A stretch of DNA of 64,000 nucleotides, from the NCBI RefSeq assembly GCF_026000115.1, contig NZ_AP026867.1:3777716-3841715 (forward strand). Direction: 5' to 3'. This document shows positions 1 to 64,000 of this stretch, piece by piece; position 1 is the first letter of the stretch, and the number at the start of each line of letters is the position of its first letter. This stretch comes from Aureispira anguillae (GTDB lineage: Bacteria > Bacteroidota > Bacteroidia > Chitinophagales > Saprospiraceae). The notes under the pieces were generated by a model, which worked only from the letters and a program-made list of their open reading frames with translations, did not search any database and had not been told where the DNA came from. The position numbers and the translations under genes are program-made.

Positions 1-678
1 GATTGTATTACAAACAAATAAATTTTGTTCAAAATATTCTTTAGATTCTACAAAACTATAATCTTTTGTTATTCGCTTCATTCTATCTTCACAATCCTGA
101 CAATCTTCCAACACTGTAGCCAAAGTAAGGTTAAACATCAAAAAGCGCATTGTTTCAAATGCTCTGAAAGGAACTTTTTCGATATACTGTGTTGTAAAAC
201 TCGTATCACTCAGATAACTATCGTATTCCTTCACCACATGATTTGACCAATATTTATAAATAGCCAATTGAGGCTTAAATTCTTGGTCACGTTCTATTGT
301 TCCTTTTTTAGGGTCCAAACGATACTTCAACAGTGCAAACTTGCCATAGACACTGCCTATAGGAATAATATAATGCTCCAAAATAAGGTATTGATTATTC
401 TTTTCCTTCGTAATAACAATATCTCCTAAATTTTGGTTAAAATCATATACCGTTTGACCTTGATTAAGCACCTCTATATTATCCAATCGGATAGAATTCG
501 TAGCAGCAAACAATCGTTCAAAATCTGAAAATTGTTGTGTCTTGTTTAAATCCAAATTGGCATAATCCATTTTAAATACTAGAGGACTATTAAAAACTAC
601 AGCTTCTGTTTGGGGATTCCTATCACTAGTACAAGCTCCAACTAATAATAATAGAATGGTATATAGTATATATTTCAT
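1..678 (-). CDS. Putative lipoprotein, C-terminus cut by window edge
   Basis: An open frame of 226 codons runs without a stop from the ATG at 678 to the left edge, so the gene continues outside the window. The product starts MKYILYTILLLLVGACTSDR: a short hydrophobic signal followed by a lipobox (VGAC) and a Cys at residue 15, which marks an outer-membrane or periplasmic lipoprotein. The rest is a soluble beta/alpha mixture rich in Tyr, Phe and Asp. A CQDC motif (residues about 193-196) could bind metal or form a disulfide. I recognise no family. It is divergent from gpmI, with 155 bases between the two starts. The lipoprotein call is firm; the function is unknown. Confidence 0.8.
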   Translation of the reverse strand, partial: MKYILYTILLLLVGACTSDRNPQTEAVVFNSPLVFKMDYANLDLNKTQQFSDFERLFAATNSIRLDNIEVLNQGQTVYDFNQNLGDIVITKEKNNQYLILEHYIIPIGSVYGKFALLKYRLDPKKGTIERDQEFKPQLAIYKYWSNHVVKEYDSYLSDTSFTTQYIEKVPFRAFETMRFLMFNLTLATVLEDCQDCEDRMKRITKDYSFVESKEYFEQNLFVCNTI

Positions 679-793
679 ATCTACAAGATAAGAAAATGGA
701 TTACAATTTACAAATCAATTTACGTTATTAGTTGGCTAATTTTATGCCTTTGAAGAAAAGCTAAAAATTATACCGACTGTAACAATATATTAA

Positions 794-801
794 TACCTTT
801 G
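794..801 (+). promoter_or_regulatory. Candidate -7 promoter element of gpmI
   Basis: TACCTTTG fits the Bacteroidota primary sigma factor -7 consensus TAnnTTTG and lies 32 bases before the gpmI ATG, giving a leader of about 25 bases. A clear -33 TTTG at the usual 19-21 base spacing is not seen. The same TACCTTTGCAG string precedes the RluA-family gene on the other strand (58449-58456). Confidence 0.5.
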
Positions 802-833
802 CAGCAATCTATCATTAAGAGACAGAAAACAAC

Positions 834-2351
834 ATGTTAAAAAAATACAAACAGACTGCACTATTAATATTAGATGGTTGGGGACATGGAGCCAATCCAA
901 AAGTTAGTGCAATAGCCCAAGCAAAAACGCCTTTTATTAATAGCTTATATCAACGCTATCCGAATTCTGAATTGGTTACCTATGGAGAAGAAGTTGGACT
1001 TCCTGAAGGACAAATGGGAAATTCAGAGGTGGGGCATCTAAATATTGGGGCAGGGAGAATTGTTTATCAAGAATTGGTGCGGATCAACAAAGCTGCACAA
1101 GATCATTCGTTGCATGAAAATAAAATCTTAGTTCAAGCATTGGAGTACGCCAAAGCCAACAACAAGGCAGTTCATTTCATGGGGCTGTTATCTGATGGTG
1201 GTGTACATTCTCACATCAATCATCTAAAAGCTTTGTGTGATGCCACACAAGAAAATGGCTTGTCGCAAGTTTATATACATGCCTTTATGGATGGTCGAGA
1301 TACCGCTCCCAATGGTGGACTGGCTTACCTACAAAATCTCTTGGATCATATCGAGGATAGCCCGATTGAAGTTGCCTCTATTATTGGTCGATACTATGCA
1401 ATGGATAGAGACAAACGCTGGGAGCGCATCAAATTGGCTTACGATTTATTGCTAGAAGGCAAAGGGACTAAGTTTGATGATCCTATTGAAGCGCTAAAAG
1501 CATCTTATGCCAATGGTGTTACAGATGAATTTATAGAGCCTGTAAGTTGTAGCTCTGCCAAGGTTCAAGAAGGTGATGTGGTCATTTGTTTTAATTTTAG
1601 AACCGATCGCTGCCGCCAAATCACAACCGCACTTACCCAAGAAGATTTTCCAACAGAGGGCATGAAAAGCATTCCGCTTCATTATGTAACCATGACACGG
1701 TATGATGATTCGTTTGAGCAAGTAGGCGTTTTATTCGAAAAAGATAACTTAAAAAACACCTTAGGTGAAGTGCTTGCCAAGGCAGGAAAAACGCAAGTTC
1801 GAATTGCTGAAACGGAAAAATACCCTCATGTAACTTTTTTCTTTTCTGGTGGTCGAGAAACCGAGTTTGAGCAAGAAAAACGCTTAATTGTCGCTTCTCC
1901 TAAAGTTGCTACGTATGATTTGCAACCCGAAATGAGTGCCATTGGTATTACCGATACTATTATAGCCGAAGTAGAAGCCAATCAACCTAATTTTATCTGT
2001 TTGAATTATGCCAATGCTGACATGGTTGGACATACAGGAGTATTTGAAGCGGCTATCAAAGCAGCAGAAACCGTGGACACTTGTGTCGAACGTTTGGTTC
2101 AAACGTTATTGCAGCATGATTATGGTATTATCATTATAGCAGATCATGGCAATTCTGATTATATGATTAATGACGATGGTTCTCCTCATACGGCACATAC
2201 GGTCAATCCCGTTCCTTGCTTTTTTGTTGCCAATGAAGTAACAGGCGTTTCAATCAAAGATGGTAAATTAGCAGATGTTGCTCCTACCTTATTGCAATTG
2301 ATGCAGTTAGAACCTTCTGAAGAAATGAATGGCACTGCACTATTAAGCTAA
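834..2351 (+). CDS. gpmI: 2,3-bisphosphoglycerate-independent phosphoglycerate mutase
   Basis: Interconverts 3- and 2-phosphoglycerate in cytosolic glycolysis/gluconeogenesis through a phosphoserine intermediate, using two Mn ions. The 505-residue length is normal for iPGM. Visible motifs: LLILDGWG with metal ligand Asp14, MGNSEVGHLNIGAGR with nucleophile Ser64, MDGRDT and RYYAMDRDKRWER of the phosphotransferase domain, then NYANADMVGHTG and ADHGNSD, which carry the C-terminal metal ligands. The start at 834 is preceded by a good -7 promoter, and translation begins directly at the conserved N-terminus. Transcribed alone, it ends at a strong hairpin shared with the convergent YceI-like gene. 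All key residues are present, so I expect a working enzyme. Confidence 0.97.
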   Translation: MLKKYKQTALLILDGWGHGANPKVSAIAQAKTPFINSLYQRYPNSELVTYGEEVGLPEGQMGNSEVGHLNIGAGRIVYQELVRINKAAQDHSLHENKILVQALEYAKANNKAVHFMGLLSDGGVHSHINHLKALCDATQENGLSQVYIHAFMDGRDTAPNGGLAYLQNLLDHIEDSPIEVASIIGRYYAMDRDKRWERIKLAYDLLLEGKGTKFDDPIEALKASYANGVTDEFIEPVSCSSAKVQEGDVVICFNFRTDRCRQITTALTQEDFPTEGMKSIPLHYVTMTRYDDSFEQVGVLFEKDNLKNTLGEVLAKAGKTQVRIAETEKYPHVTFFFSGGRETEFEQEKRLIVASPKVATYDLQPEMSAIGITDTIIAEVEANQPNFICLNYANADMVGHTGVFEAAIKAAETVDTCVERLVQTLLQHDYGIIIIADHGNSDYMINDDGSPHTAHTVNPVPCFFVANEVTGVSIKDGKLADVAPTLLQLMQLEPSEEMNGTALLS

Positions 2352-2366
2352 AATGCCTAAAGCAAA

Positions 2367-2408
2367 AGATCGCTTCGTTCATAACGGATTAAATGAACGA
2401 AGCGATCT
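2367..2408. terminator. 16-bp perfect hairpin between convergent genes
   Basis: The arms 2367-2382 and 2393-2408 are perfectly complementary around a 10-base loop. The hairpin lies between the stop of gpmI and the stop of the YceI-like gene. On the minus strand it is followed by a short T run (TTTTGC), so it should terminate the minus-strand gene and possibly both. Confidence 0.75.
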
Positions 2409-2432
2409 CAGTGCTTACAACTTATGATTAGT

Positions 2433-2969
2433 CTAAAGATCAACCACACAATAAATCTGAACGGTTACTTCCAAACCTATCGAGTCTTTTCCCACCTTCT
2501 CTCCTAGCTGATAATCCTTTCTTTTAAGCGAAAAATTTCCCGTTAAGGTTAGTTGTTCTTTTCCTTCTATAACCGAAAATGGGATCATTACCTCCTTGCT
2601 AATATCTCGAATGGTCAATGTAGCTAAGGCTTCATATCCTGTTTCTGTTTTTTTTAGGGACTTCCCAACCATTTTTATCTCTGGAAAAACTGCCACGCCA
2701 AAAAAATCATTTTTTTGAAGGTGCTTATCCCTACCTCTGCTCCCTGTACGAATGGTAGAAGGGGCTACTGTAGCATTAAAGCCAGAAGCGCCTAAATTGT
2801 TTTTGTCAAAATTAACCAGCCCTTTCAGGTTCAAGATCGTTCCGTTGACAACCTTCCCCATATTATTTACTTCAAACTCTATCTTTGATTTTTGGGAATT
2901 AATTTTTTGAGCAAAGGCGACTTGGGATAAAACTAAACCAACAATCAGTATTACTATTTGTTTCATCAT
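2433..2969 (-). CDS. YceI-like periplasmic protein
   Basis: 178 residues with a Sec signal peptide (MMKQIVILIVGLVLSQVAFA, cleaved before Q). The mature part follows the YceI lipocalin-like fold: an opening SKIEFEVNNMG strand, LKGLVNFD, a KHLQKNDFF segment, FPEIKMVGKS, LTIRDISKEVMIPF and a closing run of strands. YceI proteins bind isoprenoid or amphiphilic ligands in a beta-barrel; the ligand here cannot be told. The C-terminus is slightly atypical (QIYCVVDL, with a Cys). Monocistronic and convergent with gpmI. The family call is confident; the role is not. Confidence 0.85.
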   Translation of the reverse strand: MMKQIVILIVGLVLSQVAFAQKINSQKSKIEFEVNNMGKVVNGTILNLKGLVNFDKNNLGASGFNATVAPSTIRTGSRGRDKHLQKNDFFGVAVFPEIKMVGKSLKKTETGYEALATLTIRDISKEVMIPFSVIEGKEQLTLTGNFSLKRKDYQLGEKVGKDSIGLEVTVQIYCVVDL

Positions 2970-3172
2970 CTTAATTAAATCGTTCAGTACTTTTCATTTA
3001 TTAACAAACTGACTATCAACCCTATTACTAATAGCAAAATCATACTCTAATTTATTCACAATCTTTTTAATAACAATATTCTTACCAGTTTTTTCATTTA
3101 AATCCACAGATCGACATGAACTGCTCCCTGAATTCCCCAACCAAAAGCAATAGACTTTATCATAGAACTAAG

Positions 3173-3414
3173 TAAGTAGATGGATAAAAATAATTAACAT
3201 TAAATTACTCGCAGTGCTCGTGAGATCAATTAGCTGTGCTGAGACTGCGTGGTGAGCATCTTTTGTCCGCTAAGCTTCCTTGAAAAGCCTCGCTTTACTT
3301 GCTTCGCTGCGTGAAGTCGCAGGCTTAGTTAGCCCGCTAAAGTTACGTTTTGCAAGTCGTTAGCGAAAAAAATATACTCCAATTTTTAAACTACTAATTT
3401 TGTCCATCTACTTA
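3173..3414. repeat. Inverted-repeat-bounded intergenic element A
   Basis: In the 533-base gap before rlmH, 17-base ends at 3173-3189 and 3398-3414 are inverted copies with one mismatch (TAAGTAGATGGAYAAAA). The ~208-base interior has no useful ORF and is visibly more GC-rich than the flanking AT-rich DNA. It contains GCTTCGCTGC (3301-3310), part of a word found in three other intergenic elements here. The right end lies only 42 bases before the rlmH promoter. No transposase is present. It is either a MITE-like insertion or a long folded spacer. Confidence 0.65.
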
Positions 3415-3455
3415 TAATATTTTAAATCTAACTAAAATATACTCGTCAAAATATG

Positions 3456-3463
3456 TAATTTTG
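3456..3463 (+). promoter_or_regulatory. Candidate -7 promoter element of rlmH
   Basis: TAATTTTG matches TAnnTTTG and ends 39 bases before the ATG at 3503. Because it overlaps an upstream in-frame TTG at 3461, it argues that translation starts at 3503 and not at the TTG. Confidence 0.5.
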
Positions 3464-3502
3464 GAACTTCAAAAGCGCACTATAAAACTTAAACCAAGTT
3501 CG

Positions 3503-3976
3503 ATGAAAGCAGAATTATGGGTCATTGGCAATACTTCTTTTCCCTACTTAAAAGAGGGAACAGCTATTTATGAAAAACGTCTAAAACACTATCTTCCTTT
3601 TGAATATCATACGATTCCTGATGTCAAAAATGCTAAAAATCTTTCGAAGGAACAGCTCAAAACCAAAGAAGGCACACTCTTGCTAAAAAAATTAGACAAA
3701 GGAGATTGGTTGATTTTGCTAGACGAAGGAGGTAAAGAATTTACCTCGCTCAAATTTGCAACCTATATGGAGAATATGCTACAACAAAGTCATAAACGAA
3801 TTATCTTTGTTATTGGCGGGGCTTATGGTTTTTCACCAGCAGTATATCAACGTGCCAATGCCAAGATTTCGCTCTCTAAAATGACCTTTTCGCATCAAAT
3901 GGTACGTCTATTTGTCTTAGAACAATTGTATAGAGCTATGACGATCTTAAGAAATCAACCTTATCACCACCAATAA
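3503..3976 (+). CDS. rlmH: 23S rRNA (pseudouridine1915-N3)-methyltransferase
   Basis: SPOUT-class, SAM-dependent enzyme that methylates pseudouridine 1915 in helix 69 of 23S rRNA on assembled 70S ribosomes. From the ATG at 3503 it has 157 residues, the usual RlmH length. The frame is open further upstream, but the extra 14 residues would overlap the promoter. Diagnostic features: N-terminal MKAELWVIGNT, a YEKRLKHY helix, LLDEGGKEFTS, the knotted SAM-binding segment FVIGGAYGFSPAVYQRA, and the C-terminal KMTFSHQMVRLFVLEQLYRA. It is followed after 12 bases by hemJ, so the two are probably co-transcribed. Confidence 0.96.
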   Translation: MKAELWVIGNTSFPYLKEGTAIYEKRLKHYLPFEYHTIPDVKNAKNLSKEQLKTKEGTLLLKKLDKGDWLILLDEGGKEFTSLKFATYMENMLQQSHKRIIFVIGGAYGFSPAVYQRANAKISLSKMTFSHQMVRLFVLEQLYRAMTILRNQPYHHQ

Positions 3977-3988
3977 TCGAAGTACAGC

Positions 3989-4570
3989 ATGATCTATCTA
4001 GACGAAATTATAAAAAGTCCAAATACATTTTTCTTTTTCAAAGCACTGCACATCATTGGTTTTGTAAGCTGGTTTGCAGCCCTTTTTTATTTGCCTCGGC
4101 TATTTATTTATCATACAGAAGCAATGGATTTGGAGGAGCCTAAACGCTCTATTCTTATGGAACAGATGGGAATTATGGAGCGTAGATTGTACCATATTAT
4201 TATGACACCTGCCTTATTTTTGACCTTTATAGGCGGTTTCACGATGCTGTTTCTTAGAGGTTGGACTTGGTGGACATTTAATATTTGGATGCATTGGAAA
4301 TTTGGCTTAATCTTACTGCTTGTTGGTTACCATCATTACAGCAAAGGCATTATGAAGCGACTCGAAAAAGGGGAAAAAGTCATGACTTCTACCCAATTCC
4401 GCTTATACAATGAAGTAACAACACTTTTTTTAGCAGCTATTGTTTTATTAGCCGTTTATAAAAATGCCTTAGAGTTTATGTATGCATTGGGTGGTCTAGT
4501 CCTTTTTGGCATTGCATTAGGAATGGGCGTAAAATGGTACAAAAAGATTCGAGAAAAATCTGGCGGTTAA
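3989..4570 (+). CDS. hemJ: HemJ-like protoporphyrinogen IX oxidase
   Basis: Membrane enzyme that oxidises protoporphyrinogen IX to protoporphyrin IX in heme synthesis, replacing HemG/HemY in many bacteria. It has 193 residues with four or five hydrophobic helices. The family signature is clear: conserved His21 in KALHIIGFVSWFAALF, then LFYLPRLFIYH (32-42) and a Trp-rich WTWWTFNIWMHWKFGLIL helix with a Lys. A further membrane segment and a basic tail (KWYKKIREKSGG) follow. It lies 12 bases after rlmH and meets the convergent AlkD-like gene with one base between the two stops. No other heme gene is in the window. Confidence 0.88.
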   Translation: MIYLDEIIKSPNTFFFFKALHIIGFVSWFAALFYLPRLFIYHTEAMDLEEPKRSILMEQMGIMERRLYHIIMTPALFLTFIGGFTMLFLRGWTWWTFNIWMHWKFGLILLLVGYHHYSKGIMKRLEKGEKVMTSTQFRLYNEVTTLFLAAIVLLAVYKNALEFMYALGGLVLFGIALGMGVKWYKKIREKSGG

Positions 4571-4571
4571 G

Positions 4572-5249
4572 TTATAAATTTCCTTGTGGGATCAAGCGCA
4601 AGGCTTCTTTTTTGCTCAAAGGGCTCAGAGTTGTTTTGTTGCTAAACTCAATTACCCATTCTGGATTCACTCGACTATATTCTCTTAGCACCCACCCAAT
4701 TGCTTTGTTGATAAAAAATTCATTGGAACCTAACAAGGGGTGAATGGTAGCACTCAATAATGCCCGATCTAAATCTTTTTTATATTTTAATTGAAACAAC
4801 AAGGCAGAGCGCTGCAACCATATATTATTGGAGGCAAGCCATTTGTTGACATAAGGTTCTCGTTGCGCTGGATAATGCTTAAAGTAGGCTCCCATCAACT
4901 TGTTTGCGATAAAATCCACCGTGTCCCACCAAGATTTATGCTTCACCATAAATTCATACAGTTGAATGTCTTCAAGAGCTGGTTGTTTTACATACCTAAA
5001 GGCTAATTCTTGCGCAAAGTATTGAAATTCCCTTTGAGGCTTCTTCCAAAGTATTTTGACCATCCTTTCTAATTCGCTTTTATCGGGCAAGAATGCCTTT
5101 ATCAAAAAGGGTTTCTGAAGCTCTTTTCGTTGGGTTGCTTTTATTCCATAATAATCAAATTGACCTCGCATATACGCTTTTTGTTGTTGAGCAACTTTAG
5201 CATTGGCATTTCTAATCAATTCTAACTCCAAAGTATCTATATAATCCAA
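4572..5249 (-). CDS. AlkD-like DNA alkylation repair protein
   Basis: A 225-residue, all-helical HEAT-like protein of the DNA alkylation repair family, which removes alkylated bases without base flipping. The signature SWWDTVDFIANKLMG (residues 106-120) holds the Trp/Asp pair expected at the active site. Further on, NEFFINKAIGWVLREYSRVNP is the usual C-terminal signature. The N-terminus, with IRNANAKVAQQQKAYMRGQF, fits family members. The gene follows the GyrI-like gene on the same strand after 89 bases and may share its promoter. Substrate range cannot be read from sequence. Confidence 0.88.
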   Translation of the reverse strand: MDYIDTLELELIRNANAKVAQQQKAYMRGQFDYYGIKATQRKELQKPFLIKAFLPDKSELERMVKILWKKPQREFQYFAQELAFRYVKQPALEDIQLYEFMVKHKSWWDTVDFIANKLMGAYFKHYPAQREPYVNKWLASNNIWLQRSALLFQLKYKKDLDRALLSATIHPLLGSNEFFINKAIGWVLREYSRVNPEWVIEFSNKTTLSPLSKKEALRLIPQGNL

Positions 5250-5338
5250 TCTTTTTCTTTTTTGGGGGTTAATATTTGTTGTTCTTTAATGCTCCAAAAA
5301 TCGTTGGCTAACCATACAATTAAAACACTAATGAGTCC

Positions 5339-5965
5339 TTATTTTACTTGAAACCTCAATACTGTTTTTAACTTTTCTGGGGCTACTTTTCTAAAATCAG
5401 ACAGGTAGATTTCTCGATGTTTTTTGGATGATCTAATCCATTCTTTTTCTTGGGTAAACGCTTCCATCTCTTTAAAACTCTTTGGCTCATCATCATAGCT
5501 TCCAACATGCAACATTTGTACACATTCTCCCTCTGTAATTTGTTCAAACTTTACTTGGTCTAATAATCGATGTGGCTTTTTTTCTTTTGTCAACACACGC
5601 ATTTCTTCAAAAAACGTCCTATCAACAAAGTCTGGTTGTCTAATCATCAATTTAAAGACCAGATCATCTTTGTTAATTTTTCCTTTAAAATTTTCCTTTG
5701 CTGTTTCATTAAGATCCCAGACTCCTTCCAATGGGTAAACCGTATAATCACCATACCCTTTTGGGGAAGTGTCTTGTTTTTTAAGGGTCATTTTTATAGC
5801 ATACGAAAGCGAGTATAAGACAGCAATACAATCTGCAAAAAAATCACTATTAGGGTTGCCCTCCCCTTCTATGGTAATAAATTGATAACTTGGGATATTG
5901 ATCCATTCAGGCTTAGGTTTAGGCATATAAACCGCTTTTTCTTTTTTTCTCCACTCGTGCTTCAT
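5339..5965 (-). CDS. GyrI-like small-molecule-binding domain protein
   Basis: 208 residues, soluble. The sequence is characteristic of the GyrI-like family common in Bacteroidota and Firmicutes: PEWINIPSYQFITIEGEGNPN near the start, FADCIAVLYSLSYAIKM, YTVYPLEGVWD, VFKLMIRQPDFVD, and the ECVQMLHVGSYDDEP core. The GyrI/SRPBCC-like fold binds hydrophobic small molecules; some relatives hydrolyse cyclopropanoid toxins, but nothing here shows a substrate. No DNA-binding domain is attached, unlike the AraC/MerR fusions. A second ATG 13 codons in (5926) is possible. A TACTTTTG -7 element lies about 40 bases upstream. Confidence 0.82.
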   Translation of the reverse strand: MKHEWRKKEKAVYMPKPKPEWINIPSYQFITIEGEGNPNSDFFADCIAVLYSLSYAIKMTLKKQDTSPKGYGDYTVYPLEGVWDLNETAKENFKGKINKDDLVFKLMIRQPDFVDRTFFEEMRVLTKEKKPHRLLDQVKFEQITEGECVQMLHVGSYDDEPKSFKEMEAFTQEKEWIRSSKKHREIYLSDFRKVAPEKLKTVLRFQVK

Positions 5966-6006
5966 CTTATTTTTTAGGATTTGTTATGAATGAATAGTTT
6001 GCCCAA

Positions 6007-6014
6007 CAAAAGTA
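6007..6014 (-). promoter_or_regulatory. Candidate -7 element of the GyrI-like gene
   Basis: On the minus strand this reads TACTTTTG, matching TAnnTTTG, and lies 41 bases before the start at 5965. A -33 TTG is present but spaced only about 14 bases away, so the match is partial. Confidence 0.42.
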
Positions 6015-6142
6015 AAGGGTCTAGATGACAACCCTATGTCAGTTGTCCTAAACTTTTGATTAAAAAAGTGCTGTGGAAGAAAGAATACCTGTGTGGATTT
6101 ATTTCATAACTTGAACATTTAACGCATTGCAATAAGTTTTTT

Positions 6143-6150
6143 TACTTTTG
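6143..6150 (+). promoter_or_regulatory. Candidate -7 element of the orphan membrane gene
   Basis: TACTTTTG matches TAnnTTTG and ends 56 bases before the ATG at 6207. It is the only such match close to this gene. Confidence 0.42.
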
Positions 6151-6206
6151 CGCTACTTCCCTCATTTGCCAATCCAACTTAACAGCATACGAATTATTAA
6201 CCAAAC

Positions 6207-6767
6207 ATGAATCCGTCCAATTATTTTTATTTCCTTCATGCCATCTTAGTGGGCTTAACGATCCTTCTTTATGTTCAGAAATGGGGAGAAATTATCCAAC
6301 TACGCCAATATAGTATTTATAGAATCGTTCCTATACTTTGGTCGATTGTCTTTCTATTGTTATTCAACCAGTATTATATCCAAGCACGAATAGAATTGGT
6401 AAAGCACCCAATGTTGTTACTGCTAAGCCCATCTATTTATTACTTAATAGGGCTAATTCTTTTTCCCAATAGTAATTCGTTGGATAGAAAAGATAAGTTT
6501 GCCTATTTAGATTATTATGAATATTTCAGAAAACACAACCGCATAATAATGGGATTGGCTTGGATAGGAGTTTTTCTAAATTTCACTCTATATTGGCGAA
6601 CGACCAATACAACAACAAGTATAACAAGTTATTCTTATGATTTTATCACCCAGCAGTATAATTATATAATCGTAGGAACTTTAGGGTTCGCCTTTTTTGT
6701 AGAGCATAAAGGCTTGATGTGTTTGTTGGCTTGGTTGCTTATTGTAGTTTTGGGAAGTTTGGGCTAA
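6207..6767 (+). CDS. Orphan polytopic membrane protein
   Basis: 186 residues that I cannot assign to a family. Five hydrophobic segments are visible: about 7-22 (FLHAILVGLTILLYVQ), 40-58 (IVPILWSIVFLLLFN), 68-86 (MLLLLSPSIYYLIGLILF), 114-128 (IMGLAWIGVFLNFTLYW) and 152-186 (a long pair at the C-terminus). Between the third and fourth is a charged cytosolic loop (NSLDRKDKFAYLDYYEYFRKHNR), with a Thr/Ser/Tyr-rich outer loop before the last pair. It is preceded by a plausible promoter and converges on the ABC ATPase gene with only 17 bases between, without a clear terminator. Confidence 0.65.
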   Translation: MNPSNYFYFLHAILVGLTILLYVQKWGEIIQLRQYSIYRIVPILWSIVFLLLFNQYYIQARIELVKHPMLLLLSPSIYYLIGLILFPNSNSLDRKDKFAYLDYYEYFRKHNRIIMGLAWIGVFLNFTLYWRTTNTTTSITSYSYDFITQQYNYIIVGTLGFAFFVEHKGLMCLLAWLLIVVLGSLG

Positions 6768-6784
6768 CTTTCCTGTACAAAAAA

Positions 6785-7432
6785 CTAAACAACAGACGAT
6801 TTTGATGCTCGTTTTTTATAATCTAGAATATTCAATCGTTCCGTACATCCCTGAAAATCTTCTTCTACATTAGAAGCGATAATTGTTAATCGGTTGGGAT
6901 GATAGGCATAATCTCTTAATAACGCTAGATACCAAGCCACTGCTTTTCTATCCAACGTAATTGTTGGCTCATCCAACAACAAAAGAGAGGTATCAGAACA
7001 AATAGCCAACGCTAACTTCAAACGCTGTTGCATTCCAGAAGAGAAAAACTTAATTGCTTTTTTTTGAGCAGATTTTGGATAATCAAGTCGTTCAATAAGT
7101 TCCTGCTGGCTACATTTCATCGGTTTAAATTTCCAATGAAAGTCAATCGCTTCCTTTAAGGTGAAGTCCTCAATTAGTTCAATATAAGGTGCTGCAAAAC
7201 TTAGATTCTTATAGGCATTATCAATAGAAATAGCAACGTTATCCTTGGAAAAACTGAGCTTTCCCTTAGAAGGAGACAAATGCCCTGAAAGCACCTGCAT
7301 CAAAGTCGATTTTCCAGAACCATTATTGCCCAAAATAGCATACCCCGTTCCCATTTGAAACTCATAAGTAAGCGCTCTAAAAATCCATTCAAAACGATAC
7401 CGTTTTCCGACATTTGTTAACTGTAAATTCAT
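6785..7432 (-). CDS. ABC transporter ATP-binding protein with atypical loops
   Basis: From the ATG at 7432 (MNLQLTNVGKRYRFEW) this is a 215-residue stand-alone ABC ATPase. Walker A is GNNGSGKST (residues 35-43), the signature is FSSGMQQRLKLA and Walker B is LLLLDEPT, with a D-loop Asp after it. The usual Q-loop glutamine is missing (FAAPYIEL) and the switch-histidine position reads IIASNVEED, with Asn in place of His. A longer reading from 7471 adds 13 unrelated residues. It follows lpxA by 109 bases on the same strand. No permease gene is near, so it either works with a membrane partner encoded elsewhere or is non-transport. Confidence 0.85.
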   Translation of the reverse strand: MNLQLTNVGKRYRFEWIFRALTYEFQMGTGYAILGNNGSGKSTLMQVLSGHLSPSKGKLSFSKDNVAISIDNAYKNLSFAAPYIELIEDFTLKEAIDFHWKFKPMKCSQQELIERLDYPKSAQKKAIKFFSSGMQQRLKLALAICSDTSLLLLDEPTITLDRKAVAWYLALLRDYAYHPNRLTIIASNVEEDFQGCTERLNILDYKKRASKSSVV

Positions 7433-7541
7433 TCCTATTTCTGCTATTCTGATTACAACAGAAGCAGCCAAACTGTTTTGATACAGTTTAGCTGCTTCCT
7501 ATATTATCTTAGACTTGATAAAACGTTATCAACTGTTCAGT

Positions 7542-8369
7542 TTAAAGTTGAGGGCTATCATTTTTGCGTTTATTGCTTAGCCCCTTAATGAGTCCATTCT
7601 TAGAGGCTCTTGTAAAACCAATAATACGCTGACGCTCTTGGCTGTCCTCTATATGTTCTTCAATAAACTTAATACCTTTAGAGATATTGCGATGCTCAAC
7701 AAACAATTGGTGATAAATATCTTGAATGTTTCGAATGGCATTCGATGCAAATCCCTGTCGACGCAATCCAACCGTATTGACCCCAATATAAGAAGCAGGG
7801 TAACGAGAAATTCGTACATAAGGAGGAACATCCTTATTCAGTAGTGTCCCACCACCAATTAAAGCATGTGCTCCAATTTGAACAAATTGGTGAACAGCAG
7901 TCATTCCGCCTAAAATAACGTGCTCCTCAATTTCTACATGTCCTGCTAGGGTTGCATTATTGGCGAGAATACAATGTTCTCCAATAACACAATCATGAGC
8001 AACATGAACATAAGCCATCAAAAGGCAGTTATTCCCAATTACAGTTTTATAATTGGCTCTAGTTCCTCTATTAAGGGTACAATACTCCCTAATGATGACA
8101 TTGTCGCCAATTTCTAATGTTGTATCTTCACCGCTGTATTTCAAATCTTGGGGAATAGCTCCTACTATTGCTCCTGGAAAAATTTGACAATTTTTCCCAA
8201 TTCTAGTACCAGACATGATACAGACATTTGCACCAATAGTAGTATCATCACCAATGACTACATCTGCTTCAATAGTTACCCAAGGGCCAATTTTAACATT
8301 TTTACCAATACGAGCGTTGGGATGAACAGCTGCGTGCGGATAAGAAGGTTGCATAACGTTTTCTTCCAT
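7542..8369 (-). CDS. lpxA: Acyl-ACP--UDP-N-acetylglucosamine O-acyltransferase
   Basis: First committed enzyme of lipid A synthesis, moving a hydroxyacyl chain to the 3-OH of UDP-GlcNAc in the cytosol as a homotrimer. It has 275 residues: a left-handed beta-helix of hexapeptide repeats (VHPNARIGKNVKIGPWVTI and onward), the catalytic His125 in YVHVAHDCVIGEHC, the GGMTAVHQFVQIG strand, and the C-terminal helical cap starting PASYIGVNTVGLRR. The start at 8369 leaves five bases after the lpxC-fabZ stop; MQPSYPH five codons later is an alternative. Tight coupling to lpxC-fabZ means one transcript. Confidence 0.96.
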   Translation of the reverse strand: MEENVMQPSYPHAAVHPNARIGKNVKIGPWVTIEADVVIGDDTTIGANVCIMSGTRIGKNCQIFPGAIVGAIPQDLKYSGEDTTLEIGDNVIIREYCTLNRGTRANYKTVIGNNCLLMAYVHVAHDCVIGEHCILANNATLAGHVEIEEHVILGGMTAVHQFVQIGAHALIGGGTLLNKDVPPYVRISRYPASYIGVNTVGLRRQGFASNAIRNIQDIYHQLFVEHRNISKGIKFIEEHIEDSQERQRIIGFTRASKNGLIKGLSNKRKNDSPQL

Positions 8370-8374
8370 TCGTT

Positions 8375-9763
8375 TTATCGTCTAATAATTTGCGCTAATA
8401 GTTCTGCCTCGCATACTAATTTGTTGCCAACATAAGCTTTGCCAGTCATTTCACACAAACCTCTTCGAATAGGGCTAATCAGCTCCATTTTGAAGAGAAT
8501 GGTATCACCTGGCAAAACAGGGTGCCTAAAAAGGGCATTTTTGATGCGCAAAAAGAAAGTATCCCATTCATGAGGATTCTCCACATTTTCCATAACCAAA
8601 ATACCACCCGTTTGAGCCATAGCTTCTATCTGTAAAACACCTGGCATAACTGGGTTGTTCGGAAAGTGCCCAGGAAAGAAAGGTTCATTCATGGTTACAT
8701 TCTTCACCCCTACCACATGCTTATCAGTTAGTTCTATAATTTTGTCAATCAACAAAAAAGGAAACCGATGCTGAAGCTTTTTTGTTATTTCATTAATATC
8801 ATTAACAGGTTTCTTATTTGGATCGTATTTGGGTATACCTCGCAATTTGCGAGACGTCTTATAAGTGCTTAATAGTTCTTTTGCCAATTTAGTATTAGCA
8901 GCGTGTCCTGGTTTTTTAGCAATAATCTTAACTCTCAAATCGAGCCCTGTTAATGCCAAATCACCAACTACATCTAATAATTTATGGCGAGCTGCCTCAT
9001 TTTGGAACCGCAATTCTGTGGTATTCAAAATTCCCTCTTGCTTAACCTCTATTTCTGTAGTAACATTTAGCTTTTCTGCCAAAAGAGCCAGTTCTCCATT
9101 TTTAGGAACACTATCTACAAAAACGAGCGCATTGTCCAATTCGCCGCCTTTAACCAGTCCTGCCTCTGCTAATTCTGACAATTCGTGCAAGAATACAAAA
9201 GTTCGGTTGGGAGCAATTTCTGTTGCAAAATCTTCTAAATTATCCAAATTTGCATATTGCTTTCCTATTACAGACGAATCAAAATCGATAAGGGTTGTAA
9301 CCTCAAATTTTTCTGAGGGCAAAATAGTATATTCAGCACCCGATTCGTCATCTTTCCAGTAGATGGGCTCTGAAACATCCAAATAATTTTGTTCAGCATC
9401 TTGTTCATCAATGCCTACTGCTAATATTTTTTCTACAAAGGGTAAAGCAGAACCATCCAAAATTGGCACCTCTTCCCCATCAATATCAATCAGTACATTG
9501 CAAATGCCTGTACCTTTGAGGGCTGCCAACAAATGTTCAACAGTAGCTACAGTCACCTCCTTCGCTCCCAGAACGGTACATCGCTGGGTCGCTACTACAT
9601 GATTAGCGTCTGCTTTTATAATGGGTTGATTTTCTATATCAATTCTACGAAATTTTATGCCATGATTCGCAGCGGCAGGATGCAAAGATAGTGTGGTGTG
9701 TTTACCTGTATGCAATCCTTTACCTTCTATTTCAATAGATTGCTTTAACGTCGCTTGTTTCAT
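8375..9763 (-). CDS. lpxC/fabZ: Bifunctional LpxC deacetylase / FabZ dehydratase
   Basis: 462 residues combining two enzymes. Residues 1 to about 305 are the zinc deacetylase LpxC (UDP-3-O-acyl-GlcNAc deacetylase): IEGKGLHTGKH, a metal ligand at His77 in ATVEHLLAAL, NRTFVFLHEL, and the late HKLLDVVGDLAL zinc motif. Residues about 318-462 are the hotdog-fold FabZ hydroxyacyl-ACP dehydratase: FPFLLIDKIIEL, the active-site GHFPNNPVMPGVLQIEAMAQ with His and Glu, and LFRHPVLPGD. This fusion is known and typical for Bacteroidota; it links lipid A and fatty acid flux. All catalytic residues are seen. It leads the lpxC-fabZ/lpxA transcript. Confidence 0.97.
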   Translation of the reverse strand: MKQATLKQSIEIEGKGLHTGKHTTLSLHPAAANHGIKFRRIDIENQPIIKADANHVVATQRCTVLGAKEVTVATVEHLLAALKGTGICNVLIDIDGEEVPILDGSALPFVEKILAVGIDEQDAEQNYLDVSEPIYWKDDESGAEYTILPSEKFEVTTLIDFDSSVIGKQYANLDNLEDFATEIAPNRTFVFLHELSELAEAGLVKGGELDNALVFVDSVPKNGELALLAEKLNVTTEIEVKQEGILNTTELRFQNEAARHKLLDVVGDLALTGLDLRVKIIAKKPGHAANTKLAKELLSTYKTSRKLRGIPKYDPNKKPVNDINEITKKLQHRFPFLLIDKIIELTDKHVVGVKNVTMNEPFFPGHFPNNPVMPGVLQIEAMAQTGGILVMENVENPHEWDTFFLRIKNALFRHPVLPGDTILFKMELISPIRRGLCEMTGKAYVGNKLVCEAELLAQIIRR

Positions 9764-10229
9764 AACTCTATGAAGCTTAAAAGATTGTTAGATAATATGA
9801 TTTCAATATATAAAATATTCTAGGTTCAATTTAGTTTAAGGTTATTCTTTAGCACGAATAGATTACTTGAATGAATCTATGTTTTTAGCACAAAGTCTAT
9901 AACAGGCTAGACTTCTTTATCAGTAGTATAAAATTTTGTAGGCACTTACCAAAAGGGCGATCCCTAAGGCAAATTATGTGGATTGTTTTGAGTTTTTTTG
10001 TTTTTTAGGCACTCATTTATAAACAATCAATAGTTACTACTTTTTTTTTAGCCGCCACCAAAAAACACTTCTTTTAAAAGTAAGCTAAAGAAGTACTTGA
10101 ATGCGATTTAATAGGGCAATTTAATGCTCTAAATGCATCTATTTTACAATGATAGGCTTAATAACCGACACAAAGATAACCTATTTTCCAAGCCATTATA
10201 ATCGAGATCAATTTTTATGTAAAAATAAG
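9764..10229. other. 466-base gap between lpxD and lpxC-fabZ
   Basis: No ORF of credible length on either strand. A minus-strand TATCTTTG (plus coordinates 10171-10178) matches the Bacteroidota -7 consensus and points toward lpxC-fabZ, but it would give a leader of about 400 bases. The lpx genes may therefore be two transcription units, or the long leader may be regulatory. There is no clear terminator after lpxD. Confidence 0.35.
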
Positions 10230-11276
10230 CTAACCTTTTTTAGTTAAGTTGTTCAATTGCTTTTGGATTTGATCAACCTGTTTTTGGAGATCTGGCAAAT
10301 TTTTAAAGACAATAGCACACCTATAATAACGCTTGTAATCAATAGCAGGCGAGCCCCAAATGGCTGTATTTTCTTGCTTGACAGATTGAGCCAAACCACT
10401 TTGTGCCTGTATTTTAGTCCCATTGGCAATTTTTAGATGTCCTGCAAAACCTACTTGTCCTCCTACCATACAATTCTCACCAATTTGTGTACTCCCTGCA
10501 ACGCCTACTTGAGAAGCCAGCACGGTGTTTTTTCCCACTCGAACATTATGAGCTACCTGAATCAAATTATCCAACTTTACGCCCTCTTCAATAATAGTAG
10601 CGTCCATTGTTGCACGATCTATCACTGTATTTGCTCCAACATCAACACGATCTCCCAATATAACAATTCCCAATTGAGGAATCTTTTGATAAGAGCCATC
10701 TGCTTGTGGTGCAAATCCAAAACCATCACTACCAATAACAGCATTAGCATGAACGGTCACCTGATTGCCCAATTGACAACCTCTATAAATTTTCACCCCA
10801 GAGTGCAAGGTAACATCATCTCCAATAACAACATCCTCTCCAATATAAACATGTGGATAGATCACTGCATTTTTTCCAATCTTAGCTCCTTTTTCAATAT
10901 AGGCAAAAGCATCAACTCTTGCCCCTTCTCCAACCGTTGCCTGCTCATGAATATACGCCTGTTTAGAAATTTCTTTTTGTTGCTGAGCCTCCATTGCCTC
11001 ACTAAAATACTGCATCAAGATCCCCAAACTGGCATAAACATCGGCTACCTTTATTAAGGTCGCTGTTATGTTTTGTTTGGGCTCAAAATCTTTGGCGACT
11101 AGAATAACGGAAGATTGACAAGTATAGACATACGATTCATATTTTAGGTTCCCTAAAAAGCTAATAGCTCCAGGCTCTCCTGCTTCTATTTTGGCGGGTT
11201 TACTGACCAATACATCAGGGTTCCCCACTAATTCTCCTCCTAGTAATTGATTAATTAGACTGGCTTTGACTTGCAT
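10230..11276 (-). CDS. lpxD: UDP-3-O-acylglucosamine N-acyltransferase
   Basis: Third lipid A enzyme, adding the N-linked hydroxyacyl chain to UDP-3-O-acylglucosamine. It has 348 residues, the normal length. An N-terminal uridine-binding domain (1-100: LINQLLGGELVGNPDV, EAGEPGAISFLGNLKY) precedes a long left-handed beta-helix of hexapeptide repeats. The conserved NAVIGSDGFGFAP and the catalytic His243 in IQVAHNVRVGKN are present. The C-terminal helix (KNLPDLQKQVDQIQKQL) closes the trimer. It is on the same strand as lpxC-fabZ and lpxA but 466 bases upstream. Confidence 0.96.
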   Translation of the reverse strand: MQVKASLINQLLGGELVGNPDVLVSKPAKIEAGEPGAISFLGNLKYESYVYTCQSSVILVAKDFEPKQNITATLIKVADVYASLGILMQYFSEAMEAQQQKEISKQAYIHEQATVGEGARVDAFAYIEKGAKIGKNAVIYPHVYIGEDVVIGDDVTLHSGVKIYRGCQLGNQVTVHANAVIGSDGFGFAPQADGSYQKIPQLGIVILGDRVDVGANTVIDRATMDATIIEEGVKLDNLIQVAHNVRVGKNTVLASQVGVAGSTQIGENCMVGGQVGFAGHLKIANGTKIQAQSGLAQSVKQENTAIWGSPAIDYKRYYRCAIVFKNLPDLQKQVDQIQKQLNNLTKKG

Positions 11277-11605
11277 TTAATTCTTAATTGTTGACGTTAT
11301 TGTATGGTTGAATACGATTAGTTATGTTGCCACCTCATGGTAGCTACGCTGTGCTTTTAGTAGTAATTTTGTTTACTATTGTAGGAATTTATTTTTTTTC
11401 GTTATAAACTTACTGAAAATCTGTCCAAAAATTCTACTTTGGGCTAATTACACGATAACAAAAATTTCTAAATACTTTTTAATTGAGTCTTTTAGCGATC
11501 TTTTTTTTCAAATTTTCGCCTTGATAACGCTGCTATCAGGCTGTAGTTTTCATTGAAGCTCATCTAAAATCATCCATAATTTGTGTTACGGCATACTAAT
11601 TATCC
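11277..11605. other. Divergent intergenic region lpxD / aminotransferase
   Basis: 329 bases carrying the start regions of two divergent genes. I see no exact TAnnTTTG facing either gene; TACTTTGG and TAATTTG are near matches. A 27-codon hydrophobic frame from 11324 was considered and rejected. No other structure was recognised. Confidence 0.3.
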
Positions 11606-12769
11606 ATGCGTAAATATTTTGCTATGAATATATCATCTAAACTCCCCAATTTGGGAACAACTATATTTTCTGTCATGTCGGCTTTAGCCAATAAGCACAA
11701 AGCCATTAATTTGTCCCAAGGCTTTCCTAATTTTGATTGTGATGAACGCCTCAAGAATCTGGTCAGTCACTACGTCCAAAAAGGCTTCAATCAATATTGC
11801 CCTATGACTGGAGTACCTATTTTGGTAGAACGCCTAGCTGCCAAAATCCATGGTTTATATCAGGTTTCCTATGATCCCTATACTGAGATTAATATTACAT
11901 CTGGTGCAACTCAGGCTATTTTTAGTACAATTCATGCCTTTATACACCCCAACGATGAAGTAATTATTGTAGAGCCAGCCTATGATTGCTATCAACCGAG
12001 CATACAATTGGCAGGTGGGAAAGTTGTCCCTTATCAAATCAAAGCCCCCGACTGGAAGATAAACTGGGAAGAATTTGGACAATTGATTACCTCCAAAACT
12101 CGCATGATTATCTTAAACACCCCTCACAATCCTTCAGGAAGTATTTTAGAAGACTCCGATTATCAAGCATTACAACAACTCGTCGAAAATAGCAATATAT
12201 TAATTTTGAGTGATGAGGTGTATGAGCATATGATTTACGATGGAAAAAAACATTGCTCTATTTTAAGTTACCCTGCTTTGCGCCAACGAAGTTTAGCCGT
12301 TTATTCTTTTGGAAAAACGCTGCATGCTACGGGTTGGAAACTTGGCTATATTGTAGCGGATAAAGCATTGATGAAAGAGTTTAGAAAAGTACATCAATTT
12401 GACGTTTTTTCTTCCAATACTCCTATGCAGTATGCTATTGCAGATTATTTGGAAGATGAGCAAAGTTATTTAGGTTTGCCACAATTCTTTCAGCAAAAGC
12501 GAGATTTTTTCTTAGATAAAATACAAGACAGTCCCTTTCAATTTACACCAAGTGCTGGTACCTATTTTCAAGTTGCCGATTATTCTGCGATTAGTGATGA
12601 ACCAGACACCGAATTTGCCAAGCGCATGACAATAGAGTATGGCGTTGCAGTCATTCCATTATCTGTTTTTTATCACGATAATTTGGATAATAAAGTAGTG
12701 CGTTTTTGTTTTGCTAAAACAGAAGATGTTTTAGCAAATGCAGGGGCATTGATTCGTAAGATAGGGTAA
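11606..12769 (+). CDS. PLP-dependent aminotransferase, methionine/aromatic type
   Basis: 387 residues of fold-type I class I/II aminotransferase, closest in pattern to YbdL-like methionine aminotransferases. Visible: INLSQGFPNFD near the start, the ITSGATQAIF cofactor-phosphate region, the LNTPHNPSGS substrate/PLP Asn motif, LILSDEVYEHM with the PLP-N1 Asp, the Schiff-base Lys in SFGKTLHATGWKLGY, and the C-terminal RFCFAK with the carboxylate-binding Arg. YbdL-type enzymes transaminate Met, Phe and related 2-oxo acids. An internal ATG six codons in (MNISSKLPNLGT) may be the true start, because family members begin near there. It ends at a strong bidirectional terminator. Confidence 0.9.
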   Translation: MRKYFAMNISSKLPNLGTTIFSVMSALANKHKAINLSQGFPNFDCDERLKNLVSHYVQKGFNQYCPMTGVPILVERLAAKIHGLYQVSYDPYTEINITSGATQAIFSTIHAFIHPNDEVIIVEPAYDCYQPSIQLAGGKVVPYQIKAPDWKINWEEFGQLITSKTRMIILNTPHNPSGSILEDSDYQALQQLVENSNILILSDEVYEHMIYDGKKHCSILSYPALRQRSLAVYSFGKTLHATGWKLGYIVADKALMKEFRKVHQFDVFSSNTPMQYAIADYLEDEQSYLGLPQFFQQKRDFFLDKIQDSPFQFTPSAGTYFQVADYSAISDEPDTEFAKRMTIEYGVAVIPLSVFYHDNLDNKVVRFCFAKTEDVLANAGALIRKIG

Positions 12770-12786
12770 TCAACCTTTAGTCAAAT

Positions 12787-12823
12787 AAAAAAACGCTACA
12801 ATTTTTGATTGTAGCGTTTTTTT
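12787..12823. terminator. Bidirectional Rho-independent terminator
   Basis: Perfect 16-bp arms at 12787-12802 and 12808-12823 enclose a 5-base loop. A-run/T-run edges make it work in both directions, between the aminotransferase gene (plus) and the small lipoprotein gene (minus), which converge here. Confidence 0.9.
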
Positions 12824-12847
12824 AACAAGATTTAAAAAAATCTTTAA

Positions 12848-13096
12848 TTATTTAGCGGTACAAGTGTATCCTGCAAGTTCTAACGTCTTTTTGTAATCCT
12901 CAACAGATACTCCACCAGGAATGTCTGTACTAGCCGCTGCAGTACCATTAGTAGTTACAGTGATTTTGTCATCGCAAATATCTGTACTAATTGAAGATGC
13001 AGATAATTCACAAGTATAACAAGTGTTTTTTGTACAAGAAGAGAAAGACATAGCAGCAGTAATTGCTACAGCGCAAGATAATACTAATTTTTTCAT
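12848..13096 (-). CDS. Small cysteine-containing lipoprotein
   Basis: 82 residues. A signal peptide (MKKLVLSCAVAITAAMSFSS) ends in a lipobox (FSSC, Cys21), so the mature protein is a lipid-anchored peptide of about 60 residues. It carries CYTCEL, a Cys near residue 40 and one close to the end (GYTCTAK). The four non-lipid Cys residues could form two disulfides or bind a metal. Small lipoproteins with a similar TCYTC start are common in marine Bacteroidota, but I know no function. A TAAATTTG promoter element lies 39 bases upstream and a terminator follows, so it is a stand-alone unit. Confidence 0.75.
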   Translation of the reverse strand: MKKLVLSCAVAITAAMSFSSCTKNTCYTCELSASSISTDICDDKITVTTNGTAAASTDIPGGVSVEDYKKTLELAGYTCTAK

Positions 13097-13134
13097 GAGA
13101 TTTTTTTTTATAGTTTTACTAAATAAATATGGCG

Positions 13135-13142
13135 CAAATTTA
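13135..13142 (-). promoter_or_regulatory. Candidate -7 element of the small lipoprotein
   Basis: On the minus strand TAAATTTG, an exact TAnnTTTG match, lies 39 bases before the start at 13096. The spacer and -33 region are AT-rich without a clean TTTG. Confidence 0.48.
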
Positions 13143-13206
13143 ATATATTTTTTCGTAAAGGTCTATTTTTAGTATTTTTTTTTCAAAAATAAATGAATTA
13201 GCATCA

Positions 13207-13845
13207 ATGAAACTACGCTGGAAGATCGCTCAAGCCGCAGAAATACGCTGGTGGCAAGGGTATTTGAACAAAAAAAACAAAGCAGAATACCTCGATTGGA
13301 AAAAGAAGTATTGGGCAACTTTTCTAAAAGATTGCCAATTAAAAATTCCTGCACAGGCTAGTTGTTTGGATGCAGGCTGTGGTCCTGCGGGCATCTTTAC
13401 CATTTTAGAACAACAAAAGGTAGACGCTGTTGACCCCCTATTGGATCGTTATGAAAAAAAGCTAAGTCATTTTAAAACGATAGACTATCCTACCGTTAAT
13501 TTTATCGCTAGTCCTTTAGAACACTTCGCCCCCAAACAGCCCTATGATTATGTTTTTTGCTTAAACGCCATTAATCATGTTTCCGATTTGGATCAATGTT
13601 GGGAACAGCTCTTTGATGCGACCAAAAAAGGAGGCACACTCATTGTGTCCATTGATGCGCATAATCATAGTTTTTTCAAGCATTTATTCCGAGCTATACC
13701 TGGCGATATACTCCACCCCCATCAATACGATTTGGCAGAATATGAAACCATGCTAACCAACCGTGGTGGTAAAATTCTGAAAACCATTCACAAAACGAAG
13801 GCCTTCTTTTTTGATTATTATGTTTTAGTAGTAGAAAAAACGTAG
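13207..13845 (+). CDS. Class I SAM-dependent methyltransferase
   Basis: 212 residues with a Rossmann-fold methyltransferase core. Motif I is SCLDAGCGPAGIF (52-64); the acidic end of strand 2 is VDAVDPLLDRY. Motif post-I and the catalytic-face strand read YDYVFCLNAINHVSDLDQC, followed by KKGGTLIVSIDAHNH. The N-terminus has a basic, Trp-rich helix (MKLRWKIAQAAEIRWWQGYL) typical of small-molecule methyltransferases of the UbiE/Methyltransf_11 kind. The substrate cannot be inferred and neighbours give no pathway. The gene starts 110 bases from the divergent lipoprotein gene. Confidence 0.85.
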   Translation: MKLRWKIAQAAEIRWWQGYLNKKNKAEYLDWKKKYWATFLKDCQLKIPAQASCLDAGCGPAGIFTILEQQKVDAVDPLLDRYEKKLSHFKTIDYPTVNFIASPLEHFAPKQPYDYVFCLNAINHVSDLDQCWEQLFDATKKGGTLIVSIDAHNHSFFKHLFRAIPGDILHPHQYDLAEYETMLTNRGGKILKTIHKTKAFFFDYYVLVVEKT

Positions 13846-13921
13846 ATTTTATTTTGGAGTATATTTGATATGCTTCCTTAGCCCCTTTTACCATCCCTCA
13901 CCCAACATAACCAACTACAAG

Positions 13922-13959
13922 CAAAAGCCTTATACATATCAAAGAGTATAAGGCTTTTG
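13922..13959. terminator. Hairpin terminator after the methyltransferase
   Basis: 14-bp perfect arms (13922-13935 and 13946-13959) around a 10-base loop, with a T stretch inside the right arm. This is the only structure seen in the 328-base gap before the SulP gene. A TATCTTCG near-match to the -7 consensus sits at 14067-14074, giving a ~95-base leader for the transporter. Confidence 0.75.
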
Positions 13960-14173
13960 TTATGTGCCTTGTTCCGCTGCACTATCTCCAAGCATTTCAG
14001 CAAATTATTTAACAAATAATAGTAATTCTTTAATGCAAAGCCACTTAAAACTCTCAACTAAAACACTATCTTCGCACCTTTTTTAAAGCAAACACTGTTT
14101 TTTCAATTCTTACACAATTCCAAAAATTATCCAATAAATCAGGAAGTGTAAACCATTAATAAATTTAACATTC

Positions 14174-15787
14174 ATGAAAAGTTTTTTACGAAAACTCACT
14201 CGTAACCCCAAGAATGATATTTTATCAGGTCTAACTGTTGCCCTCGCTCTTGTTCCCGAAGCGGTTGCTTTTTCTTTTGTAGCAGGAGTTGACCCACTAG
14301 TTGGTCTATATGGTGCCTTTATGATGGGACTTATCACCGCTATTTTTGGTGGTCGCCCAGGAATGATTTCGGGTGCTACTGGCGCTATGGCTGTTGTTAT
14401 GGTTTTTATTGTCAAAAAAGGAAATGAGATTGGAATCAACTTAGATACTCCAATCGAAGACTTAGGCTTGCAATGGCTATTTATTACCTTATTATTGGTT
14501 GGAACTTTTCAAATTATAGCTGGTTTTCTTAAACTCGGTAAGTTTGTCCGACTCATTCCGCATCCTGTGATGATGGGTTTTGTAAATGGATTGGCAATTG
14601 TTATTTTTTTAGCACAATTGGGGATGTTCAAAGAAACAATTGATGGAAAAACACAATGGCTACAAGGTTCTGACATGTTGATTATGTTAGGATTGGTTGG
14701 ATTAACGATGACGATCATGTACTTGTTGCCTAAATTAACGGAGAAAGTACCTTCTGCTCTAGTTGCAATTATTGTTGTTGCTGCTATTACTATTTTTGGA
14801 AACTTAGATGTGAGCACGGTAGGTTCTTTTATTCGTGATGGAGGTGGAGATGGCTTAGAGGGGTCTTTGCCAACGTTTCAATTTCAAATTTTTGAACTAT
14901 TTAGCACCTTAGATGGTCATTGGTTTTTTATTGTAAAAATGGCTGCAGTATTGGCTGCAATTGGTTTGATTGAATCCTTGATGACCTTAAATTTAATTGA
15001 TGATATTACAGAGAGTCGTGGTAGTGGAAATAGAGAATGTGTAGCGCAAGGTGGTGCTAATATTTTGAATGGTTTATTTGGAGGAATGGGTGGCTGTGCA
15101 ATGATTGGGCAATCCATCATCAACGTAGAATCTGGTGGTAGTGGTCGTTTGTCTGGCATAACTGCGGCTATTGCTTTGCTCTGCTTCGTTTTGTTTGGAG
15201 CACCACTAATTGAACAAATTCCAATTGCTGCATTAGTTGGGGTTATGTTTATGGTTGTCATTGGCACCTTTGCTTGGAGTAGTTTTAGAATTTTACACAA
15301 AATTCCTTTGGCAGATGCCGTTGTATTAATCGCTGTTTCTTCCATTACAGTGGTAGAAGATTTAGCCGTTGCCGTAATCGCTGGGGTAATTATGTCAGCA
15401 CTGGTTTTTGCGTGGAAAAATGCCATTATGATCCGTGCAAGAAAACGCATCAAAGAAGATGGAACTAAAGTATATGAAATTTGGGGACCTTTGTTCTTTG
15501 GCTCTGTTCAGAACTTTACAGCAAAATTTGATGCTAAAAATGATCCTAAAAACATTGAAATTGACTTTATTGAGTCTAAGGTAAACGATCATTCTGGCAT
15601 TGAAGCCATTCGTAGCATTGCTAATAAATACCTTGACTTGGGTAAACAAATCAAATTGACCCACTTGAGTCCTGAATGTAAAACATTGCTGTTAAAGGCG
15701 AATCCTAAATTTGAATCTATTATTGAAACATCTATCGATGATCCTAGATATTATGTGGTAACTAGTTTGGTTGATCATGAAGTATAA
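14174..15787 (+). CDS. SulP-family anion transporter with STAS domain
   Basis: 537-residue inner-membrane transporter of the SLC26/SulP family. The N-terminal signature NDILSGLTVALALVPEAVAFSF is followed by about 12 membrane segments in the 7+7 inverted-repeat pattern. GVDPLVGLYGAFMMG, RPGMISGATGAMAVV and the GGMGGCAMIGQS segment are family hallmarks. The C-terminus (about 440-537) is a cytosolic STAS domain with VNDHSGIEAI in place of the usual DSSG-type loop. Members carry sulfate, bicarbonate, chloride or dicarboxylates. No carbonic anhydrase or sulfur gene is adjacent, so the substrate is open; bicarbonate is a reasonable guess for a marine organism. Confidence 0.93.
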   Translation: MKSFLRKLTRNPKNDILSGLTVALALVPEAVAFSFVAGVDPLVGLYGAFMMGLITAIFGGRPGMISGATGAMAVVMVFIVKKGNEIGINLDTPIEDLGLQWLFITLLLVGTFQIIAGFLKLGKFVRLIPHPVMMGFVNGLAIVIFLAQLGMFKETIDGKTQWLQGSDMLIMLGLVGLTMTIMYLLPKLTEKVPSALVAIIVVAAITIFGNLDVSTVGSFIRDGGGDGLEGSLPTFQFQIFELFSTLDGHWFFIVKMAAVLAAIGLIESLMTLNLIDDITESRGSGNRECVAQGGANILNGLFGGMGGCAMIGQSIINVESGGSGRLSGITAAIALLCFVLFGAPLIEQIPIAALVGVMFMVVIGTFAWSSFRILHKIPLADAVVLIAVSSITVVEDLAVAVIAGVIMSALVFAWKNAIMIRARKRIKEDGTKVYEIWGPLFFGSVQNFTAKFDAKNDPKNIEIDFIESKVNDHSGIEAIRSIANKYLDLGKQIKLTHLSPECKTLLLKANPKFESIIETSIDDPRYYVVTSLVDHEV

Positions 15788-15823
15788 ACAATCAACTTTA
15801 CGACATATTGTAAATTAAAAATG

Positions 15824-15855
15824 AAGCTGTTGGATTTCTCCAACAGCTTTTTTTT
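15824..15855 (+). terminator. Rho-independent terminator of the SulP gene
   Basis: 11-bp perfect stem (15824-15834 / 15839-15849), 4-base loop, then an uninterrupted T run. It is a textbook intrinsic terminator 36 bases after the stop. Nothing further was recognised in the 269 bases between it and the next gene. Confidence 0.92.
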
Positions 15856-16124
15856 ATTAAAAATATACCATTAACTGAAATATCAAACTACTCAGTCCCC
15901 TAGCATAAATCGCTATTTATGCAATATGTTACCATTTGTCAAACAATTGTAACAAGGACACAAACCATATATTTAATTTTATAATATACTTGCAAAGAAA
16001 TTATTATTCAAATAACTGTTTCCCCTACTATAAAGCAAATCATTCACTTTACCACTTACATTGATTTTTTTTACTCTTACACATATAAATAAATAAAATA
16101 ATTAATTAAAAAATCCAAATTATT

Positions 16125-17135
16125 ATGAAACAGATCATTGAAAAACAAAGTACTTCTACTGAAAAAAGCCAACACCTTAACGAGAATACTTTACGTGCTT
16201 TTTTTACGCAAGTAACAGAAACTGTTTTTATGACAGACGATTTACCTAATGGCACCTCTCGTGGAACTTGGGCATCTAAAGGACGAGGAGAAGAAATATT
16301 TGCAAAAAACGATTATGATTTTAAGGACAGTACACCAGATAATTGTGAAGCGCTATTTGAGACGGCATACAATGGCAACATGAAAGATTGTGCTATGATT
16401 TCATTCTTGCACACAGGAATTACTCCAGATGACGACAAGACATTCGAAGTGATCTTAACGCTAAAAAGAATCCGAGAAGCTCATGCTGAAGATGATGGAG
16501 GATTAGATGGTCATAGAGAATGGTTTTTTGATCATGTAAGTGGCTATGCAACAGGTGAAAATATTAGCCAAACCCAAGCATTGACAGAATACCCAGAAAG
16601 AGGAGATGCTTATGATAAGCCCAATGATGCTTCTTGGGATATTAACTACAGCTATGAGCCTGTTCTTTGTGAACCTGGCAAAGCAGTGGGTTTTGTGACA
16701 AGAGGCTATGAAAAAGACAGTGCACCTATTGGAACAGATCGTTTTGAAAATACGTTCAAAGATTGGATCGAATTAATGTGGGATTTTGGGGAAGCAATTA
16801 CACTGAAAAAATATAAAGATTTTGTTTTTGATGTTGTTACCATGCTGTTCAAAGCACTTCCTTCCAATGAAGATGATCCGATGACTCCTGTGATCACTGC
16901 CTTTAGCCATGAAGCCTGCCAATTTATTGGTAAATACTGCAATGATCATAAGTTTCATTTTAGTAGAAGAGCAGTTGGCATGGAGACCCTTTTGGTAGAA
17001 TTGGATAATGTCGTAACTCCAGATTGGGAAAATGGTGATTATGCTCAGTTATTACAACCTGTAGAGGATAAAAATGGTGAAGACAAAAGACATTATATAC
17101 TGGATTATGAAGTTAAAGTTTACTTACACAGCTAG
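16125..17135 (+). CDS. Orphan acidic protein of unknown family
   Basis: 336 residues, no signal peptide and no membrane segment, strongly acidic with many Asp/Glu clusters (TPDDDKTFE, AEDDGGLDGHREW, SNEDDPMTP, DWENGDY, EDKNGEDKRHY). I do not recognise it. The first half is loop-rich with aromatic motifs (REWFFDHVSGYATGE). The middle has a helix-rich segment (RFENTFKDWIELMWDFGEAITLKKYKD, split here by charged turns), and the end has beta character (HYILDYEVKVYL). Codon use and composition match neighbours. It stands alone between two intrinsic terminators, so it is its own transcript. A cytosolic location is inferred. Confidence 0.7.
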   Translation: MKQIIEKQSTSTEKSQHLNENTLRAFFTQVTETVFMTDDLPNGTSRGTWASKGRGEEIFAKNDYDFKDSTPDNCEALFETAYNGNMKDCAMISFLHTGITPDDDKTFEVILTLKRIREAHAEDDGGLDGHREWFFDHVSGYATGENISQTQALTEYPERGDAYDKPNDASWDINYSYEPVLCEPGKAVGFVTRGYEKDSAPIGTDRFENTFKDWIELMWDFGEAITLKKYKDFVFDVVTMLFKALPSNEDDPMTPVITAFSHEACQFIGKYCNDHKFHFSRRAVGMETLLVELDNVVTPDWENGDYAQLLQPVEDKNGEDKRHYILDYEVKVYLHS

Positions 17136-17180
17136 TATTTAAATAGGCTTTATTAAAATAAATAGAGAACCCTACCCTAT

Positions 17181-17216
17181 AAAGTAATCTCAGCAAGTTC
17201 TGGGGTTACTTTTTTT
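17181..17216 (+). terminator. Intrinsic terminator after the orphan acidic gene
   Basis: 12-bp stem (17181-17192 / 17201-17212) with two G-U pairs and an 8-base loop, followed by a T run to 17216. Confidence 0.8.
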
Positions 17217-17340
17217 AGTTCTTTGGCAACTCTATATTTCCATAAGACTGTTTATGTCATTATGAATTTTGATAAAAAACAATAGTTTACTAATTAATTT
17301 GAGTAGTTTTAGCGCCCTAAATCATTTTAAAATTTTAGTT

Positions 17341-17871
17341 ATGAATCTTATTATTCGACAAGAGGTAGAGTCTGATTATGCATCTGTTTTTGCTTTAATT
17401 CAAGAAGCATTTGCTGACGAAGTATACAGCGATCACCGTGAACAATTTCTTGTTGCCAACTTACGAAAATCGAAGGCTTTCATCCCTGAATTATCATTGG
17501 TTGCAACGATTGGCGGTGAACTAGCTGGGCACATTCTTTTGACTAAAATTGAAATAAAAAATGCCATCAATACGTATGGCTCTTTGGCATTGGCACCAGT
17601 CTCTGTCCTGCCTAAATTCCAAGGTCAAGGCATAGGAGGAGAACTGATAAAAGAAGCGCACAAAAAAGCAAAGGTGCTAGGTTTTAAATCCATTATTTTA
17701 TTAGGACACAAAGATTATTATCCTCGATTTGGTTATCAGCCAACTGCAAAATTTGGTATAAAACTGCCGTTTGATGCCCCTAAAGAAAATTGCATGGTCA
17801 TCGAATTGGTTGCCAATGGACTAGAAGGCGTCAATGGAATGGTTGAATACCCCAAAGAGTTTTACCATTAA
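17341..17871 (+). CDS. GNAT-family N-acetyltransferase (YhbS-like)
   Basis: Acetyl-CoA-dependent acyltransferase of the GNAT fold. The ATG at 17341 (MNLIIRQEVESDYASVFALI) gives 176 residues and starts exactly at the first GNAT strand. An upstream in-frame ATG would add 24 residues without homology to the fold. Motif A is VLPKFQGQGIGGELIKEA, carrying the pyrophosphate-binding QGxGxG loop. The preceding strand ALAPVSVLP and the following IILLGHKDYYPRFGYQP are hallmarks of the YhbS subgroup. The acceptor substrate is unknown. The gene converges on the DUF3570 gene with 38 bases between. Confidence 0.9.
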   Translation: MNLIIRQEVESDYASVFALIQEAFADEVYSDHREQFLVANLRKSKAFIPELSLVATIGGELAGHILLTKIEIKNAINTYGSLALAPVSVLPKFQGQGIGGELIKEAHKKAKVLGFKSIILLGHKDYYPRFGYQPTAKFGIKLPFDAPKENCMVIELVANGLEGVNGMVEYPKEFYH

Positions 17872-17909
17872 TACTACATCAATCAAATTTTAACAACAAA
17901 TGCTAATAA

Positions 17910-19106
17910 TTATTTCTTCACCCCCATTTGCAAACTAATCATGTGTGCAGACAAGCCATCTGTGCGGTACAAAAAGGCATAACGAATCACAATATTGTTA
18001 ACGTATAGTTTTGATTTTTTCCCCAATCTAAAATCGGGAAACCATCCTATTCCCAACCCAGCTTTGAACGTTCCCAGTGTGGAGAAATCATAATCGGAGG
18101 TATAAAATAAAGCCGAACTTAAGTGTTCTTTGTAAGGAGCAAAATAAGGCGATCCCGTTTGGTAATAAGCCCTAACAAAGGGATAAAAAGACCACTTATT
18201 ATTAGGTTTTATTGCGGTCTGTAGATTGATAGTATGCGCAAAAATGCCAAAATTGTCCCAGTAGATGCGATAAGAAGGTTGCCAAACAATGGATTTGCCC
18301 ATGAACCAATTTGCTGCAATACTCAAGGGCAAACGAATGCGTTGCTGTGGCAAATTTTCGACCTTTCTTATATTACTGTCACTAAAATAAACTCTGTGAA
18401 ATGGCGTAGAAAGCAAGCCCTCTTGATAAGTTGCCCCCAATGATACATTTACCCGCAAACGTCGATTAATGTCTTGTCGAAAATTAATATTAAAATTATA
18501 AGAGTTTCGATGATAAATATCAAACCAATCTATATGCCTCAATTCGGCAGGATAGATCAATTGAGTTGGTTTATTGCCTTGTGCCTTGCTCAATCGCCCC
18601 CAACGCAAATCGTCAAAAAAGAAATCGAAAGCCCAAGCAATAGAACTTGTTTTCTTTGGGCTAGTCCATCCTCCCCACGTACTAATTCCATTTGACCAAT
18701 AATCCGATTCAATACTCCATAGATAAGCCAGCCCCAATCTGATGTTCTGTTTTTTGAAATGGTATTGATAACCCGCCTTCGCATGAACATGATTATCGTG
18801 CCCTGAAGCAGAAGATTTGATAAAATCAATTTTGTCTGTAGAAGGCGATGCAATAACATCAACCCCCGCATTAAAAATAATCAGGCTAGCATCAATTCCA
18901 TAAGCAATATTAGCTCCAGTATGGTATACTTGCAAGTGTTCATCCCCTTCCCCACCTGTTACCGCAGAGTGCGTTCCTTCTTGATTATAAAAGGAAAAAA
19001 AAGTTGTTACCTCTAAGGTTGTCAACGATTTTTTTTGAAAACTGCTATCTTCTGATTGAGCCAGACCAAATTGGGCGAACAACAATAGTATTAAAGTCCA
19101 TTTCAT
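17910..19106 (-). CDS. DUF3570 family outer-membrane beta-barrel protein
   Basis: 398 residues from the ATG at 19106, which opens directly with a signal peptide (MKWTLILLLFAQFGLAQ); a longer reading from 19202 would place odd poly-Val sequence before it. The mature part is alternating beta strands with many Tyr/Trp/Phe, aromatic strand ends and short turns (RRLRVNVSLGATYQEG, YPFVRAYYQTG, NNIVIRYAFLYR), ending near LQMGVKK, which fits an outer-membrane barrel. The pattern matches the DUF3570 family. It is the third gene of the Trx-ApbE/DUF4266/DUF3570 operon, 13 bases after DUF4266. That conserved company suggests a role in an extracytosolic flavin or redox system. Confidence 0.82.
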   Translation of the reverse strand: MKWTLILLLFAQFGLAQSEDSSFQKKSLTTLEVTTFFSFYNQEGTHSAVTGGEGDEHLQVYHTGANIAYGIDASLIIFNAGVDVIASPSTDKIDFIKSSASGHDNHVHAKAGYQYHFKKQNIRLGLAYLWSIESDYWSNGISTWGGWTSPKKTSSIAWAFDFFFDDLRWGRLSKAQGNKPTQLIYPAELRHIDWFDIYHRNSYNFNINFRQDINRRLRVNVSLGATYQEGLLSTPFHRVYFSDSNIRKVENLPQQRIRLPLSIAANWFMGKSIVWQPSYRIYWDNFGIFAHTINLQTAIKPNNKWSFYPFVRAYYQTGSPYFAPYKEHLSSALFYTSDYDFSTLGTFKAGLGIGWFPDFRLGKKSKLYVNNIVIRYAFLYRTDGLSAHMISLQMGVKK

Positions 19107-19119
19107 TTTTTCAAAAGGT

Positions 19120-19362
19120 TTAATTACAACCACAACTACCACTGCTTTTGCCCATACCTCCTCCTGCTGCTCCCTCTCGATAAGCGTGAACATTTTGCTC
19201 AAATTTTTCAGGCAAATTTTGCTTAAATTGCATATCTCGATCTTCTAAATAGGCTCTTTGATAAGGTTTAACTACCGTGCAAGCACCTGTCATGAGTAGC
19301 ATAAAAATACAAGCCAATAAATGTAAGCAAACGAATAGATTAGTTCTTAATTTCCAAATCAT
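19120..19362 (-). CDS. DUF4266 small lipoprotein with Gly/Cys-rich tail
   Basis: 80 residues from the ATG at 19362 (MIWKLRTNLFVCLHLL). A hydrophobic signal ends in MTGAC with lipid-anchor Cys28. Then comes the DUF4266 signature VVKPYQRAYLEDRDMQF and a C-terminal YREGAAGGGMGKSSGSCGCN, a glycine-rich tail with Cys77 and Cys79. Its start overlaps the 3' end of the Trx-ApbE gene by 23 bases, so translation is likely coupled. The invariant Gly/Ser/Cys tail looks like a modification or metal site, but no canonical ApbE flavinylation motif (D-x-x-[TS]-G-A-[TS]) is present. The function is unknown. Confidence 0.85.
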   Translation of the reverse strand: MIWKLRTNLFVCLHLLACIFMLLMTGACTVVKPYQRAYLEDRDMQFKQNLPEKFEQNVHAYREGAAGGGMGKSSGSCGCN

Positions 19363-20689
19363 TTGAATAATGTATATTTTGATTGCGATCAATAATAACA
19401 CAATGTGTTTTGGGCATTTGGTTAATCAAATCCAAGCCGATTTCTGTCCCCAAAACTAAAATGCTAGTGGCTAGTGCATCTGCTACTTCTGTAAATTCGC
19501 TAATTACCGTTGCCGATTGTATCCCCTCTACTGGAAACCCTGTTTTTGGGTTAATAATATGGCTATAAATGGTATTTTGATATTCAAAATTTTTCTCTGA
19601 AGTCCCAGAGGTAACTACCGCAAAATTCTCAACAGGTAACCATTGAACAATTTCGTCTTTATTGCTTGGGCTTGCAATGCCTACTCGCCAAGCACTGCCG
19701 TCCAATCGATTGCCTTGTGCATAAATATCACCACTCGAATTAATCACAAAATTCTCTATTCCCTTTTTTAATAATAATTGTTTAATTTGATCCACAGCAT
19801 AACCTTGCCCAATTCCTCCTAAACCAATTTTAGTATTGGAGGGCAATTGAACCCGATTGTCGGGTAACAATAATACCTGGCGATAATCTACATATTGCGC
19901 TAAATCTTGAATTTTTGCAGAATCAAAAGGAAAAACCTGCGTTTTATCAAATTTCCAATATTCATAATAAGCTAAAAAAGTAATATCAAACGCTCCTTGT
20001 GTGAGTTCACTGAGCATCAAACTACGCTGCAACAGTTGATACACTTCCGCTTGAACAGTCACTGCATCCTGCCCCGCCGATTGATTGATTCGACTAATAT
20101 CTGAACTTGGAATCCATTCTGAAATTAGTTGTTCTATCCGCTTTCCCTCTGCAATACAATCGTTAATTAACTGCCAAGTTTCGGTTTCTCTTTGGGTAGG
20201 TGCCACCAAAATAAACTCGAAAAAGCTGCCCATCAAAGGTACTTTTTTTCGGTATTCCTTATAGGTTGTTTTGGCAGGAAGTACTGCCTCTATTTCTTTT
20301 TTAAATTGATCGACGGATTGCCCTGTATAACCTAATTTAGTTATTTTTTTAAATTCAGTATTTAATAAAACTAAGCTGGGAAACTCACCATTAGGATTAA
20401 ACTGTTCAGCCAATCGCTCATTTTGTTGAATCGTTTTGGCAGTCAATGGAAGACGTTGTGGAAAATCACATTTTAAAACAACTAATTTTTCTTGAATATA
20501 CGTCTTAAAATCATCGTTTTGTAATATATTTTTGTCAAAACGAATGCAGGGCTGACACCAATCAGAACCAGAAAAAACCAACAAAATAGGCTTTTCTCCT
20601 TCTTTTGCTAATTGGATTGCTTCTGTTTCATCGGTTGTTATTTGCGCAGATAGTAAAAAGGGGAATAAAAGAAAAAATAAAAGGTGCAT
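19340..20689 (-). CDS. Secreted thioredoxin-ApbE fusion (FAD:protein FMN transferase)
   Basis: 449 residues. A signal peptide (MHLLFFLLFPFLLSAQ) is followed by a thioredoxin-fold domain (about 17-140) with active site WCQPC (Cys45 and Cys48), then an ApbE domain (about 152-449). ApbE enzymes transfer FMN from FAD to Ser/Thr of exported proteins. Landmarks are ISEWIPSSDISRIN, TQGAFDITF, the GLGGIGQGYAVDQI loop, INSSGDIYAQG, and IINPKTGFP with metal-binding surroundings. Fusion of a disulfide-active domain to a flavin transferase hints that the target needs both reduced Cys and FMN. It leads the operon with DUF4266 and DUF3570, behind a TATCTTTG promoter. All ApbE landmarks are present. Confidence 0.9.
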   Translation of the reverse strand: MHLLFFLLFPFLLSAQITTDETEAIQLAKEGEKPILLVFSGSDWCQPCIRFDKNILQNDDFKTYIQEKLVVLKCDFPQRLPLTAKTIQQNERLAEQFNPNGEFPSLVLLNTEFKKITKLGYTGQSVDQFKKEIEAVLPAKTTYKEYRKKVPLMGSFFEFILVAPTQRETETWQLINDCIAEGKRIEQLISEWIPSSDISRINQSAGQDAVTVQAEVYQLLQRSLMLSELTQGAFDITFLAYYEYWKFDKTQVFPFDSAKIQDLAQYVDYRQVLLLPDNRVQLPSNTKIGLGGIGQGYAVDQIKQLLLKKGIENFVINSSGDIYAQGNRLDGSAWRVGIASPSNKDEIVQWLPVENFAVVTSGTSEKNFEYQNTIYSHIINPKTGFPVEGIQSATVISEFTEVADALATSILVLGTEIGLDLINQMPKTHCVIIDRNQNIHYSNDLEIKN

Positions 20690-20720
20690 AATTATTTTAA
20701 TTAAATAAGGGTTATAACAA

Positions 20721-20728
20721 CAAAGATA
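20721..20728 (-). promoter_or_regulatory. Candidate -7 element of the Trx-ApbE operon
   Basis: TATCTTTG on the minus strand matches TAnnTTTG and ends 32 bases before the start at 20689. No convincing -33 element was seen. Confidence 0.5.
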
Positions 20729-20965
20729 TTCTATCTATCATAAGATGCCATATTTATTATGTTAAGGTTTATGAAGATAGCTTCACAAAAAGACTAAAAC
20801 CTTTGATAATGAAGCTCCTAATTTTTTAGCTATTAAGCAGCACTTTCATTTCTCAAACTAAAATCCATGAAGAGTTCTCTAGTGTTCCATTTTGGGCAAG
20901 CTTTTTTGTATTTTTATCGTTCTAATCATTAAATTTAATTGGCAATATAAAGTATACGATAACGT

Positions 20966-21736
20966 ATGAATCCAATAGAAAATATACAGCAACAAATAGC
21001 ACCTTTCAGACAACAACTTATCCATCATGAATTATACCAAGCACTAAAAAGCATTGATGATATCAAATTATTTATGGAAGATCATGTCTTTGCTGTTTGG
21101 GATTTTATGTCTTTACTAAAATCATTGCAACAACATTTAACTTGTTTGAATACCCCTTGGCTTCCTAATAAAAATTCTGCATTGACTAGATTTATCAATG
21201 AGATTGTATTGGGCGAAGAAAGTGATTTAAATGAAGTAGGAATTCCTAAAAGTCATTTTGACATGTACCTTGAAGCAATGGAACAAATAGGAGCTAATAC
21301 GGATTGTATTCAGCAGTTTATACACTTAATTCGTCAACAAAACGCTGTTTCAACTGCTGCCGACCAATTAAACGTCAAATCATCCGTTAAAGATTTTATT
21401 AATTTTACCTTTAACACCATTGCCTCCAATAAGCCACACCTCATTGCTTCTGCCTTTACCTTTGGTCGTGAAGATCTAATTCCCGATATGTTTTTGGAAA
21501 TTATAAAAAAGGCCGAAAATAAAGATGATGCCGTTTCTTATCACAAATTAACCTATTATCTACAGAGACATATCGAACTGGATGGAGATGAGCATGGACC
21601 GCTTTCGCTCAAAATGATCTCAGAACTCTGTGGGCAAGACAATAAAAAATGGGAAGAAGTAACAATTGTGGCGATTCAAGCATTAAAACAACGAATTGCA
21701 CTATGGGATGGCATTTATCAAGCAATCTCTCAGTAA
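20966..21736 (+). CDS. DUF3050 (heme oxygenase-like fold) protein
   Basis: 256 residues, cytosolic, all-helical. It matches DUF3050: [29 protein letters not shown] near the start (with a His and a Trp facing the same side), [35 protein letters not shown], and [15 protein letters not shown] near the end. DUF3050 belongs to the heme-oxygenase-like structural group. The conserved His and Glu residues ([18 protein letters not shown]) could be metal ligands, as in the diiron members of that group. No activity is established for this protein. It is a single-gene unit; a 25-bp hairpin element follows it. Confidence 0.82.
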
Positions 21737-21808
21737 ATAAAACCTGCTTGGTAAATAAACCGTATGCAATAGAAACTCCTTAACCTGTTTTTTACCTTTG
21801 GGTATATC

Positions 21809-21866
21809 GTCGCATGAATCTTAAGCAAAATAACGCCCTCATTATTTTGCTTAAGATTCATGCGAC
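21809..21866. repeat. 25-bp perfect hairpin element
   Basis: Arms 21809-21833 and 21842-21866 are perfectly complementary around an 8-base loop (CGCCCTCA). Outside, TGTTTTTTAC upstream and GTAAAAAACCA downstream are also nearly complementary, extending the structure with an unpaired bulge. It sits between the DUF3050 and LysM genes (both plus). It may terminate DUF3050, but the stem is longer than normal and no clean T run follows. Confidence 0.85.
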
Positions 21867-21944
21867 AGTAAAAAACCATTAAATCCCTTAAAAATTGGCA
21901 CTTATAGAAACGCCCCCATCCTTCTATGAACAAAACCAATAACA

Positions 21945-23243
21945 ATGATTAAATCCATATTAATTACACTGTCCTTTATTTTTTTTTCAATTCTAGGGCT
22001 TGCGCAAGCACTTACTCCCTATTTTAATTACACCGTTACCAATGATGACCATAGCCTTTGGAATATTAGCCAAAAACATGGTGTTTCTATTAATGAGCTA
22101 AAGGCATTGAATCAAAAAAAAGATAATCAGATTCAAACTGGAGAAATTCTAAAAATTCCCAAACAAACTCCTAAAGATCCCGATTTTGTCATTCATACCG
22201 TACAAAAAAAAGACAAAAACCTATACCAAATTGGACTAAAATATAAAATTTCGGTAGAAGAATTGATGGCGTTAAATCATAAGAAAAGCACTATTATTAG
22301 GGCAGGCGAAAAGCTAAAAATCCCAAAAAATGGTAAGTACATTGTCCATGTCGTTTCTAACAGTGACAAAAGCCTTTGGGGAATTTGTCAAATCTATGAT
22401 GTTGAGGTAGAAGCAGTCAAAAAAGCCAACCATAAAAAAAATAATCAAATCCGCAGAGGCGACCATTTAACCATTCCCAAAGAACAACAAATAGCTGTTA
22501 GTCGTCATTCGCAAGAAGAAGTTCCCCCTATTAATGGAAATATAGAGGGTATAAAAGCAGCTTATGATTTTGAGGCCAATAAATGGCGTTTTCCTTATCA
22601 CGATCGCAAAACCTTACAGATTTTTCCTAGCATAAAAACAGGGTTCACCAATTACCACCAATTGAGTCCCGTTGAATATGCTGCTTTTTTTCAGAATTCA
22701 AAAGATTATGCCCCAAACAAAGAGCAAAAACTACGGTATTTTTATTCCATTGAACGCCCCTTTAGCAAAAGTTTAGATGGTGAACATCCCCGTTATTTGA
22801 CGCTTAGAGAAAAAGAACTCTTGGAAGTAAAAAATGGTTACACCTATGATTTTATAACACTGATTGAAGTAGATTCGGTCAACCATTCATTCAAGATTTT
22901 ACCTATTTTTTTAGTACGAGACGCATTTGGTCGTGTCGCCAAAAACACTGAAAAAGGTAGTTTCGCTTGTTGTGCTGATCCCTTTCCATTAGCAACTTAT
23001 CAAAAAACTGATGCACAGGAAATTACTAGTTACTCTACCCTATTAACGCCTTCTATTATTCGATACACCAAGGTTATAAAAACTTTTGAAAAAGAGCAAA
23101 TTATACGCTGCGATTCTTCCATTCTTATCTTACAATTAAAAACGGATTCGGTTCCTCATCCCATTGATTCTGCTAGATACATCAATAACAAAAAAACGCA
23201 GCGTTTTAGCAATGTTAAACGCCGTCAAGAATTGGGGTATTAA
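21945..23243 (+). CDS. Secreted triple-LysM protein
   Basis: 432 residues with a signal peptide (ILITLSFIFFSILGLAQA). Three consecutive LysM repeats lie at about 29-73, 82-128 and 132-179, each with the (Y/H)TV...D.SLW.I...Y...V..L...N......I..G..L.IPK pattern. LysM binds N-acetylglucosamine chains of peptidoglycan. The remaining 250 residues carry no family I know: a beta-rich domain with RYFYSIERPFSKSLDG, LLEVKNGYTYDFITLIEVD and an ACCADPFP segment with paired Cys, ending in a basic tail. Probably a periplasmic or wall-associated protein. It is followed after 137 bases by a TPR protein on the same strand. Confidence 0.82.
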   Translation: MIKSILITLSFIFFSILGLAQALTPYFNYTVTNDDHSLWNISQKHGVSINELKALNQKKDNQIQTGEILKIPKQTPKDPDFVIHTVQKKDKNLYQIGLKYKISVEELMALNHKKSTIIRAGEKLKIPKNGKYIVHVVSNSDKSLWGICQIYDVEVEAVKKANHKKNNQIRRGDHLTIPKEQQIAVSRHSQEEVPPINGNIEGIKAAYDFEANKWRFPYHDRKTLQIFPSIKTGFTNYHQLSPVEYAAFFQNSKDYAPNKEQKLRYFYSIERPFSKSLDGEHPRYLTLREKELLEVKNGYTYDFITLIEVDSVNHSFKILPIFLVRDAFGRVAKNTEKGSFACCADPFPLATYQKTDAQEITSYSTLLTPSIIRYTKVIKTFEKEQIIRCDSSILILQLKTDSVPHPIDSARYINNKKTQRFSNVKRRQELGY

Positions 23244-23380
23244 ATTTCTTAGTGATAAAGTTGTTTAAGAAATGTTAAAATTCGACCGATCTAATTCTGA
23301 AAATCAAGTTTATTTATACATAATCAAGCTCTTTTTTTATCTTGTAGAACGTCTTCCATGTTCCTTAAGTAATACAAAAA

Positions 23381-24427
23381 ATGAGAGTTTCTGTTTTTAT
23401 CCTATTTCTGAACAGCATTATTATTGCTCCCGTACTTGCTCATAACCTGTACAATATCACCCCGCAAAATAATAACGAAAATAGCCCAAGAAACATTCCC
23501 ACCATTACTTATACTTTTAATACATCATTTGCTCAACAATTTGTTGCACATTTTGACCTAAACCAGCCCAATAGTTACCCTTTTCAAGATTTATCTGATG
23601 CTGCTGTTTATTTAACACAATTAGGCGAAACAGAGAAAGCATTGGATATACTGCAATGGCTTCATCAACAACATCCGCAAGAATATAAAATTGCTGCTAA
23701 CTTAGGGGCTACTCATGAATTAAAAGGAGACTTAGATTCAGCAGAGCACTATATCCGAAAAGCACTAGATCTATCAACAGATAGTACTCAAAAGAGTGCG
23801 TGGGTAAATCTAAAAATTATAGCTGCTAAACGCTCTTTAAATAAGAACCCCAATTGGCTGCTAGAAAACAAAGTCTTAAATTTGAATTGGGACACTAGTT
23901 TTTATAACAATGGCTTAACTTTAAATGACAATAATCATCAACAAGATAGTCTTCGGCTTATGCGTTATAAGATCTACCAAAATCAATTTGATACACTCTG
24001 GCATATTGGTACACAAATGCAAAAACGCATTCCCTATCTTCAGACACCCAACTTATTGGTGGCTAATATCATGAAAGAATTAGCTGATTATTTTTCGATA
24101 ACCTTGTCCATTAAAGATGCTTTTATTGCCTATAAAATTGCTATTTATTACGATCCTAATGATCAACTTAATACTCTTGCTGCTTTAAATCAATTAATGC
24201 CTCATTTTAAAAAGTATGAGTTTGACGAAGCAATTTTTCAACAGAATTTCCACCCAGCATTAGCCTCTACTGAACTAGATAAAAAATATTTACCGCAATA
24301 TAGAGGTCAACCAAATATCAACACCAATAACCAAGCTATGTCTCCCTTATTTTGGCAAGCAGGTTTAGCCATTCTTATTTTAATCTTAATTGCTGGACGT
24401 ATTATTTGGCTCGACAGAAAGACATAA
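23381..24427 (+). CDS. Membrane-anchored TPR-repeat protein
   Basis: 348 residues: a signal peptide (MRVSVFILFLNSIIIAPVLA), then an exported domain. Two TPR-like helix pairs are clear at about 65-135 (DAAVYLTQLGETEKALDILQ and AANLGATHELKGDLDSAEHYIRKAL in part). A divergent helical segment follows, then one C-terminal membrane helix (QAGLAILILILIAGRIIW) and a short basic cytosolic tail. The topology is periplasmic TPR with a C-terminal anchor. It probably scaffolds protein contacts; partner unknown. It may be co-transcribed with the LysM gene (137-base gap, no terminator seen). Confidence 0.72.
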   Translation: MRVSVFILFLNSIIIAPVLAHNLYNITPQNNNENSPRNIPTITYTFNTSFAQQFVAHFDLNQPNSYPFQDLSDAAVYLTQLGETEKALDILQWLHQQHPQEYKIAANLGATHELKGDLDSAEHYIRKALDLSTDSTQKSAWVNLKIIAAKRSLNKNPNWLLENKVLNLNWDTSFYNNGLTLNDNNHQQDSLRLMRYKIYQNQFDTLWHIGTQMQKRIPYLQTPNLLVANIMKELADYFSITLSIKDAFIAYKIAIYYDPNDQLNTLAALNQLMPHFKKYEFDEAIFQQNFHPALASTELDKKYLPQYRGQPNINTNNQAMSPLFWQAGLAILILILIAGRIIWLDRKT

Positions 24428-24517
24428 ACATCGCTACCCAATTGGTAATCATAATGTTCCATAAAAATACAAAAACAAATTGTTTCAACAAAAGTGGCAT
24501 TTAAAACAAAAGTTTCA

Positions 24518-24525
24518 TATATTTG
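24518..24525 (+). promoter_or_regulatory. Candidate -7 element directly before the Rpn gene
   Basis: TATATTTG is an exact TAnnTTTG match ending four bases before the ATG at 24530. If used, the transcript would be leaderless or nearly so. It may also be chance in AT-rich DNA. Confidence 0.35.
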
Positions 24526-24529
24526 TAAT

Positions 24530-25453
24530 ATGAAAAAAACAAAAGAACTAATACGATTTGATTGGGCTATTAAAAAATTGCTAAGAAATAAGGCAAATTT
24601 TGATATTTTGGAAGGTTTCTTAAGTGAACTTTTGTCCGAAAATATTACCATCAAACAAATTTTAGAAAGCGAAAGTAATAAAGAAACAGAAAATGATAGG
24701 CATAATCGAGTTGACATATTAGTGGAGAACTCCAATGAAGAATTAGTGATTATTGAAGTTCAAAACAGTAAAGAATACGATTATTTTCATAGAATCTTAT
24801 ATGGTACTTCTAAAATTATTACGGAATATATTAATAGAGGGGAAGCTTATGCTAAAGTCAAGAAAATTATTTCTATTACCATCGCATACTTTGATCTAGG
24901 ACAGGGAAAAGATTATATTTATCATGGGACCCATCAATTTAAAGGGGTTCATTATGGTGATGTTCTAAATTTAGCAGAAAAGCAAAAAGATCTTTATCAA
25001 AAAGAAGAAGTTTATGAAATTTTTCCTGAATATTGGTTGCTAAAAGTAAGTAAATTTAATGATGCCGTTCAAGACAAATTAGACGAATGGATCTATTTCC
25101 TAAAAAATGGAAAAGTTCAAGAGGGGTTTACTGCTCAGGGGCTAGTAGAAGCTAAAGAAAAATTAGATGAAATGAAACTCTCCGACCAAGATCGAAGAGA
25201 ATATAACTATTTCTTAAAAAGGCTTAGAGATATTGCTAGTGAGCAACATACCAAAATGGCTGACGCAGAGGACTTATTAAAGAAAGGTCGAAAAGAGGGT
25301 CTTGAAAAGGGTCGAAAGGAAGGCATTGAAAAAACCCAACAGGACGCAATAATCGGCTTTTTTAAAATTGGAGTGAGTCCAAAAGATATTGCAGATGCAC
25401 TTAATTTATCGCTCCAAAAGGTTATCCAAACCATAGAAAACTATAAGAAGTAG
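24530..25453 (+). CDS. Rpn-family PD-(D/E)XK nuclease / putative transposase
   Basis: 307 residues from the ATG at 24530 (MKKTKELIRFDWAIKKLL). The Rpn (recombination-promoting nuclease, PDDEXK_2) signature is intact: RFDWAIKKLLRNKANFDILEGFL, and the catalytic core RVDILVE then VIIEVQNS, giving Asp62, Glu76 and Gln78 (ExQ variant). YFHRILYGTSKIITEYI and a KITIAYFDLG-like strand follow. The C-terminus has a charged coiled region with KKGRKEGLEKGRKEG repeats and a short helix-turn-helix-like end (GVSPKDIADALNLSLQKV). Rpn proteins are DNA endonucleases that raise recombination; they are often mis-called transposases. No IS ends are seen around it. It stands alone and ends at a very strong terminator. 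Confidence 0.9.
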   Translation: MKKTKELIRFDWAIKKLLRNKANFDILEGFLSELLSENITIKQILESESNKETENDRHNRVDILVENSNEELVIIEVQNSKEYDYFHRILYGTSKIITEYINRGEAYAKVKKIISITIAYFDLGQGKDYIYHGTHQFKGVHYGDVLNLAEKQKDLYQKEEVYEIFPEYWLLKVSKFNDAVQDKLDEWIYFLKNGKVQEGFTAQGLVEAKEKLDEMKLSDQDRREYNYFLKRLRDIASEQHTKMADAEDLLKKGRKEGLEKGRKEGIEKTQQDAIIGFFKIGVSPKDIADALNLSLQKVIQTIENYKK

Positions 25454-25486
25454 CAACAGCTCACTAGCCTTTATAGAAAAAACTTT

Positions 25487-25530
25487 ACATAAAAAAACAT
25501 TTGGCAATGAGACCAAATGTTTTTTTATGT
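25487..25530. terminator. 18-bp bidirectional terminator
   Basis: Perfect arms 25487-25504 and 25513-25530 around an 8-base loop, with A/T runs on both edges. It separates the convergent Rpn gene and the giant ATPase gene. Confidence 0.92.
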
Positions 25531-25547
25531 AGCACTAACAATTAAAA

Positions 25548-28500
25548 TTAAGCCTTGTCTACTTTATTTTTTTCGACAATCATTTTTGCAGATTTGGCAT
25601 ATTGAAGCAAATCTTCTAGCATTTCAGCAGGTAGTTCCCCAAGATCAAAAGCCAATTTAAGCTTACCTTTAACATTCTGATCTCTATAGCCCTGAATATC
25701 CTCAATAGAAGGATTTTCAATGGCTTCCTCATTGGCAGCTAATTCTTCTTCAACGACTACCGTCTCAACCACTCGCTCAATAACTTTGTGTCCTCCTGTC
25801 TGTTCTTTGTTCTCATTTTTGAATCGAAGTAATCCCAATAAATGTGCTTCAGTCAAACCATTGTATTTTGTAATGGCAAATAGATCCTCTTCTATATTTG
25901 TTGAGTTGCTATTGACATAAGCCACTTTATCACAAAGTACAGCATTTTCACTTTCATACTCCTTAACTACCTGATCTAAGAAGTGAACCACATAAGGCAT
26001 TTTTCCAGCATATAGATGAATACTATATTCCGAACTTTCTCGCCATTTCATGTAATGATCTGCCCCCCATTCTTGACCATTGGTTTCTAAACGCTCAATA
26101 TCCAATTTATTTTCAACCTTCGTTGTCCTTAAATCAACTCCTTTTATATCTAAGTTTGTGAAATGTTGTTCTTTAGCCAGCAAACAATTAAAAACATGCT
26201 CTATTGTTATCTCAAATTTTTCAAATAACTGTCGTTGCTGCTTATGATCAAAATAATATAATTCTTGATCGGCATGATTATCTACTTTATATTCAAAAGT
26301 GGGCTCTTCTGCCGTCCCTCCTACCTTAGTAATAAAGGGCAAAGGTGTATTGTTGGTTACTTTAGATAGCGTATTGTATAGTTTTCGCAGCCAAAATAAA
26401 CGTTCATCCTCAGAAGTTAGTGTAGTACCTTCAGATTGTAGCCAAAAAATAGTCTGTAATAAATATCCCTCTTCTTTATTGCGTAAATCATTCAATTGTT
26501 TTTGCGAAATAGCATTTCCTGTATTGGTATGGAAATATTTACGAACAGTAACTAAAGTCGAACGTTCTGTGTTTACTCCAATAGCATTCAACAGCGAAAG
26601 CTTGCCTCTAGGAATTAAAACTACTTTTGGTGCAGGTGGAGTAAATTCAATCTCCTCTTCACCTTCTTCGGCTACTGGTATTTCATAATCAGGCTGAATG
26701 GTTCGCTCTTCTATTTCCTCCTCTTCTTCACCAACCCAATCCATCAACCAAGTAGGGAAACGCTCTTTAATCAAGGCATAAGTTGCAGGATAGACCAATT
26801 CATTGGGCAATAAACCTCCGAGTGTTCCCTCTGCATCTGTTTTTAAATCCAAACTAATTGGTCGCTCCAAATCTGGTATCTTTGACCAAGCCTTGTATAA
26901 AAAATTGAGTAATTCCGACTGCAATTTTTCGGGGCTTTCATTCTCTTCCAATAACCGAACAGGAACACAATAAAACGTATTCTTTTCGATATATGGATTA
27001 TGCACTAAATTCTGAGAACCAAAACTAAATGCACTTTCTTTGGTCTTCATCTTCAACAACTCATCCACACCACTATAATAGTCCAAATTCAAAATAGCAT
27101 TGGCATCTATAAATGAATTATTATTCAGATGAAAAGCATCAAAAGCACTTATTTCTATAGGCTCAGGGGCTAGCGTATGCAACAAAAAGGATTTAATTAA
27201 CTTGCTATTATCATTATCTTTAGCATATAATAAGGCAAAAGCCAATTGCGCTGCATTTTCAAGAATAGCATGGTCTTTTTTCAATTCATCAAAGACATCC
27301 TTAATGTGTTTTTCTTCTCCCTCAAAACAACGCCTTTGCAAGACAGTAGGCGCTTCATAATCTACAAATTGGTTGGCAATATTTTGCAAAAGCGTTTGAA
27401 TGGTTTTAAAACGAGGTAAGACCTCAGACAGTTTCAAACTAAACTTACCACAACGTTCGATAACCAAAGTAATATTTTCATCAAAGCCAATATCGTTCAA
27501 CTTAAACAATTCTCCTGCTACATTTTCGATGTAGATTTTGGAACGAACTTTAGAATGATCTGCATCCTTATTTCTAAAAATCTGCAAGGTTTGATGTTCA
27601 AAAGAATCTTTGTTATAGGATTGCCCCTCTTTTAAAACAATTTTATCAATCTTACTAAACACCTGCTCTTGAACATCTGCATTACCACTTTCTACAATCA
27701 AAGCAGACAATAATTCTGGCGAAACCTCTTTGGATTTAGAAATGGCATTAAACAACTGGCTTCCAATTAGCAAACCTTTGTTTCGATATGCTGAATTGTA
27801 CATTTTTGTAGGCAACAATTTATACGTCTCTCCAAAAATAGCATTAATTTTTTCTGCCAAGCCCTGCTGTCCTTTTTCAACAGCATAAGGAATATTTCTA
27901 GCTCGTTTTCCGACTTCACATTCTCGAGAATTTTCTTGATTTTCGACTACATACAAAAATGTAAATAAATCTTCTTTTGTTTTTTCAAAAAAATGTACTA
28001 GACTAGCCGCTTCATTTTTTTCTAAGACAACAACATCATTAGCCAACGATTTTGCCAAAATACCATTCCGAGTTTTCATGATACTCTCTGTCAAAAATGG
28101 CAAAACATCAGGATGCGGAGTGTACAAATCTGTCAAAGCATGAATAGCTGTTCTTAGAGCGCCATATTTATCTGCATTTACCATTTCTGCATGAAAAAAG
28201 ATCTGCTGATTAGAAACAAAGCCCACTGTATTATCGACAAAAATATAATTACTAGTCGTTAGTGTTTTTGGTGATTTTGCCAAACTAGCATATTTCATTA
28301 CCCCTTGATAAAAGAGCTGAATATTAGCTGTTACGCTGCTGTGTTGGCTTATTGTATTCCATTCTGTTAATAAGATATTGGTATAAATATCCGTTTCTTT
28401 TGCCAAATAATTTTGTAATAATACACTGTCCTCATGTACATCTATTCTATAATCATCCAACCAGCCCTCAACAGATTTGGTAGAAGCAATTAATTTAGAC

Positions 28501-31184
28501 AAGACCATCCGCTCCCCTTTTTGGTTGCAGAACAGTTCTACTTTTGCTAAGTCTTTGGGAGATAAAACCCCTGCCAATAGAATAAAGAAAGCTTTCTTTT
28601 CTTCGGGTTCAAGATTAGCAGTTTTGCAATTTTCAATCAGATCGTTGAGCCCCATTTTCCACTCTTTACTAGCAGTTGTTGGAGTTGTTCTAAAAGGGTC
28701 ATTTGCCAAGATGGGCAAAATAGCAGGATGTGGTAAAACTAGCCCTAAGACTTTAGAAACAGCAGAACGTAAATCAGTATATTCTACTTTTATTTTTTCG
28801 AGACAGCGATGATAAAAAACCGCTTTGGGGCTACAAAACCCATGCTCAAGATTGGTATAAATATAGTTTGTTTCTGTTAATTTGGTCTGTCCTGATTTTA
28901 GTTTAAAATATGCACCTACACTATTATAAAACTCTAATAATTCCTCCTCCTGTTCGCCATCAATGCCCTTGACCAATTCCGACCAAAATGGCACAATAAT
29001 ATGGCTATAAGTCTCCCACTTATTTTTCTTGGATATATATTGTTCGGCTAATTCTTCAGAATCTTCCTCTATCGCAATTTTGAAATTTTCTAGCCAATAT
29101 TCTACAGTAGCATCTGCGGGTAATAGACCATGTAATGGAGCTGCTAAACCTTCTTTATTATTAAATAACTGTACTGCACGAAGCTCCTCTTTTTTTACTC
29201 CCTCTAAACTCCTCAAAAAAGCATACAAACTATGTTTTTGTTCTACAGAAAGAACGGCCTCTTTCGTTCGAGCAGCTATTTTTTCAAACAACGCATAATC
29301 ATTGGTCAAATAATCCAACTGTGATTCGATTTGCTGTAAGATAACAGAGTAATCTAAAATATTAAATTCTAAAACCGAAAAGCCAAGCCCTTTAATAGAA
29401 TCCCTAATCGGCAACATTCGCTCACTCATTAAGAAAATATCCTCCTGAGCTTGCAAATCATTAATGGCATAAAAATGAGAGGCCCCCGTTGTACTTGTAA
29501 ACTTAAAGCACTTAATTTCTCCAAATTTTTCCAAGAAGACCTCATCAAAATCAACTCGTTTCAATTCGGCAACAAAAATTTGATAGTCTTCTGCTGATAA
29601 GTTCGCAATAAAATTATTCAAGAGACTCATATTGGCCTCCAAAATCAATTCTTTAATTCCCCAACGTTTTAAACCTAGTTTTGCATTGTTGGCCGCAGAG
29701 CGTAAAATATCATCTTCATTTTCTACCTCAGTCCAATACAGCCATTCTCTACCAATCCCCAAGCTCATTGGTTCAATAGGTAGGGCTGTTCCCTTTGCTA
29801 TAATTAAATCTTTCAGGTAAAAATTACCTTTATTGGTAGGGATATTTAGTTGGATATATTCCAATAGAGGATCGTAAAGGTATTTGTTAATTAATTCAGC
29901 ATCGTATTCCGTAGAACGATCGGTTAGCAACAAAGCCTTATAAATATGACAATAAGTCTCTAAATTTTCTTGCTTATATTTATCCAAATTTCGCTTGAGT
30001 GACTTGGCAATGTATTTAAACGTTTCAATATTAGCCTCCCCTTGGTCATCGAGTCGAGTACGATCGGTTATTTTTGCAAAAGAAGAACTGTGTACAAAAT
30101 AAGCCATGCTGTGCCGCTCATTTCTCATTGGAAAGAATTGATACAAACTAGGGGCATCTTTCAACGCTTGCATTTGTTCCAAGCTAGCAGGAAAACCCAA
30201 TGAAATTTCAATCGGACAAGTTGGGAATTCAGGATCTATTTTATTAAAATCCTCTGTTCCTGGTAAAATAGAATAACGTTCAAATTTTGTTTCAAACTTC
30301 TCTATAATATCCTCCTGCAAAGCTACCTTCTCCAAGGTTTTTAGATTGTTCATTGCATAACCAATTCCAGAAGTAATATTGAGCAACGATTCTTTTAGTT
30401 TCTCGTGCTTTTTGGGACCAAACCTCAAGAAAAACAAAGAACCCTGTTCTAAGGAAAATTGCTCTAATAAGGTTTTGTTTTTATTTAAAAAAGTAACCAA
30501 ATCGCCTAGCTCTTCCTGATTAAAAAGCACTTGATTTTCATAATCCAAGTTCTTTACTTCCTCATCTGGTGAGGTAGGAAAACAAGCTAAGATAATTTTT
30601 AATAACCAAGGGGCAGTCTCAGCTTCTATTTTGTCTTGCAAACTCAAACTCCCACCTTTATAATTTACCAAGTCTTCAAATTGCTGATTGTTATACCAAC
30701 TAAACAACAAAGGCCCTGCTAAATCCCTCAGTAGTTCTTCTGCTCCATCAGATTTTCCCATCAAACGATAGGCTAACTTAAAACCAATCCCATAACGACC
30801 AATCTTTCCGCAATTTTCTACCTTAGTTTTATCCGCTTTTGTTCCTTGGAAAGAATTTAACAAAGCCTTCAAATCTTTTTCTGAAAATGCTCGTCCATTG
30901 TTCAAAACCATAAAAAAGGTATCGTCATAGATCACAGCACATTCTGTAGATTGGCTATCAGCAGCATTTTGCAAAAATTCATAAATGGCCTGCTCATCTT
31001 GTGCATTTTGCAACTTGGGTGTCAAATCAGCTTTTATATTCTCAACGATACCATTGACCATTTTATAAAAGCCACTATTTTCTTGGTGACCACTACCTAT
31101 AAAATTTTCATCCCAATTAGGCATATCATAACCTTGGGCATTGCGCCAATTTGTACGAAACTGTTGAATATTTTTGATTTGCAT
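25548..31184 (-). CDS. Giant sacsin/Hsp90-like GHKL ATPase protein, function unknown
   Basis: 1878 residues in one frame. Residues about 40-180 form a GHKL ATP-binding domain of the sacsin/Hsp90 type: N-box EFLQNAADS (Glu69, Asn73, Asp76), the NNGRAFSEKDLKAL motif (95-108) and the Gly-rich lid KIGRYGIGFKLAYRL (127-141). Binding residues look intact. No HisKA, receiver, nuclease, helicase or protease motif was recognised afterward. Residues about 640-830 and 852-1040 are two diverged copies of one ~190-residue unit. An acidic hinge (GEEEEEIEERTI and EEGEEEIEF) lies near 1490-1525, and the C-terminus is helical and Lys/Glu-rich. No signal peptide, so cytosolic. It is single-gene, between a terminator and a repeat-filled gap. 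Chaperone, MORC-like or defence roles are all possible; none is shown. Confidence 0.8.
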   Translation of the reverse strand: MQIKNIQQFRTNWRNAQGYDMPNWDENFIGSGHQENSGFYKMVNGIVENIKADLTPKLQNAQDEQAIYEFLQNAADSQSTECAVIYDDTFFMVLNNGRAFSEKDLKALLNSFQGTKADKTKVENCGKIGRYGIGFKLAYRLMGKSDGAEELLRDLAGPLLFSWYNNQQFEDLVNYKGGSLSLQDKIEAETAPWLLKIILACFPTSPDEEVKNLDYENQVLFNQEELGDLVTFLNKNKTLLEQFSLEQGSLFFLRFGPKKHEKLKESLLNITSGIGYAMNNLKTLEKVALQEDIIEKFETKFERYSILPGTEDFNKIDPEFPTCPIEISLGFPASLEQMQALKDAPSLYQFFPMRNERHSMAYFVHSSSFAKITDRTRLDDQGEANIETFKYIAKSLKRNLDKYKQENLETYCHIYKALLLTDRSTEYDAELINKYLYDPLLEYIQLNIPTNKGNFYLKDLIIAKGTALPIEPMSLGIGREWLYWTEVENEDDILRSAANNAKLGLKRWGIKELILEANMSLLNNFIANLSAEDYQIFVAELKRVDFDEVFLEKFGEIKCFKFTSTTGASHFYAINDLQAQEDIFLMSERMLPIRDSIKGLGFSVLEFNILDYSVILQQIESQLDYLTNDYALFEKIAARTKEAVLSVEQKHSLYAFLRSLEGVKKEELRAVQLFNNKEGLAAPLHGLLPADATVEYWLENFKIAIEEDSEELAEQYISKKNKWETYSHIIVPFWSELVKGIDGEQEEELLEFYNSVGAYFKLKSGQTKLTETNYIYTNLEHGFCSPKAVFYHRCLEKIKVEYTDLRSAVSKVLGLVLPHPAILPILANDPFRTTPTTASKEWKMGLNDLIENCKTANLEPEEKKAFFILLAGVLSPKDLAKVELFCNQKGERMVLSKLIASTKSVEGWLDDYRIDVHEDSVLLQNYLAKETDIYTNILLTEWNTISQHSSVTANIQLFYQGVMKYASLAKSPKTLTTSNYIFVDNTVGFVSNQQIFFHAEMVNADKYGALRTAIHALTDLYTPHPDVLPFLTESIMKTRNGILAKSLANDVVVLEKNEAASLVHFFEKTKEDLFTFLYVVENQENSRECEVGKRARNIPYAVEKGQQGLAEKINAIFGETYKLLPTKMYNSAYRNKGLLIGSQLFNAISKSKEVSPELLSALIVESGNADVQEQVFSKIDKIVLKEGQSYNKDSFEHQTLQIFRNKDADHSKVRSKIYIENVAGELFKLNDIGFDENITLVIERCGKFSLKLSEVLPRFKTIQTLLQNIANQFVDYEAPTVLQRRCFEGEEKHIKDVFDELKKDHAILENAAQLAFALLYAKDNDNSKLIKSFLLHTLAPEPIEISAFDAFHLNNNSFIDANAILNLDYYSGVDELLKMKTKESAFSFGSQNLVHNPYIEKNTFYCVPVRLLEENESPEKLQSELLNFLYKAWSKIPDLERPISLDLKTDAEGTLGGLLPNELVYPATYALIKERFPTWLMDWVGEEEEEIEERTIQPDYEIPVAEEGEEEIEFTPPAPKVVLIPRGKLSLLNAIGVNTERSTLVTVRKYFHTNTGNAISQKQLNDLRNKEEGYLLQTIFWLQSEGTTLTSEDERLFWLRKLYNTLSKVTNNTPLPFITKVGGTAEEPTFEYKVDNHADQELYYFDHKQQRQLFEKFEITIEHVFNCLLAKEQHFTNLDIKGVDLRTTKVENKLDIERLETNGQEWGADHYMKWRESSEYSIHLYAGKMPYVVHFLDQVVKEYESENAVLCDKVAYVNSNSTNIEEDLFAITKYNGLTEAHLLGLLRFKNENKEQTGGHKVIERVVETVVVEEELAANEEAIENPSIEDIQGYRDQNVKGKLKLAFDLGELPAEMLEDLLQYAKSAKMIVEKNKVDKA

Positions 31185-31235
31185 GGTTGTCAGAAATTAA
31201 AATGAATGAGTTAGTATTGTTCTCTATGATTGCAT

Positions 31236-31530
31236 TACTCTGTTGAAAACCCAAACCCAGCTTGCTGGCTCACGAGTGATAACGAACCGACCTCAGGGAG
31301 CTCATAAGCGCTAGCGCACTAGCTAACCTAGCAGCGAAGCTAATCGCATTATTGCATGAGTGATGCAAGATGCTTTTTTATGTTTTTCATTAACTATTCT
31401 CATGAGCATAGCAAACTAAACAACTATCTCACGATCATAGGGAATAACTAAGCGCAGCTCCCTCACCTGCGTAGGTTTGTAGCCAAAGCTACAAGGGACT
31501 AGCAAAAACAGGGAGCTAATCAACAGAGTA
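31236..31530. repeat. Inverted-repeat-bounded intergenic element B
   Basis: In the 675-base gap upstream of the giant ATPase gene, TACTCTGTTGA (31236-31246) and its exact inverse (31520-31530) bound 295 bases that are less AT-rich than the flanks. The interior has TAGCAGCGAAGCTA (31329-31342), the reverse complement of the 14-mer in elements G and H. It also has several short dyads (AGCGCTAGCGC at about 31307, TTGCATGAGTGATGCAA at about 31353, TTGTAGCCAAAGCTACAA at about 31475). No ORF. The remaining ~330 bases to 31859 are very AT-rich with nothing recognised. The left end is about 50 bases from the ATPase start, so it may touch that promoter. Confidence 0.55.
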
Positions 31531-31859
31531 TTATTATTTATAATGTTTTGTTATTGTAAATATATTGATCTTAAGCAACAAAAACAAAAATATGCACAAA
31601 ATAAAACAAATAGTTTTAAATTAATACGATTAATTATCTAAAATAGCCATATTTTCATGAAATAAGAATATAATAGGTTTTAAATCTATGCTATTTTTCA
31701 AACATTTTACCAATCAATATTCAAACAAGTAAAGCCCTCAACACTTCAACAGCAATTCCCAAGTCATCCGCACAATCGTTCTAATCGTCGATTTCATTTA
31801 AGATTTCTTTCCATTTAAACTTCCTTTGTTTTATTATTTTCTGATCAACAACACTTAAT

Positions 31860-32933
31860 ATGAAAAAACGAATCATAGGAATCGACATTGCTCGTGCATT
31901 AGCTATTATAGGAATGATTGTCGTTAATTTTAAACTCGTTTTAGGGAGTCAAGGGAGTCCCAATTTACAGCGTTGGGTTGGAGTTTTGGATGGCAAAGCC
32001 GCCGCAACCTTTGTTGTCTTAGCTGGTTTAGGAATTGGCTTAATGTCCAAAAAAGCCATAGAGGAAGGAACGCTTTCCAAAATCAGGTTTTTACAAAAAA
32101 AACTAATCAAACGCTCTATTTTTTTATGGTTATTTGGTTTGCTTTTTTACACCATTTGGACACCTGACATTCTACATTTTTACGCCATCTACATTTTAAT
32201 AAGCATAGCATTAATTAGTGCCTCTACCTTGTTAATTGGGAGTTTAATTGTCGTCTTAATCTTAAGTTATCCCTTTCTATTAATGGCTGTTTCTTATGAG
32301 CAAGGGTGGGATTTTACTCAATTAGAATATCTAGATTTCTGGACAGGACAAGGCTTTTTTAGAAATTTATTGGTCAATGGTTTTCACCCTGTGTTTCCTT
32401 GGGTTGCATTTATGCTATTTGGAATGTGGTTGGGGCGACAAAATTTAACTCAGAAAAGTTTTTTGATCAAAACCCTTATCAGTGCTTCATTTATCTTTGT
32501 CGGCACACAGTTACTTTCCCATTTCACCATAAACCTGTTAAACAACCACACTACCCTCTCTCTAAAAGATATTCAAGCCTTATGTGGTACCGCTCCCATG
32601 CCCCCTCTGCCCTATTATATGATTTCGGGGATCAGTATTGCTGTTATAATAATTTGTCTGTGTATCTTAGCGACTCATTGGACTAAAGAAACTACAATTT
32701 TACGTTTATTGGTGCATACGGGACAATTAGCACTTAGTTTTTATGTCCTACATGTATTGGTTTTGTTCTTTATTCTTGCAATTATTCCTAAACAATGGGG
32801 GACTTATTCCCTTATTTTTTCGTTAGTTGCAGCCTTCATTTGTGTGCTTTGCTGTTTTTTGTTTGCCACTGTTTGGCGAAAGAGATTTCAGCTAGGTCCC
32901 TTAGAATGGGTCTTGCGAAAACTAACCGATTAG
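31860..32933 (+). CDS. DUF418 / acyltransferase-like membrane protein
   Basis: 357 residues with about ten membrane helices. It opens KKRIIGIDIARALAIIGMIVVNFKLVLG, the signature of the DUF1624/heparan-alpha-glucosaminide acyltransferase-like group. GKAAATFVVLAGLGIGLMSKKA then matches the second conserved helix, and the protein closes with LALSFYVLHVL and the DUF418 C-terminal motif LGPLEWVLRKL. Relatives are thought to move acyl groups across the inner membrane, but few are tested. It is followed after 37 bases by a T9SS cargo gene on the same strand, so the two may be one transcript. Confidence 0.85.
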   Translation: MKKRIIGIDIARALAIIGMIVVNFKLVLGSQGSPNLQRWVGVLDGKAAATFVVLAGLGIGLMSKKAIEEGTLSKIRFLQKKLIKRSIFLWLFGLLFYTIWTPDILHFYAIYILISIALISASTLLIGSLIVVLILSYPFLLMAVSYEQGWDFTQLEYLDFWTGQGFFRNLLVNGFHPVFPWVAFMLFGMWLGRQNLTQKSFLIKTLISASFIFVGTQLLSHFTINLLNNHTTLSLKDIQALCGTAPMPPLPYYMISGISIAVIIICLCILATHWTKETTILRLLVHTGQLALSFYVLHVLVLFFILAIIPKQWGTYSLIFSLVAAFICVLCCFLFATVWRKRFQLGPLEWVLRKLTD

Positions 32934-32970
32934 GGTTCTTTTATTATTGGTTCTTAAAATTCTAGCTGCC

Positions 32971-33963
32971 ATGCTATCCATCTTTAAAATTAGTCTATTT
33001 GTCCTCCTTATGGGGGTTAGTTCCATCCTTTCTGCCCAATTTGCAGCAGCAGCAGGGCAAGCAGGAAGTACCGCAATACACAAAGATTCTAGTATCATTT
33101 TAGCTTGGGCAACGAATTGTTCTATTCAACGAGGTCCTATGGATATTAGTCAGCCTCACTTAGGCTTAGCAACCGCTGGACAAGCTCATCAGGCTACAGG
33201 AGCAGCTGGCGACGGCTTTACCGTTAGTTTAGGCGATGGTGGTCAGGCGACATTGACCTTTGAATATCCTATTCGCAATGGCAATGGGCCTGATTTTGTT
33301 GTTTTTGAAAATGCGTTTAACGCTACTTTTTTGGAATTGGCTTTGGTTGAGGTCAGTTCTGATGGGCAAAACTTTGTGCGCTTTCCTGCCATTTCTAATA
33401 CCGATACAAACGTGCAAGTAGGTAGCTTTGGAGCTGTTGACCCTCGCAAAATTTATAACTTAGCGGGAAAGTATCGTGCTAATTATGGAACGCCCTTTGA
33501 CTTAGCAGAGCTACAAGCCGATTCGGCTATTCTAGATTTAGAAGCAATTACTCATGTTCGATTAATTGATGCGGTTGGTTCCATGCATCCTAGTCATGCA
33601 TCTAGAGATAGCCGTGGAGTCAAAATTAATGATCCTTGGGCGACTCCTTTCCCCTCTAGTGGCTTTGATTTGGATGCCGTTGGTGTCCTTCATAACAATA
33701 CAAATATTGCGGTCAATTACCTTGAATCCGAAACCATTCACTTATTCCCTAATCCTATTTTGCAGGGGCAAGAATTACAAATAGACGATTTAAAAGACAT
33801 TGAATTTTCTCGACTCCAAGTCTATAATTTACAAGGCCAATTAATTGTAGAACAAAACAATCCTCCTAGCTCTTTTTCTACTCAAACGCTAACAACAGGT
33901 GTTTATATCTTTAGTCTTCAAGTTGGCAAAAAAAGATATTTACAGAAAGTGGTTGTTTTATAA
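32971..33963 (+). CDS. Secreted protein with T9SS type A sorting domain
   Basis: 330 residues from the ATG at 32971; an in-frame TTG at 32947 would only lengthen the signal. The signal peptide (SLFVLLMGVSSILSAQ) is followed by a ~230-residue beta-rich domain with GGQATLTFEYPIRNGNGPDF, VVFENAFN, LALVEVSSDGQNFVRFP and HVRLIDAVG, the pattern of a conserved Bacteroidota cell-surface domain. The last ~75 residues are a T9SS type A sorting domain: IHLFPNPILQGQELQI, LQVYNLQGQLI and TGVYIFSLQVGKKRYLQKVVVL split by turns. The type IX system should export it and attach or release it at the surface. The binding target is unknown. Confidence 0.85.
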   Translation: MLSIFKISLFVLLMGVSSILSAQFAAAAGQAGSTAIHKDSSIILAWATNCSIQRGPMDISQPHLGLATAGQAHQATGAAGDGFTVSLGDGGQATLTFEYPIRNGNGPDFVVFENAFNATFLELALVEVSSDGQNFVRFPAISNTDTNVQVGSFGAVDPRKIYNLAGKYRANYGTPFDLAELQADSAILDLEAITHVRLIDAVGSMHPSHASRDSRGVKINDPWATPFPSSGFDLDAVGVLHNNTNIAVNYLESETIHLFPNPILQGQELQIDDLKDIEFSRLQVYNLQGQLIVEQNNPPSSFSTQTLTTGVYIFSLQVGKKRYLQKVVVL

Positions 33964-33994
33964 ATAAAGTTGCTTAAGAACTAAAAAAATCCAT

Positions 33995-34221
33995 TCGTGT
34001 AGTAAACACTAAAAAAGGGTAAGCTTTTAACTACTTTTAGCTTCGCTGCTAGGCATCCCATACCAAACTGCTCGTGCACTACGTTTATGTGGTTTTAGAA
34101 GAAAGTTATCGATCGTAAGTCGTATGCTTAGTTCCTGTAAATACAGGACATACGACTTACGACCTATTACTTATAACAAAAGTAGTAATAAACAGGCAAG
34201 GTAGTTTACGGTTCTACACGA
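33995..34221. repeat. Inverted-repeat element G with shared hairpin core
   Basis: This fills most of the 347-base gap before arsR. Ends TCGTGTAG (33995-34002) and CTACACGA (34214-34221) are inverse, each next to a GTAAAC/GTTTAC word. The left half has TAGCTTCGCTGCTA (34038-34051). The right part (34105-34220) is about 88% identical by eye to 39195-39310. Its core is a nested hairpin: outer arms GTAAGTCGTATG (34115-34126) and its inverse (34149-34160), inner arms TCCTGT/ACAGGA with loop AAAT. The flanking CTACACGATTGATCAAAG (34214-34231) is nearly repeated at 47354-47371. Confidence 0.75.
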
Positions 34222-34276
34222 TTGATCAAAGAATGACTTTTTTTAATCAAAAACTTGCTTTATTTAAAAGTTAATC

Positions 34277-34293
34277 GTAATATTGCAATATAC
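34277..34293. promoter_or_regulatory. Candidate arsR promoter/operator dyad
   Basis: TATTGCAATA (34281-34290) is a perfect 10-base palindrome inside a longer imperfect dyad (GTAATATTGCAATATAC), 20 bases before the arsR ATG. It overlaps TAATATTG, a near-match to the -7 consensus TAnnTTTG. A dyad on the promoter is what an autoregulating ArsR repressor needs. No footprint consensus is available to confirm it. Confidence 0.4.
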
Positions 34294-34310
34294 AAATAAA
34301 ACAATAAACT

Positions 34311-34649
34311 ATGGGTATCTCCAAAACAGACGTATTTAGTGAAGCGCAAAACCAGATTGCACAATTGAGCAAGGCACTTGGTCACCCTGCAAGAATAGCG
34401 ATCATTGAATATTTACTAAAACAAAAGACCTGTATATGCAAAGACATTGTCGATGAACTTCCCTTGTCACAACCAACGATCTCCCAGCACCTCAAAGCAT
34501 TAAAAACAGCAGGGTTGATCCAGGGGACAATTTCAGGAAATACAATTTGTTATTGCTTGGCAGAAGATCGTTTTGAACAACTCGTTCAATATTATACAAG
34601 AGTACTTAATCATTTAAAAGATTCTAATTCTAATTGTTGCGAAAAATAA
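34311..34649 (+). CDS. arsR: ArsR-family metalloregulator
   Basis: 112-residue winged-helix repressor. The ArsR/SmtB fold reads LSKALGHPARIAIIEYLLK, then the helix-turn-helix (DIVDELPLSQPTISQHLKAL) and the wing (GLIQGTISGNTICYCL). Possible thiolate ligands are Cys41 and Cys43 in KTCICKDI, at the position of the classical ELCVC-type arsenic site, plus Cys80/Cys82 and Cys109/Cys110. It probably releases DNA on binding As(III) or a related thiophilic metal. The gene is seven bases before the DUF6428 gene, so the two are co-transcribed, and it is preceded by a palindromic promoter region. Confidence 0.92.
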   Translation: MGISKTDVFSEAQNQIAQLSKALGHPARIAIIEYLLKQKTCICKDIVDELPLSQPTISQHLKALKTAGLIQGTISGNTICYCLAEDRFEQLVQYYTRVLNHLKDSNSNCCEK

Positions 34650-34656
34650 ATTTGTT

Positions 34657-35127
34657 ATGAAATTATCAACATTAAAAAACATAATCCCCAATCTTCAAAA
34701 ACTGAACTTTGAACTACCTGATGGCACCCTTATTCCGAGTCATTATCATGTAACAGAAGTTGGAATTATTCACAAAAATTTCATTGATTGTGGTGGTGTT
34801 ATCCGAGAAGAAAAGGTCGTTAATTTTCAATTGTGGTATTCTGATGATGTAGACCACAGTTTACAGCCTCAAAAGCTATTAAGTATTATTCGCTTATCAG
34901 AAGAAAAGTTAGGCATTGAAGACTCTGAGATTGAGGTAGAATACCAAGCCAGTACCATTGGGAAATATGGTTTAGATTTTAATGGAAATAACCTAGTCCT
35001 TGTTGCAAAACAAACCGCTTGTTTGGCTGCTGACAAATGCATGCCTGCGGCTAACAAACCAAAGGTTAATCTCAACGATTTAATCGCCAACAAAAATTCC
35101 TGCTCACCGAATAGTGGTTGTTGCTAA
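34657..35127 (+). CDS. DUF6428 family protein of the arsenic operon
   Basis: 156 residues, cytosolic. The sequence fits DUF6428: LPDGTLIPSHYHVTEVGIIHKNFIDCGG, a KVVNFQLWYSDDVDHSL strand, and SEIEVEYQASTIGKYGL. The C-terminal third is Cys-rich: TACLAADKCMPA and a tail ending SCSPNSGCC. With Cys at several places it could chelate arsenite or zinc. Proteins of this family recur behind arsR in Bacteroidota, but their role is not established. It lies seven bases after arsR and is separated from the phosphatase-like arsC gene by element C. Confidence 0.82.
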   Translation: MKLSTLKNIIPNLQKLNFELPDGTLIPSHYHVTEVGIIHKNFIDCGGVIREEKVVNFQLWYSDDVDHSLQPQKLLSIIRLSEEKLGIEDSEIEVEYQASTIGKYGLDFNGNNLVLVAKQTACLAADKCMPAANKPKVNLNDLIANKNSCSPNSGCC

Positions 35128-35174
35128 AAAACACTGGCTAAATTGTTTACTTTTAATGATTCTTAATCCATCAG

Positions 35175-35296
35175 AGCTGTCCAAAAAGTTTAAAACAATC
35201 AAATTAAATCACAAACAATCTATATCTACCAACTAAATAAGCATTTATAGATTTTTATTAATTTAAAATATTTTAAACTTGACTTTTTGGGCAGCT
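35175..35296. repeat. Inverted-repeat-bounded intergenic element C
   Basis: Ends AGCTGYCCAAAAAG (35175-35188 and inverse 35283-35296, one mismatch) are followed inward by TTTAAAA on both sides, bounding 122 AT-rich bases without an ORF. It sits between the DUF6428 gene and the arsC-like gene. Depending on folding, it could weaken read-through to arsC or stabilise mRNA ends. Confidence 0.6.
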
Positions 35297-35314
35297 TTAT
35301 AGTATTTAAATTTT

Positions 35315-35959
35315 ATGCAAAAAAATTTATTAAATACGGCATTGATTGATTATTGCCAACAGTTAGAGCAAGGATTTGAACAGCTTCCTGCAACAAGAAA
35401 AGCCATCCTACTCCAACTAAGCAATTATTTATCACAAAAGATTAACGCAAAACAAGTCCCCCAAGTGACTGTAATTTGCACGCACAATTCTAGACGAAGC
35501 CATTTTGGGCAATTGTGGTTGGCAATTGGAGCGACCTACTATGGCTTACCCCCTATTCGAACCTTTTCGGGAGGAACTGAAGTTAGTGCATTTAATCCTA
35601 GAGCTGTTCAAGCCTTTCAAAGAATTGGATTAGAAATTAAGCGTCCTGACCATGATACCGCTAACCCTGCTTATGAAGTTCGTTGGCAGGTCAATCAATC
35701 TCCCTACATCGCTTTTTCAAAAAAACACACCACTGCGCCTAATCCTAGTTCAGCATTTGCAGCGGTTATGGTTTGCACTGATGCCGATCAAAATTGTCCT
35801 TTGGTGGCTGGTACTGACTTAAAATTAACAGTACCTTATACCGACCCCAAAAAATATGATGATACCAACTTAGAGGCGATAGAGTACGACAAAACCTGCC
35901 AAGAAATTGGGCGAGAAATGCTTTTTGTTTTGCAACAAACACAGCAATTAATCAAATGA
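35315..35959 (+). CDS. LMW protein-tyrosine-phosphatase-like arsenate reductase
   Basis: 214 residues. The phosphate-binding loop VICTHNSRRS (Cys55, Arg61; CX5R) marks a low-molecular-weight phosphatase fold, which ArsC arsenate reductases of the thioredoxin-coupled type share. The family's long form seen in Bacteroidota has TFSGGTEVSAFNPRAVQA and a C-terminal region with VMVCTDADQNCP and the YTDPKKYDD motif. Its position behind arsR-DUF6428 favours arsenate reduction over signalling. The C-terminal Cys pair of CTDADQNC could be the resolving thiols. No arsenite export gene (acr3/arsB) follows; the next gene is on the other strand 12 bases away. Confidence 0.85.
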   Translation: MQKNLLNTALIDYCQQLEQGFEQLPATRKAILLQLSNYLSQKINAKQVPQVTVICTHNSRRSHFGQLWLAIGATYYGLPPIRTFSGGTEVSAFNPRAVQAFQRIGLEIKRPDHDTANPAYEVRWQVNQSPYIAFSKKHTTAPNPSSAFAAVMVCTDADQNCPLVAGTDLKLTVPYTDPKKYDDTNLEAIEYDKTCQEIGREMLFVLQQTQQLIK

Positions 35960-35971
35960 TTTTTTCTTTAG

Positions 35972-37492
35972 TTATTCAAGGAGTTCATTTTCTATACTCT
36001 CTAAACTCCAATAACATAACTTTTTAAATGGTTGTTTGGTAATTAGGTAATCTAACCACCCCCAATAATTAAAATAGAGTAGAAATTCCTTTTGATAGTT
36101 GGGTAAACTCATTAAAAAAGCTTTGAGTTTATCCTTAAATGCCCTCAAATTTGCTTGATGCTCACTTTGGGGCAATCGAATCAAACGATTCATCAATGAA
36201 ATCAACATTTTTTCAAACTCAAATAAGGTTCCTTTCCGCTTAAAACTTCTTCTAGTATTATTCATCAGAGAAGAAAGCATTAAATATTCCCCTTGTTCAT
36301 ATAAAATGATAATTTTAAGCATCATTCCATAACTATTGGATCGTTCGTGTGAACGTTTGCTAAATAAAAAGCCGTCTAAGATTTGCAGGGCTTGGTCGTA
36401 ATTTTTATTGGCATATTGACAAAGCGCCAATTGATATTGCACAATACAATAAATGGTATGGTTCGGGTATTCTTTTTCTAGTTTTAGAGCATTAATGTAC
36501 GCTTCGCTTTTCTTAAAATCTCCTGTAGATAAGTAAACTTGGATTTGGGTACTAACAATAGATAAAAAGGTAGTATTCGTTAAATATTTTCGTTCCCCCG
36601 CTTCTATACGATCATAAGCCTCCAACAAAGGAATAGCAATATCAACCGTCGGCGCATTAATAATTAAACTCCCCAATGCTTGGTATTGAATCCGCTTATA
36701 ATCCTTGCTAATTGCTGTCGATAAGGTCTTGGTAAAATTATATAAATATCGTTGGTAACGTTCTGCCTCCTCACGATTTCGAGTAATCGCAGCCAAAAAA
36801 GCACGCAATTGAAGTGACGCAATTTCGGTAGGCACACTTCCCATTGAATTGGGTTGATAAGGTCCTAGATTAGCGATAATACCCTGTGCAACATCAAAGA
36901 GTTGTCGAGAATATTTCCCATTTATTGCAAAAACCATCTGCCCCAACTCAATTCTATAGTTAGCATATTCTTTTAAGATCAAAAAAGTGTTGTTGTACTT
37001 TTGTTTGTATTCTTCAAACAACTCTTGACTAACATTATCGTATTTAAATCGAGTGTTTTCTAACTTAAACCACCATTCATAAATAAGCGGCAACAACAAA
37101 ATTTTATGATGCTCTTCTGCAATTTTTTGCAACTCTAGCAATTTTTCTTTGCTAACATCCAGCAAATTCTTACTAAACAAGACCTCTAGTTCCGCCAGCC
37201 CTTCCATCAAAATCAAATCAACATTTCGATAGGCTTCTTGATTCCTTAGACTTTTTAAAATTTGTTGATATAGATAGGTCTGAATAGCGCTAATCCCCTT
37301 CGTTTCTTTGAATTTCTTCTTGAACTTATCCAAATCAATCGTCTTTACCTTATCTAAATAATCAAAGACCTTCAGATAAACACTATCACCATTTAAGTTA
37401 TACCGCTTCGTAAATAACTTAAACGATCTTTTTTCTTCTTTCTTTAAAGATTTTATTAAATCATGGAGTTTGAACACCGTAATCCTACTCAT
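35972..37492 (-). CDS. Helical-repeat protein of unknown function
   Basis: 506 residues, cytosolic, nearly all alpha-helical and Lys/Leu-rich. It opens FKLHDLIKSLKKEEKRSFKLFTKRY. The middle looks like degenerate TPR pairs (AFLAAITRNREEAERYQRYL, YCIVQYQLALCQYANKNYDQALQILDG), and the end is aromatic (FNYWGWLDYL). Proteins with this opening and TPR-like body occur as multi-copy hypotheticals in Saprospiria-type genomes; I know no function. It is divergent from the secreted protein gene at 37663 (170 bases between starts) and meets the arsC-like gene tail to tail. Confidence 0.72.
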   Translation of the reverse strand: MSRITVFKLHDLIKSLKKEEKRSFKLFTKRYNLNGDSVYLKVFDYLDKVKTIDLDKFKKKFKETKGISAIQTYLYQQILKSLRNQEAYRNVDLILMEGLAELEVLFSKNLLDVSKEKLLELQKIAEEHHKILLLPLIYEWWFKLENTRFKYDNVSQELFEEYKQKYNNTFLILKEYANYRIELGQMVFAINGKYSRQLFDVAQGIIANLGPYQPNSMGSVPTEIASLQLRAFLAAITRNREEAERYQRYLYNFTKTLSTAISKDYKRIQYQALGSLIINAPTVDIAIPLLEAYDRIEAGERKYLTNTTFLSIVSTQIQVYLSTGDFKKSEAYINALKLEKEYPNHTIYCIVQYQLALCQYANKNYDQALQILDGFLFSKRSHERSNSYGMMLKIIILYEQGEYLMLSSLMNNTRRSFKRKGTLFEFEKMLISLMNRLIRLPQSEHQANLRAFKDKLKAFLMSLPNYQKEFLLYFNYWGWLDYLITKQPFKKLCYWSLESIENELLE

Positions 37493-37662
37493 TCCAAATA
37501 GCTGTTTTACAAATAATTAAGAGCAAAAACCAAACTTTTAACGCCATTAAACATTATCTTTTTTGACTTGATAAGACAATGCAACTACTGTACATTCGCA
37601 ATTATACAACAAAATTAACTTAAAAGCAAACAAAGATTTTATCACCAAATAAGTTCAAACCA

Positions 37663-38946
37663 ATGAATTTGTCAAAATTTTTATTAACATTTTTATTTAT
37701 CAGTTTATATTTATCTGCTTCTGCACAATTTGGGGGAATAAAAATTAAAAAACCCAAAATGCCTAAAATATCTACTTCTAAATCAAAAAATAAGGCTTCA
37801 TCCAATACCACCTCTTCTAGCAGTAGTAATACCGTAAGTTCGTCAAGTGATGATCGCAACAAAGATGGCAGCCCTAAACGCAGCGAAGATGCTACCTATA
37901 AAGCATATTCTAGAGCAAAAGAAAATATTAGATACGCTAAAAGTACAACCGAAAGTATTGAATGGCGACAAAATCCTGAAAAAGCGCATAAAGATGCTGC
38001 CAAATATTTAGAAAGAGCTAAAGAAAGTTTAGACTTTTTAAATCAACAGGAAACCGAAAAAAATCAAGCATACCTAAAACAATTCAATAGCGATTATACT
38101 GCTTTAAATCAAAAATGTTCCAATGATGCTGAAAAATATCACAAAGTGGCTAAACATCAGGAAAACTTAGAAGCATATCATACTTGGATTTCCTTTGGAG
38201 CAAAAACAACAAAAGAGGAACGAACCTACAAAGCTTATTACAAAAACCGAGATGCTTTTAAAGCGGAATATCCAAAAGAATTTGAGGGGAGTTACAATCA
38301 AAAAATGGTTTCGGCAGTAGATGAGTTCTTTAAGGTTGAGGTTTATAAAAGATTAGAAAACTTAGAAGGTAAGGTGGCTTCTATTATCAAAAATATGTAC
38401 AAAAAAAATGGTGAGCGAGAAGCATATATTCTATCGGCTCCTTCTTATTTGAAAGATTTTGACAAGCCGCTTAAATCGCTTGCTTATTACAAAAAAGATT
38501 TACTCGAAGACCATACCGCTGCCAATGCATTGGAGACTCAAATCAATAAAGAAAAAAGTATGCTAGAGGAGTATATCAATAGCGGAAAATTTGCCGCTAA
38601 CAGAGCTGAATACGAACAAGGAATTATTGACGCTGTTCGTTTGGGCAAAAAAGCAATGAGCAACAGTACTTACGAAAAACTCGCTTCAGATCATTCCTTT
38701 GATGATGGTGGCAAAATCATTCGTGTGGTGATTACTTCTTCCGATTGGGGAATTAAAAAGAATAGCTTTGATATTCCTAAATACAAATACCTATCCATGA
38801 GTGTAGCCGTTAAAAAAGAAGGAAAATGTTATGAAGCGGATGGTTATCTTCGAAGAGATTATGAAGGGGGAAGCTCTTATGCCAAACCTAGGTTTGTTTA
38901 TACTGGCATAAATGATGAAATGAATTGTAATAATGTAAATAAATAA
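37663..38946 (+). CDS. Secreted charged helical protein, unknown family
   Basis: 427 residues. A signal peptide (FLLTFLFISLYLSASAQ) is followed by a basic stretch (GGIKIKKPKMPKISTSKSKN), a Ser/Thr low-complexity linker (about 44-62), and then a long Lys/Glu/Ala/Tyr helical region with YKAYSRAKENIRYAKS and YLERAKESLDFL, likely coiled coil. The last ~110 residues turn beta-rich (GGKIIRVVITSSDWGIKKNSF). No family recognised. Probably periplasmic or outer-membrane-associated. A terminator follows at 39017-39067. Confidence 0.7.
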   Translation: MNLSKFLLTFLFISLYLSASAQFGGIKIKKPKMPKISTSKSKNKASSNTTSSSSSNTVSSSSDDRNKDGSPKRSEDATYKAYSRAKENIRYAKSTTESIEWRQNPEKAHKDAAKYLERAKESLDFLNQQETEKNQAYLKQFNSDYTALNQKCSNDAEKYHKVAKHQENLEAYHTWISFGAKTTKEERTYKAYYKNRDAFKAEYPKEFEGSYNQKMVSAVDEFFKVEVYKRLENLEGKVASIIKNMYKKNGEREAYILSAPSYLKDFDKPLKSLAYYKKDLLEDHTAANALETQINKEKSMLEEYINSGKFAANRAEYEQGIIDAVRLGKKAMSNSTYEKLASDHSFDDGGKIIRVVITSSDWGIKKNSFDIPKYKYLSMSVAVKKEGKCYEADGYLRRDYEGGSSYAKPRFVYTGINDEMNCNNVNK

Positions 38947-39016
38947 AAATTGCCGCTCCATTGCTTGATAAGAGCAATAGACAATTATTCTTCAGTATTT
39001 TTAATTCGGTAATTAG

Positions 39017-39067
39017 AGCAACTGTATATAATCTATTCATAAGATTATTCCGCAGTTGCTTTTTTTT
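39017..39067 (+). terminator. Terminator after the secreted helical protein gene
   Basis: Nested stem: AGCAACTG/CAGTTGCT (39017-39024 / 39053-39060) with an inner ATAATCT/AGATTAT stem, followed by a run of T to 39067. Confidence 0.8.
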
Positions 39068-39193
39068 ATTGAACCTCAATAGCTTTCTCCATCATTCAGT
39101 TCACAGCTCAAAAATAAAACATGGTTCTTTGATACCCCAAACAGAGCTTGCGACCTCATGAACAAAGTGAACTAGTAACACCATGTAGTAGAG

Positions 39194-39310
39194 AGTTATA
39201 GGTTGTAAGTCGTATGCTTAGTTCCTGTAAATACAGGACATACGACTTACAATCTATAACTTATAACAAAAGTAGTAATAAGCAGGCAAAGTAGTTTACA
39301 ATTCCACACA
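39194..39310. repeat. Dispersed hairpin repeat H (second copy of G core)
   Basis: About 88% identical by eye to 34105-34220. The hairpin here is longer: arms 39194-39216 and 39239-39261 give 23 pairs with one G-T, containing the inner TCCTGT/ACAGGA stem. At the pair flanking GTAAGTCGTATG, this copy has T-A where the other has C-G, a compensatory change. TAGCTTCGCTGCTA follows at 39313-39326. It lies in the 514-base gap between the secreted protein gene and the SPFH gene; the rest of the gap holds a terminator and nothing else recognised. Confidence 0.78.
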
Positions 39311-39460
39311 ATTAGCTTCGCTGCTACTGCGTGAGCCTACGGGTTGCCAAAGCATCTAAAACATTTACTTTTTTCGTAAAAAAATTCTAGTTCGGGAACA
39401 AAATAGTAAAACTATCAGTTATAATAGTAAAGCTTTTATTAATTTAAAAACAAATTTGTC

Positions 39461-40690
39461 ATGAAAGGAAACGGAAAATGGTTTATAGCGGGTATTGTTG
39501 CTCTCTTAATGGTAATGGTGGGCGTTTTTGTTAATCCTGTTGGTTATAATATAGCGGGCAATCGGCAAGTTATACAAACTGTAACGGGTAATTTATGGGT
39601 TCGTTTTGAACCTGGAATGTTTTGGTCTGGCTTTTTCTCTCAAACACACACTTATCCTGATGTTATCACGATTGCCTTCATTAGTGAAGACGCCTTAGTT
39701 CAGTCCGAAATATCGGTTAGGAATGCTCCCTGCCGTATTCGTTTTAATGATGCAGCAGAGGCTTATGGAGAGGCTACCGTGCGCTGGCGTTTACCAATGG
39801 ATGGAGATGAAATGATCCATATCCATAAAGAATATAAAACACACGGCAAATTAGCAGAAACGGCACTGAGTCGTTATACCGCAGAGTGCCTCAAATTTAC
39901 AGCTCAGTTGATGGAGTCTGAAACACACTATTCGGGAGGAATGGCTCAATTTTCGGAAGATTTCCAAGATCAATTGCAGCATGGTCAGTACTTGGTTGAT
40001 CAAATTGTTGAACTAAAAAATGATAGCACAACTAGAGAAACTGAGCGTCATTTTATTCGCAAAAAGCGGGTTGATGCTCAAGGTAATTTTGTTCGAAATA
40101 AGAGCGAAATTCAGCAATTTAAAATCACACTAGCAACGGCTACGATTGACAATATTGTATACGATGCTAAAATTGATGAAAAACTTCAAAAGAAAATTGA
40201 CGCTAGTACTCGTGAGTCTATCTCTAAGCAAAACTTAATTACTGCTCAACAAGAGGCTTCAACGGCACAAGCTGAAGGTAAACGCCGCCTAGTAGAAATT
40301 GAGTACGAGGAGAAACAAAAACAAACCAAGGAAATGGTTAGCGCTGAAACGAGGGTTCAGTTATCTAAGAAAAAATTAGAAGAAGAAAAAATTGCCCTAG
40401 AAGCTGCTAAACTAGAAGCTGCTAAAATCAAAGCGCTTGCAGATGCAGAATCTTACAAAACTAGAGCGATGATGAATGCAGATGGAGCTTTAGATAAAAA
40501 ATTGGAGGCTTACATCCAAGTTCAACAAAGCTGGGCAGAAGCTTTTCAAAATTACAATGGTGCTTTGGTTCCTCAAATCATGACAGGTGGTGGTTCTAGC
40601 AAAAATCAAAATGCATTGAATTTGATGGATATTATGACCATCAAAGCGGCTAAAGATCTTGGGCTAGATATGAAAGTCAAGGACAAATAA
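39461..40690 (+). CDS. SPFH/band-7-like membrane protein
   Basis: 409 residues. One N-terminal membrane helix (WFIAGIVALLMVMVGVFVN) is followed by a band-7-like beta domain (QVIQTVTGNLWVRFEPGMFW, AVRWRLPMDGDEMI-like strands). A long coiled coil (about 245-345) comes next, rich in EEKQKQTKEMVSAET, KKKLEEEKIALEAAKLEAAK and DAESYKTRAMMNADGA, which is characteristic of stomatin/flotillin relatives. The C-terminus is short and Gly/Asn-rich. Such proteins build oligomeric scaffolds at membranes. It is monocistronic, with a terminator behind. No NfeD or FtsH partner is adjacent. Confidence 0.8.
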   Translation: MKGNGKWFIAGIVALLMVMVGVFVNPVGYNIAGNRQVIQTVTGNLWVRFEPGMFWSGFFSQTHTYPDVITIAFISEDALVQSEISVRNAPCRIRFNDAAEAYGEATVRWRLPMDGDEMIHIHKEYKTHGKLAETALSRYTAECLKFTAQLMESETHYSGGMAQFSEDFQDQLQHGQYLVDQIVELKNDSTTRETERHFIRKKRVDAQGNFVRNKSEIQQFKITLATATIDNIVYDAKIDEKLQKKIDASTRESISKQNLITAQQEASTAQAEGKRRLVEIEYEEKQKQTKEMVSAETRVQLSKKKLEEEKIALEAAKLEAAKIKALADAESYKTRAMMNADGALDKKLEAYIQVQQSWAEAFQNYNGALVPQIMTGGGSSKNQNALNLMDIMTIKAAKDLGLDMKVKDK

Positions 40691-40705
40691 GGAGCCAAAA
40701 GATTG

Positions 40706-40736
40706 GGATGTGGTACAGATGTGCCGCATCCTTTTT
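40706..40736 (+). terminator. Terminator after the SPFH gene
   Basis: 10-bp stem (40706-40715 / 40722-40731) with two G-U pairs and a 6-base loop, then TTTTT. Confidence 0.82.
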
Positions 40737-40808
40737 GTTAAAATTAGGCGCTGAAATTCAGAGAATCACTAACTTTTAAACTATTTTGGGAGCTAAACTA
40801 CTTCTGTT

Positions 40809-41810
40809 ATGCAAAAAATACTCCTTCTTCGATTTAGTTCTATTGGTGATATTGTACTCACTAGTCCTGTCGTTCGTTGCCTAAAAACACAACTAAAGGA
40901 GGTTGAATTGCACTATTTAACAAAAAAAGCCTTTGCTCCCATCCTAGAAGCCAATCCTTATATTGACAAGGTGTATACCTTTGACAAAACAACACAACCT
41001 TTAAAAAAGGTTATTCAAGTCCTAAAATCTGAAAATTATCATCTCATAGTTGATTTGCACAAAAATTTTCGATCTTGGTATGTCCGCCAAAAATTAGGCA
41101 TTAAAGCGCTTGTTTTTGATAAAATTAACTATCAAAAATGGTTGCTAACCCAATTTAAGATTAATAAAATGCCCGATTTGCATATTGTTGATCGCTATTT
41201 GAATACCGTCAAATCATTGCAGATCCAAAATGACAATAAGGGGTTAGATTATACGATACCAACAGCCGACAAGGTTGTTCTCCATGATATTGACCAACGC
41301 TTGCAAACCAATAACTATATCGCTTTTGTGATTGGGGCAGCCCATGCTACTAAGCGCCTCCCTCCTGCTAAAATCAAAGCAATTTGTAGCCTTCTAAAAA
41401 CAAAACTCATTGTGTTAATTGGCGGAAAAGGAGATCTAGCCGCAGCACAAATCGCCCAAGAAGCAGGAGCTCATTTAATTAATATTTGTGGGCAACTTAA
41501 TCTGCATCAATCTGCTTCTGTTGTTCAACAAGCAGGCTTAGTTGTAGCGCACGATACAGGTTTTATGCATATTGCAGCAGCACTAAAACGCCCTATTGTA
41601 TCTATCTGGGGCAATACCGTTCCTGATTTTGGGATGTATCCCTATTTACCTCCAGATGCTCCTCAACATCACATCATTGAACATAACGCGTTAAATTGTC
41701 GCCCTTGTTCTAAAATTGGTTATAAACGCTGTCCTAAAGGGCATTTCAAATGCATGCAAGAGTTAGACAATCAAACCATTGTTAACACCATACAATCCTT
41801 AACAAAATAA
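40809..41810 (+). CDS. Glycosyltransferase family 9 (heptosyltransferase-like)
   Basis: 333 residues, GT-B fold. The N-terminal ILLLRFSSIGDIVLTSPVVRCLK is the GT9 signature for ADP-heptose:LPS heptosyltransferases. HYLTKKAFAPIL, LIVDLHKNFRS (with the conserved acidic and basic residues), and the donor-binding AFVIGAAHATKRLP and VVAHDTGFMHIAAAL (DTG/H motif) follow. The late CRPCSKIGYKRCPKGHFKCM has four Cys, as in many GT9 members. It should add a heptose or related sugar to the LPS core at the cytosolic face. No other LPS core gene is adjacent. Confidence 0.9.
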   Translation: MQKILLLRFSSIGDIVLTSPVVRCLKTQLKEVELHYLTKKAFAPILEANPYIDKVYTFDKTTQPLKKVIQVLKSENYHLIVDLHKNFRSWYVRQKLGIKALVFDKINYQKWLLTQFKINKMPDLHIVDRYLNTVKSLQIQNDNKGLDYTIPTADKVVLHDIDQRLQTNNYIAFVIGAAHATKRLPPAKIKAICSLLKTKLIVLIGGKGDLAAAQIAQEAGAHLINICGQLNLHQSASVVQQAGLVVAHDTGFMHIAAALKRPIVSIWGNTVPDFGMYPYLPPDAPQHHIIEHNALNCRPCSKIGYKRCPKGHFKCMQELDNQTIVNTIQSLTK

Positions 41811-42023
41811 TTATGCCACTGTTATTGATCGCTTGTTTTAATAGTCTTTGTCTTAAACAAAAGAAAACTTAAATTGTTATCAATAGACACTGAGGACTGT
41901 ACAATCACAACCTAACTAAACAATTAGCATTAAATAACGTAACAATTTAGTCCAGCCATCCCTAATAATTTTAGATGGTTGCCTCTAAAGATTGGGGTTT
42001 TAGTTTATATTTTGTGGCTTTTC

Positions 42024-42054
42024 TTGCTTTTTGATAGTATTATACCTAATTTTG
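42024..42054 (+). promoter_or_regulatory. Candidate promoter of the ferredoxin gene
   Basis: TTG at 42024-42026, a 20-base spacer, then TAATTTTG at 42047-42054, a good fit to the Bacteroidota TTTG-N19/21-TAnnTTTG arrangement. The ATG follows 40 bases after the -7 element. Confidence 0.55.
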
Positions 42055-42094
42055 CGTCTTATTTCATTACTTAGCTTCAAGAACCTATTAAATA

Positions 42095-42442
42095 ATGGCT
42101 ATTTATATCACTGATGAATGTATCAACTGTGGTGCTTGTGAACCAGAATGCCCAAACAATGCGATCTATGATGGTGGCGTAGAGTGGGCTTATTCAGATG
42201 GTACAGGTGCTACGGGCACTTTTACACTTGTTGATGGACAACAAGCAGATGCCGACAAAATGCATGCACCTATTGAAGAAGATTTTTATTTTATCGTAAC
42301 GGATAAATGTACAGAATGTGTTGGTTTTCACGAAGAACCTCAATGTGCTGCGGTATGTCCAGTTGATTGTTGTGTTCCTGATGAGAACCATGTAGAATCT
42401 GAAGATCGATTATTACAAAAAAAGGCGATTCTACACGTTTAG
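42095..42442 (+). CDS. 2[4Fe-4S] ferredoxin (Alvin-like)
   Basis: 115 residues. Cluster motif one is CINCGACEPECP (Cys9, 12, 15, 19). Motif two is CTECVGFHEEPQCAAVCP (Cys72, 75, 84, 88), with the eight-residue insertion between its second and third Cys that defines the Allochromatium-type. Cys92 and Cys93 follow. Between motifs is a ~50-residue acidic insert (30-68), longer than in the compact clostridial kind. Electron carrier with low-potential clusters; the partner is not in the window. It has its own promoter and a clear terminator. Confidence 0.93.
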   Translation: MAIYITDECINCGACEPECPNNAIYDGGVEWAYSDGTGATGTFTLVDGQQADADKMHAPIEEDFYFIVTDKCTECVGFHEEPQCAAVCPVDCCVPDENHVESEDRLLQKKAILHV

Positions 42443-42471
42443 ATGATGACTGCTTTACCCCTAATTTTATA

Positions 42472-42506
42472 AAAAGCCATTTTAATTATGTATTAAAATG
42501 GCTTTT
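42472..42506. terminator. Bidirectional terminator after the ferredoxin gene
   Basis: 15-bp perfect arms (42472-42486 / 42492-42506) with a 5-base loop and A/T edges. Confidence 0.9.
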
Positions 42507-42909
42507 CCTTTATTTTCTTGCTCTTTGCCTAAGCAGTATTATTCCTCCAATTAAACGTCCCCTATCTTCATCAACACCTACAAATAAGTTAAGCTATTTA
42601 GGGAATGTCATTGTTCCTTTCATTTTTATTTTTTTAGGATAAAAAAGTCTCTCCACAATTGCCCCCAATACCTTTATTGAAGTTATCAATCCATTCATTG
42701 AAAACTAGATTCTCCCATAAACAATAAGTAAATTTTTTCGTCTATACTTGTGATTAGAAATTCATGTGGTCTATAATTTCTAGTTCCTTGTAAAAAGGGC
42801 AACCCCCAAATAGAATACCGAAGTTATTCCCTTACTTTAAACATTAACTTATCATTATATCAGTAGCAAAAGGCTTAGCCTCCCCTACGACAAGATTGAA
42901 TCATATATT
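42507..42909. other. Gap upstream of the RND efflux operon
   Basis: 403 AT-rich bases with no credible ORF and no repeat shared with the other gaps. It should hold the efflux operon promoter, but no exact TAnnTTTG was found; TATACTTG near 42745 is a near-match. No regulator gene is adjacent. Confidence 0.3.
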
Positions 42910-44043
42910 ATGAATAAAATACTAAGAAAATCAAGTGTTGTTATTGGTTTTATCATTTTAATTGGTGGTATTTCTCTAGCTTCTAAGGTAGGAAATACAG
43001 AGACAACAAATGAAAAAAAAGAAGACAGCACTGAATCTACAGCTGCTAAAGTAAATTATGTTTATAGTTTAAAAGCGCAAAATGAGACGCTTTCTTCCGA
43101 AGTCATCATCAGTGGAAAAGTAGTGGCTCGTCAAAAAATTGATTTGTACTCTGAAGTAACAGGCACTTTAAATAAAGCAGGCAAAGAGTTTAGAGAAGGT
43201 ATTTCTTTTAGCGCCAACGAATTGATGTTGACCTTGGACGACACCGAAGCACAATTGGAATTGCAAGCAAGTAAAAGTCAATTGTATAGTGCTTTAGTCG
43301 CTCTTTTACCCGATTTAGAAAACGACTATGCAGACAACTTTCAAGCGTGGAAGGATTATATTGATGCCTTTGATCTCAAAAAACCAATCCAAGAGCTCCC
43401 AAAAACTAAGAGTGCTAGGGAAAAGCTATACATTGGTGCACGAAATATTGAAAATCAACACATTAATATCAAACGCCAAGAATATCGCTTAACCAAATAC
43501 AAAATTTATGCTCCTTTTAATGGTGTTCTCAGCAATGCCTCTACCTACGAAGGGGCACTGGTTAGAAGTGGTCAAAAACTTGGCGAACTGACCCACCCTT
43601 CTCGCTACGAACTGGAAGCTACTGTTTCGCTATACGATGTACAATTTTTTAAGAGAGGTAATAAAGTTACCCTTTACTCGGAAGCAACCAACGAAACTTG
43701 GTCTGGTACAGTTGCTCGATTCGGAAAGTCTATTGATGAAAAAACTCAAACTCAAAAGGTTTTTATTACCATCAATAGCAGCAAGCTAAATGAAGGAATG
43801 TTCCTCAATGGAAAAATTACCACCAAAGCATTAGGAGAGGTCGTGCAACTGCCTAGAAAATTATTAATTAATAACAATCAGGTCTATACCATTGAGCATG
43901 GCAAATTAAAACTACAGGAGATAGAGGTTGTAAAAGTAGACCACAATAAAATGTATATCAAAGGCTTAAAAAATGACACCGAGGTTCTTGTTCAAGCAGT
44001 GTTAGGTGCTTACAATGGCATGCCCGTTCAAATCATACAATAA
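42910..44043 (+). CDS. RND efflux periplasmic adaptor (MFP)
   Basis: 377 residues. An N-terminal membrane helix (VVIGFIILIGGISLASKV) anchors a periplasmic adaptor. The beta-barrel/lipoyl/hairpin order is visible: SEVIISGKVVARQKIDLYSEVTG, the helical hairpin with LELQASKSQLYSAL, ENQHINIKRQEYRLTKYKIYAPFNG (the closing lipoyl half), and later GNKVTLYSEATNETWSG and EGMFLNGKITTKALG. It links the inner-membrane pump to TolC. First of three genes, 83 bases before the pump. No lipobox, so it is held by the transmembrane helix. Substrate unknown. Confidence 0.93.
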   Translation: MNKILRKSSVVIGFIILIGGISLASKVGNTETTNEKKEDSTESTAAKVNYVYSLKAQNETLSSEVIISGKVVARQKIDLYSEVTGTLNKAGKEFREGISFSANELMLTLDDTEAQLELQASKSQLYSALVALLPDLENDYADNFQAWKDYIDAFDLKKPIQELPKTKSAREKLYIGARNIENQHINIKRQEYRLTKYKIYAPFNGVLSNASTYEGALVRSGQKLGELTHPSRYELEATVSLYDVQFFKRGNKVTLYSEATNETWSGTVARFGKSIDEKTQTQKVFITINSSKLNEGMFLNGKITTKALGEVVQLPRKLLINNNQVYTIEHGKLKLQEIEVVKVDHNKMYIKGLKNDTEVLVQAVLGAYNGMPVQIIQ

Positions 44044-44126
44044 TTATAATTTAGTAAGTCATGTACAGCTATTGACTTTAAGCAAGTACACAACCGTGTT
44101 TACGGACTAAATTTAAACATTTATAA

Positions 44127-47100
44127 ATGAAAAAAGCAATTCAATATTTTATAAAATACCATATCTCAGCAGATGTGCTATTACTGCTAATTGGTATTCT
44201 TGGGGTGTTATCTGCTATCAATATTCAACGAAGTCAATTCCCTAGAGTAGAAAGTCGTGAAATCGTTATTGAAACGACTTATATAGGGGCCTCCCCTTCT
44301 GAGGTAGAAAAGGGAATTACCATAAAAATTGAAGAAGAAATTGATGGACTGGAAGGGATCAAGAAGGTAAGTTCTACTTCTGTTGAGAACTTATCTACTG
44401 TTAACATCGAAATTTTCAGCAGTTACAAGATCGAAAATGTCTTGGGAGATGTCAAAAATGCCATTGACCGTGTTAATACTTTTCCCGATGATGCAGAAAC
44501 ACCCGTTATCTACAAAAGAGAACGAACAGACCCTGCCGCTGATATTATGATTAGTGGTGATGTGGATCTAAATACTTTAAAAGAATTCGCCAAGAAGGCA
44601 GAACAACAATTATTAGCCAAAAAGAACATTTCTAAAGTTGTTGTTTCGGGGTATCCCAATGAAGAAATTGAAATTGCTATTCGAGAAAAGGCGCTAGATG
44701 CTTATCAATTGACCTTTGCAGACATTGCTCGAGTAGTACAGGGTTCTAATGTGGAATTGACAGGTGGAAATATAGAAATGGGCAATACAAAAATTACCAT
44801 TCGTGCAGAAAACAAAGTTTATTATGCCGAACAATTGGAGAATATCATTGTCCAGACCAGTTCTAATGGAACCAATATTTTGCTCAAAGATGTTGCTGAC
44901 ATCAAAAACCAATGGGCGGATGTTCCCCAGCGTGAATTTTATAATGGTAAACCTGCTGCCAAGCTACAAATCATGAGCCGCTTGAGCGAGGATATTATTA
45001 CAACGGCTGGTGAAGCCAAAGCATTCATTGCTGAATTTAACGCTGAAAATACAATTGTCGAAGCCTTTTTATTAAGAGATGGGAGTATTGGCATTCAACA
45101 ACGTACCGATTTATTGGTAAAAAATGGTTTGGTTGGCTTCTTACTTGTATTATTACTGTTGGGGCTGTTTTTAAAACCAAGAATTGCTTTTTGGGTAGCC
45201 TTGAGTATTCCGATTTCTATTGCTGGTATGTTTATTATCATGCCTTTTTCTACGGTTAATATCAATATGTTATCCTTGTTTGGTTTGATCTTAGTGATTG
45301 GAATTTTGGTGGATGATGGAGTAGTAATTGCTGAGAATATTTTTCAAAAATATGAGAAAGGAATTCCAGCAAGGCAGGCAGCAATAGAAGGGGTTATGGA
45401 AGTATTACCTTCGGTTATTTCTGCTGTTATAACAACTTGTTGGTTTTTCATGTTGTTCTTCTTAATTGAGGGACAAATGGGAGATTTTATGTCTAATATT
45501 GCTTTTGTTGTTATCACTACCCTATTGTTTTCGTTGATTGAAGGCTTTTTTATCCTTCCAGCACATATTGCCCATTCTAAAGATTTGCAACAAGGGGGCA
45601 AAAAAAATATCATGGAACGTACCAGCACAGCGTTCTTTGATTTTCTAAAAAATAATATTTATGGCCCCATTTTGCGTTTTTGTCTCAACAATAAAACCAT
45701 TGCCCTTTCAACAGGGATTGTTACACTTGTCTTGTGTGTAAATTTAGTCAAAGGTGGCATTGTAAAGGTTACTTTCTTTCCTAGTGTAGATCAAGATAAT
45801 GTTGTTGTTGCTCTAAAATTACCCGCAGGCACAACAGACAATGTTACCAAAGCTACATTAAGTAGAATTGAAAAAGCAGCTTGGGAATTAAATGAAACGC
45901 TATCGGAGCAGCGTACAGATGGTCAAAAAATAGTGCAATCTATTGCACGCAGTATTGCTGTATCTCCCAACGAAGGACAATTGTTTATTTCTTTGTTGGA
46001 TGGCGAAACTAGGAATATGCTAAGTTCTGATTTTGGCAATATGCTAAGAGATAAAGTTGGAAAAGTCTATGAAGCAGAAAGTCTAACTTATGGTCAAAAG
46101 TCGATCTTTGGTGCAGCTGTACAAGTGGGATTTGTAGGCGAAGATATGAACGAATTGCGTAAAGCTAAAGATGCTTTTAAAGCAATTTTGGAAACCGACA
46201 AACGACTTAAAAACGTTCAAGACAACGATCAAAAAGGAGGTTTAGAATTTCATATTAACTTACTGCCCAAAGCAAAATCGTTAGGTATTGACTTAGCGAC
46301 CATTATCCGCCAAATTCGACAAGGATACTTTGGTTATGAAATTCAACGATTGCAGCGAGGAACAGATGAGGTAAAGGTTTGGTTGCGTTATACCGATCAA
46401 GAACGTGCTTCCTTTAGTGACTTATTAAATATGAAAATTCGAGTAGGACAAAATACCTATCCATTAAAGGAACTAATTGATTTAGAACAAAAACGAGTAG
46501 CGTTAAAAATTGCCCATGTAAACAATCAGGCAAAAATGGAGGTAAGCGCATCCTTGAATGATCCTAATGCTTCTGCAACAGAAATTTTCAACCATGCCAA
46601 AGATGTAATTATACCAGAATTACTAGCTCAATATCCTAGTGTTCACGTTATTTATGAAGGACAAAGCGAACGAGCTGGGGACACAACCGCTTCTATGAAA
46701 CGCTGGTTGCCCATTATTTTGCTATTAGTCTTTTTCACAGTAGTCCTAACTTTCCGATCTTTCTTACAAGCAGCCATTGTTCTTTTATTGATTCCTTTTG
46801 CCTTTATTGGCGTTGTTAGTGGACACTGGCTTCATGGATTGCCCATTAGTATGTTATCCCTCTTTGGTATTCTGGCAGTAGCGGGAGTGGTTATTAATGA
46901 TAGTTTAGTCTTGGTCAGCACCATGAACCGCTTGCTCAAAGACGGAATGGATTTTAAGGATGCTGTATACCAAGCTAGTATTTCTCGTTTCCGTCCTATT
47001 TTATTAACCTCTGTTACTACAGTTGCAGGGCTATTGCCCATCGTTCTCGAAACAAGCTTACAAGCACAGTTTGTAATACCAATGGCTGTTTCATTGGCTT

Positions 47101-47261
47101 ATGGTTTATTGTCTGCCACCTTTATTATGCTTTTGATGTTACCTCCATTACTCATGGTCGTCAATAACATTCGTTTGGGTTGGCACTGGCTTTGGGAAGG
47201 AGAAAAACTCCAACCAAGAGAGGTAGAACCTAGTGTGCTAGAAGAAGTAGAGGGGCACTAG
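44127..47261 (+). CDS. RND-family efflux pump permease (AcrB-like)
   Basis: 1044 residues, the usual length. Twelve membrane helices are arranged as 1 + 5 + 1 + 5 with two large periplasmic porter/docking loops. The proton-relay Asp pair sits in helix 4 (GILVDDGVVIAENIF), and the first loop starts with FPRVESREIVIETTYIGASPSEVE. The second half repeats the layout (GVVINDSLVLVSTMNRLL, RFRPILLTSVTTVAGLLP). The porter region is typical of the Bacteroidota branch of the AcrB/HAE family, not of the heavy-metal CusA branch (no Met relay seen). It exports hydrophobic or amphiphilic compounds, driven by the proton gradient. Second gene of the operon. Confidence 0.95.
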   Translation: MKKAIQYFIKYHISADVLLLLIGILGVLSAINIQRSQFPRVESREIVIETTYIGASPSEVEKGITIKIEEEIDGLEGIKKVSSTSVENLSTVNIEIFSSYKIENVLGDVKNAIDRVNTFPDDAETPVIYKRERTDPAADIMISGDVDLNTLKEFAKKAEQQLLAKKNISKVVVSGYPNEEIEIAIREKALDAYQLTFADIARVVQGSNVELTGGNIEMGNTKITIRAENKVYYAEQLENIIVQTSSNGTNILLKDVADIKNQWADVPQREFYNGKPAAKLQIMSRLSEDIITTAGEAKAFIAEFNAENTIVEAFLLRDGSIGIQQRTDLLVKNGLVGFLLVLLLLGLFLKPRIAFWVALSIPISIAGMFIIMPFSTVNINMLSLFGLILVIGILVDDGVVIAENIFQKYEKGIPARQAAIEGVMEVLPSVISAVITTCWFFMLFFLIEGQMGDFMSNIAFVVITTLLFSLIEGFFILPAHIAHSKDLQQGGKKNIMERTSTAFFDFLKNNIYGPILRFCLNNKTIALSTGIVTLVLCVNLVKGGIVKVTFFPSVDQDNVVVALKLPAGTTDNVTKATLSRIEKAAWELNETLSEQRTDGQKIVQSIARSIAVSPNEGQLFISLLDGETRNMLSSDFGNMLRDKVGKVYEAESLTYGQKSIFGAAVQVGFVGEDMNELRKAKDAFKAILETDKRLKNVQDNDQKGGLEFHINLLPKAKSLGIDLATIIRQIRQGYFGYEIQRLQRGTDEVKVWLRYTDQERASFSDLLNMKIRVGQNTYPLKELIDLEQKRVALKIAHVNNQAKMEVSASLNDPNASATEIFNHAKDVIIPELLAQYPSVHVIYEGQSERAGDTTASMKRWLPIILLLVFFTVVLTFRSFLQAAIVLLLIPFAFIGVVSGHWLHGLPISMLSLFGILAVAGVVINDSLVLVSTMNRLLKDGMDFKDAVYQASISRFRPILLTSVTTVAGLLPIVLETSLQAQFVIPMAVSLAYGLLSATFIMLLMLPPLLMVVNNIRLGWHWLWEGEKLQPREVEPSVLEEVEGH

Positions 47262-47291
47262 TTTATATTGGGCAAAAAATATATCATCATG

Positions 47292-47371
47292 CTTTGATAA
47301 TCGTGTGGACCTCTAAATATCCAGCGGTTTTAGAACCATTAAAACCGTCCTTGCCACACGATTCATCAAAG
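47292..47371. repeat. Nested hairpin element I inside the efflux operon
   Basis: Arms CTTTGATAATCGTGTGG (47292-47308) and the inverse at 47354-47371 pair over 17 bases with one bulged base. Inside is a second perfect hairpin, CGGTTTTA/TAAAACCG (47325-47332 / 47340-47347). It lies between the pump stop and the TolC-family start. The right arm resembles the right flank of element G (ACACGATT, one base, ATCAAAG). Confidence 0.78.
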
Positions 47372-47401
47372 TAGCATAATCGTTAAGAAAAATAATAAAC
47401 A

Positions 47402-48712
47402 ATGAAATTAATAAGCATAATTATAGCCCTCTTATTGAGTAGCCCTATGCTAATCCTCGCACAAGAAACCATCCAGTTGGATGCTCTTGTTCAAACGGCA
47501 ATTCAAAATAATTTTAATATTAAAATTGCTAAAAATAATATTGAAATTGCGGCTAGCAATGCGACCATAGGGGCAGCAGGTTTTTTGCCGACGGCAGATC
47601 TTTCCGCAGGCTATACTTACTCCAATACCATGACCAATACCACCTTTTCGGGTGGTATTCCTGATGCCAATGAACCCGCAGCCGTTTCTCAAAGTTATAA
47701 CGCCAATGTCAATGTACGCTATACTATTTTTGATGGTTTAAAACCTGTTTATAAGCTCAAAAAATCAAAAATTGAAGTAGAACTGAGCAATACAAAATAT
47801 CAACAGGAAATTGAAGCAACCATCTATAATGTCATTCAAGCCTATTATAACTTGGCTGCTGCTCAAGAGGATTATAGAATTTCTAATGAAAAACTTAGTC
47901 TAACCAAAATTCAGCTCCAACGAGTTGAAACTAAACGAAAATACGGGCAAGGTTCAGAAGTAGAGCGCCTTAATTTACTAACCACTTATAATAGCGACAG
48001 CACACAATTGTTGCGCTTACAGTTGGGCATACGCCGTGCTGTCCGACAATTAAATAAAGTATTGGGAACGGAAGAAGTTGCCGATAATGCTATTGTCGAG
48101 GTAAATACTAATTTAGACCTCTCGCTCAACTATGAATCGGTCAAAACATCAGCCCTCAAAAACAACTTAATGGTTTTGGCTGCTCAACAGAATATTGACA
48201 AGGCCAACCTTGATTACAAAATTACGCAAACTGAATTGTACCCCAAACTCAACACCACCTTATCCTATGGTTATAATGGTTCCAAAAATGATGTTGGTAT
48301 TATGCGAACCAATGGTGCATTGGGCCCATCCATCAATGTTGGTTTGACGTATAACATCTATGGTGCAGGAGCCGTAAAACGAGCCAAAACTCAAAATAAA
48401 ATTAACATCAAAAATCAAGAGCTGAACTTGGATTTAGTGCGTTATGATATCGAACAAAATGTCAAAGACGCTTATGTTAATCACGAAAATAACATCGCAC
48501 TTATTCCTATAGAAGAAAGCAATGTAAACCTGAGCAAAGAACGCTTTGACCGCACCACAAAAGCTTATAATTTGGGGCAGGCTACCTTGTTGGATTACCA
48601 ACAAGCTGAGTTGAATTATATTCAAGCACAAAAGCAGGTGATTACCGCTAAATACAATGCTAAATTGTCAGAATGGGAATTGCGCCGTTTGGCAGGAACG
48701 ATTGCCCAATAA
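47402..48712 (+). CDS. TolC-family outer-membrane efflux protein
   Basis: 436 residues. The signal peptide (IIIALLLSSPMLILAQ) is followed by the internally duplicated TolC pattern of strand and long alpha-helical hairpins: LDALVQTAIQNNFNIKIAKN, VIQAYYNLAAAQEDYRIS, then QNVKDAYVNHENNIALIPI and TKAYNLGQATLLDYQQAEL at the end. It forms a trimeric channel-tunnel for the pump encoded just upstream. The gene lies 140 bases after the pump, with element I between. Closed by a 12-bp hairpin. Confidence 0.93.
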   Translation: MKLISIIIALLLSSPMLILAQETIQLDALVQTAIQNNFNIKIAKNNIEIAASNATIGAAGFLPTADLSAGYTYSNTMTNTTFSGGIPDANEPAAVSQSYNANVNVRYTIFDGLKPVYKLKKSKIEVELSNTKYQQEIEATIYNVIQAYYNLAAAQEDYRISNEKLSLTKIQLQRVETKRKYGQGSEVERLNLLTTYNSDSTQLLRLQLGIRRAVRQLNKVLGTEEVADNAIVEVNTNLDLSLNYESVKTSALKNNLMVLAAQQNIDKANLDYKITQTELYPKLNTTLSYGYNGSKNDVGIMRTNGALGPSINVGLTYNIYGAGAVKRAKTQNKINIKNQELNLDLVRYDIEQNVKDAYVNHENNIALIPIEESNVNLSKERFDRTTKAYNLGQATLLDYQQAELNYIQAQKQVITAKYNAKLSEWELRRLAGTIAQ

Positions 48713-48736
48713 GTTTTCTTTTTCTCTATTCATTTC

Positions 48737-48787
48737 ATAACCTACCCTCTAAATAAGCTATAATTAGTTTCTTAAAGGGTAGGTTAT
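48737..48787 (+). terminator. Possible terminator of the efflux operon
   Basis: 12-bp perfect arms (48737-48748 / 48776-48787) around a long 27-base loop, just after the TolC-family stop. No T run follows, so termination is uncertain. The remaining ~200 bases before the next promoter hold nothing recognised. Confidence 0.5.
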
Positions 48788-48993
48788 TCACTTCTATATT
48801 CGTTGTTGCACTACAACTCCCCTACTTCCGCTCCATCGTAGGAAAATTTTCTGCTTTATTGTTAGAATTAGTAGTATTGGCCAAGCTCAACTAGATTGAT
48901 CCTTGGCTTGATGTATTATTGACTTTATAGGTCTAAGGTTCTTGATTTTGCATTAAGAGTTAAATCGATATACATAAAAAATAACATATATTA

Positions 48994-49024
48994 TTCTATT
49001 TTTTAAAATAGAACGTTATTTTTG
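48994..49024 (+). promoter_or_regulatory. Promoter with embedded dyad before the LRR gene
   Basis: TATTTTTG (49017-49024) matches TAnnTTTG. Directly before it lies a perfect inverted repeat, TTCTATTTT/AAAATAGAA (48994-49002 / 49005-49013), occupying the spacer/-33 area like an operator. The leader to the ATG at 49203 is long, about 175 bases. Confidence 0.42.
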
Positions 49025-49202
49025 CAAAAAAACAATGTACTATAGGCAGAGGTTACTCCATTAAGCAAAAGATTTTTATTACCCATTTGGTTTGAATAAT
49101 TGTCTTTACCGCTTCTATAAGTATACTTTGCCCTATAGATTCGATTCCCTAATGCCTCATAACAAACCTCATTATTACCTAATTCTAAACAAATTAAACA
49201 GT

Positions 49203-51491
49203 ATGAACTTATTAAATGTGTTATTTATTTTTCTATTAATGCTATTTTTGGGAAAAACAGAACTAATTGCCCAAAACGTAACGATTCCCGATGCTAATTT
49301 TAAGGCTTATTTGGTGGGCAATACTGCAATCAACACCAATGGAGATACTGAAATTCAGGTTACCGAAGCTTCAGCATTTAGTGGAATGATTGATTGCTCT
49401 AATTTAGGCATCACAGATTTAACAGGAATAGAAACTTTTGTCAACTTGACCATTCTACTTTGTACGAGTAATAACCTTACCAGTTTAGATTTGAGTCACA
49501 ATACGAAATTGAGCGGTTTAGCTTGTTATTTTAATGCGCTAAATAGTTTAGATTTGAGTCAGAATCCTGATTTGGACTATTTAGATTGTTCTGCCAATTA
49601 TTATTCGTTGACAAGCTTAGATTTGAGTCAAAATACGAAATTGAGCTATTTAGATTGTTCGAACAATTATTCGTTGGCAAGCTTAGATTTAAGAAACGGC
49701 AACAATACCATGTTTACAAATTTTGACGCCTCCTATTGCTCCAGCCTAACCTGTGTTGATGTAGATGATGTCGCCTATTCAACAGCAAACTGGACGCAGG
49801 TAGATCCAGTGACATCCTTCAGTAGCAATTGTAGTAGTAGCACAACTGTATACATCCCTGATGCTGCTTTAAAGACCTATTTGATCGGAAACACTGCGAT
49901 TAATACCAATGGAGATGGAGAAATTCAGATTTCAGAGGCTGCTGCCTTTAGTGGAACAATAAACTGTAGTAGTTTAGGCGTAGAAGACCTCACAGGGATA
50001 GAAGCTTTTGTCAACTTGACAGCGCTAAATTGTTCTCATAATTATGCTTTGTATAGCGTAGATGTAAGTCAGAATGTTAACTTGACGACTCTAACCGCCT
50101 CTCATTGTTATCAACTATATTATATAAATGTGACTCAGAGCCCGAACTTGGTAACGCTTGATTGTGGAGGTTCTGATCTATATGGAATCAATGTAACTCA
50201 GAATCCAAACTTGATAACGCTTAATTGTAGTAGTAATAGTAATATAAGCAGCTTGGACCTAAGCCAGAACACAAACTTGGTAAATCTAAATTGTGCTTTA
50301 ATTGATATTACCAGTTTAAATTTGAGTCAAAATTCTAATTTAGAAGTTTTAGATTGCTCTTTTAATACTCTAAATAGCTTAGATTTAAGAAACGGGAATA
50401 ATACGAATATTACAACTTTTAACGCTGCTTTTAATGCCAGCCTAAACTGCATTGATGTGGATAATGTTGCCTATTCTACTGCTAATTGGACAAACATAGA
50501 TGCAGGGACTTCATTTAGTACCAATTGTAACGGAGCGGCTCCGATTGTGAACATTCCTGATGCTAATTTTAAAGCTTATTTGGTGGGCAACGCTGCGATT
50601 AACACCAATGGTGATACTGAAATTCAGGTTACTGAGGCTACTGCCTTTGGAGGGAGAATTAATTGTCCGAATCGGAATATCGCAAGTTTAACAGGAATAG
50701 AAGCCTTTGTCAACTTGACACAGTTAATTTGTTATAGAAATAACTTAACTAGCTTAGATGTGAGCCAAAATACCAACTTGAATTGGATACATTGTGTTGG
50801 CAATTCAATTACGAGCTTAGATTTGACGCAAAATACCAACTTGGGATGGCTATATTGCTCTCATAATCCGATAAGTAGTTTAAATGTGACCCAAAATTCG
50901 GACTTAAAAAAGTTATATTGCGGTTCTACCCAATTAACTAGCTTAGATTTGACCCAAAATTCAAATTTAAAAGTAGTAGATTGTTCTTTTTCTACCTTAA
51001 GCAGTTTAAATATAAAAAATGGGAATAATACGAATATTACAACCTTTAATGCTGTTAACAACTCCAACTTAAGCTGTATTGAGGTGGACGACCCTGCTTA
51101 TTCTACCATGCAGTGGATCAACATAGATGCAGGGACTTCATTTAGTACCAGTTGCGGTCCTCAAAATGTGCCTATTCCGAATGCTAATTTTAGCACGACG
51201 CTATCTCACAACCAAACCAGTGTTGCATTGAATAATACGAGCATTACAAACGAAGCAATCAACCTCAAGGTCTACCCCAACCCAACTACAAAAAGTATTA
51301 CCCTAGACTTTGGAAACGTTTACTCAGAAGCCAACATTCAAATAACAAATTTAACAGGGCAAATTGTTCTAAATAAAAAACTCGAAAACAGCTCCACAAC
51401 AACACTAGCATTAGAGGGGGCAGCAGGAGTATATTTTATCAACATTCAAACAGAAGAAGGTAGTACAACCACCAAGGTAATCAAAGAGTAA
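49203..51491 (+). CDS. Triple-module leucine-rich-repeat T9SS surface protein
   Basis: 762 residues from the ATG at 49203, where the signal peptide starts (MNLLNVLFIFLLMLFLGKTE); a TTG frame extension from 49092 adds no signal features. Three modules begin at about 49284, 49853 and 50552, each opening IPDAxFKxYLxGNxAINTNG and followed by leucine-rich repeats of the SLDLSQNxxLxxLDC kind (INTNGD...EIQ then L/N/C-rich turns). Each module ends with a RNGNNT segment and a CxxVDDxAYSTANW-type cap. The last ~75 residues are a T9SS type A sorting domain (LKVYPNPTTKSITLDFGN ... VYFINIQTEEG). Likely exported and surface-attached, for protein or glycan binding. Confidence 0.9.
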   Translation: MNLLNVLFIFLLMLFLGKTELIAQNVTIPDANFKAYLVGNTAINTNGDTEIQVTEASAFSGMIDCSNLGITDLTGIETFVNLTILLCTSNNLTSLDLSHNTKLSGLACYFNALNSLDLSQNPDLDYLDCSANYYSLTSLDLSQNTKLSYLDCSNNYSLASLDLRNGNNTMFTNFDASYCSSLTCVDVDDVAYSTANWTQVDPVTSFSSNCSSSTTVYIPDAALKTYLIGNTAINTNGDGEIQISEAAAFSGTINCSSLGVEDLTGIEAFVNLTALNCSHNYALYSVDVSQNVNLTTLTASHCYQLYYINVTQSPNLVTLDCGGSDLYGINVTQNPNLITLNCSSNSNISSLDLSQNTNLVNLNCALIDITSLNLSQNSNLEVLDCSFNTLNSLDLRNGNNTNITTFNAAFNASLNCIDVDNVAYSTANWTNIDAGTSFSTNCNGAAPIVNIPDANFKAYLVGNAAINTNGDTEIQVTEATAFGGRINCPNRNIASLTGIEAFVNLTQLICYRNNLTSLDVSQNTNLNWIHCVGNSITSLDLTQNTNLGWLYCSHNPISSLNVTQNSDLKKLYCGSTQLTSLDLTQNSNLKVVDCSFSTLSSLNIKNGNNTNITTFNAVNNSNLSCIEVDDPAYSTMQWINIDAGTSFSTSCGPQNVPIPNANFSTTLSHNQTSVALNNTSITNEAINLKVYPNPTTKSITLDFGNVYSEANIQITNLTGQIVLNKKLENSSTTTLALEGAAGVYFINIQTEEGSTTTKVIKE

Positions 51492-51548
51492 TGCCATTTT
51501 TTTACTCTGCTTGACCATTTTTAAAAGTTGAGCTTTCCCATTTAAGCA

Positions 51549-51580
51549 TTAGACTCCAATTACGCATAATTGGAGTCTAA
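51549..51580. terminator. 14-bp hairpin after the LRR gene
   Basis: Perfect arms (51549-51562 / 51567-51580), loop CGCA, 57 bases after the LRR stop and downstream of the small minus-strand ORF at 51626. It may end both transcripts. The T run is weak (TTTCT). Confidence 0.7.
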
Positions 51581-51625
51581 TTTCTAATAGATCACAAGGA
51601 GCGACTAGTCTTTACCAATCATTTA

Positions 51626-51766
51626 CTAAACTACGTCCACCAATATTCCTATTACAATTGGAATTATCATAGCTAATAATAACAATAGTGTGATGTATAA
51701 ATTTAGATTGTCCTCATTTTCCAACCTTTGCTGTATTTCGCTGTATTCTGTATCTTTATTTTTCAT
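51626..51766 (-). CDS. Small 46-residue single-span membrane protein
   Basis: A complete ATG-to-TAG frame of 46 codons, short enough to be missed by length-filtered gene finding. The product has a charged N-terminus (MKNKDTEYSEIQQRLENED) and one long hydrophobic helix (about 26-46, ITLLLLLAMIIPIVIGIL). A TATATTTG promoter element lies 40 bases upstream on the same strand. Upstream of that is a terminator closing the neighbouring large gene, and downstream another hairpin. So it has the layout of an independent small gene. No family known; expression is unproven. Confidence 0.55.
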   Translation of the reverse strand: MKNKDTEYSEIQQRLENEDNLNLYITLLLLLAMIIPIVIGILVDVV

Positions 51767-51805
51767 AGTATTGCACTTTTAGCTGGTAGTACATTGGATT
51801 TCAAA

Positions 51806-51813
51806 CAAATATA
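51806..51813 (-). promoter_or_regulatory. Candidate -7 element of the small membrane gene
   Basis: TATATTTG on the minus strand, an exact TAnnTTTG match, 39 bases before the ATG at 51766. Confidence 0.48.
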
Positions 51814-51857
51814 GCTTTTATTTTCTGTAGAAAATAAAAAACTTCATCCATTAATAG

Positions 51858-51894
51858 AAAATGCTTTTTTGTTAAAAAAACAAAAAAGCATTTT
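51858..51894. terminator. 16-bp terminator after the 1696-residue T9SS gene
   Basis: Perfect arms (51858-51873 / 51879-51894), 5-base loop, with A/T edges giving a T run in either direction. Just beyond it, 51899-51925 matches 63663-63689 at 23 of 27 bases, a further shared intergenic word (CGATTAT...GAGTGCTRCGCAGTT). Confidence 0.85.
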
Positions 51895-52020
51895 TATTCG
51901 ATTATTTCACGAGTGCTGCGCAGTTATAAAAAAAACTTGCGTCCTCTATTTAAGTAGCCAAACAAAACGAATAGTAGATTAAATATTTGCTATCACAAAA
52001 GCAGTCATTTAATCAATAGA

Positions 52021-55000
52021 TTACTTTTGCACTACAAATTTTCGTTGTTGTGCATAACCTTCGTTATTGCTAATTTTTAAATAGTAAATTCCCGCACTGA
52101 GTTGACTCGTTGTCATTTTTAGCTGTTGGCTATTTGCACTACTAATTGATTTTCTTTCTTGATGAACCAACGTTCCTAATGCATCATAAACTTCTAAATC
52201 TATCCGACTATTTTGGTTGGAACTAAGCTGAATCGTTAAATAATCATCTGTTGGTACAGGAAATACACGAACAATATCCCAGCCTTCTATGCTGACAACT
52301 TTCCAGTCAGAATAACGAGCATTTCCATCATAATCAACCGTCTTGATTCTATAATAAGAAGTCCCTCTATAGGCATTTTCATCAATGATACGATACGCAA
52401 CATTTGACAATCCTTTTGCTTTAATTTGTTCTACTGTTTCTGCTGTTATGGCATCTTGCGAACGCTCTACTTCATAATAGTCAATCTCCTGTTCACTGCT
52501 TGCAGTCCAATCTACCTGTACCTGATCTCCTGTTATAACCTGTGCATCAAAAGCAGATAGATCCGCTTGCAATAAGATATTTTGGAAAGGAATTAAAATA
52601 AAATGTGAGAAAGAACTAACTTCAAATTCTAAAGCAATAATAGCCGTTACATCATCAAAGGGATCAGCTACTGTTCCCGTCATAGGGATAACCGTATAAG
52701 GCAAAACCGTAGGAGTTCCTACCCCAATTGTTCCACTGCTATATTTTAGCAATTGCAAATCCGTAGCAGGATTTAACGTTCCTGATACATTATGCGGATG
52801 ATTCCCCCAGTAAGTACTTCCTGCCAGACGATCCAATTCTGCTTGTGTAAAAAACAAACGAACCCGAGCAGGACCATTATTCGCAGGGACAATATCCCAA
52901 TGCCTTTCCAGATAAGGATAGTTGATTCCCATATAATTAACAGTTTGAATCGTAGGATCAAAAAATACTTCTACATTGGTCATTCCCAAAGCTTGGTTGT
53001 CTGTTGAATTGACAGAATCACGTAAGGCTAAAATAGGTTCTCCTTCTATATCGTCCATAAAGGTAAACCAAGTTGGCTCATTGTTTAATTCACAACTAGC
53101 TGTTGTAGGAAAATCCACTAAGGTATCTTGACTCGACGAGAATACCCAAATATCTAATGGAGTCGTTGCTGTTAACTCTCCACATCTAGACGTTTGTACC
53201 TTTATTTGGTATTGTATTTCTGAGGCAGTAGTTGGCAATGGCATATAATAAGTATAAGGAGTACTAGCATCATTATCATCATCGTTTACCGTCAGCACAT
53301 TTGATCCTGAATTACTATTGATGTCTGTCCAAGTATAATCTAAGAAGTAAGGAGCAGTACCTGTCATTGTTACAGGAGCATAGTTAGGGCTACTGTATTT
53401 ACACAGGTGAATACTATCCGATCCTGTCAATTGAGGTGTAACCAAAGGTGGTAGATTAAAAGCCCAAATTCCCGTAGCAGAGCCATTGATATTATCGCTA
53501 TTTACTCCTGTTTGGAATTCCAAAAAAGGATGTATCAATTGATAACTGGTCGGAACAAATGTCATATTAGTTTCTTTAGTTCCTTCTATATCTTTGACTT
53601 TTACAAAATCCAAACAAAACGCAGCTCCATAAGGCTTGTGCAGGTAGGCGGTTGCTCCTGATGTTGTCGATTCGATAAATACAAAACTGGCAGAATTGCC
53701 ATTGGCAATTAACTTACCATGTGGGGCATTAAGAATTTGTTGATTTCCTGCTCCCAAGTAATAATACTGACCGCCTTCCATTCGGATAGAATCAAAAGCA
53801 TTATCATTGTATAAATAAGTTGTTCCCAATAATTCTGCATAACCATAACTAGTAGAATTATGAATATAAGAAGGGTCATCCAAATCCTCAAATCGTACTC
53901 GATTATACGTAAGCCCATCTCCCATATAAAAGTTTTTGCTGTAAGTGAAGTTGGTCAGGTTGTCTGCAAATACAACTTGGCTGGTTCCTGCATTTAAGGT
54001 GAAGTTTGTTGCCGTTCTTACATCCCAAGGATAGCGAGTTTGGGCAGACCAATGGGTATAGTACATTCCATTGCACAAATGATTGATCGTAGAACTTCCT
54101 AAGTTTAGGGTTCTGGTCTTAGTCCCTGTAGCAACAAATTGGGCAGGAATGGTTAGGTCATAATTATTGGTATTAAAAGTTCCTCCTTTTAGAGAAAAGA
54201 TTCCATATCGTCGGTAAGTAGTGCTGCTTGTCCAAGAATTATCCATTTCAAAATCGCCCAAAAGTTCCCAAACTCCAGTTGCGTTATCAAATTCAATCTT
54301 AAAAATTTCTAGGATGGTATTGTTCGTGTTTATATCGCCACTACCAACCATATGAATGGCTCCACGATAATCAAAATTAGTCATTGCATTTGCCAACATC
54401 AAACTCTCATTGATATAAATCTTATTGGGCGATTCAGGGATATTACCACTAATGGAACCCGTTCCAATTAATTTAGCATCTGCTTGAAAAATTAAGCTAC
54501 GGCAATAGGCAGAACCAATTACTTCGCAACCATTACTAGTCGCAGAAAAAGAATTTGCATCAAAGATAACAGAGTCTAATAAAGAAGGAATACAAGCACT
54601 ATCTCCAACCAAATTCGTTGGGTTGGTCGTCCAATGCCCTGGATCTGCCCACAAGCCTTCAAAATCAGTGGCATCATCTTGATGTGCCCGCCAATAAAAA
54701 GTAGTGCCTGTTCCTGTTGTAAATGAAATATTACTATTATTCCCCGCATCGATTGAATTGGTCGCTGTAATCGTAGGATTAGCAGCATTGTTTAGCCCCT
54801 GCAAAGATGCATAGTCTATATTGGCAGTGCCATTGATGGTAACGGGAATAGTAGCCGTTCCATAACCGTTTGTTTGCAAGGTAATCGCTCCCGCACAATC
54901 TCCGACGGCATTCAAATCTCCTGCTATTGTTAACGTACTTCCCGTAGCAGCAGGAAAGGTATATTCCTTACCCGCTGCCAAATTCATATCACCATTATAC

Positions 55001-57111
55001 AAGGTCATAGCACCACTCACATTGATAATAGACTGGGTTGCATGATTGCCATAAAAAGAGTAGCTAAAATTTCCATTGTCCAAAAAGGTCACATCTCCTT
55101 CTATGGTTACACTATAATAAAGACTGGCAACAGGACCGTAAAAAATAACATTGGGTAAGGTTCTTATATTAATTGCAGTATAATTAACAGGCTGAAAATG
55201 GAACGTTGTTGTTCCTGTATAGGTCTTAGTTCCTGATCGATCAGAAACGCTCCATCTGTCGTTGCCATAAATAAACACTTGTGTACTATCCATGACTACA
55301 TGCCCAGGATAAAACCTAAGCAAAAAGATCGAATCGCTTTTTGACCGAAGCACAGAGCTCGCACCACTGGCATGAATTCCTCTATTTGGAGCTTTATAGT
55401 TCCCTACTATTTCGTAATCTGCATTTTTCATAATGGTAAAATCTACATTCATTGTAGCATTATTGAGCTGAATGGTATCAGCCGTACCATATCCATAAAT
55501 ATAACCTTGACTCATATTCGATAGGCTTACATTAGGGCAAGCTTTCAAGTCTCCAAACATATTTAAAGTCGTATAGAATCGCAATTGAGATCCTGCGCTA
55601 ATAGAGTTATCAAAAGTCAGATCATGGCAGTAAGCTAAAGAATCAAAACGTACAAAAGTATGCGTAGAATAAGAATTAGCGTCAAAAAACACATCATCTA
55701 CAGGAGTTGGTAGACAAGTAGCAGGGGAAAAAGTTGCTCCTATTTTTTCTTCCCAATTTCCGAGCGTATGCCAGTTGTCGTCTACATTGTCTCTAAAATA
55801 TAACTGCCGAGCACTAGGAGAATTGATGGTCCAGTTGGGATCATTCCCATTCGCATCAATACTATTGTTCGCTACATAAGAACGACCTCCTGTTACATCA
55901 CAATTCGTATTTGCCAAAAGAATATTATTCAGGGTCAAAGTGCCTGGAGTGAGTTTATGAATCGTCATGGAATTTCCGCCACTAGATATCGGACCTATTG
56001 AGAAAAAATGATCACAAAGATTTGGGGCAACTACATTTTCTAAGTAAATATGAGGAGCGCCAGCAGTATGCCAACTAAAAACAGCCCTTCTGTCTTTAAA
56101 ATAAAGGTTGTGAACCGTAAAACTATTGGTACTATAAATAAAGTATAACCTAGTGTTCAACAATAAATGATTGATCGAAGAACTTTTACTATTGTTCATA
56201 TCTAAATAACAATAAACACCTGTGTAATTTAGGGCTCTTGCATTGTTCACTTTCATCGTAACGGAGTCGTAATCCAATCCTTTTCCTAAAGACAACCAAT
56301 TGTATCCATTATGCCAATCAAAGATAAGGTGCGATCCTGTTGCATCAAAGTTTGAATAGTTATTGGTTAGCGTATCAAAATCAAGTTTCCAAGACCGTTG
56401 AAGATGATAACCATCTACTGTTATTTTAGAACCATTTAGAAGAAGCCCTCGATCTGAGTTGTTGTTGTCACTATGAAAAAAATCAACAGAAACCTCTTGT
56501 CCATTGGTATTTAAAGTTCCACTCAACAGCTCTATAAAGCCTCCTTGTGAAGGAAGAAAATTCGATGGACTATTGTTAAAATCTGCTACGTGTAACTTGC
56601 TCAGCAATCGAAATTCTGTATTCGCAGAACCATCAATATCTAGTTTGAGCAAACGAAGCATTTTTCCCTTAGGATCTATTGTTTCTATGCCATTTCGCTG
56701 AGAACGAAACCGAAGCATTCCTTGGTATTGAACGTCCAAATTAGTCGCTAATCCAAAAGAGCCATAAACATCTATACTTACACTAGAATTTCCACTTAAG
56801 GTAGGCGTATTCGCAACTAAAATCGCATTGTCCCAAATCATGCTATCACAATTTGAATTGGCATTGATTGTAATGGTAATATTGGGGGTACTAAATGCTG
56901 CCGCTGTAAAAAATACGGAGTTTGTGGAGTTAGGAGCTTGTGTAGCTGACGTTCCGCTACCAAAACCATCTACCCACCACATGGTTGGGTCATTAAAATC
57001 ACCACTGTTTCCTTTCCAGTAATATTGTTTATTGGGTTGTGCATACAATACATTTGTTATCAAAAAAAATATAACAAAAAAAAATATAACAGGTTCTAAA
57101 TTTTTTTTCAT
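52021..57111 (-). CDS. Giant modular T9SS-secreted protein
   Basis: 1696 residues: a signal peptide (VIFFFVIFFLITNVLYAQ), then three similar long beta-rich modules. Each opens with an aromatic turn and a dissected cell-surface pattern: YYWKGNSGDFNDPTMW at about 29, LYFRDNVDDNWHTLGNWEE near 437, and FYWRAHQDDATDFEGLW near 800. Each is followed by a CxPxxxDxVFFDANS-type motif and rows of short strands (YCHDLTFDN / YCRSLIFQAD) that look like a beta-helix or adhesin stalk. Around 1500-1600 is a fibronectin-like strand set (QVDWTASSEQEIDYYEVER). The end is a T9SS type A sorting domain (VRVFPVPTDDYLTIQL, AGIYYLKISNNEG). Probably a surface adhesin or matrix protein; ligand unknown. Confidence 0.85.
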   Translation of the reverse strand: MKKNLEPVIFFFVIFFLITNVLYAQPNKQYYWKGNSGDFNDPTMWWVDGFGSGTSATQAPNSTNSVFFTAAAFSTPNITITINANSNCDSMIWDNAILVANTPTLSGNSSVSIDVYGSFGLATNLDVQYQGMLRFRSQRNGIETIDPKGKMLRLLKLDIDGSANTEFRLLSKLHVADFNNSPSNFLPSQGGFIELLSGTLNTNGQEVSVDFFHSDNNNSDRGLLLNGSKITVDGYHLQRSWKLDFDTLTNNYSNFDATGSHLIFDWHNGYNWLSLGKGLDYDSVTMKVNNARALNYTGVYCYLDMNNSKSSSINHLLLNTRLYFIYSTNSFTVHNLYFKDRRAVFSWHTAGAPHIYLENVVAPNLCDHFFSIGPISSGGNSMTIHKLTPGTLTLNNILLANTNCDVTGGRSYVANNSIDANGNDPNWTINSPSARQLYFRDNVDDNWHTLGNWEEKIGATFSPATCLPTPVDDVFFDANSYSTHTFVRFDSLAYCHDLTFDNSISAGSQLRFYTTLNMFGDLKACPNVSLSNMSQGYIYGYGTADTIQLNNATMNVDFTIMKNADYEIVGNYKAPNRGIHASGASSVLRSKSDSIFLLRFYPGHVVMDSTQVFIYGNDRWSVSDRSGTKTYTGTTTFHFQPVNYTAINIRTLPNVIFYGPVASLYYSVTIEGDVTFLDNGNFSYSFYGNHATQSIINVSGAMTLYNGDMNLAAGKEYTFPAATGSTLTIAGDLNAVGDCAGAITLQTNGYGTATIPVTINGTANIDYASLQGLNNAANPTITATNSIDAGNNSNISFTTGTGTTFYWRAHQDDATDFEGLWADPGHWTTNPTNLVGDSACIPSLLDSVIFDANSFSATSNGCEVIGSAYCRSLIFQADAKLIGTGSISGNIPESPNKIYINESLMLANAMTNFDYRGAIHMVGSGDINTNNTILEIFKIEFDNATGVWELLGDFEMDNSWTSSTTYRRYGIFSLKGGTFNTNNYDLTIPAQFVATGTKTRTLNLGSSTINHLCNGMYYTHWSAQTRYPWDVRTATNFTLNAGTSQVVFADNLTNFTYSKNFYMGDGLTYNRVRFEDLDDPSYIHNSTSYGYAELLGTTYLYNDNAFDSIRMEGGQYYYLGAGNQQILNAPHGKLIANGNSASFVFIESTTSGATAYLHKPYGAAFCLDFVKVKDIEGTKETNMTFVPTSYQLIHPFLEFQTGVNSDNINGSATGIWAFNLPPLVTPQLTGSDSIHLCKYSSPNYAPVTMTGTAPYFLDYTWTDINSNSGSNVLTVNDDDNDASTPYTYYMPLPTTASEIQYQIKVQTSRCGELTATTPLDIWVFSSSQDTLVDFPTTASCELNNEPTWFTFMDDIEGEPILALRDSVNSTDNQALGMTNVEVFFDPTIQTVNYMGINYPYLERHWDIVPANNGPARVRLFFTQAELDRLAGSTYWGNHPHNVSGTLNPATDLQLLKYSSGTIGVGTPTVLPYTVIPMTGTVADPFDDVTAIIALEFEVSSFSHFILIPFQNILLQADLSAFDAQVITGDQVQVDWTASSEQEIDYYEVERSQDAITAETVEQIKAKGLSNVAYRIIDENAYRGTSYYRIKTVDYDGNARYSDWKVVSIEGWDIVRVFPVPTDDYLTIQLSSNQNSRIDLEVYDALGTLVHQERKSISSANSQQLKMTTSQLSAGIYYLKISNNEGYAQQRKFVVQK

Positions 57112-57178
57112 TGGGGGATTTTTTCAGCAATAGCGATTGCTTCGTTAATAAATAGGTTAAAAATAAAAATTAGAATTG

Positions 57179-57349
57179 AGTAACTAAGCACAACTAATGA
57201 TTGCCAATCTAAGCAATTTTGGTACACCTAATAGTGTCGTAAATACTCGCTGTAACGATGGCTACAACTTTGCTTTTCGGCTTATTTAACCACTAACAAA
57301 GCATTGCACCTCACGAATATTAGCATAGTGAAAATTCTGCTTAGTTACT
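57179..57349. repeat. Inverted-repeat-bounded intergenic element D
   Basis: AGTAACTAAGCA (57179-57190) and its exact inverse (57338-57349) bound 171 bases without an ORF in the 542-base gap upstream of the giant T9SS gene. The interior is richer in G and C than the flanks and has CACGAATATTAGCATAGTG-type words near the right end. The ~200 bases after it are plain AT-rich DNA. Confidence 0.55.
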
Positions 57350-57566
57350 TAGGACAGAATGGGACAAGTTTTAATTTAAAGATTTAATTCGTTTTTTAAA
57401 AGTCAAAAAAAAACAATGTATAAATTTTAACAGATACATTTTTTAATAATTATTCAAAAACAAAATTCATTAAACAATAACTACCAACCCAATAACATAA
57501 AATCATATAATAACAGCAAATCAATCCTATTAACGTACTTAAGTAGTACGCAATAAAGAAAAAGAA

Positions 57567-57614
57567 TTTTTGGGTACAAAATCTACTCAATCCGTATTAT
57601 TTTCTACCCAAAAA
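57567..57614 (-). terminator. Terminator of the RluA-family gene
   Basis: 10-bp perfect stem (57567-57576 / 57605-57614) with a 28-base loop, followed on the minus strand by a T-rich run. It lies 40 bases after the stop of the pseudouridine synthase gene. Confidence 0.68.
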
Positions 57615-57653
57615 GAAAAAATTAAATGTTATCTATCCTCTGCTAAAACTAGG

Positions 57654-58412
57654 TTATAGAATATGTGAGAAATCTTGCCAAAACCTCGTTCTAGGAACAT
57701 CTGCTTCAAAAGCAACTTCCTCATTGGTAGCAGGGTCACGAAACTGCAATTTCCACGCATGAAGGCAGATTGCTAAGGGCAAATATTTTTTGGTCGCTCC
57801 ATATTTTTCATCTCCAATAATTGGGCAACCTATGTGTGCTAATTGCGCTCGAATTTGATGAAAACGCCCTGTTTGTAACTCTATACGCAACAAATGTCCA
57901 TTAGCACTGGATTTTAGCAAAGCGTAGGACAAGGTACATTCTACGCTCCCCTTTCTGGGGTTTTTAAAAATATCTGCTCGCTTCGCTTTTTGGTTTTTAA
58001 CCAATTGATGTCGCAACGTTCCCTCTGGATGAGGAGGTTTATTTTCAACAATCGCCAAATAGGTTTTCTTAATTTTTCGGTTGCTAATTTGATCGTTGAG
58101 TTTTTTGAGTACATTTTTCTTTTTAGCAAAAACCATCGTTCCACTCGTCACACGATCCAAACGGTGTACAATTCCTACAAAAGCTGCGTTTTTAGATTTT
58201 GTGGGTGCCTTAAAGTTCTTTTTCCCTTTGTTCTGAGCAACTTGATTTCGATCTAAAGAATAGGGGGTTCTATTCCCTGTTGTTAGATACTCTTCCACCA
58301 AAGACTCTACCGTAATAATCTCAAAAGGATTCCGCTCTGTAATTAATCCTGCTCGTTTATTAACTACTATATAAGTTGAGGCATCTTCTATAACCTTAAG
58401 CTTCTGAAACAT
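57654..58412 (-). CDS. RluA-family pseudouridine synthase
   Basis: 252 residues, cytosolic. The catalytic motif GIVHRLDRVTSGTMVFAK has the essential Asp86. The N-terminal segment IVVNKRAGLITER is the usual first strand, KKTYLAIVE the second motif, and RIELQTGRFHQIRAQLAHIGCPIIGD the third with its Arg/His pair. The length lacks the S4 domain of RluD, so it is closer to the short RluA/RluC-without-S4 type; the RNA target (rRNA or tRNA) cannot be told. A ~25-residue basic insert (NQVAQNKGKKNFKAPTKSKN) before the catalytic motif is unusual. It has its own TACCTTTG promoter element and a terminator. Confidence 0.9.
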   Translation of the reverse strand: MFQKLKVIEDASTYIVVNKRAGLITERNPFEIITVESLVEEYLTTGNRTPYSLDRNQVAQNKGKKNFKAPTKSKNAAFVGIVHRLDRVTSGTMVFAKKKNVLKKLNDQISNRKIKKTYLAIVENKPPHPEGTLRHQLVKNQKAKRADIFKNPRKGSVECTLSYALLKSSANGHLLRIELQTGRFHQIRAQLAHIGCPIIGDEKYGATKKYLPLAICLHAWKLQFRDPATNEEVAFEADVPRTRFWQDFSHIL

Positions 58413-58448
58413 TAGTGAATTGCATTTAATGGTAAAAAATTAAGACTG

Positions 58449-58456
58449 CAAAGGTA
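58449..58456 (-). promoter_or_regulatory. Candidate -7 element of the RluA-family gene
   Basis: TACCTTTG on the minus strand, 37 bases before the start at 58412, in the same TACCTTTGCAG context as at gpmI. Confidence 0.52.
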
Positions 58457-58501
58457 TTCTTTTTTTAAGCATTAAATACATTCTATCCTAAATTTTATGT
58501 T

Positions 58502-58666
58502 GAAGTTGTTTAAAAATGATCTTAACACCTGCGATCCAACCATAGCAGCCATCGGATCGGCAGCTATTTTTAGCCCCGTAGCTTCCAGCTACGAAACAAA
58601 AAACGAGCTTTGCCCGATAACTACTAGCTTTGACCTCGAAAATCAACAACATTTTTAAACAACTTC
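58502..58666. repeat. Inverted-repeat-bounded intergenic element E
   Basis: GAAGTTGTTTAAAAATG (58502-58518) and its exact inverse (58650-58666), 17 bp and no mismatch, bound 165 bases. The interior has further dyads (GTAGCTTCCAGCTAC near 58579; GATCGGCAGC) and more G and C than the flanks. No ORF. It lies between the RluA-family promoter and the terminator of the LamG/repeat gene. Confidence 0.72.
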
Positions 58667-58702
58667 GTTTTCTAAATGGGTCTTTTTTTATTTCATAAAC
58701 AA

Positions 58703-58744
58703 AAAGGTTTGAACAAGCAGCAATTACTACTCATTCAAACCTTT
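58703..58744 (-). terminator. Terminator of the LamG/repeat T9SS gene
   Basis: 11-bp perfect stem (58703-58713 / 58734-58744), 20-base loop, with T's following on the minus strand; 24 bases after the stop. Confidence 0.75.
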
Positions 58745-58768
58745 GCAAAATTAGCGGAGTAATAACAA

Positions 58769-61700
58769 CTATAATTTAGTTAATTTTAAGGTCGTTTTTA
58801 TTCCACTTGCGGTAGATACTTCTAGCAAGTAAACACCAGATAAGGCGTCTATTTCAACATTAAATAAGCTCGCTGTAGCAAATTCTTGGCTAAAGACTTG
58901 CTTGCCTGCTAAATCGTATATATTTACCCAAATAGCATCTTCTAAGCCTCCTAAATCAAGTATAACATTCCCCGTTGTCGGGTTAGGATACAATTTAAAT
59001 ACATCTGTAGTTTGGGTGCCGCTTATTGATAGCCCTGTAACATTTATGCAAGCAGAGGTATCAACACAATTGTCAGCATTAGTAATTTCTACCGCATAAT
59101 CTCCATTGGAAGTTGCTATAAATGTTTGACTAGTTGCTCCATTAATGGCCTGCATTCCGTTAGAGCAATCTAGCCATTGATAAATAGCCCCTGTTTCGTC
59201 TGCTGTAAGATTAATACCATTTTGGGTTACTCCTAGTTGTATTGTACTAACCGTTAAATTGATCGTTAATATTGAGTCGCAGTTGCTTGCATTCGGAATC
59301 GTATCCATGTATGTCCCGCTTGTCGTATACACCTGTCCGCTTGGGCTTGTATAGCTACCACATACCACTTCTGTTATGCTTCCTGTTGTACTGCTATTTA
59401 CTGTTAAATTGAGCGTTAGTATTGAATCGCAGTTGCTTGCATTCGGAATCGTATCCATGTATGTTCCACTTGTTGTATATACCTGTCCGCTTGGGCTTGT
59501 ATAACTGCCACATACCACTTCTGTTATGCTTCCTGTTGTGCTGCTATTTACTGTTAAATTGATCGTTAGTATTGAATCACAGTTGCTCGCATTCGGAATC
59601 GTATCCATGTATGTTCCACTTGTTGTATATACCTGTCCGCTTGGGCTTGTATAACTTCCGCAGACCACTTCTGTTATGCTTCCTGTTGTGCTGCTATTTA
59701 CTGTTAAATTAATCGTTAGTATTGAATCACAGTTGCTTGCATTCGGAATCGTATCTATGTATGTTCCACTTGTTGTATACACCTGTCCACTTGGGCTTGT
59801 ATAGCTACCACATACCACTTCTGTTATGCTTCCTGTTGTGCTGCTATTTACTGTTAAATTGAGCGTTAGTATTGAATCGCAGTTGTTCGCATTTGGAATC
59901 GTATCCATGTATGTTCCACTTGTTGTATATACCTGTCCGCTTGGGCTTGTATAACTGCCACATACCACTTCTGTTATGCTTCCTGTTGTGCTGCTATTTA
60001 CTGTTAAATTAATCGTTAGTATTGAATCACAGTTGCTTGCATTCGGAATCGTATCTATGTATGTTCCACTTGTTGTATACACCTGTCCACTTGGGCTTGT
60101 ATAGCTACCACATACCACTTCTGTTATGCTTCCTGTTGTGCTGCTATTTACTGTTAAATTGAGCGTTAGTATTGAATCGCAGTTGTTCGCATTTGGAATC
60201 GTATCCATGTATGTTCCACTTGTTGTATATACCTGTCCGCTTGGGCTTGTATAACTGCCACATACCACTTCTGTTATGCTCCCTGTTGTACTGCTATTTA
60301 CTGTTAAATTGAGCGTTAGTATTGAATCGCAGTTGCTTGCATTTGGAATCGTATCCATGTATGTTCCACTTGTTGCATATACCTGTCCGCTTGGGCTTGT
60401 ATAGCTACCACATACCACTTCTGTTATACTTCCTGTTGTGCTGCTATTTACTGTTAAATTGAGCGTTAGTATTGAATCACAGTTGCTCGCATTCGGAATC
60501 GTATCCATGTATGTTCCACTTGTCGTATATACCTGTCCACTTGGGCTTGTATAGCTTCCGCAGACCACTTCTGTTATGCTTCCTGTTGTGTTGGTACAAC
60601 AAATAGAAGACATCGAAACCATCCAATCGTCACTAATTGAAAAATAATCTCGTTCCAATTCCAATTCATAAGTCCCCATAGAAAATGAGGTCAACTCCAA
60701 AGTAGCTGCCGTAGAAAGTGGAGTTCCATTAGCAGACCATTCTTTTGAATAATAAGATGCGGCATTAAACCCACTAATTTGCTCCAAATTTGACAAGACT
60801 TGAATACTAGCAGCAGCAGCAATACCATTGTTATTGTTGCCACTATAATCAACTACCTGAGTTCTATTATCACCACAATTTACCATCATAGGGTAATGCG
60901 CTTTCAGATGAGTATACTTAGGATGGTTAATCATAACAGGAGCATCCATTAACACAGCAACATCAGCAGAATCTAGCACCTCGTTCCATATCGTTACTTC
61001 TGTCATTTGCCCCTCAAAGAAATTTCCCATTGAGTTGCCACTATCAAACTCCTGTCCTAGTGAAATTTGATGGTTAGCAGCCACAGATTGAGCGTTAACA
61101 TACGAACGAACCATAACCCCATCTATATACAATTTGGTTAAATTACTACTTTCGTCATAGGTATACCCAACATAATGCCACTGTCCATCGGTTACTACAA
61201 CTCCCGAATAACGACTATTAGAACCATCGTAAACGCCAAATTCTTCATTGGTTCCTATTTGCATCAAACAGACATTCCCACCAGTGCTGGTATTAATCGC
61301 CAACAACTGCTGAGAAGATCCTGTTACCTGTGTTGATTGCTTGATCCACATAAATGCCGAGCGATTGGTTCCTGCAATATCATTCGCAACACTATTTATT
61401 TGGACCCAATCGCTATTGTTTTTATCAAAATCAGCATAAGAAACATACTCGGTATAAGCAGTATGTCTTAACGTATCCGTAGCAGGGCACAAGGTCTCAT
61501 CTTTTAAGGTATCCTGCACTAGAGCCATGTTATTAATCGTCAACGTTGTCTGAACAATGGTATCGGCTGCCCCTCCTGTTCCTACTAAAGTGTCAGTGTA
61601 TACCCCACTTGTATTTAACAAGGTACCCGTTGGGCCTACATAACCATTGTTGTCACAAATTTCTATGGTAGGATATTGACAAACATAACCTGCTGGACAC

Positions 61701-62218
61701 TCAGGGATGTAATCAAAGGTAAAATTTGTATTTACCCCTTGCCCTGTCTGATTGTTATAACCAAAAGCCATTACATAAAACACTTCTCCACCTTGAAAGT
61801 AAATATTTCCTGTACGTCCTATTTGCAATGTATCTCTAAAACCACAAAAATTTCCCGCACGAGGCAAAAAAGTTAACTGGTTGTTGTTAGTAGGATTAGG
61901 TACACTAGAAATATAGCCTAACATAGATCCTGCAAGTGGTTGGTAAGAACTCATATCTCCTCTCAATGTTCCAGGATAAGGTGGAATTTCGATTCGATAA
62001 ACCACTGTAGAGCAGCAAGCAGCAATACAGCCCCCTTGCATTCCCGTATTGGAGCCCCCCAAGGAAGTATTCACATTGGCATCTGTATACGGAAAAGTAT
62101 TCACAACCTTAGCTGTAGCAATACTAGTATTGGATGGTGTTTGGGCTTGACTAGCCTGATAATTTATTAACAAGAACAATAAACTAGTTATTATTGATAG
62201 TTTGGATAATTCGATCAT
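58769..62218 (-). CDS. LamG plus nine-repeat T9SS surface protein
   Basis: 1149 residues from the ATG at 62218 (MIELSKLSIITSLLFLLINY); a frame extension to 62260 lacks signal features. Order: signal peptide; an N-terminal beta domain with paired Cys (CIAACCSTVVYRIEI); a LamG/concanavalin-A-like domain at about 259-419 (RSAFMWIKQSTQ, GQWHYVGYTYDESSNLTKLY, DGVMVRSYV, EGQMTEVTIWNEVL); then nine tandem 50-residue repeats, a short Ig-like strand region, and a T9SS type A sorting domain (LYPNPTTGNVILDLGG, SGVYLLEVSTASG). Each repeat holds two Cys. Probably a surface adhesin whose stalk length varies. Nearby OmpA- and LRR-type surface genes fit that view. Confidence 0.92.
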   Translation of the reverse strand: MIELSKLSIITSLLFLLINYQASQAQTPSNTSIATAKVVNTFPYTDANVNTSLGGSNTGMQGGCIAACCSTVVYRIEIPPYPGTLRGDMSSYQPLAGSMLGYISSVPNPTNNNQLTFLPRAGNFCGFRDTLQIGRTGNIYFQGGEVFYVMAFGYNNQTGQGVNTNFTFDYIPECPAGYVCQYPTIEICDNNGYVGPTGTLLNTSGVYTDTLVGTGGAADTIVQTTLTINNMALVQDTLKDETLCPATDTLRHTAYTEYVSYADFDKNNSDWVQINSVANDIAGTNRSAFMWIKQSTQVTGSSQQLLAINTSTGGNVCLMQIGTNEEFGVYDGSNSRYSGVVVTDGQWHYVGYTYDESSNLTKLYIDGVMVRSYVNAQSVAANHQISLGQEFDSGNSMGNFFEGQMTEVTIWNEVLDSADVAVLMDAPVMINHPKYTHLKAHYPMMVNCGDNRTQVVDYSGNNNNGIAAAASIQVLSNLEQISGFNAASYYSKEWSANGTPLSTAATLELTSFSMGTYELELERDYFSISDDWMVSMSSICCTNTTGSITEVVCGSYTSPSGQVYTTSGTYMDTIPNASNCDSILTLNLTVNSSTTGSITEVVCGSYTSPSGQVYATSGTYMDTIPNASNCDSILTLNLTVNSSTTGSITEVVCGSYTSPSGQVYTTSGTYMDTIPNANNCDSILTLNLTVNSSTTGSITEVVCGSYTSPSGQVYTTSGTYIDTIPNASNCDSILTINLTVNSSTTGSITEVVCGSYTSPSGQVYTTSGTYMDTIPNANNCDSILTLNLTVNSSTTGSITEVVCGSYTSPSGQVYTTSGTYIDTIPNASNCDSILTINLTVNSSTTGSITEVVCGSYTSPSGQVYTTSGTYMDTIPNASNCDSILTINLTVNSSTTGSITEVVCGSYTSPSGQVYTTSGTYMDTIPNASNCDSILTLNLTVNSSTTGSITEVVCGSYTSPSGQVYTTSGTYMDTIPNASNCDSILTINLTVSTIQLGVTQNGINLTADETGAIYQWLDCSNGMQAINGATSQTFIATSNGDYAVEITNADNCVDTSACINVTGLSISGTQTTDVFKLYPNPTTGNVILDLGGLEDAIWVNIYDLAGKQVFSQEFATASLFNVEIDALSGVYLLEVSTASGIKTTLKLTKL
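59240..60589 (-). repeat. Nine tandem 150-bp coding repeats
   Basis: Nine units of exactly 150 bases (50 residues, TTGSITEVVCGSYTSPSGQV at the front, NCDSILTLNLTVNSS at the back), all in frame. Units are nearly identical. The stretch 59671-59970 is identical base for base to 59971-60270, so a two-unit block duplicated recently. Substitutions are few (YTT/YAT, MDT/IDT, NAS/NAN, TLN/TIN). Confidence 0.97.
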
Positions 62219-62343
62219 CTTTACAGTTTTCGTTTTGTATCTAAGAATATTCATTCTCAAAGATGTCGCTATCCTTGTCCATACACAATTTTATGTTATG
62301 AAAGCCCTAAATTATGTTCTAAAAAGATCTTGTTCATAGAACC

Positions 62344-63573
62344 TTACAACTCTACAATCTCTATTTCTACCCTTCTATTTAAGTGTGCCAAACGCCCACC
62401 TGTATCATGCAATAGATGTTTACAACCATAGCCTATTGAAGATAGACGATCTTTATCGATTCCCTGCTCTACCAAATAATTATAAATGGTAGCAGCACGA
62501 GCACGGGATAAATTAAGAGCAAAGTCTTCCCCTCTATCACAACCGTTGGTATGTCCTTCTATGCTGATTTTAAGTTTTTTGTTGCGTTCCATTGTTTTGT
62601 ATAACGCTTTTATGCTTAACAGTGCCTTGGGCAATGGTTTTGGAGAATCTCCATAAAATAGAATATTACTAACAACAAAACTTGCCCCCTTTTTGATTTT
62701 TTTGATGGGCGTTTTTAATTTCACATTACGCATGTCCGCTGTTAGCTTAGAAGCCATAATAAGGGTATCAAAGAAAAAATAATCTTTTTTGAAAACCTCT
62801 ACGTGCAAGGGATCCCGTGCTTGGCTTTTTGGCAAATCAAAAACCAAACTATAATTTCCTGTCACAGAATCAGAAATAGTTTGAGCAACCACATCCCCCG
62901 TTTTTGTATTCGTCAAGGTAATATTGGCCCCCAAGGCAGCCCCATCAGCATCAACAACTTGACCATCTAGGCGCATGTTTTCGAAATAGTTAAAATGTAA
63001 TGTATGCCCTTTCCCATTGGCATAAACATTATTGACCAATAAGACATAAATTTCCTGCGGATTAACCCTTACGGCTTTACTGTAAGCTGGCTGTACACCT
63101 GCACCAACCCATTCATTCAGAGCAGAAAGTGCCAAGCCCGTTTTTCCAGCAATTTCCAATTTGTTTCTAGAAAAATTGGTTCGAATGGGCAGTATTTCTT
63201 TTTGTTCCACCAATTCACAAAAATTATCGTCTGTATATTTATACAAAGCAAAATCATAATCATTAAGACTATCCAAAGGTTCTAATTCAAAAATTAACTG
63301 TCCACTTGTTTTGGTTTCGAACTGATACCATACCGTATTATTTTCTTGTTCTATAAAATGAAGGCTATTTTTTTCATTGCCTTCAAACTCCAGTTCCTTT
63401 CCATATCCTTTAGGGGAAGTAGTTGGACCAACTATTTTTTGGGTTTTTATCGTTAATCGATTATCACAGTCTGCGTGTTTATCAATCACTAAGGAGTCCA
63501 TCTCTTGCCCATAACTTTTTGTTAATAAGAGCATTAATACAATTATTGGACCTAGGTTATTACAATATCTCAT
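62344..63573 (-). CDS. OmpA-family protein with carboxypeptidase-like domain
   Basis: 409 residues from the ATG at 63573 (MRYCNNLGPIIVLMLLLTKS), which places a signal peptide ending SYGQ at the front; an upstream ATG at 63603 only prefixes it. About 30-190 is a PPC-like beta domain (NTVWYQFETKTSGQLIFELE). About 198-260 is a carboxypeptidase-regulatory-like domain (RLDGQVVDADGAALGANITL, SVTGNYSLVFDLP). The last ~110 residues are an OmpA peptidoglycan-binding domain (LKISIEGHTNGCDRGEDFAL, NLSRARAATIYNYLVEQGI, RLSSIGYGC, NRRVEIEI), with the expected Asp and Arg positions, although HTNGCD replaces the usual HTDxxG. It should link the outer membrane to the wall. Monocistronic. Confidence 0.88.
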   Translation of the reverse strand: MRYCNNLGPIIVLMLLLTKSYGQEMDSLVIDKHADCDNRLTIKTQKIVGPTTSPKGYGKELEFEGNEKNSLHFIEQENNTVWYQFETKTSGQLIFELEPLDSLNDYDFALYKYTDDNFCELVEQKEILPIRTNFSRNKLEIAGKTGLALSALNEWVGAGVQPAYSKAVRVNPQEIYVLLVNNVYANGKGHTLHFNYFENMRLDGQVVDADGAALGANITLTNTKTGDVVAQTISDSVTGNYSLVFDLPKSQARDPLHVEVFKKDYFFFDTLIMASKLTADMRNVKLKTPIKKIKKGASFVVSNILFYGDSPKPLPKALLSIKALYKTMERNKKLKISIEGHTNGCDRGEDFALNLSRARAATIYNYLVEQGIDKDRLSSIGYGCKHLLHDTGGRLAHLNRRVEIEIVEL

Positions 63574-63663
63574 TATGTTATTTATATTAGGTGAATAGTC
63601 CATGTCGGCTAGATCTTTGGGGTTTGCTTCCTACGTTACACTACTTCGTTCAAACTTGTATTC

Positions 63664-63768
63664 GATTATCACATGAGTGCTACGCAGTTGATTAGCAAAA
63701 TGATACAATCTCACCACCTAGAACACTAATTATCTAATAACCTAGCTTTGCTAACTCATGTAATAATC
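63664..63768. repeat. Inverted-repeat-bounded intergenic element F
   Basis: GATTATYACATGAG ends (63664-63677 and inverse 63755-63768, one mismatch) bound 105 bases without an ORF. Inside, TTAGCAAA and TTTGCTAA words also pair. The left part (63663-63689) matches 51899-51925 at 23 of 27 bases. It lies in the gap between the divergent OmpA-family and YdcF-like genes; the rest of the gap is AT-rich with nothing recognised. Confidence 0.6.
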
Positions 63769-63863
63769 AATTTAGTACAATATTTTTTTTACTTTTTTAT
63801 AAAGAAGCAAAAAAACAACGGAGTATTAAAGTTAAAAATGTATTATTAAAAAAAACTACAACA

Positions 63864-64000
63864 ATGAAACAAAAAGTAAAACATATAATAAGATTGTTAT
63901 GTATTGTTTTTATAATTCATTCTATTCTCATTGTAGGTGATGGCTTAATTGACGAAGAAGGGTATAGTGATATTGTTGTTATTTTAGGGAATAAAGTTCA
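63864..64000 (+). CDS. YdcF/DUF218-like protein, cut at right edge
   Basis: 45 complete codons from the ATG at 63864 to the window end, no stop. The product starts MKQKVKHIIRLLCIVFIIHS with a membrane helix, then DEEGYSDIVVILGNKV, the opening motif of the DUF218/SanA/YdcF family (usually DAIVVLGxx). Members are membrane-anchored proteins of envelope metabolism (for example SanA and ElyC). Only the first domain strand is visible, so the assignment rests on one motif. Confidence 0.62.
   Translation, partial: MKQKVKHIIRLLCIVFIIHSILIVGDGLIDEEGYSDIVVILGNKV

Follow-up and report, generated by a model that had tools for sequence, protein, structure and literature searches.

Among the defence-catalogued protein families is TmtA (PADLOC model PDLC03970), which we take to be Tiamat, reportedly described by Millman et al. 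in 2022 as a single-gene system. In the literature, Tiamat is counted among the systems of unknown mechanism (PMC12926258), and it is described as almost always chromosomal in Actinobacteria (PMC10482375) and as island-borne in Pseudomonas (PMC12629846). Other proteins with a comparable ATPase are eukaryotic sacsin, which contains three Hsp90-like modules, DnaJ and HEPN (PMC3710099), the prokaryotic MORCs, for which a connection to restriction-modification systems containing superfamily II helicases has been drawn (PMC2292703), and VcSduA, a GHKL-Shedu protein whose GHKL clamp is hypothesised to control a C-terminal effector (PMC12137116). Tiamat and sacsin were not found together in the open-licence literature; among the literature matches listed, none used the terms TmtA and Tiamat together and no title or abstract concerned the present gene in Aureispira.

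We analysed a 64,000-nucleotide stretch of DNA (the window) from Aureispira, a filamentous marine bacterium, in which an open reading frame (ORF) of 1,878 codons reads from 31184 down to 25548 with no internal stops. The original prediction had described this ORF as carrying an intact GHKL nucleotide site, and both points held, with Glu69, Asn73, Asp76, NNGRAF (95-100) and KIGRYGIGFK (127-136) all present. The ATPase core was matched by Pfam HATPase_c_3 (aa 64-144) at 28.9 bits, above the cut-off of 25, and by the NCBIfam sacsin-type ATP-binding domain at 53.3, just above the cut-off of 50; Pfam SACS, at 27.7 bits, stayed below its cut-off of 32.8, and a Pfam scan of the whole ORF at E <= 1 returned nothing besides these two Pfam entries. 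The start, MxIKNIQQFR, is kept among close relatives, and the N-terminus (MQIKNIQQFRTNWR) is by appearance unlike a signal peptide. Feature coordinates are collected in Table 1.

Table 1. Features of the ATPase gene and its immediate surroundings, in window coordinates.
Feature	Position	Strand	Evidence
Whole ORF, TmtA-family GHKL ATPase, 1,878 aa	25548..31184	minus	ORF and profile match
GHKL ATPase core, aa 64-144 (N-box Glu69/Asn73/Asp76, NNG 95-97, GRYGIG 129-134)	30753..30995	minus	Pfam, NCBIfam, fold
Predicted transducer/middle-domain-like part, about aa 181-447	29844..30644	minus	TRAP1, MORC3 and MutL fold matches
Duplicated unit, copy 1, aa 641-833	28686..29264	minus	Self-BLAST and hhalign
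Duplicated unit, copy 2, aa 854-1038	28071..28625	minus	Self-BLAST and hhalign
C-terminal part of TmtA body, aa 1054-1821	25722..28025	minus	PDLC03970 positions 825-1427, 239 bits
Low-confidence tail, aa 1793-1878	25551..25808	minus	pLDDT block means 64 or less
PD-(D/E)XK transposase-family gene (Pfam PDDEXK_2), convergent with ATPase gene	24494-25453		
Terminator-like hairpin, 20 pairs (4 G-C), between PDDEXK_2 gene and ATPase gene	25486..25531	minus	Pattern scan only
Copy of dispersed ~90-bp repeat upstream of ATPase gene	31254..31346		

The TmtA model PDLC03970 matched the whole protein with 1,178 bits, its best stretch being aa 1-838, and also matched the C-terminal half scored alone; positions 1-816 and 825-1427 of its 1552 positions are covered. 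The name of a PADLOC model is in itself no proof of defence or of full-length homology to the experimentally tested Tiamat. With PDLC03970 covering the protein, an orphan family was ruled out, and the ~1,700 residues that had been thought to belong to no family are matched in large part (aa 1-838 and 1054-1821). The length, which had been considered unusual for bacteria, is usual for this family, since the TmtA profiles matching here run from 1,370 to 1,782 positions. Judged by sequence, the ORF belongs, over nearly its whole length, to a family already catalogued among defence proteins, with which it shares the profile across the protein, the intact motifs of the GHKL N-terminus and the stand-alone gene. 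It differs from the family model in an added internal duplication of ~200 aa, which is also found in class A relatives (see below), in leaving profile positions 1428-1552 without a match and in being present in all nine genomes of the genus.

AlphaFold2, with a 25-row alignment, modelled aa 1-1045 at a mean pLDDT of 87.6 and a pTM of 0.56. The best fold match of this model was TRAP1 (4z1i; Z 13.0, 276 residues, rmsd 6.2, model residues 34-447), together with sacsin SR1 (5v46; Z 13.0, 168 residues, rmsd 2.9, 20% identity), and further matches were to MORC3 (Z 12.4; MORC2/3 at Z 11-12), MutL (Z 12.1) and topoisomerase VI-B (Z about 12). The Hsp90/TRAP1 matches extend to aa 447-509, in a search that barely probed the part of the model beyond about residue 450. 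We are confident in the prediction that the N-terminal ~450 residues form a GHKL ATPase with a transducer, as in sacsin, Hsp90, MORC and MutL, and the clamp-type ATPase that had been proposed is borne out at the level of the model. A search of PDB sequences with the alignment of aa 1-1045 gave sacsin SR1 as the sole match (E about 1e-6, aa 62-140). The likeness to human sacsin SR1 (5v44-5v47) lies in the ATPase domain, by sequence and by predicted fold, whereas Pfam found no DnaJ, HEPN or ubiquitin-like part in the ORF and SACS fell below its cut-off. Unlike Hsp90, the ORF showed no Hsp90 sequence family over the middle and C-terminal domains (Pfam, E <= 1). As in VcSduA (PMC12137116), a GHKL ATPase is followed by a predicted clamp-like middle domain, but VcSduA carries a PD-(D/E)xK nuclease in the same chain and none was found in the ORF.

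The two duplicated units were recovered by self-BLAST of a 250-aa piece (E 1e-22, 29% identity) and by hhalign of 110-aa segments (E about 1e-33); the idea of more internal repeats was dropped, as hhalign of segment against segment gave this one duplication alone. The C-terminal part, aa 1040-1878, was modelled as a single chain of 839 residues with a mean pLDDT of 82.5. Foldseek against the PDB returned nothing at E <= 0.001, VIA-align returned 0 of 998 chains at Z >= 5, a PDB sequence search gave a single match at E 0.11 and Pfam gave no domain at E <= 0.001. A hidden effector in these 839 aa was rejected on the absence of a match by Pfam, PDB sequence, Foldseek and VIA-align, an absence which, for one 839-residue model, is not proof of a new fold. 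Structure prediction past the ATPase, which the original prediction had proposed as a check, gave a transducer-like fold to about residue 450 and no PDB match for aa 1040-1878. The low-confidence tail sits about where the body ends and relatives bear extra domains.

A contig scan yielded at least 239 relatives, of which the best 80 loci were kept and 54 (L037-L090) were examined for ORFs. The alignment of 57 rows comprised 46 of these 54 loci, ten whole-genome loci and the window, and a quick tree was built from the first 700 residues of 54 rows, three duplicates having been dropped. E69, N73, D76, G97, G132, G134 and K136 were identical in 57 of 57 rows, a count in which at least three row pairs each represent a single gene drawn from two collections and in which identity is partly built in, since most rows were retrieved with patterns over positions 65-72 and 128-136. 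Within this tree, drawn from the best 80 of at least 239 relatives, the ORF fell in class A (20 rows, SH-aLRT 100). In the alignment, copy 2 of the duplication was present in class A rows and in L051, and nothing corresponded to it in L050 or the ten rows of class B. The latter (1,566-1,806 aa; L052, L054-L060, L062 and L083) are not one clade, L059 and L062 branching apart. In 6 of the 10, a gene for a superfamily 1 (SF1) helicase lies within 35 nt of the gene end or overlaps it (the overlapping gene of L083 was read as fused by a script flag); L059 has such a helicase about 2.3 kb further on, and none was found in the flanks of L052, L054 and L060. At the base of class A, the SF1 helicase gene of L050 overlaps by one base. 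Pfam named AAA_11/AAA_12 in five of six helicases scanned, that of L062 having AAA_11 without AAA_12, and the helicases of L050 and L056 have PIN_4 at the C-terminus. Among the 16 rows of class C, of which 14 measure 2,225-2,310 aa and two have shortened ORFs, the helicase is fused to the body at about 1760-2250, where a BLAST test detects it in 9 of 16. L026 (6529-12351) encodes a GHKL body followed in the same chain by DarT at 1442-1636 (Pfam 4.9e-20), with a weak HD/Cas3 match. Prokaryotic MORC and paraMORC proteins likewise combine GHKL with a transducer, and they share with the ORF's relatives a restriction-modification context with a helicase; however, according to PMC2292703 their helicases belong to superfamily II, whereas those of the relatives are SF1-type (AAA_11/AAA_12) and none was recognised beside the ORF's lineage.

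Neighbours of the relatives were scanned at 36 of the 54 loci examined for ORFs, in addition to six Saprospiraceae loci treated below, giving 135 proteins of which 132 were scanned (78 and 54; three long proteins, in L048, L059 and L087, were dropped), 12 further loci being left out. Among the 54 neighbours of 15 class C genes, nine matched PDC-S68 and six a type I restriction enzyme model. The 78 neighbours of 21 other loci included six matches to MkoA (helicase-type) models and reverse transcriptase and Cas1 matches in 3-4 of 78, and at least one neighbour in L050 resembles, by eye, a group II intron protein. As we read the ORFs, L027 is flanked by PglZ/BrxL-like genes and, two genes away, by a PglX-like gene, as in BREX, and L028 adjoins a QatABCD-like set with BrxL/PglZ-like genes beyond; the C-terminal part of both relatives matches MkoA. 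L042 follows by 25 nt what we read as a type III restriction-modification pair. The antiviral link that had been suggested stands to this extent, that the family is catalogued as antiviral and that its relatives lie beside restriction enzymes and, by ORF reading, in BREX and Qat loci. The claim that no partner domain is known did not survive, as relatives bear an SF1 helicase, PIN, DarT or NOV_C. In sequence terms, the relatives are shown to be modular, the body being joined to an effector that is fused or encoded in the next gene, and, since these effectors differ from one relative to another, the body appears to be a shared platform on which the effector varies. Two class A loci have other neighbours: directly 5' of the relative in L043 (6416-8961) are a protein with a weak NACHT match below the cut-off and a PPR-repeat protein, upstream of that in L040 (289-1392) is a PDC-M02B match (1.3e-26), and downstream of it (7965-11513) lie a protein of 862 aa, caspase-like in appearance but lacking any Pfam match, and a weak match to DUF6615.

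A full-length copy without internal stops was found in 9 of 9 genomes of the genus, several of which are metagenome bins, the other eight copies being 60-86% identical to the ORF. Two Saprospira grandis records (L044 and L049) also carry a relative. In the family Saprospiraceae, at least 4 of 100 genomes (99 genera) had a full-length copy, the Aureispira genome included, in three genera, and a fifth had a short ATPase match; in the phylum, at least 14 of 395 genomes matched, at least four of them beyond the ATPase region, again including Aureispira. These counts are lower bounds because only one or two (phylum) or up to four (family) candidates were scored per genome. A core, syntenic housekeeping gene, the picture that the original prediction had set against its own reading, is thus approached, as regards presence and gene order, within Aureispira (9 of 9, partly syntenic) but not elsewhere, where relatives are patchy (at least 4 of 395 phylum genomes with an extended match). 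Between the gene tree and a GyrB tree, no supported branch was in conflict for the nine shared genomes, and gene and GyrB identities were correlated across eight genomes (Spearman 0.90, 28 pairs). GyrB was found for 16 genomes, of which 12 were in the tree (without G422, G447, G494 and G496), and three other Saprospiraceae branched outside the carrier group. In the full-length gene tree, which carried a long-branch warning, G495, G468 and the other six were unplaced relative to each other, and one reversal was seen, identity to the ORF being higher for G468 (62.9%) than for G495 (59.6%) but GyrB identity higher for G495 (83.4%) than for G468 (78.5%). In the one unsaturated pair of four, dN/dS was 0.038 for the whole gene and 0.013 for aa 1-180, and it ranged from 0.013 to 0.076 across the eight regions tested. 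Among nine loci compared with the window, synteny was found on both sides in L023, L041, L152 and L153, on one side only in L037 and on neither side in L039 and in L044 and L046, which are from other genera; L038 begins too close to the gene for a call. In L023, the protein is 80% identical, compared with 38-71% for six shared flanking genes. Plasmid carriage was dismissed, there being no match in a plasmid collection. Within the sampled genomes, the gene looks core and vertically inherited in the Aureispira-Saprospira lineage, and it is under strong purifying selection.

We also searched the lineage for a partner. BLAST (E <= 1e-5) against two partner-type helicases gave no match in the flanks, up to 9 kb, of seven Saprospiraceae loci (L037, L038, L039, L041, L044, L046 and L049). 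The L050 helicase had seven matches in the genome of the ORF, none inside the window, and its best match in 10 of 11 genomes was a helicase of 1,121-1,143 codons. The latter was rejected as a partner acting in trans because the match spans only ~160 residues around the P-loop and its N-terminus is, in our reading, nuclease-like. In L039, from the genus member G495, a PIN_8 gene (14695-15822; Pfam 5.1e-65) lies 27 nt downstream of the ATPase gene on the same strand, and the lineage is therefore not wholly without a partner. As a conserved partner this gene was discarded, a full-length match being found only in the L039 genome and weaker ones in 3 of 10 others. No partner was recognised next door in six of the seven loci. 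Of 42 flanking proteins from six Saprospiraceae loci, at least one was matched by each of 73 PADLOC models, none of which matched more than two; when ten of the 42 were scanned again individually, the yield was one weak ZorB-type match. One of the 42 matched mad3 at 1.6e-54. Nine other genes of the window gave PADLOC matches for one alone, by eye an ArsR-type regulator, to Csa3 and regulator-like models. No restriction-modification family was seen for these nine genes or among the matches listed for the Saprospiraceae neighbours (25 of 73 PADLOC families).

NOV_C was found in 3 of 11 genomes. The Aureispira genome G490 encodes a second, divergent copy of 1,573 aa (L151, 6161-10879) in an unrelated gene neighbourhood, with NOV_C at 1424-1521 and an N-terminal region 31% identical to the ORF ATPase. 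The genome of the ORF itself encodes a 1,610-aa NOV_C protein (L159; G000:C1:318001-338000, 4492-13226) whose N-terminal region weakly matches the ORF ATPase (E 2e-4); an SF1 helicase of 1,279 aa begins about 65 nt beyond it, and what we read as a DNA cytosine methyltransferase lies at a distance of about 3.5 kb. Both proteins are similar to the ORF in size and in this N-terminal region, but differ in having NOV_C near the C-terminus and, in L159, an adjoining SF1 helicase. The L159 copy looks to be of the mobile defence type, whereas the ORF does not.

The reading we favour, with a probability of roughly 0.6, is that the ORF encodes an ATP-driven clamp of a defence-associated family that became fixed in this lineage without the usual effector and was put to a standing job. 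Going by the motifs and the predicted fold, ATP binding would most likely lead to dimerisation through the N-terminal domain, as in Hsp90, MutL and MORC, whereupon the clamp of transducer and long scaffold would close on a nucleic acid or protein client, to open upon ATP hydrolysis. Since no effector was recognised in the Aureispira-Saprospira protein and the gene is core, the clamp may act alone there or recruit general cell enzymes, and its standing job may be to protect the cell from foreign nucleic acid or to deal with nucleic acid or protein that is damaged. We suggest, tentatively, that this state arose by domestication at the base of Aureispira-Saprospira, the effector being lost, the duplicated scaffold kept and the gene becoming core, a bacterial parallel to sacsin/NO VEIN. 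Against these views, the protein could be Tiamat proper, a working single-gene anti-phage system kept by every Aureispira, in which the clamp senses a phage product and the C-terminal body is the effector. The near whole-length TmtA match, the single-gene status of Tiamat, and the restriction enzymes and other PADLOC families adjoining relatives are consistent with this, and, aa 1040-1878 having no match, an effector fold might lie there unrecognised. In Actinobacteria, according to PMC10482375, Tiamat is nearly always found on the chromosome. However, a gene that occurs in 9 of 9 genomes of the genus, branches compatibly with GyrB and is strongly constrained is unlike the island-borne Tiamat of Pseudomonas (PMC12629846), and the 42 flanking proteins, despite one strong mad3 match, did not group under any PADLOC model (none matching more than two) or, in the ten rescanned singly, yield more than the weak ZorB-type match. 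We therefore consider this reading rather unlikely.

More improbable still is a sacsin/Hsp90-like protein chaperone unconnected to defence. Sacsin SR1 ranks with the best fold matches and is the sole PDB sequence match of aa 1-1045, the Hsp90/TRAP1 fold matches reach aa 447-509, and a constrained gene in all nine genus genomes would suit such a role, but no DnaJ, HEPN or other Pfam domain follows the ATPase, SACS is below its cut-off, and the relatives are joined to nucleic-acid enzymes (helicase, PIN and DarT). What is left of a defence system in decay, retained merely by accident, might be expected to look as the locus does in so far as the protein has no recognised effector and 6 of 7 Saprospiraceae loci have no recognised partner next door; yet the frames are open in 9 of 9 genus genomes, dN/dS is 0.013-0.076 in eight regions and the ATPase motifs are intact. 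Given constraint on each tested region, decay is disfavoured and we regard it as very improbable. Returning to the clamp with a standing job, the state of this family member is unusual, being found in every sampled genus genome, mostly alone and without a recognised effector. Since the lineage has the body without a recognised effector, the clamp's own action may be separable from the effector, and the relatives form a natural effector series (fused SF1 helicase, adjacent helicase with or without PIN, DarT and NOV_C) that hints at what is under the clamp's control. Should the core copy indeed have left defence, an immune-family protein would have turned into a standing cell component.

The ATPase gene stands singly, as had been described, with a convergent neighbour on one side and a divergent neighbour on the other, and the gap at 31185-31859 beside it is repeat-laden because of a dispersed ~90-bp element. 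The segment 31235-31530, most of whose matches are to this element, had at least 44 matches in its own genome, itself included, a lower bound from scoring 40 of 266 candidates. The convergent PDDEXK_2 gene had five matches in its own genome; it was rejected as a partner, any match being found in 6 of 9 genus genomes and the close matches being located elsewhere. Terminator-like sites in the region numbered three, with no excess over shuffles (mean 3.8). Further along the window, at 52021-57111 and 58769-62260, are large proteins with secretion-system C-terminal sorting tails.
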